Shown: piece by piece, positions 1 to 64,000 of the stretch | How positions within the stretch are numbered: the first letter of the stretch is position 1 | How the letters are laid out: every line of letters begins with the position of its first letter | Source of the DNA: Hexactinellida sp. DTS-2022 | Taxonomy: Eukaryota; Porifera; Hexactinellida | NCBI GenBank assembly: GCA_028753945.1 | Contig: JAPNXP010000012.1 | Location: 4,486,501 to 4,550,500, forward strand | Reading direction: 5' to 3' | DNA length: 64,000 bases | Notes under the pieces: model-generated | What the model was told of the DNA's origin: nothing | The model's database searches: none | What the model saw: the letters and a program-made list of their open reading frames with translations, nothing else | Position numbers and translations under genes: made by a program

Positions 1-3000
1 TTTGTTGTTGGTACACTGTCAGGTACCATGCGGCGGCTTTTTTAGTGTAATCCTCTTCAGCTGTGTGTAGTTTGAATAAATCGCGGAATTCCTGAGTGAG
101 GTAATGAATAGCAGTTTTAAGCGCACTTGTAACTTTGTTCTTGTCGGCAGAGAGCAGCGGGTGACACCTGATGATGAAACAGAGCACAACCTCGGCTTCG
201 GTCTCAATACCAAACGACAGCATTATTCTCTGTAGCGCACTGAAGTATTCAAAATATCTTATTTTAGCGTCTTGCATATAATCCTCGTAACCTGGTATTT
301 GGAATGCTTCCAGCTGCAGATTGAATGGTATATTCTGTTTATGTTTAAATCTATATTTGTTATAATAGTTTAAAATATTCTGCCATTCACTTGTCTGAAA
401 ACAAACAGATTTAGCCAGCTGATAGAGCTCTCCCAACAGCTTGTCTGAGGGGTAAGAAGTAGACTCTGTTTTCTCCATAAAGTCAGGATATCCCTTTTCT
501 TTAATCAAACTCTTTGCCTCGGTTGGTATGTTCGGGGTTACTCCAGTTTTAGGAGAATCCACGGCGATAGAAGCTAGCTTAGCGAGCTGTATCGACAGCT
601 GGTCTCGAGCCCCGGCCGGCTTCATATCACTGACTGCTACGTGGTAATGTGATATTATTCCTAGCAGGTCGTTGCTTATAATCTTGCAATACGACTTTGC
701 TAGTACTGTCTGAATATTGCTATGCGAATGCAACGGAACTGTATTATCTATAACGACATTCTGGTCAATCGACTGATCACCTACTTCTTCCCTATACTCC
801 TTAAGCACGTTGTCATAATTCAATGATGGGAAGGCAGCACTAGCAGGAGGCACCAGCTCTTCGTCCCAAATTATACCAAACTCATCTCCGTCCAAATCCC
901 CGCCCCCGCTACACGCTGGCAATGACGTGCTGCCCGTGATGGGAAATACTATTACGTTTCGCAAATGATGCAGCTCTCCCCTGTCTACAGCAGTTGGCGT
1001 GAGCAGATCCCCTGGATGCAGACATGGGTTCTTATAGACTAGCAACCGGCCCGTGCGTCTGCAGGTGAGAGCGCCCTCTGTCTCTTCGTAGGTTATGAAC
1101 ACCTCGCCCTCTCCCAGCACGCCGATCGGATCCGGGATCCCCATCAACAGGCAGCCCTGCCTCAGTGGAATGTGGAACTTTCTAATCAGATTGTCAATGT
1201 TAAAAGTGTACATGCACCTGAGCAGCGAGAGGAAGAAAGGCTCAGACAGAATATCGACAAAACTCGCAGTGTCTTTTGAATAGCTAGGAAGATGAGAAGA
1301 TAGGTGATAACTCGCGATGTCATTATCCACTAAGAGCTTGGCTTGAATTTCAAGCACATTTGTGAATATAGTTCTGAGACGGGGCTTCGGGTCCCAGCCG
1401 TGTTCGCTCTTGTCCTCTAAGCTCGTTAGTAAGGTCATCATCTGAGTGTTGAGGAATAACTTGTTGTATTTACCGAACTTTACAAGACATAGTTCTGAGT
1501 GAGTCCATTCAATTTTCTTCATTGATTTCCTATAAAGAATATCGCAGTGTATAAGTCCCGCGTTGAAATCAGAATCCGTGTCTGCATCTACAATAGTGAA
1601 CACTCCCTTCAGGCCAGCGAGTCGCACCTGCACTGCCGTGGTGGTGTCGAGAGATTCGCCTGTTTTTAGTTCCATATTCTCAAATATTTTCTCAGCTAGG
1701 CTCCTCTTGATCTTCCCGTTACCGTCTGTCAAGTTTAGATTATTCTCTGCAAACAAGTCAGGCAAGCAATGAGTGTCCGTCTCGCTAACATGGCAGATTG
1801 GGTGGTCAGAGGTACAAAACAAACCAAGTCTAGAGAGATACTTTGTCACATTGTTAACAATAGAATCTCCCATCAGTCGCGATCTGATTTGCTTTATTTT
1901 GTCAGATGCCGACTGTTCATCTCTGATGTGAATGAAAATGGCTCGCTTGCTTCTCAGCTGACTCCCACTGCAAACTAAGAAGTAGAACTTAAGTCCATTA
2001 ATATTAACCCCATCGGTAAGTATATTATTAACGCGGTCAATGACGTCAGCACTCTTTAGCGCCTCCCCGTGTTCCTCTCTGAACGCAAGATTCAAGAACC
2101 TCTCCTCAGGGAACAGTCTGTACAGTCGGTTGCACTGAGTGAAGATGGACTGGAGCGGGGCTACTGCGGAGGGAGTCACCATTGCGCACTCAACGTAGCA
2201 GTAGTTGTGTCGACAAGGTTTGGGGTCAGACTCTGGGTACTCTTTGAGGTTATCCAAATATTTATCAAACGAATGCAACAGATCGAAGAAATAATAAGTT
2301 GTGTCTTTAGATTTCAGAGATAAGAGATGAGTGAAGGTCTTAGCCAGAGCCTTAATGCGAGTTCGATCAGATTGGGAAATCTCCAAAGTAAGCCTACGAA
2401 TAGTTTCTTGAGGCAGACAGATGTCTCTCCATGATCTTAACACATAGAATTCCCAAATGCAATCCTGCACTTCCTTATCCCAGTAATCAGGGTGGTCGAC
2501 TAGATTTATTTCCTCTGTCTCCATTGGAGTACAGATACTGACCCTAGAGTCGAATACTGGGACAAGGAATGTTTTTGATGAATGGAGAAGTACCCATAAT
2601 TGACTCCAATTGTTAGTCTCGTATGTGAGAGAAATCGCAAAAACAGGCGACTCTCCGAAGAAAGACACATAGCGACTGTTGTCACAAGACAGAGTTTCCC
2701 CAGAAGCAGACTGCACTTTGGGACTAAAGCTAAGAGGGAGGTACAGCGTGACGTCACTATCTGTCCAGTTAGCCAATGCGAAGAGATGAATAGATGCAAG
2801 TGGAATTTCAATTGTCAATTGAGAATTTGAATCAATACAAACTGTTAATTCTATGAAACGATTGGAAAATAATTCGAATTTTCCATTTCCTTCAGCTAAT
2901 TGTAGTTCTTCAGCTAAGTGAAATGTATGTTTGTCGTTAAACTTTCCCCATGAGACCCTTTTCACAGGCCACTTCAAGAGATACTTCATTTCCCGCATCA

Positions 3001-4289
3001 GTGGTATTTGTACTCGGCTCCAAATATATGACTCTTTATCCTTAAGAGTGAAATGCCATTGTACAGTCAGTAGTTTGTATCTCAGATAAATATTATCTCT
3101 TTGGGTTTGCAGGCCCAAGTGAATCAAGGAATCTTCAAACGGAAATATACCATTTGATTTCCAACGAGCTTTTGAGTTAGCTAATTCGATACGCTTAACT
3201 TTCAAAAAGTATTTATCAAATAAAATATTTGCAATCTCATCTTGAATATCAAATAACTCGTGTGTTCCGGTTATGTAGAATTCTACTGCACACTCAGAGG
3301 AGAGGAGAGCCATGCAATCCGGGATGTGGGTTATTTTCTTGATTTCTCCTTGTAGCTTTTCCGTCAGTTGAGATGGGAATTTAGTTTCTGAGTGTCTATC
3401 TTTGAGCACTGCCTTAACTTGAGATTCGTGTTCCTGGATAGCCTCGAACCTTGACCTCTCATCTGCAGAGAGAATTAATATAAACTCACTGTTCTCCCAT
3501 TTCCTAGCTCGGCCCTTACTCTGCTTGAAAGAAATCAGAGATTGGATCCCGTCAAAGCGAATAACGACATTGCATCCCGGAATGTCGAGGCCTTCCTCCA
3601 ACACAGATGTGCTCACCAGAAGATTACAGTTTCTGTTACGAAAGTTTTCTATTATCTCTTCTTGATCGTTGATCCAGTTCATTCCGAATGGACCAGTTTG
3701 TCCGACAATCTTCATTGGAGAAAATTTATCATTAATTTCCTGATTTTCTTTGAGTATAGTTGCTAGGATAGAAGCAATTCTCCGTGTTTCTACAAAAACA
3801 ATAACTTTAGAGTCCCGAGACATTCCGTGTAGGATACTGAGCAGCTCCAAAAGTCTCGGAGAGGGAATCGGCTGAGAATCAAGCTTGCTAAATACATCTA
3901 ATCCACTAACCATTTGGTGAGCAAATGTAACGCCTAGCATCTCAGTGACGTCTAGTAGCTTGCATATCTTCTTCATTGAGCTGACATACTGTGTGATAGC
4001 CGCATCATGCTGCTGCTCCATGCCGTACAGCATTGTGATCAGCTGACTCCTGTTCTTCTTGTTCTTCCAATCATTCTTCCCTATGAGCTCTTCTTGAGAG
4101 CATTTTTTGATATTGTCCTTTAATTGTATTAGCTCTGATTCTAATATATTTTGGTATTCAACAAGTTTACTGTCCAGCTGTTTACTAATCATTATCTTCT
4201 TAATTACTGCGTCGTCACGTTGATGACATTCGATTGACAGGTCATGACAGATGGGGGCTGAGAAAAAGTTTTCCTTGAACTGTTGCAAT
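1..4289 (-). CDS. Helicase-RdRP fusion, C-terminal part (helicase motor 2 + RNA-dependent RNA polymerase), runs off left edge
   Basis: This is the downstream portion of a gene that starts at 8898 and is split by the P-element. Read by hand on the minus strand, the frame is open without a stop from the insertion to the window edge (about 1430 codons, no intron). It begins with the second helicase lobe: motif V (EEGLDIPGCN, about 3585) and motif VI (QSKGRARK, about 3510) are of the Dicer/RIG-I type. Much further on lie NPCLHPGD (about 1030) and the catalytic DLDGD (884-898, roughly residue 1467), followed by a tryptophan-aspartate; these are signatures of the two-barrel cellular RdRPs (QDE-1, EGO-1, plant RDRs). 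The expected role is copying RNA into dsRNA for small-RNA pathways. A helicase fused ahead of an RdRP is known from Dictyostelium Rrp proteins; finding it in an animal is unusual. The C-terminus lies outside the window. Confidence 0.9.
4282..4289. repeat. 8-bp target-site duplication, left copy (GTTGCAAT)
   Basis: Direct repeat immediately outside the left terminal inverted repeat. The identical copy is at 7884-7891. Confidence 0.95.
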
Positions 4290-7200
4290 CATAGACTACT
4301 TAATACTATGGACTGTCGACTCTCAATCTCGGGTCTTCAAACTCGGGTCCATTGTTATCTCTAGAACTATTAAGTGTATTGATATTAAATGTATTATTGT
4401 TGAATAGGAAGTCATATATGGTGATGCCATTGGTCGTATTGGCATATCTCAAATATATCTGGTTTTTGAGTTTTGCGGTTTTCACACCTTTCCATATATG
4501 GTAAAAATGTTGAAAACTCGGAATCAGTTAAAGTTAGACATGAAGAATGTATTATGGGCGAATGGGAAGTTGTATATAGGGAGTTTATTAACCCTATTGG
4601 ATTATCTTAAATATTTCTAGTTTTTTAGTTTTGTCGTTTATGACTAATCTATATTTTATCCATATTTACTTAATATTTTTGAGTTTTTAGTTAGCTATTT
4701 ACTAGCCACGTTTCAATCCAAAGATGCCCAGACGTTGTGCAGCATTTAATTGTCGAGGGAATTATAGTCGTAAACCTTACTCGCAATTAGTTAGCTTTCC
4801 ATCAAATGAAAACGAAAGAAAAACTTGGATTGGTGCAATGCCCAATAATCCACAAACTTTAATTGGAAGAAAGGAAATTTGGATATGCGCTTCACACTTT
4901 GACTGCGATTGGGTAAAAACAAGAGGAGGGAAACGTCCTGCTAAGCCACCTACTATATTTCCTGGTGTTCCCAAATCATGCATGAAACAAAGTAAAACCA
5001 TCCCAAGACCTACTAAATTTGCAACATCTTATGCAAGAAAGAAAATGGGAGAAAATTTGTTAGAAAAACTCGATAAAATCAACAATTATCAGAACTTTGT
5101 TAATTCTATTGCATCACATGTTACTAATTTTCGTTTTATTAATAACGGAAAGGATTTAACCATGTTTATGACTAACACACTTGGTAAAAAAGTTGTCCAA
5201 TTTTTACATTTCCGAGAAGTCGAATCCACATTTGGATATTTACAACTCATATTGGCAGAAAAAAATGGATTTGAAGTGCCCAACAACAAATTTGATTTAC
5301 AAAAGAATAACTTTCTACATAAATGGTCACAGTTGAGCAATATAATATCTGTAATGAATTGTTATCATCCATCAAATAAGGACTATTTATCAAAAGCTAT
5401 GAAAGAGCTTAACAAAATTGAAGAATTACAAGATTCACCGAACTTTCAATTCATTCTGGGACAATTGGACCTCCTTTTGCCACAAGTTAAAGGACGCCGT
5501 TATACTAAGCATATCGTTATCCTTGCAGCCGAGTTACTTTGCATATCACCAGCAGCATACAGGTTGTTAAGAAATTCTAAAACCATTACACTACCAAGAG
5601 AAAAATTAATTCGAGAGTTAATGTCAAAATCATATCAAGACAACAATTTGGAAAAACTTTTTGAAACATTGAAGCCACAACAACGTTTGGTAAACATATT
5701 ATTTGACGAGGTCAAACTTAAAAAAGCAATGCGTTTTACTGGGGGGCATGTAGTTGGTCATGCAGCTAACAAACCAGAAGAACTTGCAACTTCAGCATTA
5801 GTAATTGAATTAATATGTCATTATGGTGGACCAAGGTACATCATAAGAATTATTCCTGTAACATGCCTAAAATCTTATCAATTAAAAGAAATGTTATTGG
5901 AAGCTGCTTTTGTCGTAAGAAAAAAGGGGGGACACATTATTTCATTTATCTGTGACAATTGCCCTTTAAACCAGCAAACTTATATTCAACTTGGTGGCCC
6001 CGGAAGAGTTTATTTACAACCAGATGGACTACAAGTATTTCTTGTTTATGACTTTATCCATATTTTTAAGAATATAAGAAATAATTGGATTACCGAAAAA
6101 CTTAAAGAATTATCATTTACAGTAAACAAAAAAGACTATGTTGCATGTTGGGATGATGTTATCAAACTTTATCATGAAGATAAAAAAAACCCAATTCGAC
6201 TTACCAAATTATCTAACTGTTCTGTTCATCCAAAACCACTACAGCGTCAAAGTGTACCATTAGTTTGCCAAGTTTTTAATGATAAAACCCACGCTGCTTT
6301 TAAAGCACTCCAATGCAATTTCAATTTTCAAGAAGGGACACTTGTTTTCATCAATCTTATAACGCAGTGGTTTAAAATGATGAATGTTAAAGATAAATTC
6401 TCCTGCTTTCGACTTAAAGATGAATCTCGTGCTCCTTGGTCTGATAATTGCGGAAGTTTTGATGCTTTGCAAAAAATCTGTGAAGTAATTTCAAGTTGTA
6501 AATGGACTGGTGGGCGGGAACGGAAAAAGAAGTTGACTAAATTCACTGCTGAGGCATTTGTGACTACAACCATTAATAATATAGCTGCATCTAAATATCT
6601 GTTGGAAAATTATGATTTCCAATATATTCTTCCTTCTATATTTTCTCAAGATCCTCTAGAAAAGTTTTTTGGTCAGGCTAGACAGCGTTGCGGCGGAAAT
6701 TATTACATCGATATTGAAGATGTATTATCAGCTGGAAAAACTCAACACGTTCACCAATTAATAAAATATGACATAATTCCCCATGGCACTACTGGTAGAA
6801 ATTGTTCGGTCTGTGACTCAGATATTGAAGAAACTGACATACAACTACTACATGAGTTGAGTGTCGAAGATACACAAAATTTGCTAAATTCAAGTGATTC
6901 ATTAAAACATAAAGTTGTTTACATTGGTGGATTTTTAGTTCATAAGCATGGACAACCTGATGTTGATGAAGGAGAGGTATCATCAGAATTTTTAAACGAG
7001 CTTAATCGAGGTGGGCTATCAATACCCACTTTAAATACAGTCTTTTTTGTTCATTGTGCAATAACTGCTCACGAAAACATTCCTGAATGTAGACGAAATT
7101 GTACCATATACTTCAAAAAACTTTTATCATATATTGATGCACCTATTTCCCAAAATGAGAATGCATGCCAAACAGCAACCAACGTTGTATACAAGGCATA

Positions 7201-7883
7201 TGTATTAAATAATAGTGACACTGAGAGAGAATTAGGTTGCTTGAGACGCAAGGAAAAGCTTTCTAATAACACTTAGTATTCTCAATCCTAAGAATTCATT
7301 ATACATACGTATTTTTCATTTTAATTACTTTTTATCAAAGAATTGTTATGTGAATATATTTACCCTTGCATTTATTATTAGTTAGTTCCGTCTAACATTT
7401 ATTTTAGTCTCTTTTTAGCTTAAGTATAAAATATAAATCTATTTTAATGAAAGATTACTAAAACTGCGACTATAAACAAAAATCTACAATTGGTTCCGAG
7501 TTATTAAGATTATTACCATATTAGGAGTGCGAAAAGGAAAAAAACAAAAAAACTAGAAATATTTAAGATAATCCAATAGGGTTAATAAACTCCCTATATA
7601 CAACTTCCCATTCGCCCATAATACATTCTTCATGTCTAACTTTAACTGATTCCGAGTTTTCAACATTTTTACCATATATGGAAAGGTGTGAAAACCGCAA
7701 AACTCAAAAACCAGATATATTTGAGATATGCCAATACGACCAATGGCATCACCATATATGACTTCCTATTCAACAATAATACATTTAATATCAATACACT
7801 TAATAGTTCTAGAGATAACAATGGACCCGAGTTTGAAGACCCGAGATTGAGAGTCGACAGTCCATAGTATTAAGTAGTCTATG
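4290..7883 (+). mobile_element. P-element-family DNA transposon, apparently intact, inserted in the helicase-RdRP gene
   Basis: A 3594-bp element bounded by near-perfect terminal inverted repeats of about 337 bp (4290-4626 and about 7548-7883, starting CATAGACTACTTAATACTAT). The 8-bp direct duplication GTTGCAAT lies at 4282-4289 and 7884-7891; 8 bp is the normal P-element duplication length. It carries one transposase gene with a THAP domain. The near-identity of the repeats and the uninterrupted transposase frame suggest a recent insertion. The repeats are far longer than the 31 bp of the canonical Drosophila P element. Confidence 0.95.
4724..7276 (+). CDS. P-element transposase (THAP domain, RNase H-like core), 850 aa
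   Basis: The transposase of the element at 4290-7883, transcribed opposite to the host gene. The N-terminus is a THAP zinc finger: C5, C10, C55 and H58 fit the C2CH spacing, and a PPTIFPGVP tail follows, as in THAP proteins. The middle and C-terminal regions resemble P-element/THAP9 transposases. Candidate catalytic acids are D328 (LFDEVKLK), D411 (CDNCPLNQ) and E646 (DPLEKFFGQARQRCGG); the last block matches the conserved third acidic motif of the family. The frame is one uninterrupted exon. The protein should bind the subterminal repeats and cut and paste the element. Assignment to the P superfamily is firm; activity is inferred from an intact frame and young repeats. Confidence 0.93.
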   Translation: MPRRCAAFNCRGNYSRKPYSQLVSFPSNENERKTWIGAMPNNPQTLIGRKEIWICASHFDCDWVKTRGGKRPAKPPTIFPGVPKSCMKQSKTIPRPTKFATSYARKKMGENLLEKLDKINNYQNFVNSIASHVTNFRFINNGKDLTMFMTNTLGKKVVQFLHFREVESTFGYLQLILAEKNGFEVPNNKFDLQKNNFLHKWSQLSNIISVMNCYHPSNKDYLSKAMKELNKIEELQDSPNFQFILGQLDLLLPQVKGRRYTKHIVILAAELLCISPAAYRLLRNSKTITLPREKLIRELMSKSYQDNNLEKLFETLKPQQRLVNILFDEVKLKKAMRFTGGHVVGHAANKPEELATSALVIELICHYGGPRYIIRIIPVTCLKSYQLKEMLLEAAFVVRKKGGHIISFICDNCPLNQQTYIQLGGPGRVYLQPDGLQVFLVYDFIHIFKNIRNNWITEKLKELSFTVNKKDYVACWDDVIKLYHEDKKNPIRLTKLSNCSVHPKPLQRQSVPLVCQVFNDKTHAAFKALQCNFNFQEGTLVFINLITQWFKMMNVKDKFSCFRLKDESRAPWSDNCGSFDALQKICEVISSCKWTGGRERKKKLTKFTAEAFVTTTINNIAASKYLLENYDFQYILPSIFSQDPLEKFFGQARQRCGGNYYIDIEDVLSAGKTQHVHQLIKYDIIPHGTTGRNCSVCDSDIEETDIQLLHELSVEDTQNLLNSSDSLKHKVVYIGGFLVHKHGQPDVDEGEVSSEFLNELNRGGLSIPTLNTVFFVHCAITAHENIPECRRNCTIYFKKLLSYIDAPISQNENACQTATNVVYKAYVLNNSDTERELGCLRRKEKLSNNT

Positions 7884-7891
7884 GTTGCAAT
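7884..7891. repeat. 8-bp target-site duplication, right copy (GTTGCAAT)
   Basis: Direct repeat immediately outside the right terminal inverted repeat, identical to 4282-4289. In the host gene these bases encode part of the Leu-Leu-Gln-Gln stretch that the insertion interrupts. Confidence 0.95.
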
Positions 7892-8898
7892 AGTTCTACG
7901 GTTGCTTTGATTTTATTCTGTGAAGAAGGGGGAGAGGCAGTTAGTCCGAGCAAACGAGGCCGATGCTCACACTTCTTTAATTCATTGAGTATTTCAACGT
8001 AAACGTGACCTTTGATCGCGTGATGGCATTCATCGAATATTACATAGCAGAAATTGTGTAAACCAACAGTGCGTTGAATGGCTTTGTAAGCGCCAGCAGT
8101 GGCTACCAATACATCGTAATGTCCTTGGTTCAACCAACGGAGTTTTAAGTTCGTATTAGACTCACTGGTCAGAGTACACACATTCATGTTTGTGTCGATA
8201 TTAATGGCTTCGCCTTGTTGGTACACCAACGGGACTCTGTCCACAATAAACAGGACCATGTACCGTGGATTCAATTGCTTCATTCTAGCAGCAGCAATGC
8301 TAGCAACTAACGTTTTCCCGTAGCCAGTAGGCAGCACTAGTATGAAGTCTCTCTGCAGTGCCTCTATATATGCAGTGACCTGGTAGTCCTTTGGGACTAT
8401 ATCCGACTTGAGAATGTCAGTGTACTCGAAGTGAGAAGTGTCTCCAGGGTCAGGAAATATAATCTGATCATTTTCATTCTCTTGAGGCGAGGATAATTTG
8501 AGCCTCTTTGGCTCACTGGTCTCAATCGGGTCTAGTCGATCTCCGCGGAAGTTGGTACAGTCCCGTTCTACAATCTCATTGAAGGGGGCCTGTTTACACA
8601 CGGCAGACCAACTATCTTTTTTCGACTTCAATCTCTTTCCTTTTATGGATATTTTGTCTCTCCCAAAAACAAATACTTCTTCCCCTTTCGGACCAATCGG
8701 GAGTTTCTTTCCCAAATAGCTTTTACACTGTAAACACATAATGGCATCGTCCCTACGATCTTTATTCTCAAAGAATTTATTCTCCAAGAGGAGAGTACGC
8801 TCGTACTTAACCATAAGGTGCAGAGCTGAATCGGGCATACGATAGAAGCAGAGTTCTTCAATGGGAAAGTCATTTCCACCACATTTAATACAATTCAT
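7884..8898 (-). CDS. Helicase-RdRP fusion, N-terminal part (C4 domain + DExH helicase motor 1), cut by transposon
   Basis: The N-terminal portion of the same gene. The open frame extends upstream to about 8960, but the first in-frame ATG is at 8898, which I take as the start; an upstream exon cannot be excluded. From that Met, residues 3-58 hold two CxxC pairs (C3/C6 and C55/C58) in a layout resembling the zinc-binding C-terminal domain of RIG-I-like receptors. The DExH motor follows: Walker A LPTGYGKT at 189-196, motif II DECH at 289-292, motif III TAS at 320-322. DECHHA is typical of the Dicer/RIG-I superfamily. After ELLQ the frame meets the P-element and stops within a few bases. Removing the element plus one copy of the 8-bp duplication continues the frame exactly into the part at 4289. 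The allele on this haplotype is therefore probably null. Confidence 0.88.
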
Positions 8899-9358
8899 GA
8901 AAGCTAGTTCATAAACACACAAGTAAATAATGAATATAGTCCAATAAATACATGCTCTTCTTTATCAATTTCCATCTCCCAACTATGAACATTTACAATC
9001 TGTGAATCCAAGATTAACATAAGTTAGTTAGTTCTTGGTTAATCTCTAGGCTATTATTTGTTATATACTTATTCAACTAGGGGGGTCGGGCAATATTCTT
9101 GTATTACAAGTAATAAATTCTTAAATGTACTCGTAAAGAGGTAACTATGTAATTATGTAAAGTACAGTCGAAACCGATTTTTCTAACACCGGTTTTTTCT
9201 AACAAATCGGTTTATTCTAGCTTGGATTTTTCTTACTTTATTTTCATGCAAATAATTGGATAGAAAAAAAACCGGGTTTTGACTGTACAAATTCGCATAT
9301 CCCTGGTTACTCCATAACGAGATTATACTGTAAGAATATTTGGATAACTAGTGTAATA
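8899..9358. other. Divergent intergenic spacer (helicase-RdRP / C11orf54)
   Basis: About 460 bp between two divergently transcribed genes, so it probably holds both promoters. It contains one pogo-like MITE (9165-9285). No other feature was recognised. Confidence 0.6.
9165..9285. mobile_element. pogo/Tigger-like MITE, TA-flanked
   Basis: Inverted ends CAGTCGAAACC and GGTTTTGACTG, flanked by TA on both sides (9163-9164 and 9286-9287). About 121 bp with no coding capacity. It lies in the divergent promoter region. Confidence 0.75.
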
Positions 9359-12300
9359 ATGGCGTCAAGTAGTCTCTATAAATCTCACCCACTGCACCTC
9401 CCCCCTCTGTTGGAGGTTAAGGAGGTGCTAGAAGCCGCACTGAAGAGTCAATACAAAGAGTGCAGTGTGGAAGTGTGCGATTGCCCTGACCTGACGCAAA
9501 TGCCGTGGGACATGGCTTGTCCAGGACTGGGGGGCGAAACGGCGACGTTCCACTTCGGAGGCGTGCCGTACCTGCTGCCAGTTCCGGACAGGACTAGGGT
9601 CTACGAGATGCAAGATATCGCCGGTATCACGGGAGTGCAGAACCCGTTCGTACTGGGAGCCGGAGCAGCCAGCAGGGAACAGGTCGGAGTCAATGCAGAG
9701 CTGATGCCAAATCTGCGGTTGGGGGAGACTCCTGTGAACAAGACGCGATCCTGCAAACTGGAGGAAGACGGCGGGTATAAAACAGAGATGTACCCGAGTA
9801 CCCGAGTGGGTCCTCTGGCAGACCTGTTTGTTTGCCAGGGGACACCTGGGCCTGTCATCAAGATACACGCAAAACAACGAACAGGTTACACCCTAATTGT
9901 GAAGTTGTGACATATACTAATATCGGGGCCAACTGAGTTACTGGTACATTTGACATTATTTGATGGAAAATATTCTCTTGAATTAGAGTAATTACAGAAA
10001 TTGAATTAATTTCTTTTTGAAATATAAGATGAGATAAATTCTAGGTCTTTGGAAAGTTCAAGATGTAAAAGTACACCCATAGCAAAACGTTATAAGAAAT
10101 CATGTAATTTTGAATGGTATAAGTTGACTACAATGACAATTTTCCACTTTATTTGTATGATATAACTAATTACAGAGCCCAATAATTCGTATTATAATTA
10201 CACAATACAAATGGAAGTTTGGTACTGAATCAAACAGATTACCAAATGTTGGCCCAAGCAACATATCTGATAGCTCTACACCTGAATCATTTATTAGATA
10301 TAAATTAAGGTACAATAAATTATGCGATTTTCTCATATCGTTTAACTTCCTATAATAAAGGCCTAAAATAATTTGTTATTACGAATAATATACCACACTG
10401 AGCATATTCCATTTCTTTATAGACATTATATTAGTGGCCAAATTATTACGTAGTATGCATAGGCGTAAAGTTTTCCAATGTGGGGGGGGCCGGCCCCCCC
10501 CAATAGTTGAAGATGGGGGGGGCCGCCCCCCCCACTTAGTAAGCTAGGAAATATTGTCCGAAGTGTTTTTTGAAATAATGATTCAAACAGTCTTTTATTG
10601 TTAATACAGTAGATGTCGGATATAAGCACCTCGTCGGGAACTGCTTTGAATGTGCTTATAACCGACATGTTCTTATAACCAACATAAATTATATAGGGGT
10701 ACCGTTGGTTTAGTAGTACGTATTGACCAATATTCTATTGTTGAGAAATAAATCAAATATATCTAGTATTGCATTGGAAATACTGAAGTTATAAATTTGT
10801 GGGAGAAGGTAGCACGTTTTTTGAGGTAGAGATTGCCCCCCCCCACTTTGTAAAAATACCCCCAAAACTTTACGCCTATGGTAGTATGTATGTACTACTG
10901 GTATTGTATTTGGATAACTCTGACTTAATATATAATATTTGAAACTAATTGTATTGATTCTAATCCTATGGCTTTATACCGTCGAGTCTACCGTTCTTCA
11001 GAATAAAAAGATCACAATACATCCACTGATAATTTATGTACATACGGGCCTGTAAACAAAATTTTTATTTGATTTAATTAAGAAACTTGATGTCTAATGG
11101 TTTTATCTGATTTTATTAGAATTGATTAGAAATCTCAAATGATTTGCTTGATTACGCCCTGCTTACCTAGCCTTGTGTAATAAGTGTGAAAAGTGAGAAA
11201 AGTAAAAATAATAAATTGATGGATATCGTTTGTGGAGATAGTAGTACAGGCTGGTAAATTGAATTGTATGAACAAATGTGTATACCACTAATTTGTGTTT
11301 ATGAAAATAATATTATTCGTACTCTACAATACAAAATCAAGTTTAACCTATGTATAGCTATTTACACAATTACGTTAATTTGCTTATCAAATTATTGATA
11401 ACACTAATAACAAGCTGTCCGATTGCACAATAAAGAAGAACATCTGTATCAACCAACAACCACAAGGATGAAAATAAAACGGGTGTTCACAGCTGTGTAC
11501 TAATTTGTTGATTAGCTGGAGTTGGATACAACTAATATTTAGATCAAGGGATGTACGTACGTACATACAAGTATATATGCTAATCACTGTGGTCTACATT
11601 TGCAATTCAAAAGCATTTGGTTAATTAGTTTGAGAATACATACCCTTTCCCTCTTTTATGAAGAGAGCACGATAAAGAACACATAAAACTACATCTATTG
11701 AGCAAACAGCTGCCTACTGAAAGCAAAAATTGAATATTGAATTTGTTAATAATCCTAGTATACCAGTATTCTATTATAATAAAGAGAATATAACAACAAT
11801 AGAAGAATATATACAGTACAGCAATTCAATATACAAATATTATCAAATACGTAAACAGTACATCAGGTAGCAAATACTATATTATGTGGGGCGGTACCGT
11901 TGTTAAAAAGTATGCAAGTTGGTTTGGAAATAATATTAAATTATAAAAATGCCTTTTCCTGCTAAAGAGGAGATGCTCCTCTCAAATCTCCTTGTTGCTA
12001 CTGAGTCGCGGCAATTGCGAAAAAGGTATAGGTCGTGTCTGTTTGAAATCATTCGAGGGGATGTGTCCGGACATAACTGGTCCAAGAGGACTGTAGTCCT
12101 TTTTTGCTGTGGCCTCCTTCTTCGGCGTGTCGAACTCCCCATACCGGTAGTCCTTCTTCCCCGCTCCCCTTATGTCGTATCTCTGTAAACTCTGCGTGAA
12201 GTCTTTGGTGGAAGAGGAGTTCGGGGCAAACGAATACCTCCTCCCCTCGTTATGCGACACCTTAGTCAGGTCGTGGTACCCGAACTCCTTCTTCGCCTTG

Positions 12301-14865
12301 CTGGCGGCCACGACTGTCTGGGGAATGGACACGGTGTTGTGTCGCGGTTGGTACGTCTCCTTGCTCGGCTCCACCTTCTCCTTCTCCCCCAGCTCCTTGC
12401 TGCTGGGAATCTTCTCGGGGGGAACAGCGCTATTTCCCTCCCGATCTTCCTTCCCAGTCTTGAAGTCCTGGTAGTGTATCAGGGTCGCGTTGGCGGCGGG
12501 GAGGTGCTCCTTGGTGTGCGGGAGGCTGGCGTGGGAGTAGCCGGAGAGCACGCTGGTGGAGCCGCTGGTATAGGAGGGACCCGGAGCCTTGTACTTGGGC
12601 AGGGGACGGACCTTGGCTTTCCCGTCCTGGATCCAGTCGTGCAGCAGAGCCTCGTCGGGGGTCATCCTGAGGTTGGGGTCCCACGTGAGGGCCCGCTTTA
12701 TGAAGTCTATGAACCTGTGGTCGTCCGCCTTGAGAGCGGTGCCGAGCAGCTTGGTGCTGGGCTTGCGCGTCTTGCCCTTGTTGTTGGTCAGCTGGCGGGG
12801 AGTGTTGCTCTCGTCGAAGAAGACTCGCTTTCTCTGCGCGTCTTCCAGCAGGGCCATCGGGGGCACGCCCATTATCTCCATGATACAGGCTAGCTGCTCG
12901 TACTCGTCGTTCCCGGGGAAGAGAGGGTAGCCGGTGTGAAGTTCCGCGAGGATGCAACCGAAGCTCCACATGTCGATAGGAATGCCGTAGGAGAGCCCCA
13001 GGATAACCTCGGGGGACCGGTAGAACCGGCTCTGGATGTACGTGTAGATCTTCTCCTCCTCGTAGCAGCTGGACCCGAAGTCTATCACCTTTATGCTGTA
13101 CTGGTTCCTGGCCCTCAGCAGGATGTTCTCGGGCTTGAGGTCGCAGTGGATTATCCGCTCTCTGTAGAGGAGACGCAGACAGTGCAGCAGCGAGATCGCC
13201 AGCTTGCGGACCAGGGACAGCGAGAAGCCTTGGAACTGGTTCTTCTTTATCATCTCGTACAGGTTGATGGAGAGCAGCTCGAACACTATGCACAGGTGGT
13301 TACGGAAATAGAAGTGCTCCATCATTTGTATTATGTTGTGTGTCCCGTCTTTATCTTTCCGCTTCAAGTGGTCCAATATCTTCACCTCCACCAGGGCTTG
13401 GTGGTGGAACCGCTTCTTGTTGCGGATAATCTTTAGCGCCACGTGTATGTGGGCGCGGTGGTCGTACGCCTTCACCACCTGACCGAAGGAACCCTTGCCA
13501 ATCGTCTCCAGCGACTCGTATCGGTAGGCCACGTGGTCGTTGGTGACTTTCTTGTAGCTGCCGTTGTCGTCGTCAAACCCGTTGTTGAAGGGCTTTCCCG
13601 GCTCCGCGTGTATCTTCTTCGCGTCGCCGCCGAAGAACCAAATGTCCGGGTACTTCTCGATCTCCTTCTGCTCGTAGTTGCTGATGCGGTCCTTGTACAG
13701 CTTGAGGACCGTGGTGGGCGCGTACGGCAGACACAGGACGGGGTCGGAGGGAGAGCTGGAACTGGAGAGCTTCGGGAAGGGGGCGGGGCTGGTCCTGAGG
13801 GGGGTGGGGGGCTGCAGCTGCGCGCTGTCCGACCTGCCGAACTTGTAGGAGCCCATGTCGCTGTTGGGAGACTTCCTGAGGTAGGAGGGCTTGGTGCCAG
13901 TCGGGAAGGGGACCGCCCCCGTGCTGTTCTTGGCGGACCTGCTGGGCTTAGAGGTGGAGTCGATGGAGACGGAGGAGGTGAGGGTGGCAGGGGGCTTGTA
14001 GGCGAGGGGGTGTCCCCTCTGGATCTCCGGGTACTTGGACTTGCCTTGTCCCGCAAAGTTGATGGAGGCGCTGAGCCTGTTCTCGTGGTTGCTGTTGTTG
14101 TGTCTGTAGGGAACCTTGGTGCTGGGCGGAGGCACGTAGCAGCTGATCGGGGAGGAGATGTCGGGGGGCTTTCCGCCGCAACGAACTGGAGAGATCGCGG
14201 CCTTAGATTTGTCGTTGTTGGTTTTAATTCGGAGCATGGAAGGAATTAAACTGCCACTGATTTTAGAGCTTGATTTACTGCTGTGATCGTAGGACATTAT
14301 AATTCCTAATTCACGTCCTAAGAACAAGCTACAACTAACAATAGAATTTGTATATTAGACGTATAATAGCTGGTGAGAATAGGTATATACAAAATGTGGC
14401 AGATTATGTTACATATAAGATTAATTAGTTACGGTAGCAATGTAATTCTAAGCTTGTATACATTCCATAGGTGAGGATGACTTCATAACTGGCATACGCA
14501 AAGCACTGACAGATCGCTATGGAGACAAACCCATAGGAATGGGAGGTGTGTTCCAAATGGTTGAAGGGAAGGCACACCTGCACGTGATGTCAGACTTCTG
14601 CGACTACCCACTAGACTCAATGGACAAAATAAACAATTGGCTCAAGTTCTTCGAGATGAAAGCGCCCCTCATCTGTCTCACTGCGCTAATCAGTTTCGAC
14701 GCCGGCGGATACGGACTACGCCTGGAGCACACACATTGCTTCAGTCACCATGGAGACGGGGGCCACTACCATTACGATACGACCCCAGAAGAGGTGGAGT
14801 ACGTAGGGTACTTCAACTTAGCCAGTCGAGTGTTCCAGTATGATCAACCACCCAAGTCCACTTGA
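9359..14865 (+). CDS. C11orf54: C11orf54/PTD012-family ester hydrolase, two exons (9359-9884, 14471-14865)
   Basis: Exon 1 ends ...CGA ACA G before GTTACA; exon 2 starts after CCATAG at 14471. The phase-1 join reads Arg-Thr-Gly-Glu and continues without break into KPIGMGG, matching human C11orf54 across the join. The protein is 306 aa; the human one is 315. Exon 1 carries the DCPDLT, GGVPYLLP and LGAGA blocks. Exon 2 carries HTHCFSHHGDGGHYHYDTTP, in which H262, H264 and H274 have the spacing of the three zinc-binding histidines of the PTD012 structure. The family is a cupin-like zinc protein with reported ester hydrolase activity; the cellular substrate is not established. The intron (9885-14470) contains the whole antisense DYRK gene. 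Read separately, each half looks like a small hypothetical protein, so the gene is easy to miss. Confidence 0.92.
9885..11981. other. Intron sequence of C11orf54 upstream of the nested DYRK gene
   Basis: AT-rich intronic sequence, also the 3' flank of DYRK. It holds one TSD-flanked MITE (10458-10880) and no supported gene. Confidence 0.7.
10458..10880. mobile_element. hAT-like MITE with 8-bp target duplication
   Basis: Inverted ends CATAGGCGTAAAGTTTT / AAAACTTTACGCCTATG with the 8-bp direct repeat GTAGTATG at 10450-10457 and 10881-10888. The interior has G/C-homopolymer hairpins near 10480-10535. It also holds a fragment (about 10608-10670) related to the pogo-like MITE at 29286-29425. Confidence 0.8.
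11982..14297 (-). CDS. DYRK: Class II DYRK protein kinase (DYRK2/3/4-like), 771 aa, nested in C11orf54 intron
   Basis: A single-exon dual-specificity tyrosine-regulated kinase; start taken at the first ATG (14297), since the frame upstream to 14327 begins only with TTG. N-terminal of the kinase is the class II DYRK-homology segment (EIEKYPDIWFFG, NGFDDDNGSY, NDHVAYRYE). The kinase domain spans about residues 261-560: glycine loop GKGSFGQV, HCDLKPEN at 384-391 with catalytic D386, DFGSS, and the YTY activation-loop motif at 418-420, where Y420 is the expected autophosphorylated tyrosine. The C-terminal tail of about 200 residues is low complexity and Ser/Lys/Pro-rich. Class II DYRKs phosphorylate proteins in the cytosol and nucleus to control growth and degradation. 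The coding sequence is much richer in GC than its flanks. It lies wholly inside an intron on the other strand. Confidence 0.95.
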   Translation of the reverse strand: MSYDHSSKSSSKISGSLIPSMLRIKTNNDKSKAAISPVRCGGKPPDISSPISCYVPPPSTKVPYRHNNSNHENRLSASINFAGQGKSKYPEIQRGHPLAYKPPATLTSSVSIDSTSKPSRSAKNSTGAVPFPTGTKPSYLRKSPNSDMGSYKFGRSDSAQLQPPTPLRTSPAPFPKLSSSSSPSDPVLCLPYAPTTVLKLYKDRISNYEQKEIEKYPDIWFFGGDAKKIHAEPGKPFNNGFDDDNGSYKKVTNDHVAYRYESLETIGKGSFGQVVKAYDHRAHIHVALKIIRNKKRFHHQALVEVKILDHLKRKDKDGTHNIIQMMEHFYFRNHLCIVFELLSINLYEMIKKNQFQGFSLSLVRKLAISLLHCLRLLYRERIIHCDLKPENILLRARNQYSIKVIDFGSSCYEEEKIYTYIQSRFYRSPEVILGLSYGIPIDMWSFGCILAELHTGYPLFPGNDEYEQLACIMEIMGVPPMALLEDAQRKRVFFDESNTPRQLTNNKGKTRKPSTKLLGTALKADDHRFIDFIKRALTWDPNLRMTPDEALLHDWIQDGKAKVRPLPKYKAPGPSYTSGSTSVLSGYSHASLPHTKEHLPAANATLIHYQDFKTGKEDREGNSAVPPEKIPSSKELGEKEKVEPSKETYQPRHNTVSIPQTVVAASKAKKEFGYHDLTKVSHNEGRRYSFAPNSSSTKDFTQSLQRYDIRGAGKKDYRYGEFDTPKKEATAKKDYSPLGPVMSGHIPSNDFKQTRPIPFSQLPRLSSNKEI

Positions 14866-17744
14866 ATTATAATAAATTTAGTTCTATAGTAAAATTATTA
14901 TTATTATTTGTATTATAGGACTATTTATTTCATTTTATACAACGCTGATATAATTAGATTAGGTAACAATTGGTTGATATAAGAAACTAGATACATTGCA
15001 AGGGGCAAGGGGCGAATTTATTTACACTAATGATAATAACGTAGGAATTAGAGGTTGCCTCGTAAGCACGGTAAGTGCCGAAAAAGCAATCTCATAATGG
15101 TGCAATCATAAAAGAGAAAATAAATGTATAAAACACGCAAGCATCGCTATCAATTGCAATTATAAGTTCCGTTTTATACAATCAAATTAATGACAGACAA
15201 ATATACAATCATAATAATGACGCATTTAGAAAAAAGATACTGTCGTGTTCTCAGGATTATAGATTTTCCCAACAGAGTGCATGCATGCACTACAAACAAA
15301 CTCTATGTGTGAAAATGCATATTCAATCAAAATAAGAAATATTAACTTCCAACGTGGCAACAATTTTAATTTCGAGTATCAAATAAATCAAGGAATTACC
15401 TCTATATCGTACAACACCTTTTCTAACTTAACTTTCAGCCACTGGCATGGTAGAAAAATTGATTTCACTGGGAGTACTGACACTTCGTAACATACACATT
15501 TAATTTTATATTTATATCACAGTATAACTCGGTTAGGACGTACTACGCAGGAAAACAAGAAAAAGTATGTACTAACCGAGGTACGTATTATCCGTATGCA
15601 TAATCCATAGGTCGAAATACTGACTTTTTCAATGATATGAATACAATGTATGTTCTGCCGATACTTTTCTAGAGTACGTACTAACCGAATTAAAATAAAT
15701 ACATTTTATTTACTTGGGAATAGAAATAGGTACGTCTTATCCGAGTACGTATTAACCGAATCATTTATAATGGATCAGATAGGAAGAAAAATCGGTTGTT
15801 AGAGAACAGTACGTAGTATCCGAGAGTATGTCTTAAGCCGAGTAGTACTAAGCGAGTTTCATTGTATTTCGAAGTAAAATGTTACCACTTGCCACTGAAA
15901 GTAATAAATATAATTATTTACAAACCTTTCTTCTTAGAAAATACTGAAACGTATAACGAAAAGTCCATGTAACAAAGTGTCCTATCCCATATAATGGAAT
16001 ATCAAGTTGAATGTATCTCTCTTATCAGTCTATCCAGCCTACGATTATTATCCCAATAAGAATTCTGCTCATGTCGCTATTTCTGTGAATATAAGTATAG
16101 GGGCTTATAGGATATAATAATAAGTTGAGAGAAGGTAAACTAATCTTACGTCGATTCTACGCTTTGTAGTCTGCTGTAGATCACAGTTTTCAATTGAGCT
16201 GCTCGGTTGATAGAAGCAGGAATAATAAGATAAGTTAGAACGATGAAGATACTCTATTTATAGTATAAAGTATTAGGTTAGTCGTAAAATCCTTAGATAT
16301 ATTTGCATACAAATAAATTGAAATAATGTGGTCAAAAAGCTTGATCAGATTGTAAATGAGTTCATTGTTATAATACTTGGGCCAATAGAAGCTACCTCAC
16401 TTCGTAGAGAGGTATATTTAGTCCTATTATACCATATATTTGAAGAGAAATTAAGTGCCATTGCGGTGTAAATGAATCCTTTTCAAAGTTTGTTGGGAAT
16501 ACTGCATCCAGAATATGCTAATTATAGGCTTCAGGTGGAGAGGCTTTGAAGAACCACTAATTTGCTTTATACTAATTCTACAAATGAAGCTGTCGTTATA
16601 AGTAACAATAAAATCATTATTTGTATCATAAACTAAATTATCTGTATATATATCAATATTGCTCTAAATCCAGTGACTATTTGCCTTACCACAGATCACT
16701 TACGAGGCCAACGAATCAAGTTCAATGTGTAGTCAGTATTGTTTCATTGTGTGGCTATTAAATTATAATAACTAAACATGCTGGTTAGTATTGTGTGTAG
16801 TTGTGAGCAGAAGATTGGACAATCATAATCTTACAAAAGTTGATAAGAAAATCACAAAGAATATTGTGTGCGTGTAAATACTAAATAGTAAACAAGCAAA
16901 ATTTACGTCTGAGTAAGGTTAGGGGCTTGATAGGCTAATTATTGCTATGCTGTATAGTCAAATCAAAACGGGAGAAATTATCCGGGAAGGAAGATGAGGA
17001 AAAGTACACTATTGTTTATGCGAGCTTAATTGAGTCTTGATAGAACATTATGTCTAAATGAATAATGTTAATTTTAACATCTTACAAAATAAATTCTCTA
17101 AATGGTTGTACTTTATTGTATAACGGTTAGATGGAGTGGGCGAGCTCACACGAGTCTACTTAGATATCTATTTATTCGAAATCGGGTTCGATCATTTAAT
17201 AGTATTTAATTTAGTAATAAATATCTATTAACTAATCTTAAAGCTGAGACACAAATTAGAACATATTTTCTGGGAATTTAAGGAAGTATTTTGATGTTTT
17301 TAATAGTCTAGACAAGTACACCCAGGTGCTGATTAAATGTACAGCTTAGAATATTCTCAATTAGACCAAAATAAATGTCAGCGTGGTATGTATCAGATAA
17401 GCGTACCACTTGTATATTTCTAAATTCTCATTCTACGAAATAAAAGTAGTTATTGATACTAAATTTATACTACGAATCAGTATCTTAGTAAAGCCTGACT
17501 AACAAAATAATAAAGTTAATTAATAATAAGAGTAGATTTAGATTTGCATAACGACATCTACGTATATGAACTTGTGTTCGGAAACCGCATCAGTGTTGTG
17601 TCTACAATGGCAGGAAACCAATGTATACAATAACACGTATTAGTATTATCTAAATCGAGACAAAAGATAATAAATAACTCAAATTATATCCATTGTAAGT
17701 GTTCGGGGTACATTCAAATAAATAAATAAAGTTGCTCTGTCAGT
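14866..17744. other. Intergenic spacer between convergent C11orf54 and ASPP
   Basis: About 2.9 kb of AT-rich sequence with one MITE (15520-15864). No convincing coding frame, RNA gene or conserved motif was seen in the rest. Confidence 0.6.
15520..15864. mobile_element. pogo/Tigger-like MITE with repeated ACGTA-type internal motifs
   Basis: The ends CAGTATAACTCGGTTAGGAC and (reverse) CAATGAAACTCGCTTAGTAC form a degenerate inverted repeat. The interior repeats variants of GTACGTATTAACCGA about eight times, as if built by repeated copying of its own end. No coding capacity. Confidence 0.6.
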
Positions 17745-19367
17745 TTACTGGTTAGTCGTATGCCGAGACTTTACACTGGGCGTGTGTCGGTAGCACGTAA
17801 AGTAGTTCCCTGGGACCAGTCCCTTCTTGCCCTGGCTGTTCATAGCCTGCCACCAGATGCTGTCGTTCTGGCTGCTCCGCTTCAGCACTCGCAGCTGTTC
17901 CCCCCGCCGGAACCCGAGCTCCTCCAGCTGTTCGGCCGCGTACTCGTACGCCGAGAACACCTTGCCCCCGTTTATAATCCCGATCTCGTTCTGCACCTTC
18001 AGCAGGAAGTGCAGCACCTCCGTCGCGGTGGCGGTGGAGTACTTGTCGTAGAAGGCCCCGCCCACCTCGTGCAGCGTCTCGCACTCGTCGTACGCGAGCT
18101 TCAGGGGCGTGTCCCCGTCGTCGTTGGGTGTGAAGAGGGAGGACCCGCTCAGCACCAGGTGTCGGACCATCTCCGGGTTGGAGACCGAGACCGCGCAGTG
18201 CAGGGGCGTCCACCCGTCCGGGTCCTGGCAGTTTATCTCGGCTCCTTTCTCCAGCAGCAGCGTCGCCACCTGCGCGCTCCCCCGCAGCGCCGCCTTGTGC
18301 AGCGCGGTCAGCCCGCGGCCCGACTTGGACTCTATGTCCACGCGTCCGTGGCGCAGACAGGTGCGCACCACGTCGACCTCTCCCTCCAGCGCCGCGTCCA
18401 GGAACACGGCCTCCGCCTGGAAGTGCACGCGGCGCCCCGTGTCGCAGCCCGCCTTCAGAGAGGTGTCCAGATCCAGCTTCAGCGGCGAGCTGGTCGCGCT
18501 GCTGACGTCACGCTCCTCCCGAGAGGAGTCCAGCGGGGAGAGAGAGAACTTCTCAGTCATCTCCTCCAGGATCTCCTCGTCCTCCGTCTCGTCGGAGGCC
18601 GGCGGCTGCTCCCCCCTCTCCCGCCGGGCGTCCAGCGAGGAGAGGTCCGAGTAGGTGTTGTAGATTCCCAGCTGGGGCGTGTCCGCCCTCTCGACAGGAG
18701 GGGAGGGGGGCGGGGTCGGCTCGCTGACCACAGGAGCCATCTTCTGGTCCAGACTGTGCCATCGCTTGTACTTGTCCTCCGCACTCCAGATACCGGTCTG
18801 CCCGCGCTGCTCCAGTCTAGTGACGTCATCCAGCGAGTAGCTGTGCAGAGCTCCGTGCCGCGAGGACTCAGCTGTCAGCACCCGCGAGATGCTCCTGCTC
18901 AGCTGGTCCACGTAGGCAGATCTCTGCTGCAGTCTGTCTTCCGCCTGCTTCACCTCCTGCGAGAGCGACTTGATTGTGGTTTTCTGCGCTTTTTCGCTCC
19001 TCTTCGCCTCACTGAGTTGCGTCTCCAGCTGTTCCACTTGGCTGTGTAGCGTTTCTAGCAGCTGGGGGCCCTTGGCGCTGGTTTCTCTCTCGAGCAGGTC
19101 GCTGGAGCTGCGGAGGGAGCCCAGTTCTGAGGAGAGCTTGTCTCTCTCGGCCCGCGCCCCCTCGCACTCCCCCTCCGTCTCCTCGCGCAGCCGCAACAGC
19201 TGTTGCTTGGTGGCGCTCAGCTGTGTCAGACGCGCCTCGCAGCTGAGACAGGCCTGCTCCAGCTGCAGACAGCGCCGGTGGAACCGCAGCCGCGAGGAGT
19301 AGCTGCGGCTGGGACTCCCGCGGCGCTTGCGTCTCCGCTTGCCAGAGAGACAGGTGCGGCTAGGCAT
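17745..19367 (-). CDS. ASPP: ASPP-family protein (coiled coil, PP1 motif, ankyrin repeats, SH3), 540 aa
   Basis: Homologue of the apoptosis-stimulating-of-p53 proteins (PPP1R13 family). A basic N-terminus is followed by a long coiled coil (about 30-170), a Pro/Ser-rich linker (PTPPPSPP about 235), and the short motif RVHF at 313-316 directly before the first ankyrin helix (FLDAALEGEVDVV). That is where vertebrate ASPP1/2 carry their PP1-binding RVxF. Ankyrin repeats follow (GLTALHKAALRGS, GWTPLHCAVS, GDTPLKLA; about 325-425), then an SH3 domain (ALYD-like YEYAAEQLEELGF to VPGNYF; about 470-525). In vertebrates the ankyrin-SH3 unit binds p53-family proteins and the RVxF recruits PP1. Single exon, GC-rich. 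At 540 aa it is shorter than human ASPP1/2 (about 1100), mainly in the linker. Confidence 0.92.
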   Translation of the reverse strand: MPSRTCLSGKRRRKRRGSPSRSYSSRLRFHRRCLQLEQACLSCEARLTQLSATKQQLLRLREETEGECEGARAERDKLSSELGSLRSSSDLLERETSAKGPQLLETLHSQVEQLETQLSEAKRSEKAQKTTIKSLSQEVKQAEDRLQQRSAYVDQLSRSISRVLTAESSRHGALHSYSLDDVTRLEQRGQTGIWSAEDKYKRWHSLDQKMAPVVSEPTPPPSPPVERADTPQLGIYNTYSDLSSLDARRERGEQPPASDETEDEEILEEMTEKFSLSPLDSSREERDVSSATSSPLKLDLDTSLKAGCDTGRRVHFQAEAVFLDAALEGEVDVVRTCLRHGRVDIESKSGRGLTALHKAALRGSAQVATLLLEKGAEINCQDPDGWTPLHCAVSVSNPEMVRHLVLSGSSLFTPNDDGDTPLKLAYDECETLHEVGGAFYDKYSTATATEVLHFLLKVQNEIGIINGGKVFSAYEYAAEQLEELGFRRGEQLRVLKRSSQNDSIWWQAMNSQGKKGLVPGNYFTCYRHTPSVKSRHTTNQ

Positions 19368-19532
19368 ACTGTATAATACGTTACACTCCTATCCTTATAA
19401 GGATAGCATACTGAGAATATGTTATACTCCTATCCTCATAAGGATAGTTGAGAGTCAAAATGTTCTGAAAAGTAATATATTAATTATAAACAACAAATAT
19501 AATTACAAATTCAAATTTGTCAATATATTCGC

Positions 19533-21140
19533 CTAGGTTGGAGGAAGGTAATTAAGTATCATGTTGTAGAGACGTGGTTGGTGACCAAGAATAGACAATG
19601 GAATGTGATTACTAACAATAGTGGTAGCGGCGAGTGTGAGGAGCGGATACGGCTTGTTGAGGATTACGTACTTATCCCTGGTTTCTTCGTACACCTCTCT
19701 TGCAGGCCCCATCCCTAGGCTAGATATAATGCTATGCAGCTGGTCAACGAAAGAGTTCCCATCTCTGTCCACTGTGAATGGATTAGCCCCACCCTCCAAT
19801 AGAGTTTGTACCATGAAGATGTTACCGTATAGCAATGCCTCTTGAATAGGAGTACGTCCTGATATGGCAATCCTAGCGTTTATGTCTGGATCGAAGAGAA
19901 CTATGAATCTGGAAAGTGGTGACGTATAAGAAATAGAAATAGATGCGGCAAAATACAATGGTATTACTTTTGCAAGAGAGACAGAGAATGTTTCTATTTG
20001 TACGAACGGAATTTCACACTCGCTTCCATAAATGTGAATTAACAGCTGGTATATCTCGAACGAGACAGAAATGATTGGTTGGACAAATTTAGTCTTATCC
20101 TCTTGAGTCAATCTAATATCTGTCAGCATCTCTAGAAATCTTTTTAATAGAGTCAAATCTATCATTTTATCAATTATTTCGTTTTTATTTGGATGATTAG
20201 AAGCTTGTCGGACAATATTGCTAATTAAAGCTATACCAGTGCCCACTCCTTCGGTGAGATGGGAATATCTGTACGGGGGCGCTCTAATCCAAGAAGAAAT
20301 AACTCTCTCGGTCATCAGTTTAGTTCTCTTTTCAAAAAAATATAGTGAACTTTCAAGAATATTTAAAAGATCTAGATTAAAAGCGAAGCTGAGAGGATCG
20401 TTAAAATTCCATAAATGCCACCAAATGTTAACCTTAGATTCCCAGTATTCGAATGAATGAATTATTTCTTCAACACAAAGGAATTCCTTTAATTCGTGAC
20501 AACATTCAAAAATAGAATTGCATTTTGGTGTTATGCCACTGAAGCATTCATCTGGTCTCACTCCGTGTTTCACAAACAGAGCCATTGAGTGGCAAATCTC
20601 TTTCTTCGGGCCATACTTGCAACATTCAATTATAGCTTTTGTACCATGGATAGGTTCTCTATGATGCTTGTGATGTAACAGCGTCCATACTGAATACCGA
20701 ATAATATTATCAGCTGTAATATCTACGGACTTACTCAGGATTGTAGCCATTTGGAGGCACTGGTTTACTTCTGCTGAGCAATAGTACAGAGACTCTAAAG
20801 GATTTAAATTGAAATTATCTGGTGTAAGCTTTGCTCCTCTCTCGAAAAGAAGAGCAATCATTCTCTCAATACTGTGCTTGCTGTTTCTACCTAAGCAACT
20901 TGACCATAGGTATTCGTAATACTTTACAGAATGGAAAGAGACAGGGGGACTAGGTAGGACAGCCAAATGCAAGAGCGAGAGTCCTATCTCCCCCAACCCG
21001 TTAATGTCATCGGTTTGTCTCAACAGCTGTTCGGCCTTCGAGTGCTTCTTGTACAGCACAGCTGTTTGCAGAGGAGAGAGGGGAAGTTGGACCGAAATAG
21101 ACTCTTTCTGCTCCGCATTCTTAGAACCAGAGTGACCCAT
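19533..21140 (-). CDS. Ankyrin-repeat protein with predicted N-myristoylation site, 535 aa
   Basis: A single-exon gene starting at the ATG at 21140. The N-terminus MGHSGSK fits the myristoylation rule (Gly2, Ser6), so membrane attachment is plausible. Ankyrin-like segments appear near the N-terminus (SPLQTAVLYKKHSKAEQLL, LSLLHLAVL, IALLFERGAKLTPDNF) and near the C-terminus (GRTPIQEALLYGNIFMVQTLLEGGANPFTVD). The middle third is diverged helical sequence with no clear domain. No known family was recognised beyond ankyrin repeats. It sits just downstream of ASPP in the same orientation, with a 165-bp gap between the ASPP ATG and this stop; they are probably separate transcription units. Confidence 0.8.
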   Translation of the reverse strand: MGHSGSKNAEQKESISVQLPLSPLQTAVLYKKHSKAEQLLRQTDDINGLGEIGLSLLHLAVLPSPPVSFHSVKYYEYLWSSCLGRNSKHSIERMIALLFERGAKLTPDNFNLNPLESLYYCSAEVNQCLQMATILSKSVDITADNIIRYSVWTLLHHKHHREPIHGTKAIIECCKYGPKKEICHSMALFVKHGVRPDECFSGITPKCNSIFECCHELKEFLCVEEIIHSFEYWESKVNIWWHLWNFNDPLSFAFNLDLLNILESSLYFFEKRTKLMTERVISSWIRAPPYRYSHLTEGVGTGIALISNIVRQASNHPNKNEIIDKMIDLTLLKRFLEMLTDIRLTQEDKTKFVQPIISVSFEIYQLLIHIYGSECEIPFVQIETFSVSLAKVIPLYFAASISISYTSPLSRFIVLFDPDINARIAISGRTPIQEALLYGNIFMVQTLLEGGANPFTVDRDGNSFVDQLHSIISSLGMGPAREVYEETRDKYVILNKPYPLLTLAATTIVSNHIPLSILGHQPRLYNMILNYLPPT

Positions 21141-21289
21141 TGCGGGAGCTGTCCCTATCTGACTGGTAATGAGCAGTGTTAAACCACAGTCTCAAGCGGT
21201 GTTGAGAGGTTCATACTTTTATAAATAAGTTCACAGAACCATTGTATACAAGCGGACTTTTGGATAACTCATTTAAGTATACTACCACT

Positions 21290-21703
21290 CAGTGGCGTAA
21301 ACTTGGGAGGTGCCGGGGGGTGCATGGCACCCCCCGGCTTAAAATCATGGGGGTGCCAGGCCTGCCCGGCACCCCCATGATTTTCTGTTGCCTTGCCAAG
21401 ACGAAATGCTTGGTAGTGCCGCTTGTGTAGAATACTTTAATATAGAAGATTAACCCGAAGGAAATTAACGCGATTTGGAGCAAAACATTTTCAAATACAT
21501 GAAATTAACGCGATTGAGGGAAGAACATTTTTAAATACATGAAATTAACGCGAATAATTTTTTTTTTAATATTCAAGTTAACGTCATCTAAATTAACGCT
21601 GTAATACATTGGTTTTATCCACTACTAAATGTCTATATTTGGTGTAAGTGGGTTTGTGCCATGTTGGCACCCCCATGACCAATCTCGAAGTCTACGCCCC
21701 CTG
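21290..21703. mobile_element. hAT-like MITE, 414 bp, 8-bp TSD
   Basis: Ends CAGTGGCGTAAACTTGGGAG and (reverse) CAGGGGGCGTAGACTTCGAG, with CTACCACT duplicated at 21282-21289 and 21704-21711. Inside is a strong GC-rich hairpin (about 21310-21385). It also has three copies of a GAAATTAACGCGA unit (about 21458-21555). The CAGTGGCGTA end and 8-bp duplication are typical of hAT elements. Confidence 0.88.
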
Positions 21704-21863
21704 CTACCACTACATAAGTAATAATTTATTCTAATGCAGCGACGTTGAACAAATTAATGAAATTATAGTTCCCTCCCTTGCTAATACGAACAGCGGATCG
21801 ATCAGTATCACAATTTAAATTTGTTATTGTATGTATTTATTCCGAGAATTATTATACTCTATA

Positions 21864-21997
21864 CAGTATAAGTACGAACAGCAGGGGATCGCCTCACCCA
21901 GAATTCGTATTAATCAAATATCATTTGCGTTGAAAGGAGTTGAAGGGGACTGAAATAGTGTTCGTATTAACCGTGTTCGTACTAATGAGTTCTACCG
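21864..21997. mobile_element. pogo/Tigger-like MITE, TA-flanked
   Basis: Left end CAGTATAAGTACGAACAG, right end (reverse) CGGTAGAACTCATTAGTACG, flanked by TA. Interior motifs resemble GTTCGTATTAACCG. Confidence 0.6.
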
Positions 21998-22213
21998 TAT
22001 ATAAGTACTGATCTAGTTTTGTCCATAAATATCAATCGTCGCAACTCTGTCATTTTGTAATATATAAAGTAGTTAATTAATACAAATATTGATACTGAAG
22101 AACATATATATAGGATACTGAATAGTTTATTAATAATAATACAAATAACTAGAACTATTTGTCACAGATATAATATTCTTGTTAGCAAATATAATAAAAG
22201 AGCTGGATAATCA

Positions 22214-23128
22214 TCATCTCTTGGTGGTGCCTCCGAATCCACTTTTCCTCGAAGTGCCCCCTCCGCCCCCTGAGCTGAACCCTCCCCCGCCCCCTGTTCC
22301 AAACCCGCCCCCGCCTCCAAACCAGCCTCCCCCGTAGCCTCTCCTGCCCCCTCCCCACCCCGACGCGCCTCCTCTGTACCCGTAGCCAGGCCTATACCCG
22401 TAGGGATTGGGACGGAACAGAGAGGAGACAGTTCTGAAGATGAAGTTAGCGATGCCTCCCACAAACATTCCCGTCATGAAGTTACCCCAGGGTGCCGCCG
22501 TACCTGCTCCAGCTGTTCCTGTTGTACCAGCTGTGGCATCAGGTGTGGACCCAGCTGTGGCACCAGGTGTGGGCCCAGCTGTGGACCCAGGTGTGACACC
22601 TGCGTCTAAGCTGTTTCTGTAGATAGCATACACGAGAATACCAATAGCAGCGAACAGCAGTATATTCTTGAAGCTCAGCCAGCCGGGCTGTTCATAGGAG
22701 GAATGCCCGTAGCTCTGCTGGCTGCTATGCTGAGAGTATTCGTAATCGATTTCGTACTCGAGTCCGCAGGAGTCCTTAAGCACGTATGGGTCCTCTGGGT
22801 GCTCGTACCCCTCGCAAGACACCTGGAGACGTCCGAACTTGTACCTCTGATCGAAGTCTGCCTCGCACTCCCACCTCACGTCCTGTCTCTGAGCCCCGAC
22901 ATTCGTGCAGACCACAAGGTTGGGTGTGGGGGTAGCGGCGCAGCCTGCCGACCCGCCCACACACCGCAGCTGGGGAATGGGACTGACACGACGGGCATTC
23001 GTCGTTTGTCCCTCCCGCAACACTATGGTATCTACATTCTGCAGCAACACCTTCTCGAAGTGAGACTGAGAGGAGCAACAGAGAGCAAACAGAAGTATGC
23101 ATAATGAGCACAGCTGGTGGAGAAACAT
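22214..23128 (-). CDS. SARAF: SARAF (store-operated calcium entry regulator), 304 aa
   Basis: Homologue of SARAF/TMEM66, an ER membrane protein that promotes slow inactivation of store-operated calcium entry by acting on STIM. A hydrophobic signal peptide occupies about residues 1-20. The luminal domain carries the family blocks PIPQLRCVGGSAGC, WECEADFDQRYKFG, VSCEGYEHPEDPYVL and SCGLEYEIDY with conserved cysteines. A single transmembrane helix (NILLFAAIGILVYAIY, about 158-176) follows. The cytosolic tail is a Thr/Pro/Ala repeat tract (PTPGATAGSTPDATAG-like) and then a Gly/Tyr/Arg-rich tail ending in basic residues, as in vertebrate SARAF. One exon. The tail repeats come from a tandem 18-24-bp DNA repeat around 22520-22605. 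Confidence 0.93.
   Translation of the reverse strand: MFLHQLCSLCILLFALCCSSQSHFEKVLLQNVDTIVLREGQTTNARRVSPIPQLRCVGGSAGCAATPTPNLVVCTNVGAQRQDVRWECEADFDQRYKFGRLQVSCEGYEHPEDPYVLKDSCGLEYEIDYEYSQHSSQQSYGHSSYEQPGWLSFKNILLFAAIGILVYAIYRNSLDAGVTPGSTAGPTPGATAGSTPDATAGTTGTAGAGTAAPWGNFMTGMFVGGIANFIFRTVSSLFRPNPYGYRPGYGYRGGASGWGGGRRGYGGGWFGGGGGFGTGGGGGFSSGGGGGTSRKSGFGGTTKR
22520..22605. repeat. Coding minisatellite in SARAF tail
   Basis: Imperfect tandem copies of a CCAGCTGTGGCACCAGGTGT-like unit, coding for repeated Pro/Thr/Ala residues on the minus strand. Confidence 0.6.
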
Positions 23129-23929
23129 TAGTCTCTTGAATTTAATTAAAGCTTAGAGAATTAATTAAACTAGGACAGACTAGGATAAAGTAATACAAAT
23201 TATACAATTATTCAACCAAAAGGTAGTTTTATAGTGAAAATAAAATCTCAAATAAATACGATACGTCTACTAAATGTGTTCAAGTGGAGAGGTTCCACGT
23301 GCTGAATTTGTATTCGATGATATTAATAGGGTATATTTCTATTTTGAGTCCTATTAGCTATTAATTAATAAACTCATCAGAAGTTTCGTACTTCACTTGT
23401 GAATATTAATAACAATAGGAGAGGATTCTTGAGAAATAAGATTAGCAGTGTTTGGAATACATTGGTTTTTAAGAAATGTTTGAAATTAATCAAATTATAT
23501 TAGAAAGCCCATAAAATCCCTTTCCTAAATATTATCCTACAATTAAATTCTGGTAACTATATATTATCTCACAGGACTTGGTTGTGCACTACCATTCCTG
23601 CACTAAAATTTGGAAGCACAATTTTGTTGTTTACTTTCTTCTAAATGCTTATGTAATAAGTATTTTTAATCACTTTTATTATTAATTACGTTATAAAATA
23701 TTTACACAACGGTTACATGATGGCAATAATAACTTTTATAGAATTTGTCATGCTTCCATGGTTAAAAATGGTAATTTACAAACAAGCCTTTGTTGAACCC
23801 TCTTGTATGTAATAAATTTACTGCTCATGCACTTTAACCCAAGAAAAGGGATTATAAATGCGTATAAATACCTGACAATATCATGACAGGTAAATTTATT
23901 AATTTAATATACCAACCAATAAACACACA
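23129..23929. other. Intergenic spacer between divergent SARAF and membrane-protein gene
   Basis: About 800 bp of AT-rich sequence that should contain both promoters. Apart from the TATA-like site at 23863, nothing was recognised. Confidence 0.5.
23863..23870 (+). promoter_or_regulatory. TATA-box candidate for the 23930 gene
   Basis: TATAAATA, 60 bp upstream of the ATG at 23930. A second TATAAAT-like site lies 10 bp earlier. Assigned from sequence and distance only. Confidence 0.35.
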
Positions 23930-24997
23930 ATGTATTCCATAACTATCTATATATCAGAAGGCCTCATTTTCTCACTAATACCCATTCCCTTCTGTATCTT
24001 AACATTATTTGTTTTAACATATTACATACGCAGGAGATACAAGCTGTATATGGAAATAAGAAGGATTCCGATAGAATTGCTTTTCTTTGAGTCTTATAAG
24101 AATCATCTTAAAAATCTTAAATTAAAATGTATAATCAATAATTTTATTCTTTTGATTCTATGGTTGGAATTCTTCGCAAATTTAGGTGAATCACTTCACT
24201 TTCTTCCATTCTGGTTTCGAGTATTCGATAATGGGATCAAATCCACATTCTTGAATGATTACGAAAGATATACCTATCTGTTTTCAATCTCTTTAAGATT
24301 TGTGATTGTCCCAGTACTGTGTCTGATGATGAATTTCCTCTGGCTCGCTTATAGGAAATACGATTATAAACATACTATAATTCGATGGACATGGTACATA
24401 TTGCTAAGAACAGTATTCATCTTTCTAAGTATTTTCGTTTCTTCTGAAAATTTGATCTCTGATGATTTTTTCTCAATGCTGCGTTTAATTTCCTCCCTAT
24501 CAATGGGATTTCTACTAGTTATCGACTTTCTCCAGTATGTGCATTATACAAGAAAGTTCTATTTGCATCTCAGAAGCCGAGAGAAAGAAGTTAGATTATT
24601 TTATTATGACAGGAGAGCATATCTTGACTGTAAGTACCTTAGGATACATTTCAAGATCGCTGCTGCATTCGTAACTATTGCCTTAGTTTTCTTCACTTTC
24701 GGTGGATTCATTATCATATTAAGACCCCTAACTAATTACTCGAAACACCTGCCTATTCCTCAACATTGGAGCCAATCGATACATTTGGTCCTGCAGTCCG
24801 TTATAGAGTTCGTGCTGGTACCTTCTTTGATGATTTATAAAATTTTGATTACTCTTAATTATTGTTATATATTTGTTGTTGTTGCTTTCAAGTCCTACAG
24901 AGACAGACAGAAGTTGATCCACATAAACAGATACATCAAGCCTATCATCAGACAGTACCATGAAAGTGTATACCAACATAATTATGTCAACTTATAA
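23930..24997 (+). CDS. Multi-pass membrane protein of unknown family, 355 aa
   Basis: A single-exon frame beginning at an ATG 60 bp after a TATA-like site. By eye it has about seven hydrophobic segments: near residues 8-32, 66-88, 114-138, 150-172, 184-205, 240-265 and 285-325. Basic residues lie between them (YYIRRRYK, LAYRKYDYKH, HLRSREKEVR). The C-terminal tail is short and cytosolic-looking, with no signal peptide beyond the first helix. The topology would fit a seven-transmembrane receptor, but I see no family signature (no DRY, NPxxY or GPS). The coding sequence is AT-rich, like its flanks and unlike SARAF and ASPP. It could be a lineage-specific receptor family. Confidence 0.65.
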   Translation: MYSITIYISEGLIFSLIPIPFCILTLFVLTYYIRRRYKLYMEIRRIPIELLFFESYKNHLKNLKLKCIINNFILLILWLEFFANLGESLHFLPFWFRVFDNGIKSTFLNDYERYTYLFSISLRFVIVPVLCLMMNFLWLAYRKYDYKHTIIRWTWYILLRTVFIFLSIFVSSENLISDDFFSMLRLISSLSMGFLLVIDFLQYVHYTRKFYLHLRSREKEVRLFYYDRRAYLDCKYLRIHFKIAAAFVTIALVFFTFGGFIIILRPLTNYSKHLPIPQHWSQSIHLVLQSVIEFVLVPSLMIYKILITLNYCYIFVVVAFKSYRDRQKLIHINRYIKPIIRQYHESVYQHNYVNL

Positions 24998-25923
24998 ATT
25001 GTGTCGTATTTAGAAATAAATTATATTCTCATTAAAACCTACTATTTAATCATGATAAGTTACAGTAGACTCTGCATTATTGAGCTACCGGTTAATTAAG
25101 TTCTCAGCTGAATGAGTAATTACCCTCGTACCAACATGACCCAATTAAGCGGAGTAGATTCTACTGTATTTTGATAATATATATCTCAGAAAATTAATCT
25201 TAAATCGAAAATCAGGATACGTATAAGGGAGACATAATTATATTGAACTCAGTTTCAGGTAACTGAAGAATTTGAATTGTTAAATAAGAGCCACAAGCTG
25301 AGAAATAAAAGTTGAGTAATAAAAAAACAAAATCCTTCAGTTACCAGATATTAAGTGTCATACAAATACTATTCCCAATCATATTTTGCCCCACAAACAT
25401 TATTTAAATTATGTAAAAACTCCAGTCCTTGTTCCAAATTTAATGAATGTTTATCAAACATACTTTTGTTTCATTAATAAAGATTCAAATAATACTCGTT
25501 AATTTCCAATTGAAGAGCCAATCTAAACAATTAATTACTCAGAAAGCGCAGGTGAAAAATCTTTTTGAAATATAAATTTTTTACTGTAGAATATCCATAC
25601 TCTCCCATAGCCCGGCCGTGGGGGCTAAATTGAATGCATATCATATCAAGTACTATACTACAATGAATATACAGAATAATTATTACTATTTCTATAATCA
25701 AGCCACATATACAACAACCAATAAATTATAACTATACACCAAACAGTAGAATATTTTGCCATAAATACAAGTACAAACCACCGGAATAAAATCTCATTAA
25801 TTATATTGCTGAAGGCGGAGAAGAATCTGAGTTAAGTAAAAACATTTTACATAGCAGTATCCAACAGTAATTGCTTAAAACTACACCCGATAGCTCAGCG
25901 CTCGAAATGCATTCGCGGCGCGT
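24998..25923. other. Intergenic spacer between membrane-protein gene and ASAP 3' end
   Basis: About 930 bp of AT-rich sequence holding one pogo-like MITE (25063-25166). Nothing else was recognised. Confidence 0.5.
25063..25166. mobile_element. pogo/Tigger-like MITE, 104 bp, TA-flanked
   Basis: Ends CAGTAGACTCTGCATTATTG and (reverse) CAGTAGAATCTACTCCGCTT, flanked by TA at 25061-25062 and 25167-25168. Same family style as the elements at 27894 and 49850. Confidence 0.7.
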
Positions 25924-28900
25924 TTAAGTGGAACTAGGAATTTTGTGTCCCTCCACTTTCTCGACGTAACAGCTGGGAAACACGCCCACCGTGTTCCTGT
26001 TGCTGATTAGGAACCCGCGCCACCAGTCCTCATCCAGTATCTGCGTCACCACGATGTTGTCTCCGAATGCGAAGGAGAGCTCGTCAGTGTAGTCCCCGTC
26101 GCAGTCGAAGAGCGCGCGCACCAAGAAGGCCTGGTGGGACCCGGGGCGCGGCGGGACGGGGGGACAGTCCTCGTTTCGGCTCAGGGAGTCGAGCTGGTCG
26201 GACACACTGCCACTGCTGCCTCCGTTGCTGCTCTTCATGCAAATGGACCGCCTGGGAGGGATAGGGGGCGTCTCCTCTCCCGGATCCAGGTTTCCGGAGA
26301 ACAGGTGCTCGTGTCCGAACACCCCGCTCTGGGATGTACGGTCACTGGTCTGGTCCTTGTCATCTGGGAGCATCAGACTAACTGGGACCTCGTAGAGGCC
26401 CTCCGTACCGGGGGCAGACAGGCCCCAGTCTATGTCGTTGAACTCCAGGGATATCTCAATGCGCTTGTGCTTGCTCTCGGATAGCAGGTCCACCACGTCT
26501 TCAAAGCTGTTCTCCTTCGCAATATCCATCGGCGTCTTACTATCTGCGTTCTGGAAGTTGAAATCTCCGGTGGTCTTCAGCAGCAGCAGCTTAATGCAGT
26601 TCAGCTTCCCGCACCTGGCAGCCACGTGCAGGGGCGTGTTCCCCTCCAGGTCCTTCTGCACCACGTGCTGACTGTTGCTCACCAGGAAGTCCACGATGTG
26701 CAGAGAGGTGTTGTCTTCCTGCTCGACGGCGAAGTGGAGAATGGAGCTTCCGTTCTGCGCGCTGGGGAGAGGCGAGGAGAAGTCCACCTATCAGCAGCAC
26801 ACATAAACACACACTACACACCTGTTACCAATACCTACCCTCTCCCCGAAGGCCTGCAGCAGTGTCGGCACGTGTCTGTTAATAACCGCGTTTTGCAGCA
26901 TGATCAGCAGCTCCTCCCCCTGTCCCTCCTCGGAAGCCTCGCTCTGAGCCACGTAGCGCCGCTCCGCGTACTTCTGCTTGATGTACTGGCGCCGCTGCTC
27001 CATGCCGGCCGAGGGGTCCAGCTTCTTGTCGTTGGGGTACAGACTCAGTCCCGCCTCGAAAGTGTCATTGAAAGTGTCGTTGCTCATCATGCGGGCCGTG
27101 AGCAGCTCTGAGTTCTTTATGTCGTCCAGCTCTAGACTGCGTATGCGAGACAACTACAGACACCAGTAACTAGCTGTGTATAGATAGAACGCACGCATAC
27201 CTGTACTCCCATCTCTCTGTGCAGACCCGAGCACTCAATGCACACGAGCACTCCCAGGTTAACTGAGAACCAGGCCGGGTCTGGACAGTTGCAGTCGGCA
27301 CACAGGTTATTCCCCGGCAGCTGGCGAATGGTGCCGATCACACCCTTCACAATCCGGACCCTCTCGTCGGGCTTGTTCAGCTTCCTGCCTCGCGTGAGAG
27401 AGTCGATGTCTGTGGCTGCATTCTTAAAGGCTTCGTCCATGCAGTGGTTCTTAGCGTTGAGCAGCACCGATACCCACTCCTCGCACTCCTCCTTAGAGTC
27501 GCAGCCGAACACGATGGTCTTGTTAGAAGTGATCATCTGGAACGCGAACCTCTTCACGTCCACCTCTCCCAGCAGGTTGACAGCGCAGGTCAGCATGGGG
27601 TAGTTAGTGGGCGCGCTGCGGGTGTGGTTAGGGTCTGACAGCATGAACAGCCCGGCCTTAACCTAGAGCGAACAGTCTATAGTAGTATTGCATTGCTATA
27701 CACACTGTTAGTGAGCGAACAAACACAAACAAAGTTCAGAATAAAGTTGAAATTACAAGTACGTAAATACTATGCATATATACTACTATGTTGCAGTCTA
27801 AGTACAAAACTTCAAACTAAAGACCATAAACACTGATTTATTTTCGAAAACATAAATTTATAACTCCAAGTATAACTTGGTCAAACCTAATTACAGTCAA
27901 CTGCGCTTAATTGGGTTACTTTGGTCCGAGGGTAGTTCAGTTTAAGCAGAACACTCAAATAAATCCCGTGACACAATTAAGCGGAGTGTACTGTATTAGA
28001 TATACTGTGAACTCCCGTTATAACGAAGTCGGATATAAAGAAATACCCGCTTATAACGAAATGAAAATTTTCCCAGAGCACTAAATGCATTAATTATTGT
28101 CCGCTTATTACGAATATCCGGATATAACGAAAGGATTTACAGGTCCTAAGCACTTCGTTATAACGATAGTTGACTGTACGTAGATAAATAGATAAATAGA
28201 CGAATATACTAACCTCGCATATTCTCTTCTGCCACACCTTCCTCACGATCCCCTCGCTCCTCTTGAAGAGGACCCCCCGCTTCTCGGTCCCGTGTGTGGA
28301 GTCCCCCTTCATCACGTGGAGGTTGTACTCCTTCTCCCTCTGCGGCTTGTCGGGGGGCTGCGCTATCGACTCGTGCAGGACCCCCGTTATGCTCTCCAGC
28401 TCCTTCTGGTCCATCTGAATCACCTGCGCAGCGTACAGTCAATCAAAGACTTAAGTCAATACACTTAACAGAGAAATAACCTATATGTATACCGCCTATT
28501 TCTAGACTAGGTTTACTTGACTTAAATAGTATTACTATAGACGGCAAGGGCTTTTGGTCTACAGAATTTATAGACGGTCTATAACTTTTTTGCTTAGTTT
28601 GTATGGGCTTTTATGGACAGTCTATAAATAGACCGTCTGCATATAAGGAAGCTCCTTAACAGACTACAAATTATAAGGATTCTTCAAACATTGGTTTCGC
28701 CAAAATAACTTTTGGGGTCGCCGGAATGGCAAAATTTCTGTGATGGATTTTTGGAGAATTTGGGTCGGCATGATAGTCGACACGGAAAAAAGTTTTATAT
28801 ATATAGGGGATACTGTATGAAGCTCTTATTGAGACTTGAACGTACTAGTATACGCAGTACAATTAACGCACCTGTTTGAGAGCTGCCAGATCAGTGGACT

Positions 28901-30380
28901 TCTTGCCCGCCCACTCATTGAGTGCCTGTAGGAACTCTGACCCGTCTATGAAGTAGCGCTGTAGCATGTGAAAGTAGTTGACCAGCTGAGAGGCAAACTC
29001 CACCTCCTTCTTAAGATTGACGTCATTGGACCAGTGCCAGAACTCCCCTAGCTCGTACTGCACCTTTCTCCTCTCCTTAAGCAGCTCTACAGTGAACAGC
29101 TCCTTCGGAAACGTAACCTTGGGGAGGCCGGTCTTCTTCAGCTGTTTGTTCCTGGCGGACTCGAGACTGCTGCGGCCCTGCTCGAAGTCGTGGTAGCTCT
29201 TCTCCACCTTCCTGCGTCTGTCCTGCTTAAGCAGGTTCTTCTGCATGCTAGCACCAGGGATACAGTTGGTAACCAATGGGTTATACAGTAGATGTCGGAT
29301 ATAAGCACACCGGTTATAAGAACACTATGTTGAAAAACGGTTGCCATATACCTTTTATAATTTATGTCGGTTATAAGAACATCAAGTGCAGTTCCCGACG
29401 ATGTGCTTATAACCGACATCCACTGTAGTACAGTCAGGTAATAGTACAGTCAATTTTTCGTCTGCTTAAGAAATTATTATTATATTAGGGTTAACACCTT
29501 TCTAATGTAATTTCAGGCACTGGCATGGTTATTTTTTTCATCTTTACGAAGCCGGTTTTTATATATTGGTGTTCGCCGATAAATATTAACCCTATATATA
29601 ATTATAGTATATACATACGTGTATATGGGAAATGGAAAGAGGGTTACCTGTCGAGTGGGAACGTGAGCATGTTGTTGAGATGCTGAATCAGTGTCCTAGC
29701 GAGCCTAGCCATCTCCTTGAACACCGTGGAGAATGTAGTGAACGTGTTTCCTATCTGGTTTCCCTTGCTGCTGAGATGCGCCCCGTACTCCACGAGTGTC
29801 TGACTGAACTGCTCCGTGGCCTTGCTGTAGGAGTCTCCTTTCGATTTCATAACTTTGAGATTATCCACGAACTTCTTAATGTATTCCTTCTCGGGAGAGA
29901 GCTCCTGATCCGCCTGCGAAACCGCGTTTCTGAACCCAGTCATCTTCTTGTGGAAGTCACACTTAGTCTGAGAGATATAAATACCCAAATCAGTCCTGGA
30001 TCAAATCAATGTCACAATATATTCTATAATAACCACCTTCCATTTGCCGTTCAAAAGTTACGTAACGCTTCCAAGGGAAGGGTAGGAACCCATGTTACAT
30101 ATCATCCTTTTGTATTATAAAATGGTAAAAAGCGTGACATAGGTACTATTTTTCGAAATGTTGCGTTACGTAACAATTGAACTGCCCTAACAAATAAATG
30201 AACAACCTTATCTATCTCGCTAGGGTCAAACTCAATTGTCTCTGTGATACCTCGTATCTCATCCAAGTCGATCGTGAGATCTTTCTCGACCTGTCGCAAG
30301 AAGTCCTTCTGGTAGAACTCTGCGTCCTTCTTGTCCTGTAGCGACAGGAGGACAGACTCGGCTCTGTGGACTTCAGCCAT
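25924..30380 (-). CDS. ASAP: ASAP-type Arf GTPase-activating protein (BAR-PH-ArfGAP-ANK-SH3), 7 exons, about 906 aa
   Basis: Exons in transcript order: 30380-30207, 29967-29648, 29247-28872, 28423-28214, 27662-27201, 27153-26839, 26787-25924. All introns are GT-AG and the phases match. Exons 1-4 give the BAR domain; the exon 2/3 join recreates FPLDS, as in human ASAPs. The PH domain spans the exon 4/5 join (about 335-435). The ArfGAP zinc finger has C481, C484, C501 and C504 (CADC...CIEC), with catalytic arginine about 509 in LHREMGV. Ankyrin repeats (about 625-705) include TSLHIVDFLV. A Pro-rich linker (PPIPPRR, CPPVPPRPG) precedes the SH3 domain (about 838-900). The role is Arf-GTP hydrolysis coupled to membrane curvature and adhesion dynamics. 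The length is close to human ASAP3 (903). It is the only gene here with many introns, and several introns carry MITEs. Confidence 0.95.
27894..27993. mobile_element. pogo/Tigger-like MITE in ASAP intron 4
   Basis: Ends CAGTCAACTGCGCTTAATTG and (reverse) CAGTACACTCCGCTTAATTG, flanked by TA. 100 bp. Confidence 0.75.
28005..28176. mobile_element. pogo/Tigger-like MITE in ASAP intron 4 (second family)
   Basis: Ends CTGTGAACTCCCGTTATAAC and (reverse) CAGTCAACTATCGTTATAAC, TA-flanked, only 11 bp from the previous MITE. The interior repeats TTATAACGAA-type motifs. The TIR resembles the classic Tigger pattern CAGT..ACTC.nTTATAACGAA. Confidence 0.75.
28533..28640. repeat. Short inverted-repeat cluster in ASAP intron 3
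   Basis: Several copies of TATAGACGGTCTATA-like palindromes, beginning CTATAGACGGC and ending ATAGACCGTCTGCATA. Probably a decayed MITE; no target duplication was established. Confidence 0.4.
29286..29425. mobile_element. pogo/Tigger-like MITE in ASAP intron 2
   Basis: Ends CAGTAGATGTCGGATATAAG and (reverse) CAGTGGATGTCGGTTATAAG, flanked by TA. A related fragment sits inside the MITE at 10458-10880. Confidence 0.75.
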
Positions 30381-31713
30381 TGTATTGCCAATAAATATAG
30401 AGTTTATAGCTAATATACAGTAAATATAATATAATAATTGAATACGAGATTACAACCAAATTAATTACGCCCATAATTTCATCGCTAAACCACTTTTCAT
30501 AGCTGAAAAGTGGTTGAGTATTCGATTCATATTTCTGCACTTTCCCATACAACAAATAATTGCCTGCCAATCGCTTATGGACTAACAAATAAACTAAATA
30601 TACTACGTATGTACTTGAATTTTTATGAATTTTGACCTAACTCCCTCCGAGAATTAGAGGAAATTGCCTATAACTTATACTAAAACTGCCCAATGAGTTG
30701 AGTGAGTTCTGTTTTTACTAACATACGCTACGCAGGTAGTAATCCCGAGGAAAAGTTTAGCATTCTATAAGGAATGGAGTGGTAGCCAAAATTTAGTTAT
30801 AAAACTAATAAACCTTCATTGACTAATCAGTATTTCCTAAAGCTAGCTGAATAAAGCTGATTTCAGAACCCAAAGGATAAGGATAGATACAGATTAGAAT
30901 TTCGCAAATTCGCATGTCCGTTGTTATATCAACCGCCATACGGTTGTTTGAACTTGTTTCGTATGTTTATAGAACATCACATTACTGGGTTCGATTTAAT
31001 AATTATCTGAGCAAATATTCTTGTTACTAGCTAATTATGGCTATTTATAGTTAATCCTACCATCAAATTGACAACGAACAGTGGCTTTACTTTGAAATGG
31101 TGTAATTATGGAAATAATGACAATATTCGTGCGGGAGTGATATATGATGCGGGCGGTGGAGCTGAAACAAGATTCCAACTAACAGTGGCCTAATAAATAA
31201 TTAATTAATAATTATACTGTAGGAGCATACTAGTTTCACTGTCACTCAATATTCTATTTATATTTGGTAGCATTTATTAATAATTTAATATCGCCAATTT
31301 ACAAATTAAATTAATATGCCTAATAATTATATATTCAGAAATCGACAATTCCAATTTCCAAGGATGGCATCATCTGGAGGTTCCCAAACCATTTTCCTAT
31401 TAATTTATGAATTATAGCTTTTAATTAATTTAACACTCAGGAAAGTCTAAATCCAAAAATTCACCCCCATAATATTAACTTGATTTATAATTATCACGTT
31501 TCCAACGATTACTGCTTTTTCAGTGGCGCATACATGTCATGTTGTAGTACGTGTAGTAATCGAGGGGATTATAAAATAAACACCGAGACAATGTGATGTA
31601 GTTCAAAAAGAATGAAATTACTTTACAAACAAGAATGAGAATTAACATTAAAAAAAGACTTATACCAAAATGAGAAAATGCTTTACAACACAAGATTAGC
31701 TTAATTAATCAGC
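30381..31713. other. Intergenic spacer between ASAP and the adhesion GPCR
   Basis: About 1.3 kb of AT-rich sequence. The only structure seen is a perfect 11-bp hairpin at 30488-30515 (AACCACTTTTC, 6-nt loop). Its role, if any, is unknown. Confidence 0.5.
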
Positions 31714-34700
31714 TCAATAATCATTCTCAATAGTGAAGCTCTCATAGGGAACCTTGATGCTGGTGCTGGAGTGTGGCGTGCCGACCTCCTCGCCTGGAAC
31801 GGAGAGTGAAGTGCTAAAGTGAGCCATACGAACTGTGAGCGAACTCTGCATGTCCTTTGCTCTTTGACTCTGAGGGTGTAGCAGCGAGTGCTCAATAGTG
31901 ACTGGTTCTAGTTGCATTCCCAGGTATTCATTATTTGCCTCAGTCGGCTGTGTAGCGTTGTTAGTAGAGACGATATCTTGACTCTCTCCTCTCCGATTGA
32001 TTCTGAACTTGAGCGCAGCTGGCGGTTTGCTGGAATTAGGATTCGAGCTAGCATTCGTGGTTGTCGGGTAGGAGCCCTGAACTGGTTTCCATAGGAACAC
32101 ATACTTCATGATCTCAGGGGTACTTAGTGGGTACAGAATAGAGAATATCACCCCCTGCAGACCGATTATAATGGTGAATATGAACGCAGTAGCTGGAGTA
32201 GGAATATTAGCAAAAACCGAGAAGAGCCAAGGAATGCAAAGAAGTGGTGCTAGAGCCAAAGTGGCAACCAACACACTGCGTAATCTCCTAAACCTATTCC
32301 CTTTCCCTTTTGATACTTTGAAAAGTATTATCGCAGTCAGAATAAGGAATACTAGATTCAATAGGGTAATCAGGCTCATTGGAATAACAAAAGCTAGACT
32401 CACAAATGTGGGCTCATTGCTCAGCCAGCAGACCTCATCGACTTCATCAATAATATACTCGTGGGTGATAGACGGGGTGATTATCACAAGTGGAATTGGG
32501 AGCCCCCAGCTTAGAGGCACTAGGAAATACCAGAATCGGCGTTCTACGTCCCAAGCGAGTATCTTAATCAGCAGGTATAGGCCTACGACGAGAGATGCAG
32601 TGAAGACCGCCAGCCAGAAGTAGTACTGAAGGATGGTGAGAGCAAGACAGGCTGTTCTGTTGCTGTACGCACCAGCTGACGAAATGAAGAAAAGGAGGGC
32701 GAGCAGGAGAGCCACGGCGAAATTGAAATGAAGTATGGTAGCGTCCCTCTTGAACAAAGAGGTGGTTTGCTTCCGAGTCCTGAACCATAGAATAATATAA
32801 GCGAGTACCGAGATAGTTAGGAATATTATGGAGATGGAGCCGAGCAGGTAGGATAGGATCTCAATCGCGAGTGTCTCTTCAGGAGTTAGGTGCAGAGAAA
32901 CAACTGAGCCTAGGACAGCAAAATTAGTGAGATGAGACACGGAGCATTGTGCTGGACCCGGAGGGACCTGATTAGAGTTGGAGAGAGTGGTCCCATTCGA
33001 TACCCACCCCTCATCGATGAACTGAGAAGATACGCAAGTATAGACTAGGCTGAACTTGACAAAGTTCGTTATGAGAGGAGGATCGAATAGAAGCCCGAAT
33101 GAAAGGAGAATATCTTCATTCAACTGCTCCACGCGTCCGCCCCCTCTCGTGAATATATTCAAATTGGAAACCGCAGTACTGAGAGTGTCATTGACACTCC
33201 TCTGCCTGGGAGAGAGAGCCACGGCTGCCTCCACTTCTCCCAACAGCTGAGCGACATTTGGAAACACAGAAAAGCTCACTTCGACGCCTCTGCCCACGTC
33301 GTTGGCTCGTACAACTGAGGCAGGAATCAAAACGGAGGCCTGAGCTCGCGACAAGGCGGAAGGGGTATTGAAAGAGTTAGGAATGGAGCTAGGTCCGATA
33401 AATATGGCATCAATAGGGTCACTAACCACTGTGACAATAAGCGCTACGTTCTGTTCCTCTATCAGGATGCTACTGTTAACGGGGATAACTGAGCCGAGCA
33501 GGATCCCTAGAGTCTCAACTGTGGCGACTATGCTATCGATCTCGGACTCGACTTCTGTCTGCGGAGAAGTTATGAAAGCTATCCTATTCTCGCTTCTGAA
33601 CACATTAGAGGCAATACGGACTATACTATCTTGTACTCGACTGAGAGTGTCATCAAGTTCGTCTCCAGTTAAACTCAAAAGTGAATTCCTAATGGCCTGT
33701 AGTCCCGCTACGGCCTGCATCAACTCCCCCGGGTAGAGACCCCGGATAAACGCACTAGTCGCCGTGACCAATCGAAGGGACTGCGTCACACTCTCCTCTG
33801 CAGTTAATGGAGTGTTCGGATCAATTGCGCTACTCTGGAGAGAGAGGAAAGAAGCACTCACACAGTTCTGATAATTAGTTGTCTCGCTCACGCCTGCGCC
33901 ATTGCATCGCCTGGAAATTGTACCAAACAGAGTGCCATCGAGCTGGGAACAAGGAATTGTCGCGTCAGTGTCTATGGGAGTGGCTGGAAATGTCAATTCC
34001 GTACCGAAATCGTTTAGTTCTGTGAAAGAAGGGCAAGCGGGTATTCCAACCGAAATGTTACAGTTTGTCCCTTCGTAAGATGGCTCGCATTCACAAATAT
34101 AGTTTTCAGGTGGAAAGAGATTAGAGCAGATTCCGTTTACACAATTTTCAGGAAAATCACACTCATTCGTATCTACACACTCTCCATTGACCCTTGTAAA
34201 CCCGTTAAAACAGATGCAGCTGAAGCTCCCCTCACTGTTAACACAAGCGGAATCTGCACACGGCGTGATGTCACTGAGGCACTCATCTATATCTACACAG
34301 GCATTGCCGTCAAAGCCATAGCCAGCTAAGCAATCACAGTAGAAAGAACTGTTCGAATACCCTTCTGAGCACATTCCTAAAACCCCGCATGGTTGTTGTG
34401 TCAAGCAAATGGAAGATGTAATAGGAGAGGGATTGAAAGCGATTTGTGGATTACTTCTTACACACTGTTCACGACCTGGATACAAGCGGGTAGGATTATA
34501 ATTAAAGTATACATATACTTCATATTCTGTTCGAGACCGCAGTGAGTCAATCAAGTAAACTCCTGTTTGACAATCAACTACAATGCTAGGATCCACCTGA
34601 GTTGAAAAGATAAATGAAATTGTAGAGTCCACACACAAAACGGGCGTCGTATCCCAACTAATCTCGATTGTGCTGGTTGACACTCGGAAGGTTAAGCGTA

Positions 34701-37700
34701 GGGATTCTAACAGGCTCTGATTGGTTTTAACCATTAAAGCAGAATCGAAATCGGAAGTCCTCAAACCCCCGTCGTATACTGCCTCCACGAAGAAGAAATA
34801 GTCCAAGAGTGGGAACAGAGTTAATTCGCCCTGAAGGGAAGACCCGAACTCCTCACAGAAAAAATAGAATGAGCCAAAACCAGGACAAACGTCGAATATA
34901 AGACTACGGTTGGTTCCAAGCGACATGGGTCCACTCAGAAAGCAGTCTGGATAAATGTACTGTGGACACTCCTGACCAGTCAAGGTGAAAGCATTGGAAG
35001 TGGGTAATGCGTAGAGGATGTAAGATTCAAACTGCTGAGGGATTGGGAAAACAGGAATGTTGGTCCACTCAGCCCGATAAACATTGTTGCTAGGGTCTAT
35101 TGGAATAGCGAGACTGGTCAAGAAAGGAGACGCGGACTCAGGGAGATATGAATACAAGCCCGGAGTGAATATGACGATGTGAACTGGATTGTCTATAACA
35201 GAAAAGTTACCAGGGAACTTGATCGATTGGTACGGAAAGATAAATAGTACATTTGGGCTGGGGGCATCTGGTGCTTGCAGTTCAAAAGCGCTGTTGTTAC
35301 AAGGGACCACTTGAAAGAGATCACCTGTTAAGTTCTGGGGTGCATAATAAAATACAGTTCTGGTGCTGTTGGTACAAATCTGAGAATTGTACTTGAAAAG
35401 GAGACGCAGATTTATTCCCGAGATTGCGATGAGCTCTGCCACCGATTCAATTGGAATGTACAGATCGGAGGCAGGCTGAATATAGCTCACACCGCTTAAC
35501 TCGTAAGCAACAGCAATGCTGTATTCGTAACCAGGGAGAATAGTGATAATAGCGTTGTTGCTCGCTGTAGTAAGCTTGGAGCAAGTGAGATTAGGATTTG
35601 AATCAAGGCACATTTCATACAGAGCCTCTCTGGAGAAATCTGGTGAATCAGCATAGTCAATGTTCTTAATCTGTTGTATAAGGTCACTTGAAAATACCGA
35701 ATTAACTTGAGTGGTTAAAAAGGTTACGAACTCCGGTATAGCTAATAAGGTATAGGAGGTAACGCCGGGGATCAAATCCCACTCAACGTTCACATTAGCG
35801 AAATCCACAAATTGAATGTTCTGTATAAATTCAGCTGTTGTTATTTTATCAAATTCAATTCTAAAAGTTGCGCAACTCGAAAAGAATGTGGTGGAGTTGA
35901 AGAAAATGTCCGCCTTAATAAAATAAGTTTTCGAATAATCAAGATCAGTGATTAGGTACGAACCATCGTCACAGGGCAGAATAACTGTTGATGGAAAAGG
36001 TATTGGGCTGAATAAATCGTCCCAAGACAAATAGACAAAAGCCTCAGGCGGGCAGAAAAAGTTGGTATCCCATTCAACAAGAATGCTTGTGTTTGAGGTA
36101 AGACGAGTGCTAGTATAAAGTTCTCTTTGGCTTTTGATAAGATTTAAGTCACCTAGCTGAGTGATACCATTTGTTCCAGGCAAGAAGGTACTATCAGCGT
36201 TATTGGATGTAATGAAACGAATAGCTGGATCAAACCCAGGTATAATGTCAATAGTAATATCCGCTGTGTTAAAAACGGATATGCAAGAATAGTTTGAGGT
36301 GTTCTCGCAAAGTAACGGAGGAGATACAACCAAACTGTCCATTTGAACGATGTTAATCTGAGAGGCGCTTAGGTCCGTATCATCCCTAATATCAGGACAT
36401 TGATTTGTTACGTTAGCCAATTCTAAACGACGGACTTGATAGGGCAGGAAATATACACTTGCTGGCTGATTGAAAGTTTCAAAAATAGCAACACTCAAAG
36501 AAATGGTGTTAAAGTCGAGATATATAAAGTCAATTACAGTACTAGCAGCAATAGTATCAGGGTCCAACGGTTCCAACCCAAAGCTAGATCTGAAAATTCT
36601 GTTGGATTCAAACCCGCTCAAGCAAGCACTCCCATCTGCCGTTACAGAGTTTGTAAACAGATTCGCTCTTGTTTCAAAGTTGCTAGGTACGTTCTTAAGG
36701 AATGTAGGGGAAGAGCTGCAGGGAGTGATATAATTTCTGATAAAATTAGTCTCTAAAACTATTTGCTCGAAAACCCTGAAAAATACTAAAGAGGAAGGTA
36801 AGCATAAATTTTGATTCCATGAGAAATCCTGATAGGCAACCCCACGTGTTGTCCCTAAGTTTATTTCCCACGATGAGTATATCGCCGGGTAACTCCGTAC
36901 CTTTAGTACACCACTGCTGTTAGCATTCAGAAGTACTGCTTCCACAATTACACCGACAGCAAAGTTACGATCAATGCCGACGCTCAGAAGGTTGTTTGTA
37001 CTGAGCACGGAATGGCATTGATAAGGAAGAGACACGCCAGGAGAGGGGGGACAGGTGAGATTGAATTGGATTTGTTCAGGAATACTAACCCCATAATCAT
37101 AGTACTCGGTTGGGAAGAAGCTGAATTCATTAGTAGGAGTTTGAGAATCGATACTACTGCAAGAATCTCCGTTAAATTTCAATGCATACACAGGGAATAT
37201 GTATACATTGAAATGGTCCATTGCTGTGAGAGGAAACGACCACCTTATAATGGCACCCTCTCGATTATTAGTTATGTAGTCAATGACAGGAACATCAATA
37301 ACTTCGGGATTGTTGATTTGGAAAAAAACCAATTGTATTCTCGTATATCTGCAGGTATTATTGGGGATGAGATCTGTGGGAGAGGTAATTCGCAGATCTA
37401 ATGCCACACTCAAGAACTCCTGTATTTCCGCATTTGAGACTACAAAATAGATATACAAATACTGAGATCCACAGAGTGTATCAGAATCGAGTTCGATATT
37501 ATTCAAAGGGTTGGTAAACTGAGTGTAACGAGCGGTCATTCTATGTTGCTCACAAAAAGTTACATCTGGGATTTGCCAAGTTAACAGAGCTCTATTGTCA
37601 AGAGCACTTAAAACTGGTCCTCCATCAGATTGCGGTACCTGATTACCATTATCGTTGGTCAGTTGGAAGTTCAACAATTCTGTATAATGGGCTGAAATGG

Positions 37701-38901
37701 AGAAGATGGTGCAGGGAGTGGTCATCACGGAAAATTCAGGGTAAACAGTTTCGATACAGAAAAAATGGTCGATCATATCGAATAGGTCCACTACCAAACT
37801 GAGATTATTAGAAATGTAGCAGAAATAATCACTAGCATTCTCACAAGGCAAAGAGTCACCGACACTAAATGGAAGTCTAATGTCCAGTGACTCCAACTGA
37901 AGCTCGTAAGCCGAAGGGTAATCACAGCTACCGTAGTAGTATAAAACCCTCCCAGCGAAAGAAAATACTCGATAATACACGGTATCATTTGGACGGAGGA
38001 GTATTGGAGAAGAAAACGTAAGGTTGACTTGATTGTAGCTGAGGGGGGAGGTGGCGACAGAACTCGCTGCCCAATTACGGATAAGGAATGGAGTGAGCAG
38101 CTGCACGGGTAGTGTTTTGGGAGATGAGTTGATGGAATTCCCGAATACATCAGTTGTAAAGTTGCTATTGGGAAGTATTAAGTTGCAAGTTGCAACATCT
38201 GGATTTAAGGTTGGACAGACTGCGTTGATGACAGATAGCTCGAAAACTTCGAGCAGGATTGTATATCTCTCAGAAGCTAGTCCCGTTTCAACGCTATCTG
38301 CTACATTAGTGAGCTTTGAAAGGAATACAGAATTCGAATTCTGTTGTGGATTCGAGACAGATTCAATATAAATTCCAGGGAAATTAATTGGATCAATAAT
38401 AACAGGCTCAGTGAAACTGATAATTATTATACCTAACTGAAAATCAATCTCAAAGTTGCTGACCTGAGGAGAAGTCAAGTCAGGAATAATACTAAGCTGA
38501 ACCTGCTCTAGTTGTAACGGGATTATAAACAAAAATGTTGAATTAATATTTGCGAGACATTCAATACCAGGCTCATTGCCTATGACAGTCTTAATTTGGG
38601 TGGTATTAGACGCGCTTAGAGTAATTGTATGCACATCCGAGGTCTGAGGTGGAAATGAGAATGACAACGACGAAAACGTGCACAAGGAATTGAAAGAAGG
38701 TTGGTTAGAAAGTACGAAATCCTGATCAAACAAAAATGAACTATCAACAACAATGTCGAACGCAAGGGTAATAGTGATTCTCGGACCAGCAAACGATAGG
38801 AAACTACCGGTGCTATTCACCGTGGCCTCGATAGCGAGAGAACTGCGGAAACAATATGCAAACAAGAGAAGGGATGTGACCACTGATGAGAGATACATCA
38901 T
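31714..38901 (-). CDS. Giant adhesion GPCR (EGF, GAIN/GPS, 7TM), single exon, 2395 aa
   Basis: A signal peptide (about 1-23) leads a very long, N-glycosylation-rich ectodomain of about 1470 residues with beta-sandwich-like repeats; I do not assign a family to these. EGF modules follow (about 1496-1615), including calcium-binding types (DIDECLSD, DTNECDFP). A GAIN region ends in the GPS, where CSVSHLTNF places the expected autocleavage between L1991 and T1992. Seven hydrophobic helices follow (about 2005-2275), with adhesion-type features such as FKRDATILHFNFAVALLLALL and WLSNE. The intracellular tail is about 110 residues. The expected role is surface adhesion or mechanosensing with a tethered agonist exposed at the GPS. 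A 7.2-kb coding region without introns is striking. A diverged paralogue lies at the right edge. Confidence 0.93.
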   Translation of the reverse strand: MMYLSSVVTSLLLFAYCFRSSLAIEATVNSTGSFLSFAGPRITITLAFDIVVDSSFLFDQDFVLSNQPSFNSLCTFSSLSFSFPPQTSDVHTITLSASNTTQIKTVIGNEPGIECLANINSTFLFIIPLQLEQVQLSIIPDLTSPQVSNFEIDFQLGIIIISFTEPVIIDPINFPGIYIESVSNPQQNSNSVFLSKLTNVADSVETGLASERYTILLEVFELSVINAVCPTLNPDVATCNLILPNSNFTTDVFGNSINSSPKTLPVQLLTPFLIRNWAASSVATSPLSYNQVNLTFSSPILLRPNDTVYYRVFSFAGRVLYYYGSCDYPSAYELQLESLDIRLPFSVGDSLPCENASDYFCYISNNLSLVVDLFDMIDHFFCIETVYPEFSVMTTPCTIFSISAHYTELLNFQLTNDNGNQVPQSDGGPVLSALDNRALLTWQIPDVTFCEQHRMTARYTQFTNPLNNIELDSDTLCGSQYLYIYFVVSNAEIQEFLSVALDLRITSPTDLIPNNTCRYTRIQLVFFQINNPEVIDVPVIDYITNNREGAIIRWSFPLTAMDHFNVYIFPVYALKFNGDSCSSIDSQTPTNEFSFFPTEYYDYGVSIPEQIQFNLTCPPSPGVSLPYQCHSVLSTNNLLSVGIDRNFAVGVIVEAVLLNANSSGVLKVRSYPAIYSSWEINLGTTRGVAYQDFSWNQNLCLPSSLVFFRVFEQIVLETNFIRNYITPCSSSPTFLKNVPSNFETRANLFTNSVTADGSACLSGFESNRIFRSSFGLEPLDPDTIAASTVIDFIYLDFNTISLSVAIFETFNQPASVYFLPYQVRRLELANVTNQCPDIRDDTDLSASQINIVQMDSLVVSPPLLCENTSNYSCISVFNTADITIDIIPGFDPAIRFITSNNADSTFLPGTNGITQLGDLNLIKSQRELYTSTRLTSNTSILVEWDTNFFCPPEAFVYLSWDDLFSPIPFPSTVILPCDDGSYLITDLDYSKTYFIKADIFFNSTTFFSSCATFRIEFDKITTAEFIQNIQFVDFANVNVEWDLIPGVTSYTLLAIPEFVTFLTTQVNSVFSSDLIQQIKNIDYADSPDFSREALYEMCLDSNPNLTCSKLTTASNNAIITILPGYEYSIAVAYELSGVSYIQPASDLYIPIESVAELIAISGINLRLLFKYNSQICTNSTRTVFYYAPQNLTGDLFQVVPCNNSAFELQAPDAPSPNVLFIFPYQSIKFPGNFSVIDNPVHIVIFTPGLYSYLPESASPFLTSLAIPIDPSNNVYRAEWTNIPVFPIPQQFESYILYALPTSNAFTLTGQECPQYIYPDCFLSGPMSLGTNRSLIFDVCPGFGSFYFFCEEFGSSLQGELTLFPLLDYFFFVEAVYDGGLRTSDFDSALMVKTNQSLLESLRLTFRVSTSTIEISWDTTPVLCVDSTISFIFSTQVDPSIVVDCQTGVYLIDSLRSRTEYEVYVYFNYNPTRLYPGREQCVRSNPQIAFNPSPITSSICLTQQPCGVLGMCSEGYSNSSFYCDCLAGYGFDGNACVDIDECLSDITPCADSACVNSEGSFSCICFNGFTRVNGECVDTNECDFPENCVNGICSNLFPPENYICECEPSYEGTNCNISVGIPACPSFTELNDFGTELTFPATPIDTDATIPCSQLDGTLFGTISRRCNGAGVSETTNYQNCVSASFLSLQSSAIDPNTPLTAEESVTQSLRLVTATSAFIRGLYPGELMQAVAGLQAIRNSLLSLTGDELDDTLSRVQDSIVRIASNVFRSENRIAFITSPQTEVESEIDSIVATVETLGILLGSVIPVNSSILIEEQNVALIVTVVSDPIDAIFIGPSSIPNSFNTPSALSRAQASVLIPASVVRANDVGRGVEVSFSVFPNVAQLLGEVEAAVALSPRQRSVNDTLSTAVSNLNIFTRGGGRVEQLNEDILLSFGLLFDPPLITNFVKFSLVYTCVSSQFIDEGWVSNGTTLSNSNQVPPGPAQCSVSHLTNFAVLGSVVSLHLTPEETLAIEILSYLLGSISIIFLTISVLAYIILWFRTRKQTTSLFKRDATILHFNFAVALLLALLFFISSAGAYSNRTACLALTILQYYFWLAVFTASLVVGLYLLIKILAWDVERRFWYFLVPLSWGLPIPLVIITPSITHEYIIDEVDEVCWLSNEPTFVSLAFVIPMSLITLLNLVFLILTAIILFKVSKGKGNRFRRLRSVLVATLALAPLLCIPWLFSVFANIPTPATAFIFTIIIGLQGVIFSILYPLSTPEIMKYVFLWKPVQGSYPTTTNASSNPNSSKPPAALKFRINRRGESQDIVSTNNATQPTEANNEYLGMQLEPVTIEHSLLHPQSQRAKDMQSSLTVRMAHFSTSLSVPGEEVGTPHSSTSIKVPYESFTIENDY

Positions 38902-40450
38902 TTACCTATAAATAGTAGGCTGTAAGTAGTAAATACCAATGACACGGTTTAATGGAATACAGGGTAAATGAGTTTGTTTGGTTAATCTTTGTAAGAAAAT
39001 GCGTGAAACAGTATTATACTTACTGCTCAGTACATATCTACCATAAACTGCTTCACGAATTACAAAAAAATAGGTTCTTATTTACAGAAGATTTATGTGA
39101 GAATGATGTTAACAATAATCGAATTATTGTGAAGAATTCACTTATTATACAACTTTGGCTACAGCGCATGTTATCCGTCGTACTCAAAACCAGGGTTAAG
39201 ATGTACAAATTCTATCACCTCATACATGTAATTCAGACGTACAGTTCTAACCTTTTGGTGGATTTGCCTATAATAATTAAGTATCACTATGTTTTATTAA
39301 GATATTGTTGTAGCCAGACTTTCATCCAGGCAAAATTTTCTGCGCGCCTACATTAAGTTTGAACTCACGCACACACGCCTAAAATACTCAATTTGTATTA
39401 CATCTATGGGAGCATCGCTCGATTTTTGCTCGCCTAAACAAGTGTCCTTTCAAAATTCAGCGCCTGGATGAAACCTTGGTTGTACTTAGTCCAACAATAA
39501 TACCCTTCACACTAAATGAATATAGTGGAAGCCGATTAATCGCGACAGCCCATGACTGAACACATAACCCAGTTAACCAAAGTGATAATCCAATTAAATA
39601 ATTGTATATAAAAATCCTTTGCCAATCAAGTTGTCCTAATGTAATAAACTTTGTATAAATGTTAAATTGCTACAAACCTTTTGAAACTAGGACTTCTTTA
39701 TCACCAAATAAACAAGCAGTATTATTATAAATTTAAACTGTTAATTAAGTGACACAATGTACAACCTTTTATAATAATGGTGTGCCTGGATAATATAATT
39801 TAGCTTACATAGACACAACTTGATAACTATACAAATCAAACTGACGTAAACTGAGCCAAGAATAAGTTATTGCAAAGTTAGGGTTAACGATTTACTGAAT
39901 ATCCTTATTGTGCTCAACGATTGCAAAGCTGATATCATAATATTATTCCTCGCTTTCAACGAAGATAAATCACATTGAACAGTCGTAAGCACAAATACAA
40001 ATATTCAGAGAGATTCGTATTATGTAAGATATACGTATATATTACAAATGTTTGTGATTAACAATATTTATTGGAATTTACCTTAGAAAAAAGCCAATTT
40101 AAATTGTCCCAATAATTATGACTAAATAAGTATTAATTAGTATTCCATCCAGGAATAGCTTTTGGAGGCAAAAAAAGGAATGTCTGCTCTAAATATAATA
40201 ATATACATAATATTAGAAACAATTTGTAATCACCTGGCTCAGGGCAAGACTCAAGTCAAGACATACTTTACTTCTCAAAGGCTGACTTCTCTAGAAAATA
40301 AATAAATTTGTTCCCTATTTGGGAAACTTAGTAACAAAGTCTAAATACATTAATGCATGGGAATATTGTTCATACATATATTATCTGAACAAATAAACTC
40401 TATATTATATTATAACTTACTAGACTTCCTTTAACAAGAATTAGCATAGA
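38902..40450. other. Intergenic spacer between the adhesion GPCR and SelL
   Basis: About 1.5 kb of AT-rich sequence between two divergent genes. It contains a palindromic repeat near 39318-39475. The 134-codon frame at 38952-39356 has no domain, overlaps that repeat, and is not accepted as a gene. Confidence 0.5.
39318..39475. repeat. Inverted repeat, probable MITE
   Basis: Left CTTTCATCCAGGC and right GCCTGGATGAAAC are inverted, and the adjacent CTGCGCGCC / CAGCGCC also correspond. A target duplication was not resolved. Confidence 0.5.
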
Positions 40451-41870
40451 ATGGCGGCGTTTAGCCCCGCGGGAACTGACATGGGAGATATTATCAGTTC
40501 CTTAGCAACATTCAATAATCAAATGACAACAATAATCGACAAAACAACTGATGAGATCATACCTAATCTGAACAAAGATATTAAATCAGCTGAGACTAAA
40601 TTGCACAACATTCTAATTCATTCCATTCCTTATCTTGTAAAGTGCTACCAGTCAATGGGCGTAAATACAACCAAGGAATTCTATACAAACCCAACTCTTA
40701 TACGATGTAAAGAGGTTGGAACTCTTATGGAAACGATGGATAAATTGACGCACACATACCATGAAGTGCTGCAGAATGTTGATGACGTAATATCTCATGA
40801 AAGTAAAAAAGGTACATGAATATCAAATGTACTAACAACAATCGGTTCTTGTTAGTACAAAATAATAGCATAATAATAATATAGCACAAGATATAGCATA
40901 AAATTTTACTATTTAGTGTAAGGTTAACTTAATTAATTAAGTTAACCCTCAAAAATCGAATGCAATTCTTTGCAAAGAATCAAAATACTAATTAGTTATG
41001 ATGCTACTGAATAAGTAAAAAAATTATATAAAAAATTCAAACTCGTCCAAATATTATATACATACCGTATTTCCCCGAATAAGCCCCGGGTCAATAAAAA
41101 TGACATTGGTATGATAAAATTTATACACATTAGTTGATCATTGTAATGTTATTCCATTAATTTTGGTAACTTCGGTAGGTATACTGTTGGTGGAAACCAT
41201 TAGAATCGACCTAAAGAGTATATTCTGGATTTTTCACAAAAATTTCAGGATAATTTGGCCCACGAAAACAATAAGCGCCGGGGCGCTTATTCTGGGAAAT
41301 ACGGTACTAGTAACGAAACGTATACCTATAGAGGTGGAGCTCAAAGATATTATGCTAAATGACATTCTTACGAAGCAAGAACTGAGCTTGGAATCCATCC
41401 TACAAAGGAGTAATTATACGCTACTCGTCTTGTTACGTCATTTCGCATGACACCCATGACATGCTCACGTGTCCAGATTAAACTCGTGGCACTCGAAGTT
41501 CGATGAAATATCATTGCAAGTAGTGATAGTTACGTTTAACTCTGTCCAGGAAGGTCTGTCCTGGCTGGAAATAACTCCAACAGAGTACCAGCTGGTGTCA
41601 GACCAGCACAAGCTTATGTACAAGGCACTCAACTTGAAACGGTCATTCTATAAATCCTGGCATTATAAGGTTATTCACTATTATGCAGAAAAAGTGGTTA
41701 ATAATGCTGAATTGATAAAATCACTTGAACACGATGACTTGGAGCAAACTGGAGGTGACGTCATTCTTGACAGCTCCGGTCGCGTTGTATACTCTCACCA
41801 TTCTGAGGCCACTGTGGAGAGACCGGACCCCGGCGAGTTAGTCTCAGCTATTTTGGCTTCACAATACTAG
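40451..41870 (+). CDS. selL: Selenoprotein L (SelL) with UxxU redox motif, two exons, 299 aa, two Sec codons
   Basis: Exon 1 is 40451-40811 (...AAA AAA G before GTACAT) and exon 2 is 41332-41870 (after CCTATAG); the phase-1 join makes Glu. Exon 2 is one frame except for two in-frame TGA codons nine bases apart, at 41448-41450 and 41457-41459. Reading both as selenocysteine gives LLRHFA-U160-HP-U163-HAHV. This is the UxxU diselenide motif of SelL, in the place of CxxC in related AhpC/TSA-like proteins. Downstream blocks fit the family (LVSDQHKLMYKALNL, YYAEKVV, GGDVILDSSGRVVYSH, ERPDPGELV). The N-terminal exon is helical. A SECIS-like hairpin lies 23 bp after the stop. The role is thioredoxin-fold redox chemistry; the substrate is unknown. 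Standard gene callers would truncate or split it at the TGAs. Confidence 0.9.
40812..41331. other. SelL intron with a nested TA-flanked MITE
   Basis: A 520-bp GT-AG intron. The frame from 41163 that appears to run into exon 2 is intronic and MITE-derived, not coding. Confidence 0.8.
41065..41304. mobile_element. TA-flanked MITE (CCGTATTTCCC ends), 240 bp
   Basis: Ends CCGTATTTCCCCGAATAAGC and (reverse) CCGTATTTCCCAGAATAAGC, flanked by TA at 41063-41064 and 41305-41306. A second copy starts at 42878. Confidence 0.85.
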
Positions 41871-41892
41871 TTTATTTGTTATTATGCACTTT

Positions 41893-41958
41893 AAGATTTG
41901 CTATTGTGATTGTGTGGAGCGAAATGGTAGAGTTTCACACTTGATTTTTGTTTATCTT
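41893..41958 (+). promoter_or_regulatory. SECIS element of SelL (3' UTR)
   Basis: The hairpin has the eukaryotic SECIS core. The 5' quartet strand GTGA is at 41906-41909. After 12 nt comes the apical AAA at 41922-41924, and the 3' quartet strand TGAT is at 41942-41945. Helix II pairs 41912-41920 with 41932-41940 (nine pairs, two of them G-U). A short helix I pairs AAGAT at 41893-41897 with ATCTT at 41954-41958. It lies just after the stop at 41870. It should recruit SBP2 and EFsec to recode both TGA codons. Confidence 0.85.
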
Positions 41959-42016
41959 ACCTGTGCAAATACAAAGGTATATAATAAGAAAACCCCAGTG
42001 CTCTTAGTAAGTAACG

Positions 42017-42022
42017 AATAAA
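42017..42022 (+). terminator. Poly(A) signal candidate of SelL
   Basis: AATAAA located 59 bp after the SECIS, so the SECIS would be retained in the 3' UTR. Confidence 0.4.
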
Positions 42023-42347
42023 TTTGTATATTATGAATTATGACACATTTAGTTTGTCTTTTCCATTTTCTACTACATATAAGCGACTGACGTTCTGATT
42101 TACTTTTAATTAAATTTGCTAAAGCCGGAAGATGATAATTATGGAGCATTCCAACGCTTCAGTAGTAGGGCTTCACTCTCCTATTTAAGATAGCGATATT
42201 TCACGCTATGGCAACGTGGAGGATTTACTACATCACAGGTATGCTAAGAACGCTCTCTTGATGTGAATATGCTCTATTCTCTACTATTTATATACCGGTG
42301 TGTGCATTGTCGTAGAATCACACCAAAAGTAATCTATCCAATTCAAT

Positions 42348-42713
42348 ATGGGCGAAACAGATCCACCAATAAAGGTGGGTGAGACGGAAGTTGTCCCGCG
42401 TGAAGTGACAAAAGTGGCCACAACAGCGAAGGAATACAAACGCCAGCAGAACTACGCACTCCTGCGATACTCAGACATGGTCGAGGACATGCTTCGGGAC
42501 GCTATGGAGCTCAGTGTGTCTGGCTGCGAGAAATTCCCAAAGAACAGAGAAGCGGCCTCTAAGGATATCAAGGATCAAATGGACATTCGGTATGGGAGGG
42601 GCTGGAGTGTGGTTGTAGGAGAGGGATTCTCCTTCGAGGTCACCTACACGATCAATAATATATTATACATGTTCATTGGAGACTTGGGAATATGTGTATG
42701 GAGGTGTGTCTAA
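42348..42713 (+). CDS. DNAL4: Dynein axonemal light chain 4 (LC8-type), 121 aa
   Basis: A single-exon gene starting with MGETD, like vertebrate DNAL4. The LC8 fold spans about residues 35-121: LLRYSDMVEDMLRDAMELSVSGCEKFPKN, IKDQMDIRYGRGW, VVVGEGFSFEVTY and the C-terminal strand GICVWRCV. The GEGFxFE and CVWxC signatures separate DNAL4 from cytoplasmic DYNLL. The human protein is 105 aa; the extra residues are in the N-terminal tail. It is a component of the axonemal outer-arm dynein intermediate/light-chain complex, so it works in motile cilia. A TATA-like TATTTATATA lies about 60 bp upstream (42285-42294). Confidence 0.93.
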   Translation: MGETDPPIKVGETEVVPREVTKVATTAKEYKRQQNYALLRYSDMVEDMLRDAMELSVSGCEKFPKNREAASKDIKDQMDIRYGRGWSVVVGEGFSFEVTYTINNILYMFIGDLGICVWRCV

Positions 42714-42877
42714 ACAACAACAAAAGTATTAGAGTTTATTATCCTTGTAGTATTTCTATATCTCCATTTACAATTCCTAATTCCAACATTATTCAATCAA
42801 TTCAAATTATTTGCTTATTTATTATATTGTAAAAAAAAGTAGCATTTGAATTCTATTTTTTAGAGAAACTTCAGTTA

Positions 42878-43815
42878 CCATATTTTCCCGAATAAGTGCC
42901 GGTGTCATAGTAAATCCTGTTCCCCCGAACAATATTTTCTAGGAAATCCTGTTCCCACACCATATTTCCTAGGGAATAATGTACCCCCCGAGTGTTTCCC
43001 CCTGGTTAATTTTGTTCCCCCGAACAATATTCACTAGTAAATATTGTTCCCCCAAACAGTATTCGCTAGTAAATATTGTTCCCCCGAACAGTGCAGATTC
43101 ACTAGAAAATTATCTTCCCCACAATACAAAATGGAACTAAGGTTACTAGAATATGTAGAAGAGTTGTGAATTACCTATTACACGTATTACGTACTTCTCG
43201 CTCTTTGAACACCCTGCTGTATACTTTCCTCCCGGAAGATATAGGCGAATATGGAGGTACAGAAAAGACACATGTGTTGTCTACTTTTCAATATATGGAA
43301 TATGGTCGAATTTCTCCAATGTGTTATGGATAAATGCAGAATAATGCGTAATACTGTTTAGTTTCTATAATTGTTCAATTAATTTATGGACAACTACTAA
43401 TTGGATTTTCTCGAATTCACTTTCGATTGTGTCATATCAATATAACATACTGTACGGATGTTAATATTACTACCTGTACTAAAAGGGGGAACAATATTTA
43501 CTAGCGAATACTGTTCGGGGAACAATATTTTTTATTAGGCAGAGGGGAACAAGATTCCCTAGAGGGGAACAATATTTCCTAGGGAAAATAGTTCGGGGAA
43601 CAATTTTCACGGGGGAACAGGATCTCCTCTGACACCGGGTCAATCAAAATGACATTGGTATGATAAAAATCTAAACACATTAGTTGATCACTGGAGTGTA
43701 ATTCCATTGATTTTGCAACTTCAGTATGTGAGAACCATTAGAACCGACCTAATTATTATTATTCTCTGGATTTTTCAAAAAATTTCAAGACAATTTTTGG
43801 CCCACGAAACAATAA
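42878..43815. mobile_element. Second copy of the CCGTATTTCCC MITE, interrupted and 3'-truncated
   Basis: The left end CCATATTTTCCCGAATAAG after TA corresponds to 41065. The body resumes at 43635 (CCGGGTCAATCAAAATGACA) and runs parallel to 41085-41270. The right terminal repeat is lost near 43815. Confidence 0.75.
42903..43634. mobile_element. Nested palindromic element with CCGG target duplication, 732 bp
   Basis: Ends TGTCA...TGACA, flanked by CCGG at 42899-42902 and 43635-43638. Comparison with the uninterrupted MITE copy at 41065 supports the insertion point. The arms carry repeated, mutually inverted GTTCCCCCGAACAATATT-type units near both ends, so the whole element can fold into long hairpins. 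No coding capacity; superfamily not assigned. Confidence 0.7.
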
Positions 43816-44066
43816 AGCAGTAGGGTATTCAAAAATATTCAAAGCAGTAGGGTATTCAAAAATATTCGACCGATTGAATTTCTAGCGAGTATACCAAGGA
43901 TTCAAGTGGGAATAAGATTTGTCAAGATTTAAGAATGTACAACACTTTCTGAAGGTTCCAAATTAAATATACGTACTGTCAATATTTCGTAACCAAACGA
44001 AATCTGTTCTTTCGTTTCATATCAAGTTCATAATGTAGTACCAGTCCTCAGTGAATAGTTGTATGT

Positions 44067-44414
44067 CTAAAAGCTCTCCGATGGCCAATCTAGAACTTTA
44101 TCAATTCCGTATTTACCTTTCGCAAACTTCCCGTACTTGTTCTCAGCCTGGTAGGTAGGCAGTTCAGTGACCTTGTACCCAATCTTCTGTGTATCGGTTT
44201 GTGGATAGTTGCCCTTGGAATTTGTACTCTCTGTCTCAGATTTTTCCAATAATTCCTCTTTGGTCAAGTTCCCTTCTGTTCCCTGTGCTAAGAAACCCCA
44301 AGTGTCAGGCCACTTCTTCTGTAAGTCCAACTCTCTCTTCACGTGGTCCTTCCATATTTCGTCATTATGCACGAAATTACAGCCTTTAGAAACGAGTTGT
44401 CTTGAACCGAGCAT
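44067..44414 (-). CDS. CIMIP1: CIMIP1/C20orf85-like ciliary microtubule inner protein, 115 aa
   Basis: A small single-exon gene. The segment NFVHNDEIWKDHVKRELDLQ and the following WPDTWGFL align with the conserved N-terminal core of human C20orf85 (pattern N-V-DEIWK...WP-NWGFL). The C-terminal half is lineage-specific and rich in Lys/Thr/Tyr. The family sits inside axonemal doublet microtubules. Its position beside DNAL4 gives two ciliary genes in convergent orientation, which may be coincidental. The match rests on one short block, so confidence is moderate. Confidence 0.65.
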   Translation of the reverse strand: MLGSRQLVSKGCNFVHNDEIWKDHVKRELDLQKKWPDTWGFLAQGTEGNLTKEELLEKSETESTNSKGNYPQTDTQKIGYKVTELPTYQAENKYGKFAKGKYGIDKVLDWPSESF

Positions 44415-44665
44415 TCGAATAAATAATGTAACATTGCATGGGAATAATTATATATGTGAGTACATACTCAAAAGTTGCAACACTTGGATCTGATTGGTCA
44501 TAAAATCTTGGGAATTGTTACCAAGTATTATCATATGTTATACGTATATCATCACTTTATTATATACAATACTAACTAGCAGCTGAATTAAAATACAATC
44601 ATATTAATTAATACTAATAATAGTAGTAATAAGTTAATAACTATAATATTCTGAAGCAAATAAAA

Positions 44666-46285
44666 TCAAGTATTCAGTTCAAGTGAGGCTCCTAGGCCGT
44701 TATTCCTAATCGCATACACACTCCTAGCTATTTGTGACAGAGACGGGATTCTGTTGATTAGGGGATTGAATCGGTTGAGGATATCTTTTAGAATTGATTT
44801 ATGCTTGTACTTCCAAGACAGGATCACAAGGTACCCAAACAGGCCTTCTCGCAGACACAGCTTGATATTATTTTCATCCATGAACGTAGCAGAGACAATA
44901 GTTAGGGCCATATCCAGGTAGCTATCAATCAACCCTCTGTTGTCCCGGAGTATCCACAGCGGTGCCGACTGCGGTATAAATAGCACGTCAATGAATGGGA
45001 GAGTTGAACCCCAAGAGGTCCCCCTTGTCTTTTCTCTCTCAGCGATGTCAAAGTCGTAAGTACAGTTCTTCTGCTGTTGGAATTTGATCTTGAAGTACCC
45101 GGGGGAGTAGCCATTCGGAAGGTCGAACTTCGGATTGCGAAGGAGAGCCATGTAAAACAAAATCAGCCCGTAAGCAATCTCAGAGTCGGAATTCGAAAAG
45201 AAATCCAATCCGTCCAACTTGTTGCTAAGCTTCTGTACAATTCCAGCCTTCTTCATTACCTTAGGAACTTTGGGATGGCTGGCTAGAGTGAAGAGAAGCG
45301 TGCTCACGATGCTCATGGCAAATCTGTCAGTTGTCTTTGTAAAGTAGTCAACCAGTTTAGTCAAAAACTTGAGATTTGTGCCCAGGAACTCCTGGCCCGC
45401 TGGAAACTCCCCGAACCCCGCTAATAGTCCAACAGACCCATATTTAACAGGATCCGTTGCGCCAATAGCAGTGAACTGGTCACGAGCGATGACGTGCACA
45501 TTCTTGTTCATAAGGATGACCCTCTCCTCCAGGTTCTCCCCGTAGTCCCACAGCACGAGCATAGAAGAGACGGTGAGCTCCTCGCAGCAGAGCGCGTCTG
45601 CCCACTGCCATATCTTTATAACTTTATCAATCAAGTTCCTGTCTGCCATGTAGATACGATGACAGGTAGTAGCTTCATTCCTCCAGGGGAGCAGGACGGT
45701 TTGGTTCAGGTCATCCAATGATTGTATCAAATGCTGTATGTCATTCTCTAGGTGCTGGGTTGGGGGATTGGGGGTATAGGCATCTGTGGATTTAGTCTTT
45801 GGAGGGTTGACGTGCAGATTGTAGAACCGCTCTATCTCTGCAGAGATGTTGAGTAGAGACTTGTAACTATCGAACTCTGAGCGTCCGAAATATTCCAGTT
45901 TGAGCTGGTCTCCCTCTCTGAGAGAGACGTCGAGAGACAGAGACTGTCTGTCAAACAGAACCATCTCCTTGACAGACAGTCGCAGCTGACAGATGATAGG
46001 AATATTCAGCTTTTCAGAGATCAGCTGCTTCAGGTCCTTCACAGTCTCGGGTAACTCTTTGAGTACCAACAGCTCTGAGTGTCTACAGTCGGTCTCCACG
46101 CAGTAACATTGCAGGGTGAGAGAGGCGGGTAGAGCGAGTCTGCAGCGGACTGTGGTAGTAGTGGAAGGAATAAACTTCGGGATTTGTATACTATGTGTTT
46201 TTCTCTGTTTCGGGTTTGTAGGAGGGAAAGATTGACTAACAGTAGAATTACGCAAAGAACGTTTCCTAGTATTATTTTGAGTCAT
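44666..46285 (-). CDS. Ubiquitin-like-domain protein with helical-repeat C-terminus, 539 aa
   Basis: A single-exon gene. After a basic Ser/Thr-rich N-terminus (1-50), residues about 53-132 look like a ubiquitin-like beta-grasp fold: TLQCYCVETDCRHSELLVL, ETVKDLKQLISEKLNIPI, MVLFDRQSLSLDVSLREGDQL. The remaining 400 residues are leucine-rich helices (for example MSIVSTLLFTLASHPKVPKVM and YGLILFYMALLRNPKF) that could form ARM/HEAT-like repeats. I do not recognise the family. A role as a scaffold with a non-conjugated ubiquitin-like domain is only inference: the domain is internal and has no terminal Gly-Gly. Nearby genes give no clue. Confidence 0.75.
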   Translation of the reverse strand: MTQNNTRKRSLRNSTVSQSFPPTNPKQRKTHSIQIPKFIPSTTTTVRCRLALPASLTLQCYCVETDCRHSELLVLKELPETVKDLKQLISEKLNIPIICQLRLSVKEMVLFDRQSLSLDVSLREGDQLKLEYFGRSEFDSYKSLLNISAEIERFYNLHVNPPKTKSTDAYTPNPPTQHLENDIQHLIQSLDDLNQTVLLPWRNEATTCHRIYMADRNLIDKVIKIWQWADALCCEELTVSSMLVLWDYGENLEERVILMNKNVHVIARDQFTAIGATDPVKYGSVGLLAGFGEFPAGQEFLGTNLKFLTKLVDYFTKTTDRFAMSIVSTLLFTLASHPKVPKVMKKAGIVQKLSNKLDGLDFFSNSDSEIAYGLILFYMALLRNPKFDLPNGYSPGYFKIKFQQQKNCTYDFDIAEREKTRGTSWGSTLPFIDVLFIPQSAPLWILRDNRGLIDSYLDMALTIVSATFMDENNIKLCLREGLFGYLVILSWKYKHKSILKDILNRFNPLINRIPSLSQIARSVYAIRNNGLGASLELNT

Positions 46286-46691
46286 TAGCAGCTACCACCT
46301 TTGATTAGATTTATATGTATTAGTAAATGTATATTAGCTATAGCTATGTATGGATAACCATGTAGAAACATATATTGAAATATGGTAAGATATCAATGCA
46401 GATATAAGAAACCAGAGAATAGAGAGAATGTAGAATATCAATTTCTTAGGAATCTATTGAATGCAACTGAGAAGTTATTAACAAAAGATTAAGATTAATC
46501 GCCTGAACAGGAATTCGATAACATTAATTAATTTATTATTTATACACTAAAACAAGGTATTACTTAAAAAAAATAAAAACAAAAATTTGACAACCACAAA
46601 AGCATCCCTACATAATTAATTAAACTGTTACTATACCTAATAGTAACTATGAAGCATATCTAAAAGCTGTAAATAACACCTCTCGAAGAAC
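46286..46691. other. Spacer between ubiquitin-like protein gene and CYP array
   Basis: About 400 bp. The tandem-array repeat starts near 46505 (CGCCTGAACAGGAATT). Nothing else was recognised. Confidence 0.5.
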
Positions 46692-48251
46692 CTAGTGTTT
46701 CTGTAGCTTTCTCAGGTTAATATGGAGACCGCCTTCACACTTAGTAATCACCTGAGGAATGCGAACAATCTCTTTGGCAACAGAAACTAACTCAAAATTA
46801 TTTAGAATCTTTGACACAGCTATGACTTCTTCGCTAACTGCGAACTTCTGTCCGATGCAGTTCCTAGCTCCCCCAGAGAACGGGACATATGCAAACGGAT
46901 GGCCCCCAGGTACATCTTCTTCGAATCTATGAGGATTGTACTTTCCAGGATCCTCCCACACATCAGGCCTCCTGTGACATAAAGTTATCGCCAAGACAAG
47001 CCAGACCCCCTTGGGAATAGTGTGCTCCCCCACCTTCAGCTCTTCTGTCAGCTCTCGATGCACAAACGGAACGGGAGGGTAGAGACGCATTGCTTCCTTA
47101 ATACACATGGTGGTGAACTTAAGATTGGCCACATCCTCAGATCCTACAAAGTCCCTGCCCCCTAGCACGCCCCGTATCTCCTCTCTGCACTTGTCCTGGT
47201 GCTGGGGGTGGAGTCCCAGCAGATACAGGCTCCAGGACACCCCCGATGCGGTAGTGTCGTGCCCCTCGAACAGAAACGTGTTCATCTCCTCCATGATGTC
47301 ATTGTTAGTGAGATGCGCTCCAGACTGGTCAGTCGCAGTCAGGAGAATGTCAATGAAGTCCTTTTTCTTAGCAGGACGAGGTGAAGATTGCAATTCTTCG
47401 AAGTAAGCTTTCCTCCTAGCCTTAACCACCTTCATAGAATGGTCATGAATGATCTTACAACACTTGCGGAATTTAAACCCTTCAGGAGACAAGTGGAAGA
47501 CAGACCTGACCTGATAAGGAATGTACGAGATCTGTGTATTCGAAGATTTATTGTTGTAGTATATTGAATCGATGTATTCGCTATCAGGTGAACCAGGCTG
47601 TTGGCAATTTGAGGTGTAAGAACATGCACAGCGTAGCATCACGTCCAACGTCATTAGTCCCACGTCATCACATATTTCCAGTTGACAAGTACCCTCCTTC
47701 GCCAACCGACCCCACTTCTCAACCAAGCAGTCAGCTGCTGCATTGTATATTGAAATGTAACTGTTTAGAATCTCAAAATGAAATGCAGGTGTCAACATGC
47801 GTCTACGTGTGTGCCATTTTTCATTATTAGAGATTAGCAAGCCTTCTCCCAAGTAGGGTTTGACCAAATTATACACCTTTGCCTTAGGGGCTGTGGTCGC
47901 TTTCATGCATAGCACACGCCCTATTACCTCAGGGTGTGTAAGCACAATAGTATACAAAAACGGACCCATTCTCCCTCGGAAAAATTGATGTTCTAAATGA
48001 TCTCGCGTGTAAGCCTCGCACCACTGGAGACCACGCTCGGTCGGTAGGAAGTATCTCATTGTGCCTAAGATAAACTCTATGGGGGGGCCGGGCAGCTTGT
48101 CTAGGATCGGTTTATTTTTCGAGAAATAAATGAACGCTTCCAGCTCGTAGAGTTGGTATATTAGGAGTGCGAGCAGAAATGGAATAACAATGTAAGTTAA
48201 ATTGTCCCAAATAATCGAGAGAAAGAGATACGCATATTCACTTATGAACAT
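46692..48251 (-). CDS. CYP4-like cytochrome P450, tandem copy 1, 519 aa
   Basis: A single-exon P450 with all key motifs. There is an N-terminal membrane anchor (about 15-35), the proline hinge LPGPP, the I-helix EGHDTT at 329-334, ExxR at E386/R389, and heme-binding FSGGARNCIG at 458-467 with C465 as the thiolate ligand. The FEGHDTTASG block is characteristic of CYP4 (clan 4) enzymes, which hydroxylate fatty acids and other lipids at the ER membrane. It differs from copies 2 and 3 at only a few percent of positions (for example SSNTQIS against SVNSQIT). A TATA-like box conserved in all three copies lies about 70 bp upstream. No frame damage is seen, so it should be functional. Confidence 0.96.
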   Translation of the reverse strand: MFISEYAYLFLSIIWDNLTYIVIPFLLALLIYQLYELEAFIYFSKNKPILDKLPGPPIEFILGTMRYFLPTERGLQWCEAYTRDHLEHQFFRGRMGPFLYTIVLTHPEVIGRVLCMKATTAPKAKVYNLVKPYLGEGLLISNNEKWHTRRRMLTPAFHFEILNSYISIYNAAADCLVEKWGRLAKEGTCQLEICDDVGLMTLDVMLRCACSYTSNCQQPGSPDSEYIDSIYYNNKSSNTQISYIPYQVRSVFHLSPEGFKFRKCCKIIHDHSMKVVKARRKAYFEELQSSPRPAKKKDFIDILLTATDQSGAHLTNNDIMEEMNTFLFEGHDTTASGVSWSLYLLGLHPQHQDKCREEIRGVLGGRDFVGSEDVANLKFTTMCIKEAMRLYPPVPFVHRELTEELKVGEHTIPKGVWLVLAITLCHRRPDVWEDPGKYNPHRFEEDVPGGHPFAYVPFSGGARNCIGQKFAVSEEVIAVSKILNNFELVSVAKEIVRIPQVITKCEGGLHINLRKLQKH

Positions 48252-48317
48252 TTTATTCTACAGTATAACAGTAACAATATATTGGTCTAGTTTGCTGTAC
48301 TGGCGACTGTGAATCAC

Positions 48318-48327
48318 TTTTTATATA
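48318..48327 (-). promoter_or_regulatory. TATA box candidate of CYP copy 1
   Basis: TATATAAAAA on the minus strand, about 70 bp before the ATG. It is conserved at 53126-53135 and 57545-57554 in the other two copies. Confidence 0.5.
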
Positions 48328-48533
48328 AAAATCATGCTTTGTACGTATTTATATTGCAAGACATGCCTTCCCACTAGCTAGTCACAATGGGGCCTAATAC
48401 CCACTTGAATGAGTCTGTGTTGTAATGTGATCAGTTTATTATACAGCCATTTGTAAATTTACTTCTAATCCTGGTCTGATCCAATTTTCATAAGCCTAAA
48501 TCACAAAGGATTCCAAATTTTCGCGCTCCTAAT

Positions 48534-49168
48534 TCAAATTTTCAAAAAATCATGCTCCGAAACAGGGGCGTCAGAAGGGGGGGGGGCACGTGCCCCCCTC
48601 AAAAATATCGGTGCCCCTACCACGGTGCCCCCCTCATCTGTGCATCCCCTCGCCTGAGCCCCTTCCCCTGTCCAAATAGATGAAATAACAAAACCAATGA
48701 TACACATGAGTTCAAATGTCATGATACTACTGCTCTTATCCGATGTGAAACTATCAAAAAGACATAAAATCACGTCATTGTAACTTAGTGTTGTAATTAC
48801 ATTGTAGTGTCGATCGTCCTCTGCTGAAATATTTATAATTCTCTCTTTAGGATAATCTCCAGGGGGGAAGTGAGTGGTGAAATCTTCCATTCCATATGAG
48901 GAGATACGGTACACTCGTATCTGAAGCCCCAGGGTATAACCAAGTAGGAACATCCCAATCTATTAAACCGAACTTCTTTGACCTAATTAGCAATAATCAT
49001 AATGCAATAGTATATTAATTATCAAGTATGTAGGTGTACCTCGTAAGCTAAGTTGGCAAGACACAACTGCAATACTTCCATTGTGTTTCCTTGTTCGTGG
49101 AACTCTCTTTTGTTAGCAAATGACCACTTCTTCAAAAATGGGTACTTGTCAAACATTGGTTTAACACA
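48534..49168 (-). pseudogene. OTULIN remnant 1 (exons C and E only)
   Basis: A broken copy of the gene at 57758-60151. It keeps the 43-codon exon C (49168-49040) with splice sites and most of the last exon, including DDRHYN. It lacks exons A and B (which hold the catalytic cysteine) and exon D. Exon D was lost by a deletion that joins its first six codons directly to the last exon, out of frame. The 3' end (48534-48778) is replaced by sequence containing a hAT-like CAGGGGCGTCAGAAG stretch, so the frame runs on through repeat-derived codons. It cannot encode an active deubiquitinase. Confidence 0.85.
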
Positions 49169-49202
49169 CTATGAAAAATAGTATTATATATTAAGTAAAA
49201 TA

Positions 49203-49396
49203 CAGTCAGGTTCTTTAATTATGAACATTCAAGGGACCAAAAATTGTGTTCATAATAGAGAGACTTCATAATAAGCGAACTCAACTTAATACAAATCCTA
49301 TGTAAGTTGTTAAATTGGGACCGTAGGGCTTGTTCATAATAAAAAATCTTCATATTAAGCAGACGAAATCTTGTTCATAATAAGCAGACCTGACTG
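49203..49396. mobile_element. pogo/Tigger-like MITE with an empty site in unit 2
   Basis: Ends CAGTCAGGTTCTTTAATTAT and (reverse) CAGTCAGGTCTGCTTATTAT, flanked by TA. The paralogous site in unit 2 (about 54006-54009) has a single TA and no element, which fixes both boundaries. Confidence 0.95.
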
Positions 49397-49849
49397 TATT
49401 ACTAGTACAATGGCGTTTGCCTACTAGAAATGACTCTGTTAGCAATCTACTTTCATGTCCAAGCGAGCATTTTAAACTAATTGTGTTCCTAAAAGCAAGT
49501 TCGCCTATTATAGCAAGCAAATTTCGTGTGCAAAATGCGACTTGCTAAAGTGTATTAAAGACAGAGACCATAGTATCTTAGTGTTTAACTACAACATTTC
49601 CTTTCCTACTCATCCAAAAGAAGAACGATTTCTATACAATGAAGTAAACATCAATTTAGCAAGACAAATATTGGAAAGCAACTTGGAAATTTTGCGAATC
49701 TGGGGTCAGACGTCAATACGCTCTGGATCTCTTACACTAAAGTATATCAATTAATCCTCTCTTGTGTTCCTAAGAAAGATGCCGCTATTTCCTAGATAAC
49801 GAATCACTCTGAGTTACCATTAAGGATAAAAAGCTTCCTGGAGTAGATA

Positions 49850-50034
49850 CAGTCAACTCCGCTTGATCGGGTCACATCGGGACCAGGTTGTTTTGACCCG
49901 ATTAAGCGGAGAAACCGATTAACCGAAAATATTGTAAGCCAAACTGTAATTCTGTCCTATAAATCCTGTGAAATTTTGATCCTATTAAGCGATGAAACCG
50001 ATTAACCGGTGTCCCAATTAAGCGGAGTATACTG
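49850..50034. mobile_element. pogo/Tigger-like MITE with an empty site in unit 2 (inside LINE fragment)
   Basis: Ends CAGTCAACTCCGCTTGATCG and (reverse) CAGTATACTCCGCTTAATTG, flanked by TA. In unit 2 the site reads GGAGTAGATACAAGAATACA with one TA (about 54470). Confidence 0.95.
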
Positions 50035-50064
50035 TACAAGAATACACCATCATACAGCAATCTG

Positions 50065-51270
50065 ATGATATACATTCAAGCAAGAAATAAGGTAGCCGCT
50101 TTGATTACTAAACTAAGGCGTTCATTTGAAAATAGATTAACATCGGAGATACGTATTCCCAAAGATGTACGTAAACTTTTCCAATACGCTAAGCAACGTA
50201 TGTCCACCCAGAATCCAAATATATGCTTAGTGAAAAGAGATGGCTGGTCTTCATACATCAATTTAACTCTGTTTATACACCAACAGTCAACAGAGGATCG
50301 TATGCCGCCCCGCTACCATTTATTCATAACTCAGTTGATGACATTGATATTAATGAAGGTTTAATTTGACAAAAAATTGAACTGTTAAATATATCTAAGA
50401 CTCCAGGACCAGACGATATTCACCCCTTACTATTAAAACAATTTCCTGACTATCTATCAGGGCCGCTCTGCATTATATTTAATTTGAGTCTTAAAACAGG
50501 CTTACTTCCGGACGATTGGAAAGCCGCCAACATTGTACCTATACTGCTATACATAAGAAACAGGAACGTAAATATGCAAAAAACTATCGCCCTATTTCTC
50601 TCACATCTATCGTAATGAAATTGTTTGAATCAATACTCAAACCACATATAATAAGCCACTTGTTAAACAACAACCTATTAACCCAGAACAGCATGGCTTT
50701 GTGCCCAAGCGTTCTTGCGTCTCAAACCTCTTGGAGTTCGTGGAGAACTGGTCTTCATCAATTGATAAAGGTTTGCCTGGCCCTGTAGACATAGTGTAAA
50801 TTTTGAGAAAGCCTTCGATCGAGTGTAATAAATATATTGCTCGACAAATTGGATGCAATTGGTTTCCGAGGTAACTTATTGCGATGGTTCACTTCATATA
50901 TCTATCACTGACAGAAAACGTAAAACAAAGGGTTAAAATAAACCAATCATATTCTCCTTGGTCACGAGTGCCTGGAGGGATACCTCAAGGCTCCGTCTTA
51001 GGACCCTTACTCTTTCTAATATATACATTCGATATGCCAACACACTCAAATATCACTCCCTTCAAATTATCTGGCTCTAAGTTTCTGTCAACATTTGCAG
51101 ATGATACGAAATTGTATTGTCAGTCAAAAGATCGAAACAACTGTGCCAACCTACAGCGGGACCTAAATAACCTCTCTGTCTGGTCCAAACTAAACCACAT
51201 GTCAATAAACATTGACAATCAACTGTATTATACCTCGGTAGGTCCAATACAACGTATACACTATTTGTGA
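50065..51270 (+). mobile_element. Non-LTR retrotransposon reverse-transcriptase fragment, unit 1
   Basis: A frameshifted, truncated RT of a CR1/Jockey-like LINE. Recognisable blocks are KTPGPDD-type palm start, NYRPISLTSIVMKLFE, a decayed FEKAFDR, GIPQGSVLGPLLFL and the catalytic FADDTKL (about 51096). Several frame breaks show it is dead. It sits at the junction between tandem units. Confidence 0.88.
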
Positions 51271-51499
51271 ATTTCCAATGACTGGGACCTCTACTATTAA
51301 GCGCCTGAACAGGAATTTTATAATATTATTTATACACAAAAACAAGGATATCTCTGTATAACATTAAAAAATAAAAACAAAAATTTAACAACCCCAAAAG
51401 CATCCCTACATGATGAACTGTTCATGTGATTTACTACCGAATAGCGATAACTATGAAGCATATCTTAATAAAAGCTGTAAATAACCCCTCTCAAAGAAC

Positions 51500-53059
51500 C
51501 TAGTGTTTCTGTAGCTTTCTCAGGTTAATATGGAGACCGCCTTCACACTTAGTAATCACCTGAGGAATGCGAAAAATCTCTTTGGCAACAGAAACTAACT
51601 CAAAATTATTTAGAATCTTTGATACAGCTATGACTTCTTCGCTAACTGCGAACTTCTGTCCGATGCAGTTCCTAGCGCCCCCAGAGAACGGGACATATGC
51701 AAACGGATGGCCCCCAGGTACCTCTTCTTCGAATCTATGAGGATTGTACTTTCCAGGATCCTCCCACACATCAGGCCTCCTGTGACATAAAGCTATAGCC
51801 AAGACAAGCCAGATCCCCTTGGGAATAGTGTGCTCCCCCACCTTCAGCTCTTCTGTCAGCTCTCGATGTACAAACGGAACGGGAGGGTAGAGACGCATTG
51901 CTTCCTTAATACACATGGTGGTGAACTTAAGATTGGCCACATCCTCAGATCCCACAAAGTCCCTGTCCCCTAGCACGCCCCGTATCTCCTCTCTGCACTT
52001 GTCCTGGTGCTGGGGGTGGAGTCCCAGCAGATACAGGCTCCAGGACACCCCCGATGCGGTAGTGTCGTGCCCCTCGAACAGAAACGTGTTCATCTCCTCC
52101 ATGATGTCATTGTTAGTGAGATGCGCTCCAGACTGGTCAGTCGCAGTCAGGAGGATATCAATGAAGTCCTTTTTCTTAGCAGGACGAGGTGAAGATTGCA
52201 ATTCTTCGAAGTAAGCTTTCCTCCTAGCCTTAACCACCTTCATAGAATGGTCATAAATGATCTTACAACACTTGCGGAATTTATACCCTTCAGGAGACAA
52301 GTGGAAGACAGACCTGACCTGATAGGGAATGTACGTGATTTGTGAATTCACAGATTTATTGTTGTAGTATATTGAATCGATGTATTCGCTATCAGGTGAA
52401 CCAGGCTGTTGGCAATTTGAGGTGTAAGAACATGCACAGCGTAGCATCACGTCCAACGTCATTAGTCCCACGTCATCACATATTTCCAGTTGACAAGTAC
52501 CCTCCTTCGCCAACCGACCCCACTTCTCAACCAAGCAGTCAGCTGCTGCATTGTATATTGAAATGTAACTGTTTAGAATCTCAAAATGAAATGCAGGTGT
52601 CAACATGCGTCTACGTGTGTGCCATTTTTCATTATTAGAGATTAGCAAGCCTTCTCCCAAGTAGGGTTTGACCAAATTATACACCTTTGCCTTAGGGGCT
52701 GTGGTCGCTTTCATGCATAGCACACGCCCTATTACCTCAGGGTGTGTAAGCACAATAGTATACAAAAACGGACCCATTCTCCCTCGGAAAAATTGATGTT
52801 CTAAATGATCTCGCGTGTAAGCCTCGCACCACTGGAGACCACGCTCGGTCGGTAGGAAGTATCTCATTGTGCCTAAGATAAACTCTATGGGGGGGCCGGG
52901 CAGCTTGTCTAGGATGGGTTTATTTTTCGAGAAATAAATGAACGCTTCCAGCTCGTAGAGTTGGTATATTAGGAGTGCGAGCAGAAATGGAATAACAATG
53001 TAAGTTAAATTGTCCCAAATAATCGAGAGAAAGAGATACGCATATTCACTTATGAACAT
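51500..53059 (-). CDS. CYP4-like cytochrome P450, tandem copy 2, 519 aa
   Basis: Same length and motifs as copy 1: LPGPP hinge, EGHDTT, ExxR, and FSGGARNCIG with C465. Distinguishing residues include SVNSQIT, GVLGDRDF and EIFRIPQ. The internal segment near SVNSQITYIPYQV is shared with copy 3 rather than copy 1, hinting at gene conversion or at copies 2 and 3 being closer. The frame is intact, without introns, with the conserved TATA-like box at 53126-53135. Presumed ER lipid hydroxylase. Confidence 0.96.
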   Translation of the reverse strand: MFISEYAYLFLSIIWDNLTYIVIPFLLALLIYQLYELEAFIYFSKNKPILDKLPGPPIEFILGTMRYFLPTERGLQWCEAYTRDHLEHQFFRGRMGPFLYTIVLTHPEVIGRVLCMKATTAPKAKVYNLVKPYLGEGLLISNNEKWHTRRRMLTPAFHFEILNSYISIYNAAADCLVEKWGRLAKEGTCQLEICDDVGLMTLDVMLRCACSYTSNCQQPGSPDSEYIDSIYYNNKSVNSQITYIPYQVRSVFHLSPEGYKFRKCCKIIYDHSMKVVKARRKAYFEELQSSPRPAKKKDFIDILLTATDQSGAHLTNNDIMEEMNTFLFEGHDTTASGVSWSLYLLGLHPQHQDKCREEIRGVLGDRDFVGSEDVANLKFTTMCIKEAMRLYPPVPFVHRELTEELKVGEHTIPKGIWLVLAIALCHRRPDVWEDPGKYNPHRFEEEVPGGHPFAYVPFSGGARNCIGQKFAVSEEVIAVSKILNNFELVSVAKEIFRIPQVITKCEGGLHINLRKLQKH

Positions 53060-53341
53060 TTTATTCTACAGTATAACAGTAACAATATTTTGGTCTAGTT
53101 TGCTGTACTGGCGACTGTGAATCACTTTTTATATAAAAATCATGCTTTGTACGTATTTATATTGCAAAACATGCCTTCCCACTAGCTAGTCACAATGGGG
53201 CCTAATACCCACTTGAATGAGTCTGTGTTGTAATGTGATCAGTTTATTATACAGCCATTTGTAAATTTACTTCTAATCCTGGTCTGATCCAATTTTCATA
53301 AGCCTAAATCACAGAGGATTCCAAATTTTCGCGCTCCTAAT

Positions 53342-53976
53342 TCAAATTTTCAAAAAATCATGCACCGAAACAGGGGCGTCAGAAGGGGGGGGGGCATGTG
53401 CCCCCCTCAAAAATATCGGTGCCCCTACCACGGTGCCCCCCTCATCTGTGCATCCCCTCGCCTGAGCCCCTTCCCCTGTACAAATAGATGAAATAACAAA
53501 ACCAATGATACACATGAGTTCAAATGTCATGATACTACTGCTCTTATCCGATGTGAAACTATCAAAAAGACATAAAATCACGTCATTGTAACTTAGTGTT
53601 GTAATTACATTGTAGTGTCGATCGTCCTCTGCTGAAATATTTATAATTCTCTCTTTAGGATAATCTCCAGGGGGGAAGTGAGTGGTGAAATCTTCCATTC
53701 CATATGAGGAGATACGGTACACTCGTATCTGAAGCCCAAGGGTGTAACCAAGTAGGAACATCTCAATCTATTTAACCGAACTTCTTTGACCTAATTAGCA
53801 ATAATCATAATGCAATAGTATATTAATTATCAAGTATGTAGGTGTACCTCGTAAGCTAAGTTGGCAAGACACAACTGCAATACTTCCATTGTGTTTCCTT
53901 GTTCGTGGAACTCTCTTTTGTTAGCAAATGACCACTTCTTCAAAAATGGGTACTTTTCAAACATTGGTTTAACACA
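53342..53976 (-). pseudogene. OTULIN remnant 2 (exons C and E only)
   Basis: Exon C is at 53976-53848 and the last-exon frame runs to 53342. It has the same exon D deletion and the same repeat-derived 3' replacement as remnant 1, so the damage predates the duplication of units 1 and 2. Not functional. Confidence 0.85.
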
Positions 53977-54399
53977 CTATGAAAAATAGTATCATATATT
54001 AGGTAAAATATTACTAGTACAATGGCGTTTGCCTACAAGAAATGACTCTGTTAGCAATTTACTTTCATGTCCAAGCGAGCATTTTAAACTAATTGTGTTC
54101 CTAAAAGCAAGTTCGCCTATTATAGCAAGCAAATTTCGTGTGCAAAATGCGACTTGCTAAAGTACTATTAAAGACAGTGACCATAGTATCTTAGTGTTTA
54201 ACTACAACATTTCCTTTCCTACTCATCCAAAAGAAGAACGATTTCTATACAATGAAGTAAACATCAATTTAGCAAGGCAAATATTGAAAAGCAACTTGGA
54301 AATTTTTCGAATCTGGGGTCAGACGTCAATAGGCTCTGGATCTCTTTCAATAAAGTTTATCAATTAATCCTCTCGCTCTCTTGTGTTCCTAAGATCAAG

Positions 54400-55696
54400 A
54401 TGCCGCTATTTCCTAGATAACAAATTACTCCGAGTTACCATTAAGGATAAAAATGCTTCCTGGAGTAGATACAAGAATACACCATCATACAGCAATCTGA
54501 TGATATACATTCAAGCAAGAAATAAGGTAGCCGCTTTGATTACTAAACTAAGGCGTTCATTTGAAAATAGATTAACATCGGAGATACGCAATCCCAAAGA
54601 TGTACGTAAACTTTTCCAAAACGCTAAGCAACGTATGTCCACCCAGAATCCAAATATATGTTTAGTGAAAAGAGATGGCTGGTCTCCATACATCAATTTA
54701 ACTCTGTTTATATACCAACAGTCAACAGAGTATCGTATGCCGCCCGGCTACCATTTATCCCTAACTCAGTTGATGACATTGATATTAGTGAAGGTTTAAT
54801 TAGACAAAATATAGAACTGCCAAATATATCTAAGACTCCAGGACCAGACGATATTCACCCCTTACTATTAAAACAATTTCCTGACTATCTATCAGGGCCG
54901 CTCTGCATTATATTTAATTTGAGTCTTAAAACAGGTTCACTTCCGGACGATTGGAAAGCCGCCAACATTGTACCTATACATAAGAAACAGGAAAGTAAAT
55001 ATGCAAAAAACTATCGCCCTATTTCTCTCACATCTATCGTAATGAAATTGTTTGAATCAATACTCAAACCACATATAATAAGCCACTTGTTAAACAACAA
55101 CCTATTAACCCAGAACAGCATGGCTTTGTGCCCAAGCGTTCTTGTATCTTAAACCTCTTGGAGTTCGTGGAGAACTGGTCTTCATCAATTGATAAAGGTT
55201 TGCCTGTAGACATAGTGTAAATTTTGAGAAAGCCTTCGATCGAGTGTAAATAAATATATTGCTCGACAAATTGGATGCAATTGGTTTCCGAGGTAACTTA
55301 TTGCGATGGTTCACTTCATATACGGTAATACCTATCACTGACAGAAAACAAAGGGTTAAAATAAACCAATCATATTCTCCTTGGTCACGAGTGCCTGAAG
55401 GGATACCTCAAGGCTCCGTCTTAGGACCCTTACTCTTTCTAATACTATATACATTCGATATGTCAACACACTCCAATATCACTCCCTTCAAATTATCTGG
55501 CTCTACGTTTCTGTCAACATTTGCAGATGATACGAAATTGTATTGTCAGTCAAAAGATCGAAACAACTGTGCCAACCTAAAGCGGGACCTAAATAACCTC
55601 TCTGTCTGGTCCAAACTAAACCACATGTCAATAAACATTGACAATCAACTGTATTATACCTTGGTAGGTCCAATACAACGTATACACTATTTGTGA
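54400..55696 (+). mobile_element. Non-LTR retrotransposon reverse-transcriptase fragment, unit 2
   Basis: The same insertion as in unit 1, without the internal MITE. The blocks KTPGPDDIHPLLLKQFPDYL, NYRPISLTSIVMKLFE, GIPQGSVLGPLLFL and FADDTKL are visible in shifting frames. Confidence 0.88.
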
Positions 55697-55925
55697 ATTT
55701 CCAATGACTGGGACCTCTACTATTAAGCGCCTGAACAGGAATTTGATAATATTATTTATACACAAAAACAAGGATATCTCTGTATAACATTAAAAAATAA
55801 AAACAAAAATTTAACAACCCCAAAAGCATCCCTACATGATGAACTGTTCATGTGATTTAGTACCGAATAGCGATAACTATGAAACATATCTTAATAAAAG
55901 CTGTGACTAACCCCTCTCAAGGAAC

Positions 55926-57485
55926 CTAGTGTTTCTGTAGCTTTCTCAGGTTAATATGGAGACCGCCTTCACACTTAGTAATCACCTGAGGAATGCGAAC
56001 AATCTCTTTGGCAACAGAAACTAACTCAAAATTATTTAGAATCTTTGATACAGCTATGACTTCTTCGCTAACTGCGAACTTCTGTCCGATGCAGTTCCTA
56101 GCTCCCCCAGAGAACGGGACATATGCAAACGGATGGCCCCCAGGTACCTCTTCTTCGAATCTATGAGGATTGTACTTTCCAGGATCCTCCCACACATCAG
56201 GCCTCCTGTGACATAAAGTTATCGCCAAGACAAGCCAGATCCCCTTGGGAATAGTGTGCTCCCCCACCTTCAGCTCTTCTGTCAGCTCTCGATGTACAAA
56301 CGGAACGGGAGGGTAGAGACGCATTGCTTCCTTAATACACATGGTGGTGAACTTAAGATTGGCCACATCCTCAGATCCCACAAATTCCCTGCCCCCTAGC
56401 ACGCCCCGTATCTCCTCTCTGCACTTGTCCTGGTGCTGGGGGTGGAGTCCCAGCAGATACAGGCTCCAGGACACCCCCGATGCGGTAGTGTCGTGCCCCT
56501 CGAACAGAAACGTGTTCATCTCCTCCATGATGTCATTGTTAGTGAGATGCGCTCCAGACTGGTCAGTCGCAGTCAAGAGAATATCAATGAAGTCCTTTTT
56601 CTTAGCAGGACGAGGTGAAGTTTGCAATTCTTCGAAGTAAGCTTTCCTCCTAGCCTTAACCACCTTCATAGAATGGTCATAAATGATCTTACAACACTTG
56701 CGGAATTTATACCCTTCAGGAGACAAGTGGAAGACAGACCTGACCTGATAAGGAATGTACGTGATTTGTGAATTCACAGATTTATTGTTGTAGTATATTG
56801 AATCGATGTATTCGCTATCAGGTGAACCAGGCTGTTGGCAATTTGAGGTGTAAGAACATGCACAGCGTAGCATCACGTCCAACGTCATTAGTCCTACGTC
56901 ATCACATATTTCCAGTTGACAAGTACCCTCCTTCGCCAACCGACCCCACTTCTCAACCAAGCAGTCAGTTGCTGCATTGTATATTGAAATGTAACTGTTT
57001 AGAATCTCAAAATGAAATGCAGGTGTCAACATGCGTCTACGTGTGTGCCATTTTTCATTATTAGAGATTAGCAAGCCTTCTCCCAAGTAGGGTTTGACCA
57101 AATTATACACCTTTGCCTTAGGGGCTGTGGTCGCTTTCATGCATAGCACACGCCCTATTACCTCAGGGTGTGTCAGCATAATACCATACAAAAACGGACC
57201 CATTCTCCCTCGGAAAAATTGTTGTTCTAAATGATCTCGCGTGTAAGCCTCACACCACTGGAGACCACGCTCGGTCGGTAGGAAGTATCTCATTGTGCCT
57301 AAGATAAACTCTATGGGGGGGCCGGGCAGCTTGTCTAGGATCAGTTTATTTTTCGAGAAATAAATGAACGCTTCCAGCTCGTAGAGTTGGTATATTAGGA
57401 GTGCGAGCAGAAATGGAATAACAATGTAAGTTAAATTGTCCCAGATAATCGAGAGAGACAGATAAGCGTATACACTTATGACCAT
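55926..57485 (-). CDS. CYP4-like cytochrome P450, tandem copy 3, 519 aa
   Basis: Full-length P450 with the same motifs as copies 1 and 2. It is the most diverged of the three at the N-terminus (MVISVYAYLSLS) and in the B-C region (YGIMLTHPEV instead of YTIVLTHPEV). The heme-ligand cysteine (C465) and the EGHDTT helix are unchanged. TATA-like box at 57545-57554. It neighbours the complete OTULIN gene, so this is probably the ancestral arrangement from which units 1 and 2 arose. Confidence 0.96.
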   Translation of the reverse strand: MVISVYAYLSLSIIWDNLTYIVIPFLLALLIYQLYELEAFIYFSKNKLILDKLPGPPIEFILGTMRYFLPTERGLQWCEAYTRDHLEQQFFRGRMGPFLYGIMLTHPEVIGRVLCMKATTAPKAKVYNLVKPYLGEGLLISNNEKWHTRRRMLTPAFHFEILNSYISIYNAATDCLVEKWGRLAKEGTCQLEICDDVGLMTLDVMLRCACSYTSNCQQPGSPDSEYIDSIYYNNKSVNSQITYIPYQVRSVFHLSPEGYKFRKCCKIIYDHSMKVVKARRKAYFEELQTSPRPAKKKDFIDILLTATDQSGAHLTNNDIMEEMNTFLFEGHDTTASGVSWSLYLLGLHPQHQDKCREEIRGVLGGREFVGSEDVANLKFTTMCIKEAMRLYPPVPFVHRELTEELKVGEHTIPKGIWLVLAITLCHRRPDVWEDPGKYNPHRFEEEVPGGHPFAYVPFSGGARNCIGQKFAVSEEVIAVSKILNNFELVSVAKEIVRIPQVITKCEGGLHINLRKLQKH

Positions 57486-57757
57486 TCTATTCTACACATA
57501 TACGTATATTGGTCTAGTTTGCACTACTGGCGACTGTGAATCACTTTTTATATAAAAATCATGCTTTGTACATATTTAATTGCAAATGTCACATACCTTC
57601 CCACTAGCTAGTCACGATGGGATCTCGATACCTAATACTCACTTGAATGAGTTTGTGTTGTAATGTGATCAACCAAATATTCTAACTAGTTTAATTATCT
57701 TAGCACTAAAAACATTTAAACATATTTCGGATTGTTAGGTTATAAAATAAAGAATCA

Positions 57758-60151
57758 TTAGTGAAATACAGTTGAAGACAAATGGAATTCCTCATTGTAA
57801 CTTAGTGTTGTAATTACATTGTAGTGTCGATCGTCCTCTGCTGAAATATTTATAATTCTCTCTTTAGGATAATCTCCAGGAGGGAAGTGAGTGGTGAAAT
57901 CTTCCATTCCATATGAGGAGATACGGTACACTCGTATCTGAAGCCCCAGGGTATAACCAAGTAGGAACATCTCAATCTATTTAAGGAGTTTGATTTAATT
58001 GGATAAAAATACCTATACAGTGGAGTTGCTTATTAGCAACTCCCCTATTAGCAATATTATATTATATATATAGTATATATATTAATATATATATATATTG
58101 CTTTATTAGCAACCGCTTTTCAGATCCCTAGCGTGACAATACTGTTAATTTTAATCCCCTATTAGCTACCAGATTTAGTGCCAAACACGGGTTGTTATTA
58201 AGCGAACTCCACTGTACTTCACAAAATCAAAGTTTTAGAATTACCATCTCTAGTCCACCTATACTTCCAACATTATTGAGATGATTGCATAGGAAATCTT
58301 CGAGTGACAGAGCAGTCTCTCTGAGGAAAAAATATTCCATTCCGTGAGGGAGTTCTCCTCCTTTCTGCGAAATTTCCCAGTAGTCAGCTGATTTAACGAA
58401 CATGTAGAACTTAATAGCCTCCATTAGAGAAAAGTCAAATAAGTGAGATGGATTCGAGTTCAGTTTTCTATAAAAGTAAACTATTCTTTCAAACTTATTC
58501 TTTAACCGAACTTCTTTGACCTAATTAGGAATAATCATAATGCAATAGTATATTAATTATCAAGTATGTAGGTGTACCTCGTAAGCTAAGTTGGCAAGAC
58601 ACAACTGCAATACTTCCATTGTGTTTCCTTGTTCGTGGAACTCTCTTTTGTTAGCAAATGACCACTTCTTCAAAAATGGGTACTTTTCAAACATTGGTTT
58701 AACACACTATGAAAAATAGTACCATAAATAAAGTTTGCTAGTACAATGGCGTTTGCCTACTGAAATGAATCTATTAGCAATCTACTTTCTACTCCAAGTG
58801 AGCATTTAAAGCTAATTGTGTTCCTAAAAGCAAGTTCGCCTATTATAGCAAGCAAATTTCGTGTGCAAAATGCGATTGCTCTAGTGCTATTAAGCAAACT
58901 CCACATTGTATAAAGTTCGTTTTAATAAGATATTCGGTTGGTTCTGGTATTTACGCACTCACTTCTTGTGCTTCAGCTATAGACCCCATATTCTCTAGGA
59001 TCGGGCAGTGTGTTAACTGTTCTATGGTGAAAGCCTGAAACAGATTAGAACGTATCGCACAGTAGTTATCTCCACGGATCACCATCAGATGAGTGAAACC
59101 CAGCTCCCCAAGCAACAGATATCCCTAAGGAATTATTAAAGTAAATTAGACAGTCTAAAATACTGCCCAATTTGTTAATAAGTGGAAAATGTTTATAATA
59201 CAATACCTCTAGATTGCATTATGTTAATACAGTCGCCTTGTTGTAATTTAAATTATATTTTCAAAGTAACTAAGTAGTAGTATATTGTAATAACAATCTT
59301 CTACGTATATTTAGCTCTGGTTGTGGATGGTAAATGAAGAAGTAGCTTTATAAAAAAATATTACTAATGACATATGTAATAGGGTGTTTAACTACCAAGT
59401 ACCAACTAATAATAATTGCTTACATCAAATTTACGATACGTACTATTCATTTTAGAATTAGATCATACGTATTGATATCTAAAATATAATATTAATTAAA
59501 ATAACTTCCATTAATCTTGTTTACATAGAAAAAATATTGATATGCGAATCAATAAAACTACTTTAGTGAAATTAATCGAATCTAAAAATAACTTGCCAAA
59601 CTTATAATTAAAAATTATTGCTTTTCATATACTAATGAACTAAAGCAACTTTACAGGCATATTAGTCACTAAAACAGTGGTTGTCAACACGGCATACGAG
59701 AGGCATTTACCTAATTAAATCAGTTTTCATATAGCGACTCTATTTCCCTATATATTGATAATAATTACTATGTTAGGTACTATGGAAAACACCATACACA
59801 TCAGGTCATAGAATGGGATTTAAATATTTGTTTATGTAGAATATACTTGTTATAATCCTTGTAAGTTCTCAACAACAATTAATTAAATAATAAATATGTA
59901 TGAAAATTATTTGAAACAAGAAATATATTACAATACTCATCGTTAATAAATAGTACCAAACTAACATTCCTAACTCTCTCTGCTACCTCAGTTTTGCCTG
60001 TCCATTCTTTGGCAATGTAATCCTTGAAAGTTATAGGAATGCCGATGTTGAAACGAAGTAGGCTGGAATCAGTAAGCTGTAACTCAGCTTGTGGCTCCGT
60101 GTAAATACTACTAGCCACTCTGACAACTTTAGCCGAGTATAAGAAACACAT
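57758..60151 (-). CDS. OTULIN: OTULIN-like linear-ubiquitin deubiquitinase, 5 exons, about 320 aa
   Basis: Exons in transcript order: A 60151-59975, B 59124-58963, C 58706-58578, D 58520-58245, E 57976-57758, all GT-AG and phase 0. The assembly shows RGDNYCAIR with catalytic C81 (exon B), SLEDFLCNHLNNVGSIGGLEM (exon D) joined to IEMFLLGYTLGLQIRVY, and EDDRHYN with H299 and N301 (exon E). This is the Cys-His-Asn triad of OTULIN (C129/H339/N341 in human). OTULIN cleaves Met1-linked ubiquitin chains to restrain NF-kB and cell-death signalling. Exon A may not be the first exon, so the N-terminus is less certain. Its 3' half has been duplicated twice downstream as pseudogenes. Confidence 0.88.
58018..58214. 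mobile_element. pogo/Tigger-like MITE in OTULIN intron D-E
   Basis: Ends CAGTGGAGTTGCTTATTAGC and (reverse) CAGTGGAGTTCGCTTAATAA, TA-flanked, with a long AT dinucleotide run in the middle. Confidence 0.75.
58744..58908. mobile_element. Degenerate pogo-like MITE in OTULIN intron B-C; duplication breakpoint
   Basis: Ends CAATGGCGTTTGCC and (reverse) CAATGTGGAGTTTGCTTAAT, next to TA. Units 1 and 2 share only the left part and then switch to the sequence leading to the LINE fragment, so a duplication breakpoint lies in it. Confidence 0.55.
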
Positions 60152-60190
60152 TATAGTAAAAATTTATCTGTTTCATGCATTGGTACCTCA

Positions 60191-60837
60191 CAGGGTTCTA
60201 AAAATGAATGTAAAAATTAAGGCGCCTTAATTTTGGTCATTCATGTCTACTCGCCATATTTTTTTTCGTCTTAGCTCCAATTGATTTACTAGCCTTATTT
60301 TGTTTTCAGGATTACCCCTCTAGGTTTACTCGCCTTAGTTTTTTTTTCGGTCATAGCCCAATTGGTAGACTCATCATATAGCAACTTTTACTCCAGTTAA
60401 GTATAAATAAATGTTGACAAGCCACAATTTTTCAAATTATACTTTGCACAATTACTGTTTACTATATGTAAAACACCATTATTAGCTTTTTCGTTACTAG
60501 AGATTTTTATTAATATACTATTACACCTTTGCCACTAATTGGGCAAATTAATTAAGACTTGAAAAAAGCACGTGTTTCGAATATCTATTGTTCACCAAAT
60601 ATTTACACGCTTTAATTTACTTTCCTTAAGTTTTACACGCCTTAATTTTTTCCATCTAATAAATTTATTTACTAGCCTTAATCTTTTTTCTGGAACCCAT
60701 GAATAATTTTACTCGCCTTAATTTTTATATTTCGCTTTTTTCATTTATCATACTTGCCATACTATTTTTTCTTAAAACTAAAAAAAAACAAGGCTTATGG
60801 GTATGGTGAGTAAAAATTAAGGCGTGTAAAACCCTAC
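60191..60837. mobile_element. Repeat-rich MITE with TACCTCA duplication
   Basis: Ends CAGGGTT and AACCCTAC, flanked by TACCTCA at 60184-60190 and 60838-60844. The interior repeats TTTACTCGCCTTAATTTTTT-type units (about six, in both orientations). The right flank carries a further 20-odd-bp tandem duplication (CTACCCTACTACCTCATTAA). Probably hAT-like. Confidence 0.6.
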
Positions 60838-61495
60838 TACCTCATTAATTACTACCCTACTACCTCATTAACAACATATACTATTTTCCGACTTTATCTA
60901 AACACACATTTAGATTACAGACATAAATCCATTGGGTTAACATTGGTGAGAAGAGCATACACTTGCAAATCTATTTCTAATCATCGAGTGTTAAAAGGAA
61001 GCGTCAAGAGACGTATTATGAGCTTAATTAAATAATAAATATAGTGCAAATGTTGTAGAAGGAAATATAATTAATCAAATGGTTTATACGTTTATAACTG
61101 ATATGTGAAATCCAATGATTCGAAATTTACAGACATAATTATTAATTAATAAGGTTAATCGTATAATGCTGATAAATCAATGCAATACAAATGTCATTTT
61201 CCAGGTAGGCGAATAACATAATTCAATTTACTAGTGCCTACCAAATAAATTTCAGCCTGTAATATATAAATACACTGCATTTAAGCTCAAATAGTTTAGT
61301 GCGTCTGTATTTTTAACTTTGTTAATTCAAGAAAATAATGGTAAGTGTCTATTTGTTGGAAGGGAATACGCGTGTAAATCATTTATTTGAATTGTAACTA
61401 TAATATAATATAATATATCTATGAGTGGCGTGTCCAGGGGTTAGGGCAAGGGATCCATGCAAGTTCCCAAAACTTTTCAAGGGGCCATATTGTAG

Positions 61496-62495
61496 TTAAG
61501 CCCACCATACACGATGGAACTGTTGCACGCAATAAAGTTGCATGCAACACAATTTCCGTGCAACAATGTTGCATACAACATACAATTACGTGAAACATTG
61601 TTGCATGGAAATTACTTTATTACACATGGGAAAAATCTTATTTTAAATCAGTACTATACATATAATCCCAATGGATTTGTTATTTTCCAATTCAATATTA
61701 TGGATAAAATACACATTGTCGTTTCCGCATTCGTAATTAATATACTTCGCCGGAGGAAATTGCATTTGATCCGTCAACGCAATAGGAGAATCTCCTGGGT
61801 TAAGGATTGGATCAAAAATGCATTTCATCAATTGGTGAAAGAAATTTCTTCATTTGACACAACCAATTATATAAATTTGCAGGGATGGATCGTCTGTCCT
61901 GTGATAAGGTATAACAATTTTTGGTATTCTTAGTTAGACCTGGATATTTATATATACATCCAAACCTCCCTTATCCGGGCACTGTCTCTCGGAGGCTGCC
62001 CATAACTTGAAATTTGCCCGGATCTTAGAAATACAATGGCTAGTACATGTGCAATCCCAAAGTGTATAATCCATATTTTATAGATTCATTCAAAAATTAA
62101 AAAACGGTCGTTAGCGGGTCGTGGATAATTTAAGATGTGTAGTGTTTCTAGGAAAAGAATATGCTGCAATACGATCAGTATTTTTATAAACCGTGCTCAA
62201 ATTTATAATATATACATTTCTGATCGCATAATAGGTGGCTGAATAAGGGTACTGAAAAAGTAAGCAGTAAATTAAATAGGTACACTAGAAACTCATGAAC
62301 ATGTGAATTCTTCAATTGTTTTGAGAAAGTGAAAAGAATGCAAACGAAAATAATCTGAAACAGGTACGGAATTTCCACATTTTCGTGCAACAATGTTGCA
62401 AGAAAATTAAACATGTTCAATTCCATGCAAAAATATTGCGTACAACAATCAACATACACGATGCAACAAAGTTGAATCGTGTATGGTGGGCTTAA
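61496..62495. mobile_element. Harbinger-like non-autonomous element
   Basis: The inverted ends AAGCCCACCATACACGAT are flanked by TTAA on both sides (61496-61499 and 62492-62495), compatible with the TWA duplication of PIF/Harbinger. Subterminal regions repeat GTTGCA many times in both orientations. An internal frame (61514-61933) carries RRRKLHLIRQRNRRISWVKD, resembling the N-terminus of Harbinger transposases. It is far too short to be active. Confidence 0.65.
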
Positions 62496-62805
62496 GTAGA
62501 TACAAATACATTTCAGAAATATCTTTTGGCATAACTTTTGGTCCCCTAATGGATATTTATTTCTGTGTACGTTAATGATATTTATTGAGAACTTCTAGTA
62601 TAGTAAATTAGATATTTGTGTAATGAAATAAAATTGCTATAAAGTTGTATTTGTAAAATGAGTAGAAAGAGAAATAGCAAGGTCACAACGTAATTGTGTT
62701 ATTTGTTCAATTCAATTTGCCAGATATCATAATTTTTTACAAACTAAAATAGAACTTGATATCATTTTAACTCAGATAATTTACCATACAATTAACTTCC
62801 TGTAG

Positions 62806-64000
62806 GAGAAATTGAAGATTATAATAATAGTTTGTTACTTCCTAACACAACTATGCTACTACAATACAGATGCTATGTCAGCTACGGAAATTACCAACAG
62901 TACACTTGTGATTGAGGATTCACAACTTGTCATTGCCCTCGTATTCAATATTTCATTAGCCGGGTCTGATTTGAATCTAAACGGTATATCTCTGTCTAAT
63001 TCAGTTAATTTCGATTCTCTTTGCACATTCAAAAATCTGAGCATTTTGTTTAATGTTTCCTCCGGGCCCTTTTTTGAACGAAATTTTACAATCTCATCTG
63101 CCAACAGTACTAATATAATTAGGGTAATAGGAGATAACCCAGATATTCCCTGTTTGTCGGACATAAATTCTACTTTCTTACAAGTTCAGCCTAACTTCCT
63201 TCCTGTCTTCTCCTCGCAGACAGTGTATGCTCTGAATGTAGTCCCAGATACTAGTCCGCCCTCATTCTCTCCTTTCGGGATAATCGTCAATCTCAGAAAG
63301 GGATTTATCAGTATTATGTTCTCTGAGATAATCGATCCTAGCACCCTCGATACGTCTCTACTAAGCATTATTGGTTCAGCAAATAACCTTTCACTGTCTA
63401 CCCTCGTTAACTCAAATAGTGATACAAGTGTCAACAGTACATACACAATTAGACTTGAGGTGTTTGAACTGCCGCATGTCAGTAGCATTTGTGGGTCCTT
63501 TAGCTGTATCCTACGGGTTGGCTCGGGCAATATTGTTACGGACGTATTCGGAAACAAGCTTCAAACACAGAGTTTTAACACTCAAGCTATCTACATAAAC
63601 TATGACCCAAACGTTTTCGAAGGCTCCGTCACAATAATTCCCCATACAGCCACACAGGTTAACTTCAGTACCACGCCTCCAGCTGAACGCGTTGAGGATG
63701 TCATTGGCTACCAAATTTACATGTTCCCATTGTTTGTTAATTTCTATGATGCGAGCTGTGATTACTATCCTGCGTATGAATTTCAAAACAGAAGAAACAT
63801 AACACAATGGTTCTTTGAAAACCCACTTAACAATAATTTCCCTCCTTGTCTCAACACCAGTGATTATAGATGTATCTTTACAAACGGTGAAAATGTTACG
63901 ATTGACATTTTCCCTGGTTATGCTTTCGCAAACATCATCATTACCATTTATCCGCAAATAATGTTCAATGATTCTAGCAGTTTCAAGTTCGCAAATGAGT
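62806..64000 (+). CDS. Adhesion-GPCR paralogue, N-terminal ectodomain, partial (right edge)
   Basis: The frame opens after a possible splice acceptor (CCTGTAG at 62799-62805) and stays open to the window end, about 398 codons. The first residues (KLKIIIIVCYFLTQLC) look like a signal peptide, but no ATG precedes them in frame, so the start codon is probably in an upstream exon. The following ectodomain aligns with the N-terminus of the adhesion GPCR at 31714-38901. Shared blocks include NSTLVIEDSQLVIAL-like, FDSLCTF, INSTFL, a Ser-Pro-rich linker, TIRLEVFELPHVSSIC and TDVFGN. It is rich in N-glycosylation sites. The EGF, GPS and 7TM parts, if present, lie beyond the window. The frame overlapping it on the minus strand is a shadow. 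Confidence 0.8.

Follow-up and report, generated by a model that had tools for sequence, protein, structure and literature searches.

The left end of the window (the whole 64,000-nucleotide stretch of DNA analyzed here, from the sponge Hexactinellida sp. DTS-2022) carries a fused gene for a helicase and an RNA-dependent RNA polymerase (RdRP), which we propose, with a probability of roughly 0.75, to encode a single-chain RNA-dependent RNA polymerase complex of RNA silencing. Based on sequence and predicted fold, which support four parts, their order and their catalytic motifs, and from which we infer activity, the protein comprises a RIG-I-type CTD-like zinc domain, a Dicer/RIG-I-class DECH helicase, an RDR2-like RdRP and a terminal nucleotidyltransferase. 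The genome has five such four-part paralogs, the window copy among them. A first-pass annotation had recognized an animal fusion of a Dicer/RIG-I-class helicase with a cellular RdRP, in agreement with Pfam matches and motifs, and had seen in it an amplifier of RNA silencing, still the best reading. However, it missed the N- and C-terminal domains, whose presence alters the likely mechanism, and its belief that no animal protein with the helicase-RdRP layout had been described has to be given up: the layout is not new in animals, since Bollmann et al. 2016 (PMC4791657) describe it from Hydra and Nematostella, alongside relatives in oomycetes and Dictyostelium.

The gene lies on the minus strand and starts with an ATG at 8898. 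Its first ORF (8961..7879) carries helicase motifs I-III, while the second (4288..2), with the second helicase domain and the RdRP, has 0 stops in 1,429 codons on exact translation and continues past the window start to a stop codon at C4:4483997-4483999, about 2.5 kb further left, leaving the gene incomplete in the window. The frame is not a product of chance, because this second ORF matches a 2,397-aa protein at 80% identity across its full length and the genome holds six further RdRP loci, each a single open frame (2,106-2,785 codons) that covers at least 535 of the 582 profile positions. Our two protein similarity searches scored 7,998 and 7,999 candidates, of which the best 120 of 179 and the best 120 of 377 are listed. 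What separates the two ORFs in the assembled haplotype is a P element at 4290..7883 (plus strand), 3,594 bp long with perfect 337-bp terminal inverted repeats, an 8-bp target-site duplication (4282..4289 and 7884..7891) and a transposase frame of 856 codons from stop to stop (4706..7276, plus strand), in which Pfam detects THAP and TNP-like RNase H domains. P elements are defined by an 8-bp target duplication, terminal inverted repeats and a THAP transposase, and all three hallmarks are present in this insertion. The empty site obtained by removing it preserves the reading frame, confirming the earlier claim of one intronless gene split only by the P element; the duplication and the inverted repeats, together with an empty site that stays in frame, lead us to reject an intron/exon boundary at the split. 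The element is young and inserted recently; its first 511 bp have at least 43 matches in the genome, with seven, the window copy included, extending over the full stretch at 99-100% identity.

As the P element splits the window allele, a full-length protein is probably not made from it, and this particular copy may not work. One alternative treats the window gene as a dead pseudogene, its frame intact only because the element arrived recently. The insertion inside the frame and an L011-type locus at C1 that is clearly a pseudogene speak for this doubtful, though not negligible, explanation. Against it, the frame is broken by nothing but the insertion and is otherwise open and 80-82% identical to the ortholog P0001, which speaks for a functional gene until the insertion; moreover, other haplotypes may be free of the element.

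In the first helicase domain (7927..8388, minus strand; Pfam ResIII E=1.6e-20, DEAD 6.3e-19) we located motifs I (LPTGYGKT, 8311-8334), II (DECH, 8023-8034) and III (TAS, 7933-7941), and in the second, Helicase_C (3503..3841, minus strand; Pfam 2e-17), motifs V (STSVLEEG, 3590-3613) and VI (QSKGRAR, 3503-3523). They are followed by a two-barrel RdRP catalytic domain (419..2179, minus strand; PF05183 E=2e-111, 580 of 582 positions) with the motif NPCLHPGD at 1007-1030 and the catalytic DLDGD, of the form DxDGD, at 884-898. Every motif named in the earlier annotation was thus located, and the Pfam profile search supports both the helicase and the RdRP. The best solved relatives of the RdRP part are RDR2 of Arabidopsis and maize (E from 5e-44), and the middle region is predicted to fold like RDR2. 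An SF2 DExH core and Helicase_C ahead of a PF05183 RdRP correspond to the class labeled RDR-gamma in PMC4791657, here with the frame split by the P element; the same order recurs in four intact paralogs on three other contigs, each with helicase and RdRP in one open frame. We reject a Dicer identity, as Pfam matches of the window pieces and of the off-window remainder of the gene include no RNase III domain.

The N-terminal domain (8563..8898, minus strand; about residues 1-112) displays CxxC motifs at 8881-8892 and 8725-8736, forming a putative zinc site: C3, C6 and C58 are invariant in 25 of 25 sequences and C55 is conserved in at least 90%, such that the four-cysteine site expected of the RIG-I-like receptor (RLR) CTD (PF11648) is present. 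Of 14 aligned members, 11 match Pfam RIG-I_C-RD at E<=1 (best 5e-5), and likewise 11 match the Yippee/Mis18 profiles, so sequence profiles alone do not separate the two; the window copy's own N-terminus matches 0 Pfam families at E<=1, neither RIG-I_C-RD nor Yippee/Mis18. The predicted fold resembles the C-terminal RNA-binding domain of LGP2, RIG-I, MDA5 and the worm DRH-3; the DRH-3 CTD ranks among the top matches by both Foldseek and profile, with Foldseek E-values of about 0.01 and none at 0.001. Mis18 is the top PDB profile match, and a Mis18 chain appears at Foldseek rank 45 (E 0.46) and in none of the 50 VIA-align rows, which does not imply its exclusion. We set aside a Yippee/Mis18 identity, for which the profiles tie with RIG-I_C-RD, because the predicted structure favors the RLR CTDs; accordingly, the domain is predicted to have the RLR CTD fold.

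At the opposite end, beyond the window in the same minus-strand frame, lies a candidate terminal nucleotidyltransferase of the Cid1/TUTase type, with GSVSKFLCELESDLD at C4:4486193-4486237 and a third catalytic aspartate in DVSIDVSV at C4:4485956-4485979. Across eight aligned members (the window gene, two paralogs, P0003, Hydra, Nematostella and two other sequences) the G, S, S, D, D and third D of the GS...DxD...D signature are invariant. Their profile matches RNA uridylyltransferase 4, GLD2, Cid1 and MEAT1 (best E 4.2e-8), and all eight match PF22600 at E<=0.1, with the window gene scoring 23.6-25.7 bits, below the curated cut-off of 27, which is passed by P0012 (47.7 bits) and P0025 (39.4 bits). 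The four-part layout with the nucleotidyltransferase triad is found in five of the seven near-complete RdRP genes of the genome, the window gene included. More widely, all four parts occur in the same order in 28 of the 238 fetched proteins, with representatives in Hydra, several corals and a few protists; the Nematostella protein, like that of Hydra, carries the N-terminal and nucleotidyltransferase parts. A further 85 proteins combine the N-terminus, helicase and RdRP without a nucleotidyltransferase match, many because their gene models are short or their frames truncated (about 1,150-1,380 aa), although some, among them P0126, P0131, P0143 and P0151, are long. By profile, the nucleotidyltransferase was not found in Naegleria, Willaertia, Tieghemostelium, Ostreobium and the soft coral Dendronephthya (P0126), nor in the long P0131, P0143 and P0151. 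Oomycete matches to the two terminal profiles are weak, the nucleotidyltransferase of Aphanomyces excepted, and a diatom relative ends too early for a verdict on this domain. Since the domain profiles were built from animal members, those of the helicase and RdRP also from two eukprot sequences, matches among these are partly by construction.

These patterns bear on the suggestion that the gene is an ordinary RDR-gamma helicase-RdRP, as in Dictyostelium, oomycetes, Hydra and Nematostella, whose extra domains are decaying or structural and mechanistically idle. Its layout is one already published in PMC4791657, the nucleotidyltransferase goes undetected in several of the fused relatives, including long ones, and the window copy falls under the Pfam cut-off. 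Nevertheless, the nucleotidyltransferase triad and the putative zinc cysteines are conserved in a way not expected of decaying domains, and we consider this explanation unlikely. Hydra, Nematostella, Phytophthora and the RrpA-C proteins of Dictyostelium likewise have a DEAD/DECH helicase, Helicase_C and RdRP in one chain, as described in PMC4791657 and PMC3661229. However, the published layout ends at these three domains, the main text of PMC4791657 being without the terms "nucleotidyl-", "Cid12", "RIG-I" and "zinc", and in the dictyostelid relative, unlike the window gene, neither Pfam nor our own profile finds the nucleotidyltransferase. In titles and abstracts, our literature search found no helicase-RdRP-nucleotidyltransferase chain and no N-terminal RLR CTD on an RdRP.

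Slightly less likely again is an antiviral RNA sensor, in which the RLR-like CTD and helicase would detect viral dsRNA and the RdRP would make a dsRNA signal rather than Argonaute siRNAs. The sponge chain does have the helicase class and the CTD fold of the RIG-I-like receptors LGP2, RIG-I and MDA5, and Nematostella RdRP1-3 are listed among the genes detected after poly(I:C) in PMC8476169. It differs from these receptors in that its CTD-like domain sits N-terminal to the helicase, its RdRP and nucleotidyltransferase are fused to it, and Pfam matches of the window pieces and of four full-length relatives scanned include no CARD. Further, Argonaute and RNase III genes are present in the genome, which has 15 Piwi matches, six in intact frames of 895-1,052 codons, and nine RNase III matches. 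No helicase match was found in the 3-kb RNase III loci (among them C11:963792, C11:11890836, C6:1654044 and C11:628453), which are too short for a verdict on Dicers; according to PMC4791657, the Dicers of Hydra and Nematostella have no helicase.

Of the 126 RdRP and 156 helicase domains that passed a 75% coverage filter, we used the 56 and 48 labelled ones for separate phylogenies; the helicase tree omits the window gene, whose halves were unjoined, and has the ortholog P0001 in its place. Helicase and RdRP trees of 38 fused proteins agree: they have 26 of 35 splits in common (maximum of 2 in 500 label shuffles) and helicase and RdRP distances correlate at r 0.918 (0 of 2000 permutations as high). 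Thus, the fusion is old, and by the sequence comparisons the two parts have long been inherited jointly. That helicase and RdRP belong to two genes on different transcripts, or to a chimeric assembly, as the interrupted window allele might suggest, is extremely improbable given the one-frame intact paralogs, the agreement of the trees and the independent fused proteins of other species. In the RdRP tree, the sponge-like clade joins the hydrozoan group, with the Hydra protein, at support 1.00, and the deeper node that adds Pythium, Bremia and Phytophthora has support of 0.52. A further helicase tree, with support of 74, tentatively places the RdRP helicases apart from Dicers and beside P0230 and P0231, which we regarded as RLR-like on the basis of PF18119, but the slice used spanned both helicase copies that each of these two proteins contains.

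We return to the single-chain silencing complex, which by analogy is best read as the one-chain equivalent of the RDRC of fission yeast and, in worms, of DRH-3, RdRP and CDE-1 together. The fission-yeast RDRC, with subunits Rdp1, Hrr1 and Cid12, also brings an RdRP and a helicase together with a member of the poly(A) polymerase family, but as three proteins versus the one chain here, and Hrr1 is not known to have an RLR-type CTD. Cid12 is described as an RDRC component in PMC5322907, and CDE-1 as a poly(U) polymerase of the worm EGO-1/RRF-1 and DRH-3 pathway in PMC6351104 and PMC6232588. EGO-1/RRF-1, DRH-3, EKL-1 and CDE-1 of C. elegans are again separate proteins; the Dicer-related helicase DRH-3 has a CTD like the sponge N-terminal domain but at its C-terminus, and the Tudor protein EKL-1 has no counterpart among the Pfam matches of the sponge chain. 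By this analogy, the N-terminal domain might bind the end of an RNA template or a duplex, as do the CTDs of LGP2, RIG-I and DRH-3, following which the helicase could move along or open the template. On this template the RdRP would then synthesize dsRNA or short antisense RNA. Template or product may be tailed by the nucleotidyltransferase; in the RDRC and the worm 22G-RNA machinery these steps fall to separate subunits. Argonautes and RNase III enzymes encoded by this genome would potentially use the RNA product.

A chain that unites sensor, helicase, polymerase and tailing enzyme predicts a whole working cycle, which one recombinant protein could suffice to test. Through it, yeast and worm RNAi amplifiers, and perhaps also RIG-I-like sensors, would be tied to a single architecture that occurs in sponges, in cnidarians and in several groups of protists. 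Among animals, PMC6396948 describes RNAi as shown to need RdRPs in nematodes only. More tentatively, and with the odds clearly against it, we suggest that the four-part chain represents an ancient RDRC on a single polypeptide, older than animals, and that the helicase and CTD of RIG-I, MDA5, LGP2 and DRH-3 derive from, or share a direct ancestor with, its front half. If so, RNA sensing in animals would have split off from an RNAi amplifier, and the separate yeast and worm subunits would either have arisen by fission or represent the same machine assembled in parallel.

In the same genome, L014 and L015, in neither of which a nucleotidyltransferase was found, have an SF1-type helicase (AAA_12) C-terminal to the RdRP. 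They are of the kind of Branchiostoma BL02069, described in PMC6396948 as an RdRP with an SF1 helicase (AAA_12) and also an animal RdRP joined to a helicase.

The helicase–RNA-dependent RNA polymerase (RdRP) gene lies on the minus strand and is split into two open frames, one at 8961-7879, which holds helicase domain 1 and matches ResIII/DEAD in Pfam, and the other at 4288-2, with 1,429 codons without a stop and open at the window edge, which holds helicase domain 2 (Helicase_C) and the RdRP (PF05183, E = 2e-111). The motifs reported in the first-pass annotation were all located, namely LPTGYGKT (I), DECH (II), TAS (III), V and VI of the helicase and NPCLHPGD and DLDGD of the RdRP. Its proposal of a single frame apart from a P element also holds, the empty site being in frame and in agreement with the ortholog P0001. 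The element (3,594 bp, 4290-7883) is flanked by an 8-bp target duplication, and the window copy of the RdRP gene is interrupted in the assembled haplotype. The genome contains at least 43 matches to the first 511 bp of the element, a lower bound obtained with 40 of 696 candidates scored. Because seven near-identical matches, including the window copy, cover this full stretch at 99–100%, recent mobility of the family, with its long 337-bp perfect inverted repeats, is likely.

The window spans C4:4486501-4550500. The gene extends beyond it to a stop codon at C4:4483997-4483999 on the same contig, and this part contains a nucleotidyltransferase (NTase), which scores 23.6–25.7 bits against Pfam PF22600, below the cut-off of 27. 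PF22600 is matched at E ≤ 0.1 by all eight aligned NTase members, across which the catalytic GS, SD.D and third D show no variation. Among solved structures, the NTase profile matches RNA uridylyltransferase 4 (2ikf, 4.2e-8), as well as GLD2, Cid1 and Tailor.

With our own profiles we scored the domain order of 238 proteins retrieved by similarity searches with the family (the best 120 of 179 and best 120 of 377). All four parts, i.e., an N-terminal RIG-I-type CTD-like zinc domain, helicase, RdRP and NTase, occur in order in 28, including proteins from Hydra, Nematostella, Acropora, Montipora and the dinoflagellate Effrenium, as well as from Pythium, where the hits are weak. The remainder show N-terminal domain–helicase–RdRP (85), RdRP alone (66), helicase–RdRP–NTase (26), helicase–RdRP (14), helicase alone (12), RdRP–NTase (5) or N-terminal domain–helicase (2). 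Among P0051–P0117, mostly plant and fungal RdRPs, the N-terminal profile has no match and the NTase profile a single one, P0055 from the sea anemone Actinostola.

The first-pass annotation knew of no described animal protein with a helicase–RdRP layout; PMC4791657 records DEAD-helicase-C-RDRP proteins in Hydra and Nematostella, besides Dictyostelium and oomycetes, and places their helicases in one clade separate from Dicers. The words nucleotidyl-, Cid12, RIG-I and zinc are absent from its main text, as are helicase and nucleotidyl- from that of PMC6396948, which surveys animal RdRPs.

Helicase and RdRP trees of 38 fused proteins share 26 of 35 splits (at most 2 in 500 label shuffles), and the corresponding distances correlate at r 0.918, a value reached in 0 of 2000 permutations. 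As judged from these sequence comparisons, which cover the helicase and RdRP domains and have weakly supported deep nodes, the two halves were co-inherited across sponge-like, hydrozoan, anthozoan, oomycete, heterolobosean and dictyostelid clades. In both trees the protist fusion proteins P0144 (Ostreobium), P0129 (Effrenium) and P0139 (Aphanomyces) adjoin or nest in animals, the first grouping with anthozoans and the others falling among animals; these placements may reflect horizontal transfer or contamination.

In the 112-Mb assembly (18 contigs), seven RdRP loci are near-complete and one is decayed. Five of the seven, the window gene and its paralogs L009–L012, share a helicase-type layout that includes the NTase triad, and the uninterrupted L009–L012 each carry all four parts within one frame. 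The other two, L014 (G000:C18:868800-878700) and L015 (G000:C8:2295500-2305400), are single open frames with an N-terminal AAA_28 P-loop domain, then the RdRP, then a C-terminal SF1-type helicase (AAA_11/AAA_12); given this difference from L009–L012, the genome has two kinds of helicase–RdRP chain. The decayed L016 (G000:C1:10116500-10126400) is nearest to the L011 type, with stretches 42–85% identical among the best 30 tblastn rows. In L010, the linker from RdRP to NTase (protein about 1,750-2,035) contains a short, S/T/D/Q-rich peptide unit repeated in tandem.

We posit that the protein is most likely a one-chain amplifier of RNA silencing, in which the CTD-like domain would recognize the template, the helicase move along or open it, the RdRP copy it and the NTase add a tail. 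Only the parts, their order, the catalytic residues and helicase–RdRP co-inheritance are established. A silencing pathway is plausible since searches of the genome give 15 matches for Piwi genes and 9 for RNase III genes.

For the neighbouring SARAF gene, the best named match is Oopsacas minuta (51% over 92%), with five other proteins scoring higher, followed among named matches by the demosponge Dysidea (40% over 66%). P0002, a relative of the window RdRP, and P0239, a SARAF relative, may share a neighbourhood in another sponge. TGF-beta, known only from animals, has four matches in the genome. A Wnt search gave none here and none in the control genomes, and so is no sign of absence. The glass sponge Oopsacas is described in PMC10280926 as having TGF-beta and lacking Wnt. 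The source animal is probably a glass sponge as well. Also on the minus strand of the window are three consecutive cytochrome P450 genes (46692-48257, 51500-53065 and 55926-57491), single frames of 521 codons each with start-to-start distances of about 4.4–4.8 kb, probably a tandem expansion, and an adhesion-type receptor (31714-38901), whose one frame of 2,395 codons matches 7tm_2, EGF and, at a score under its cut-off, GAIN.
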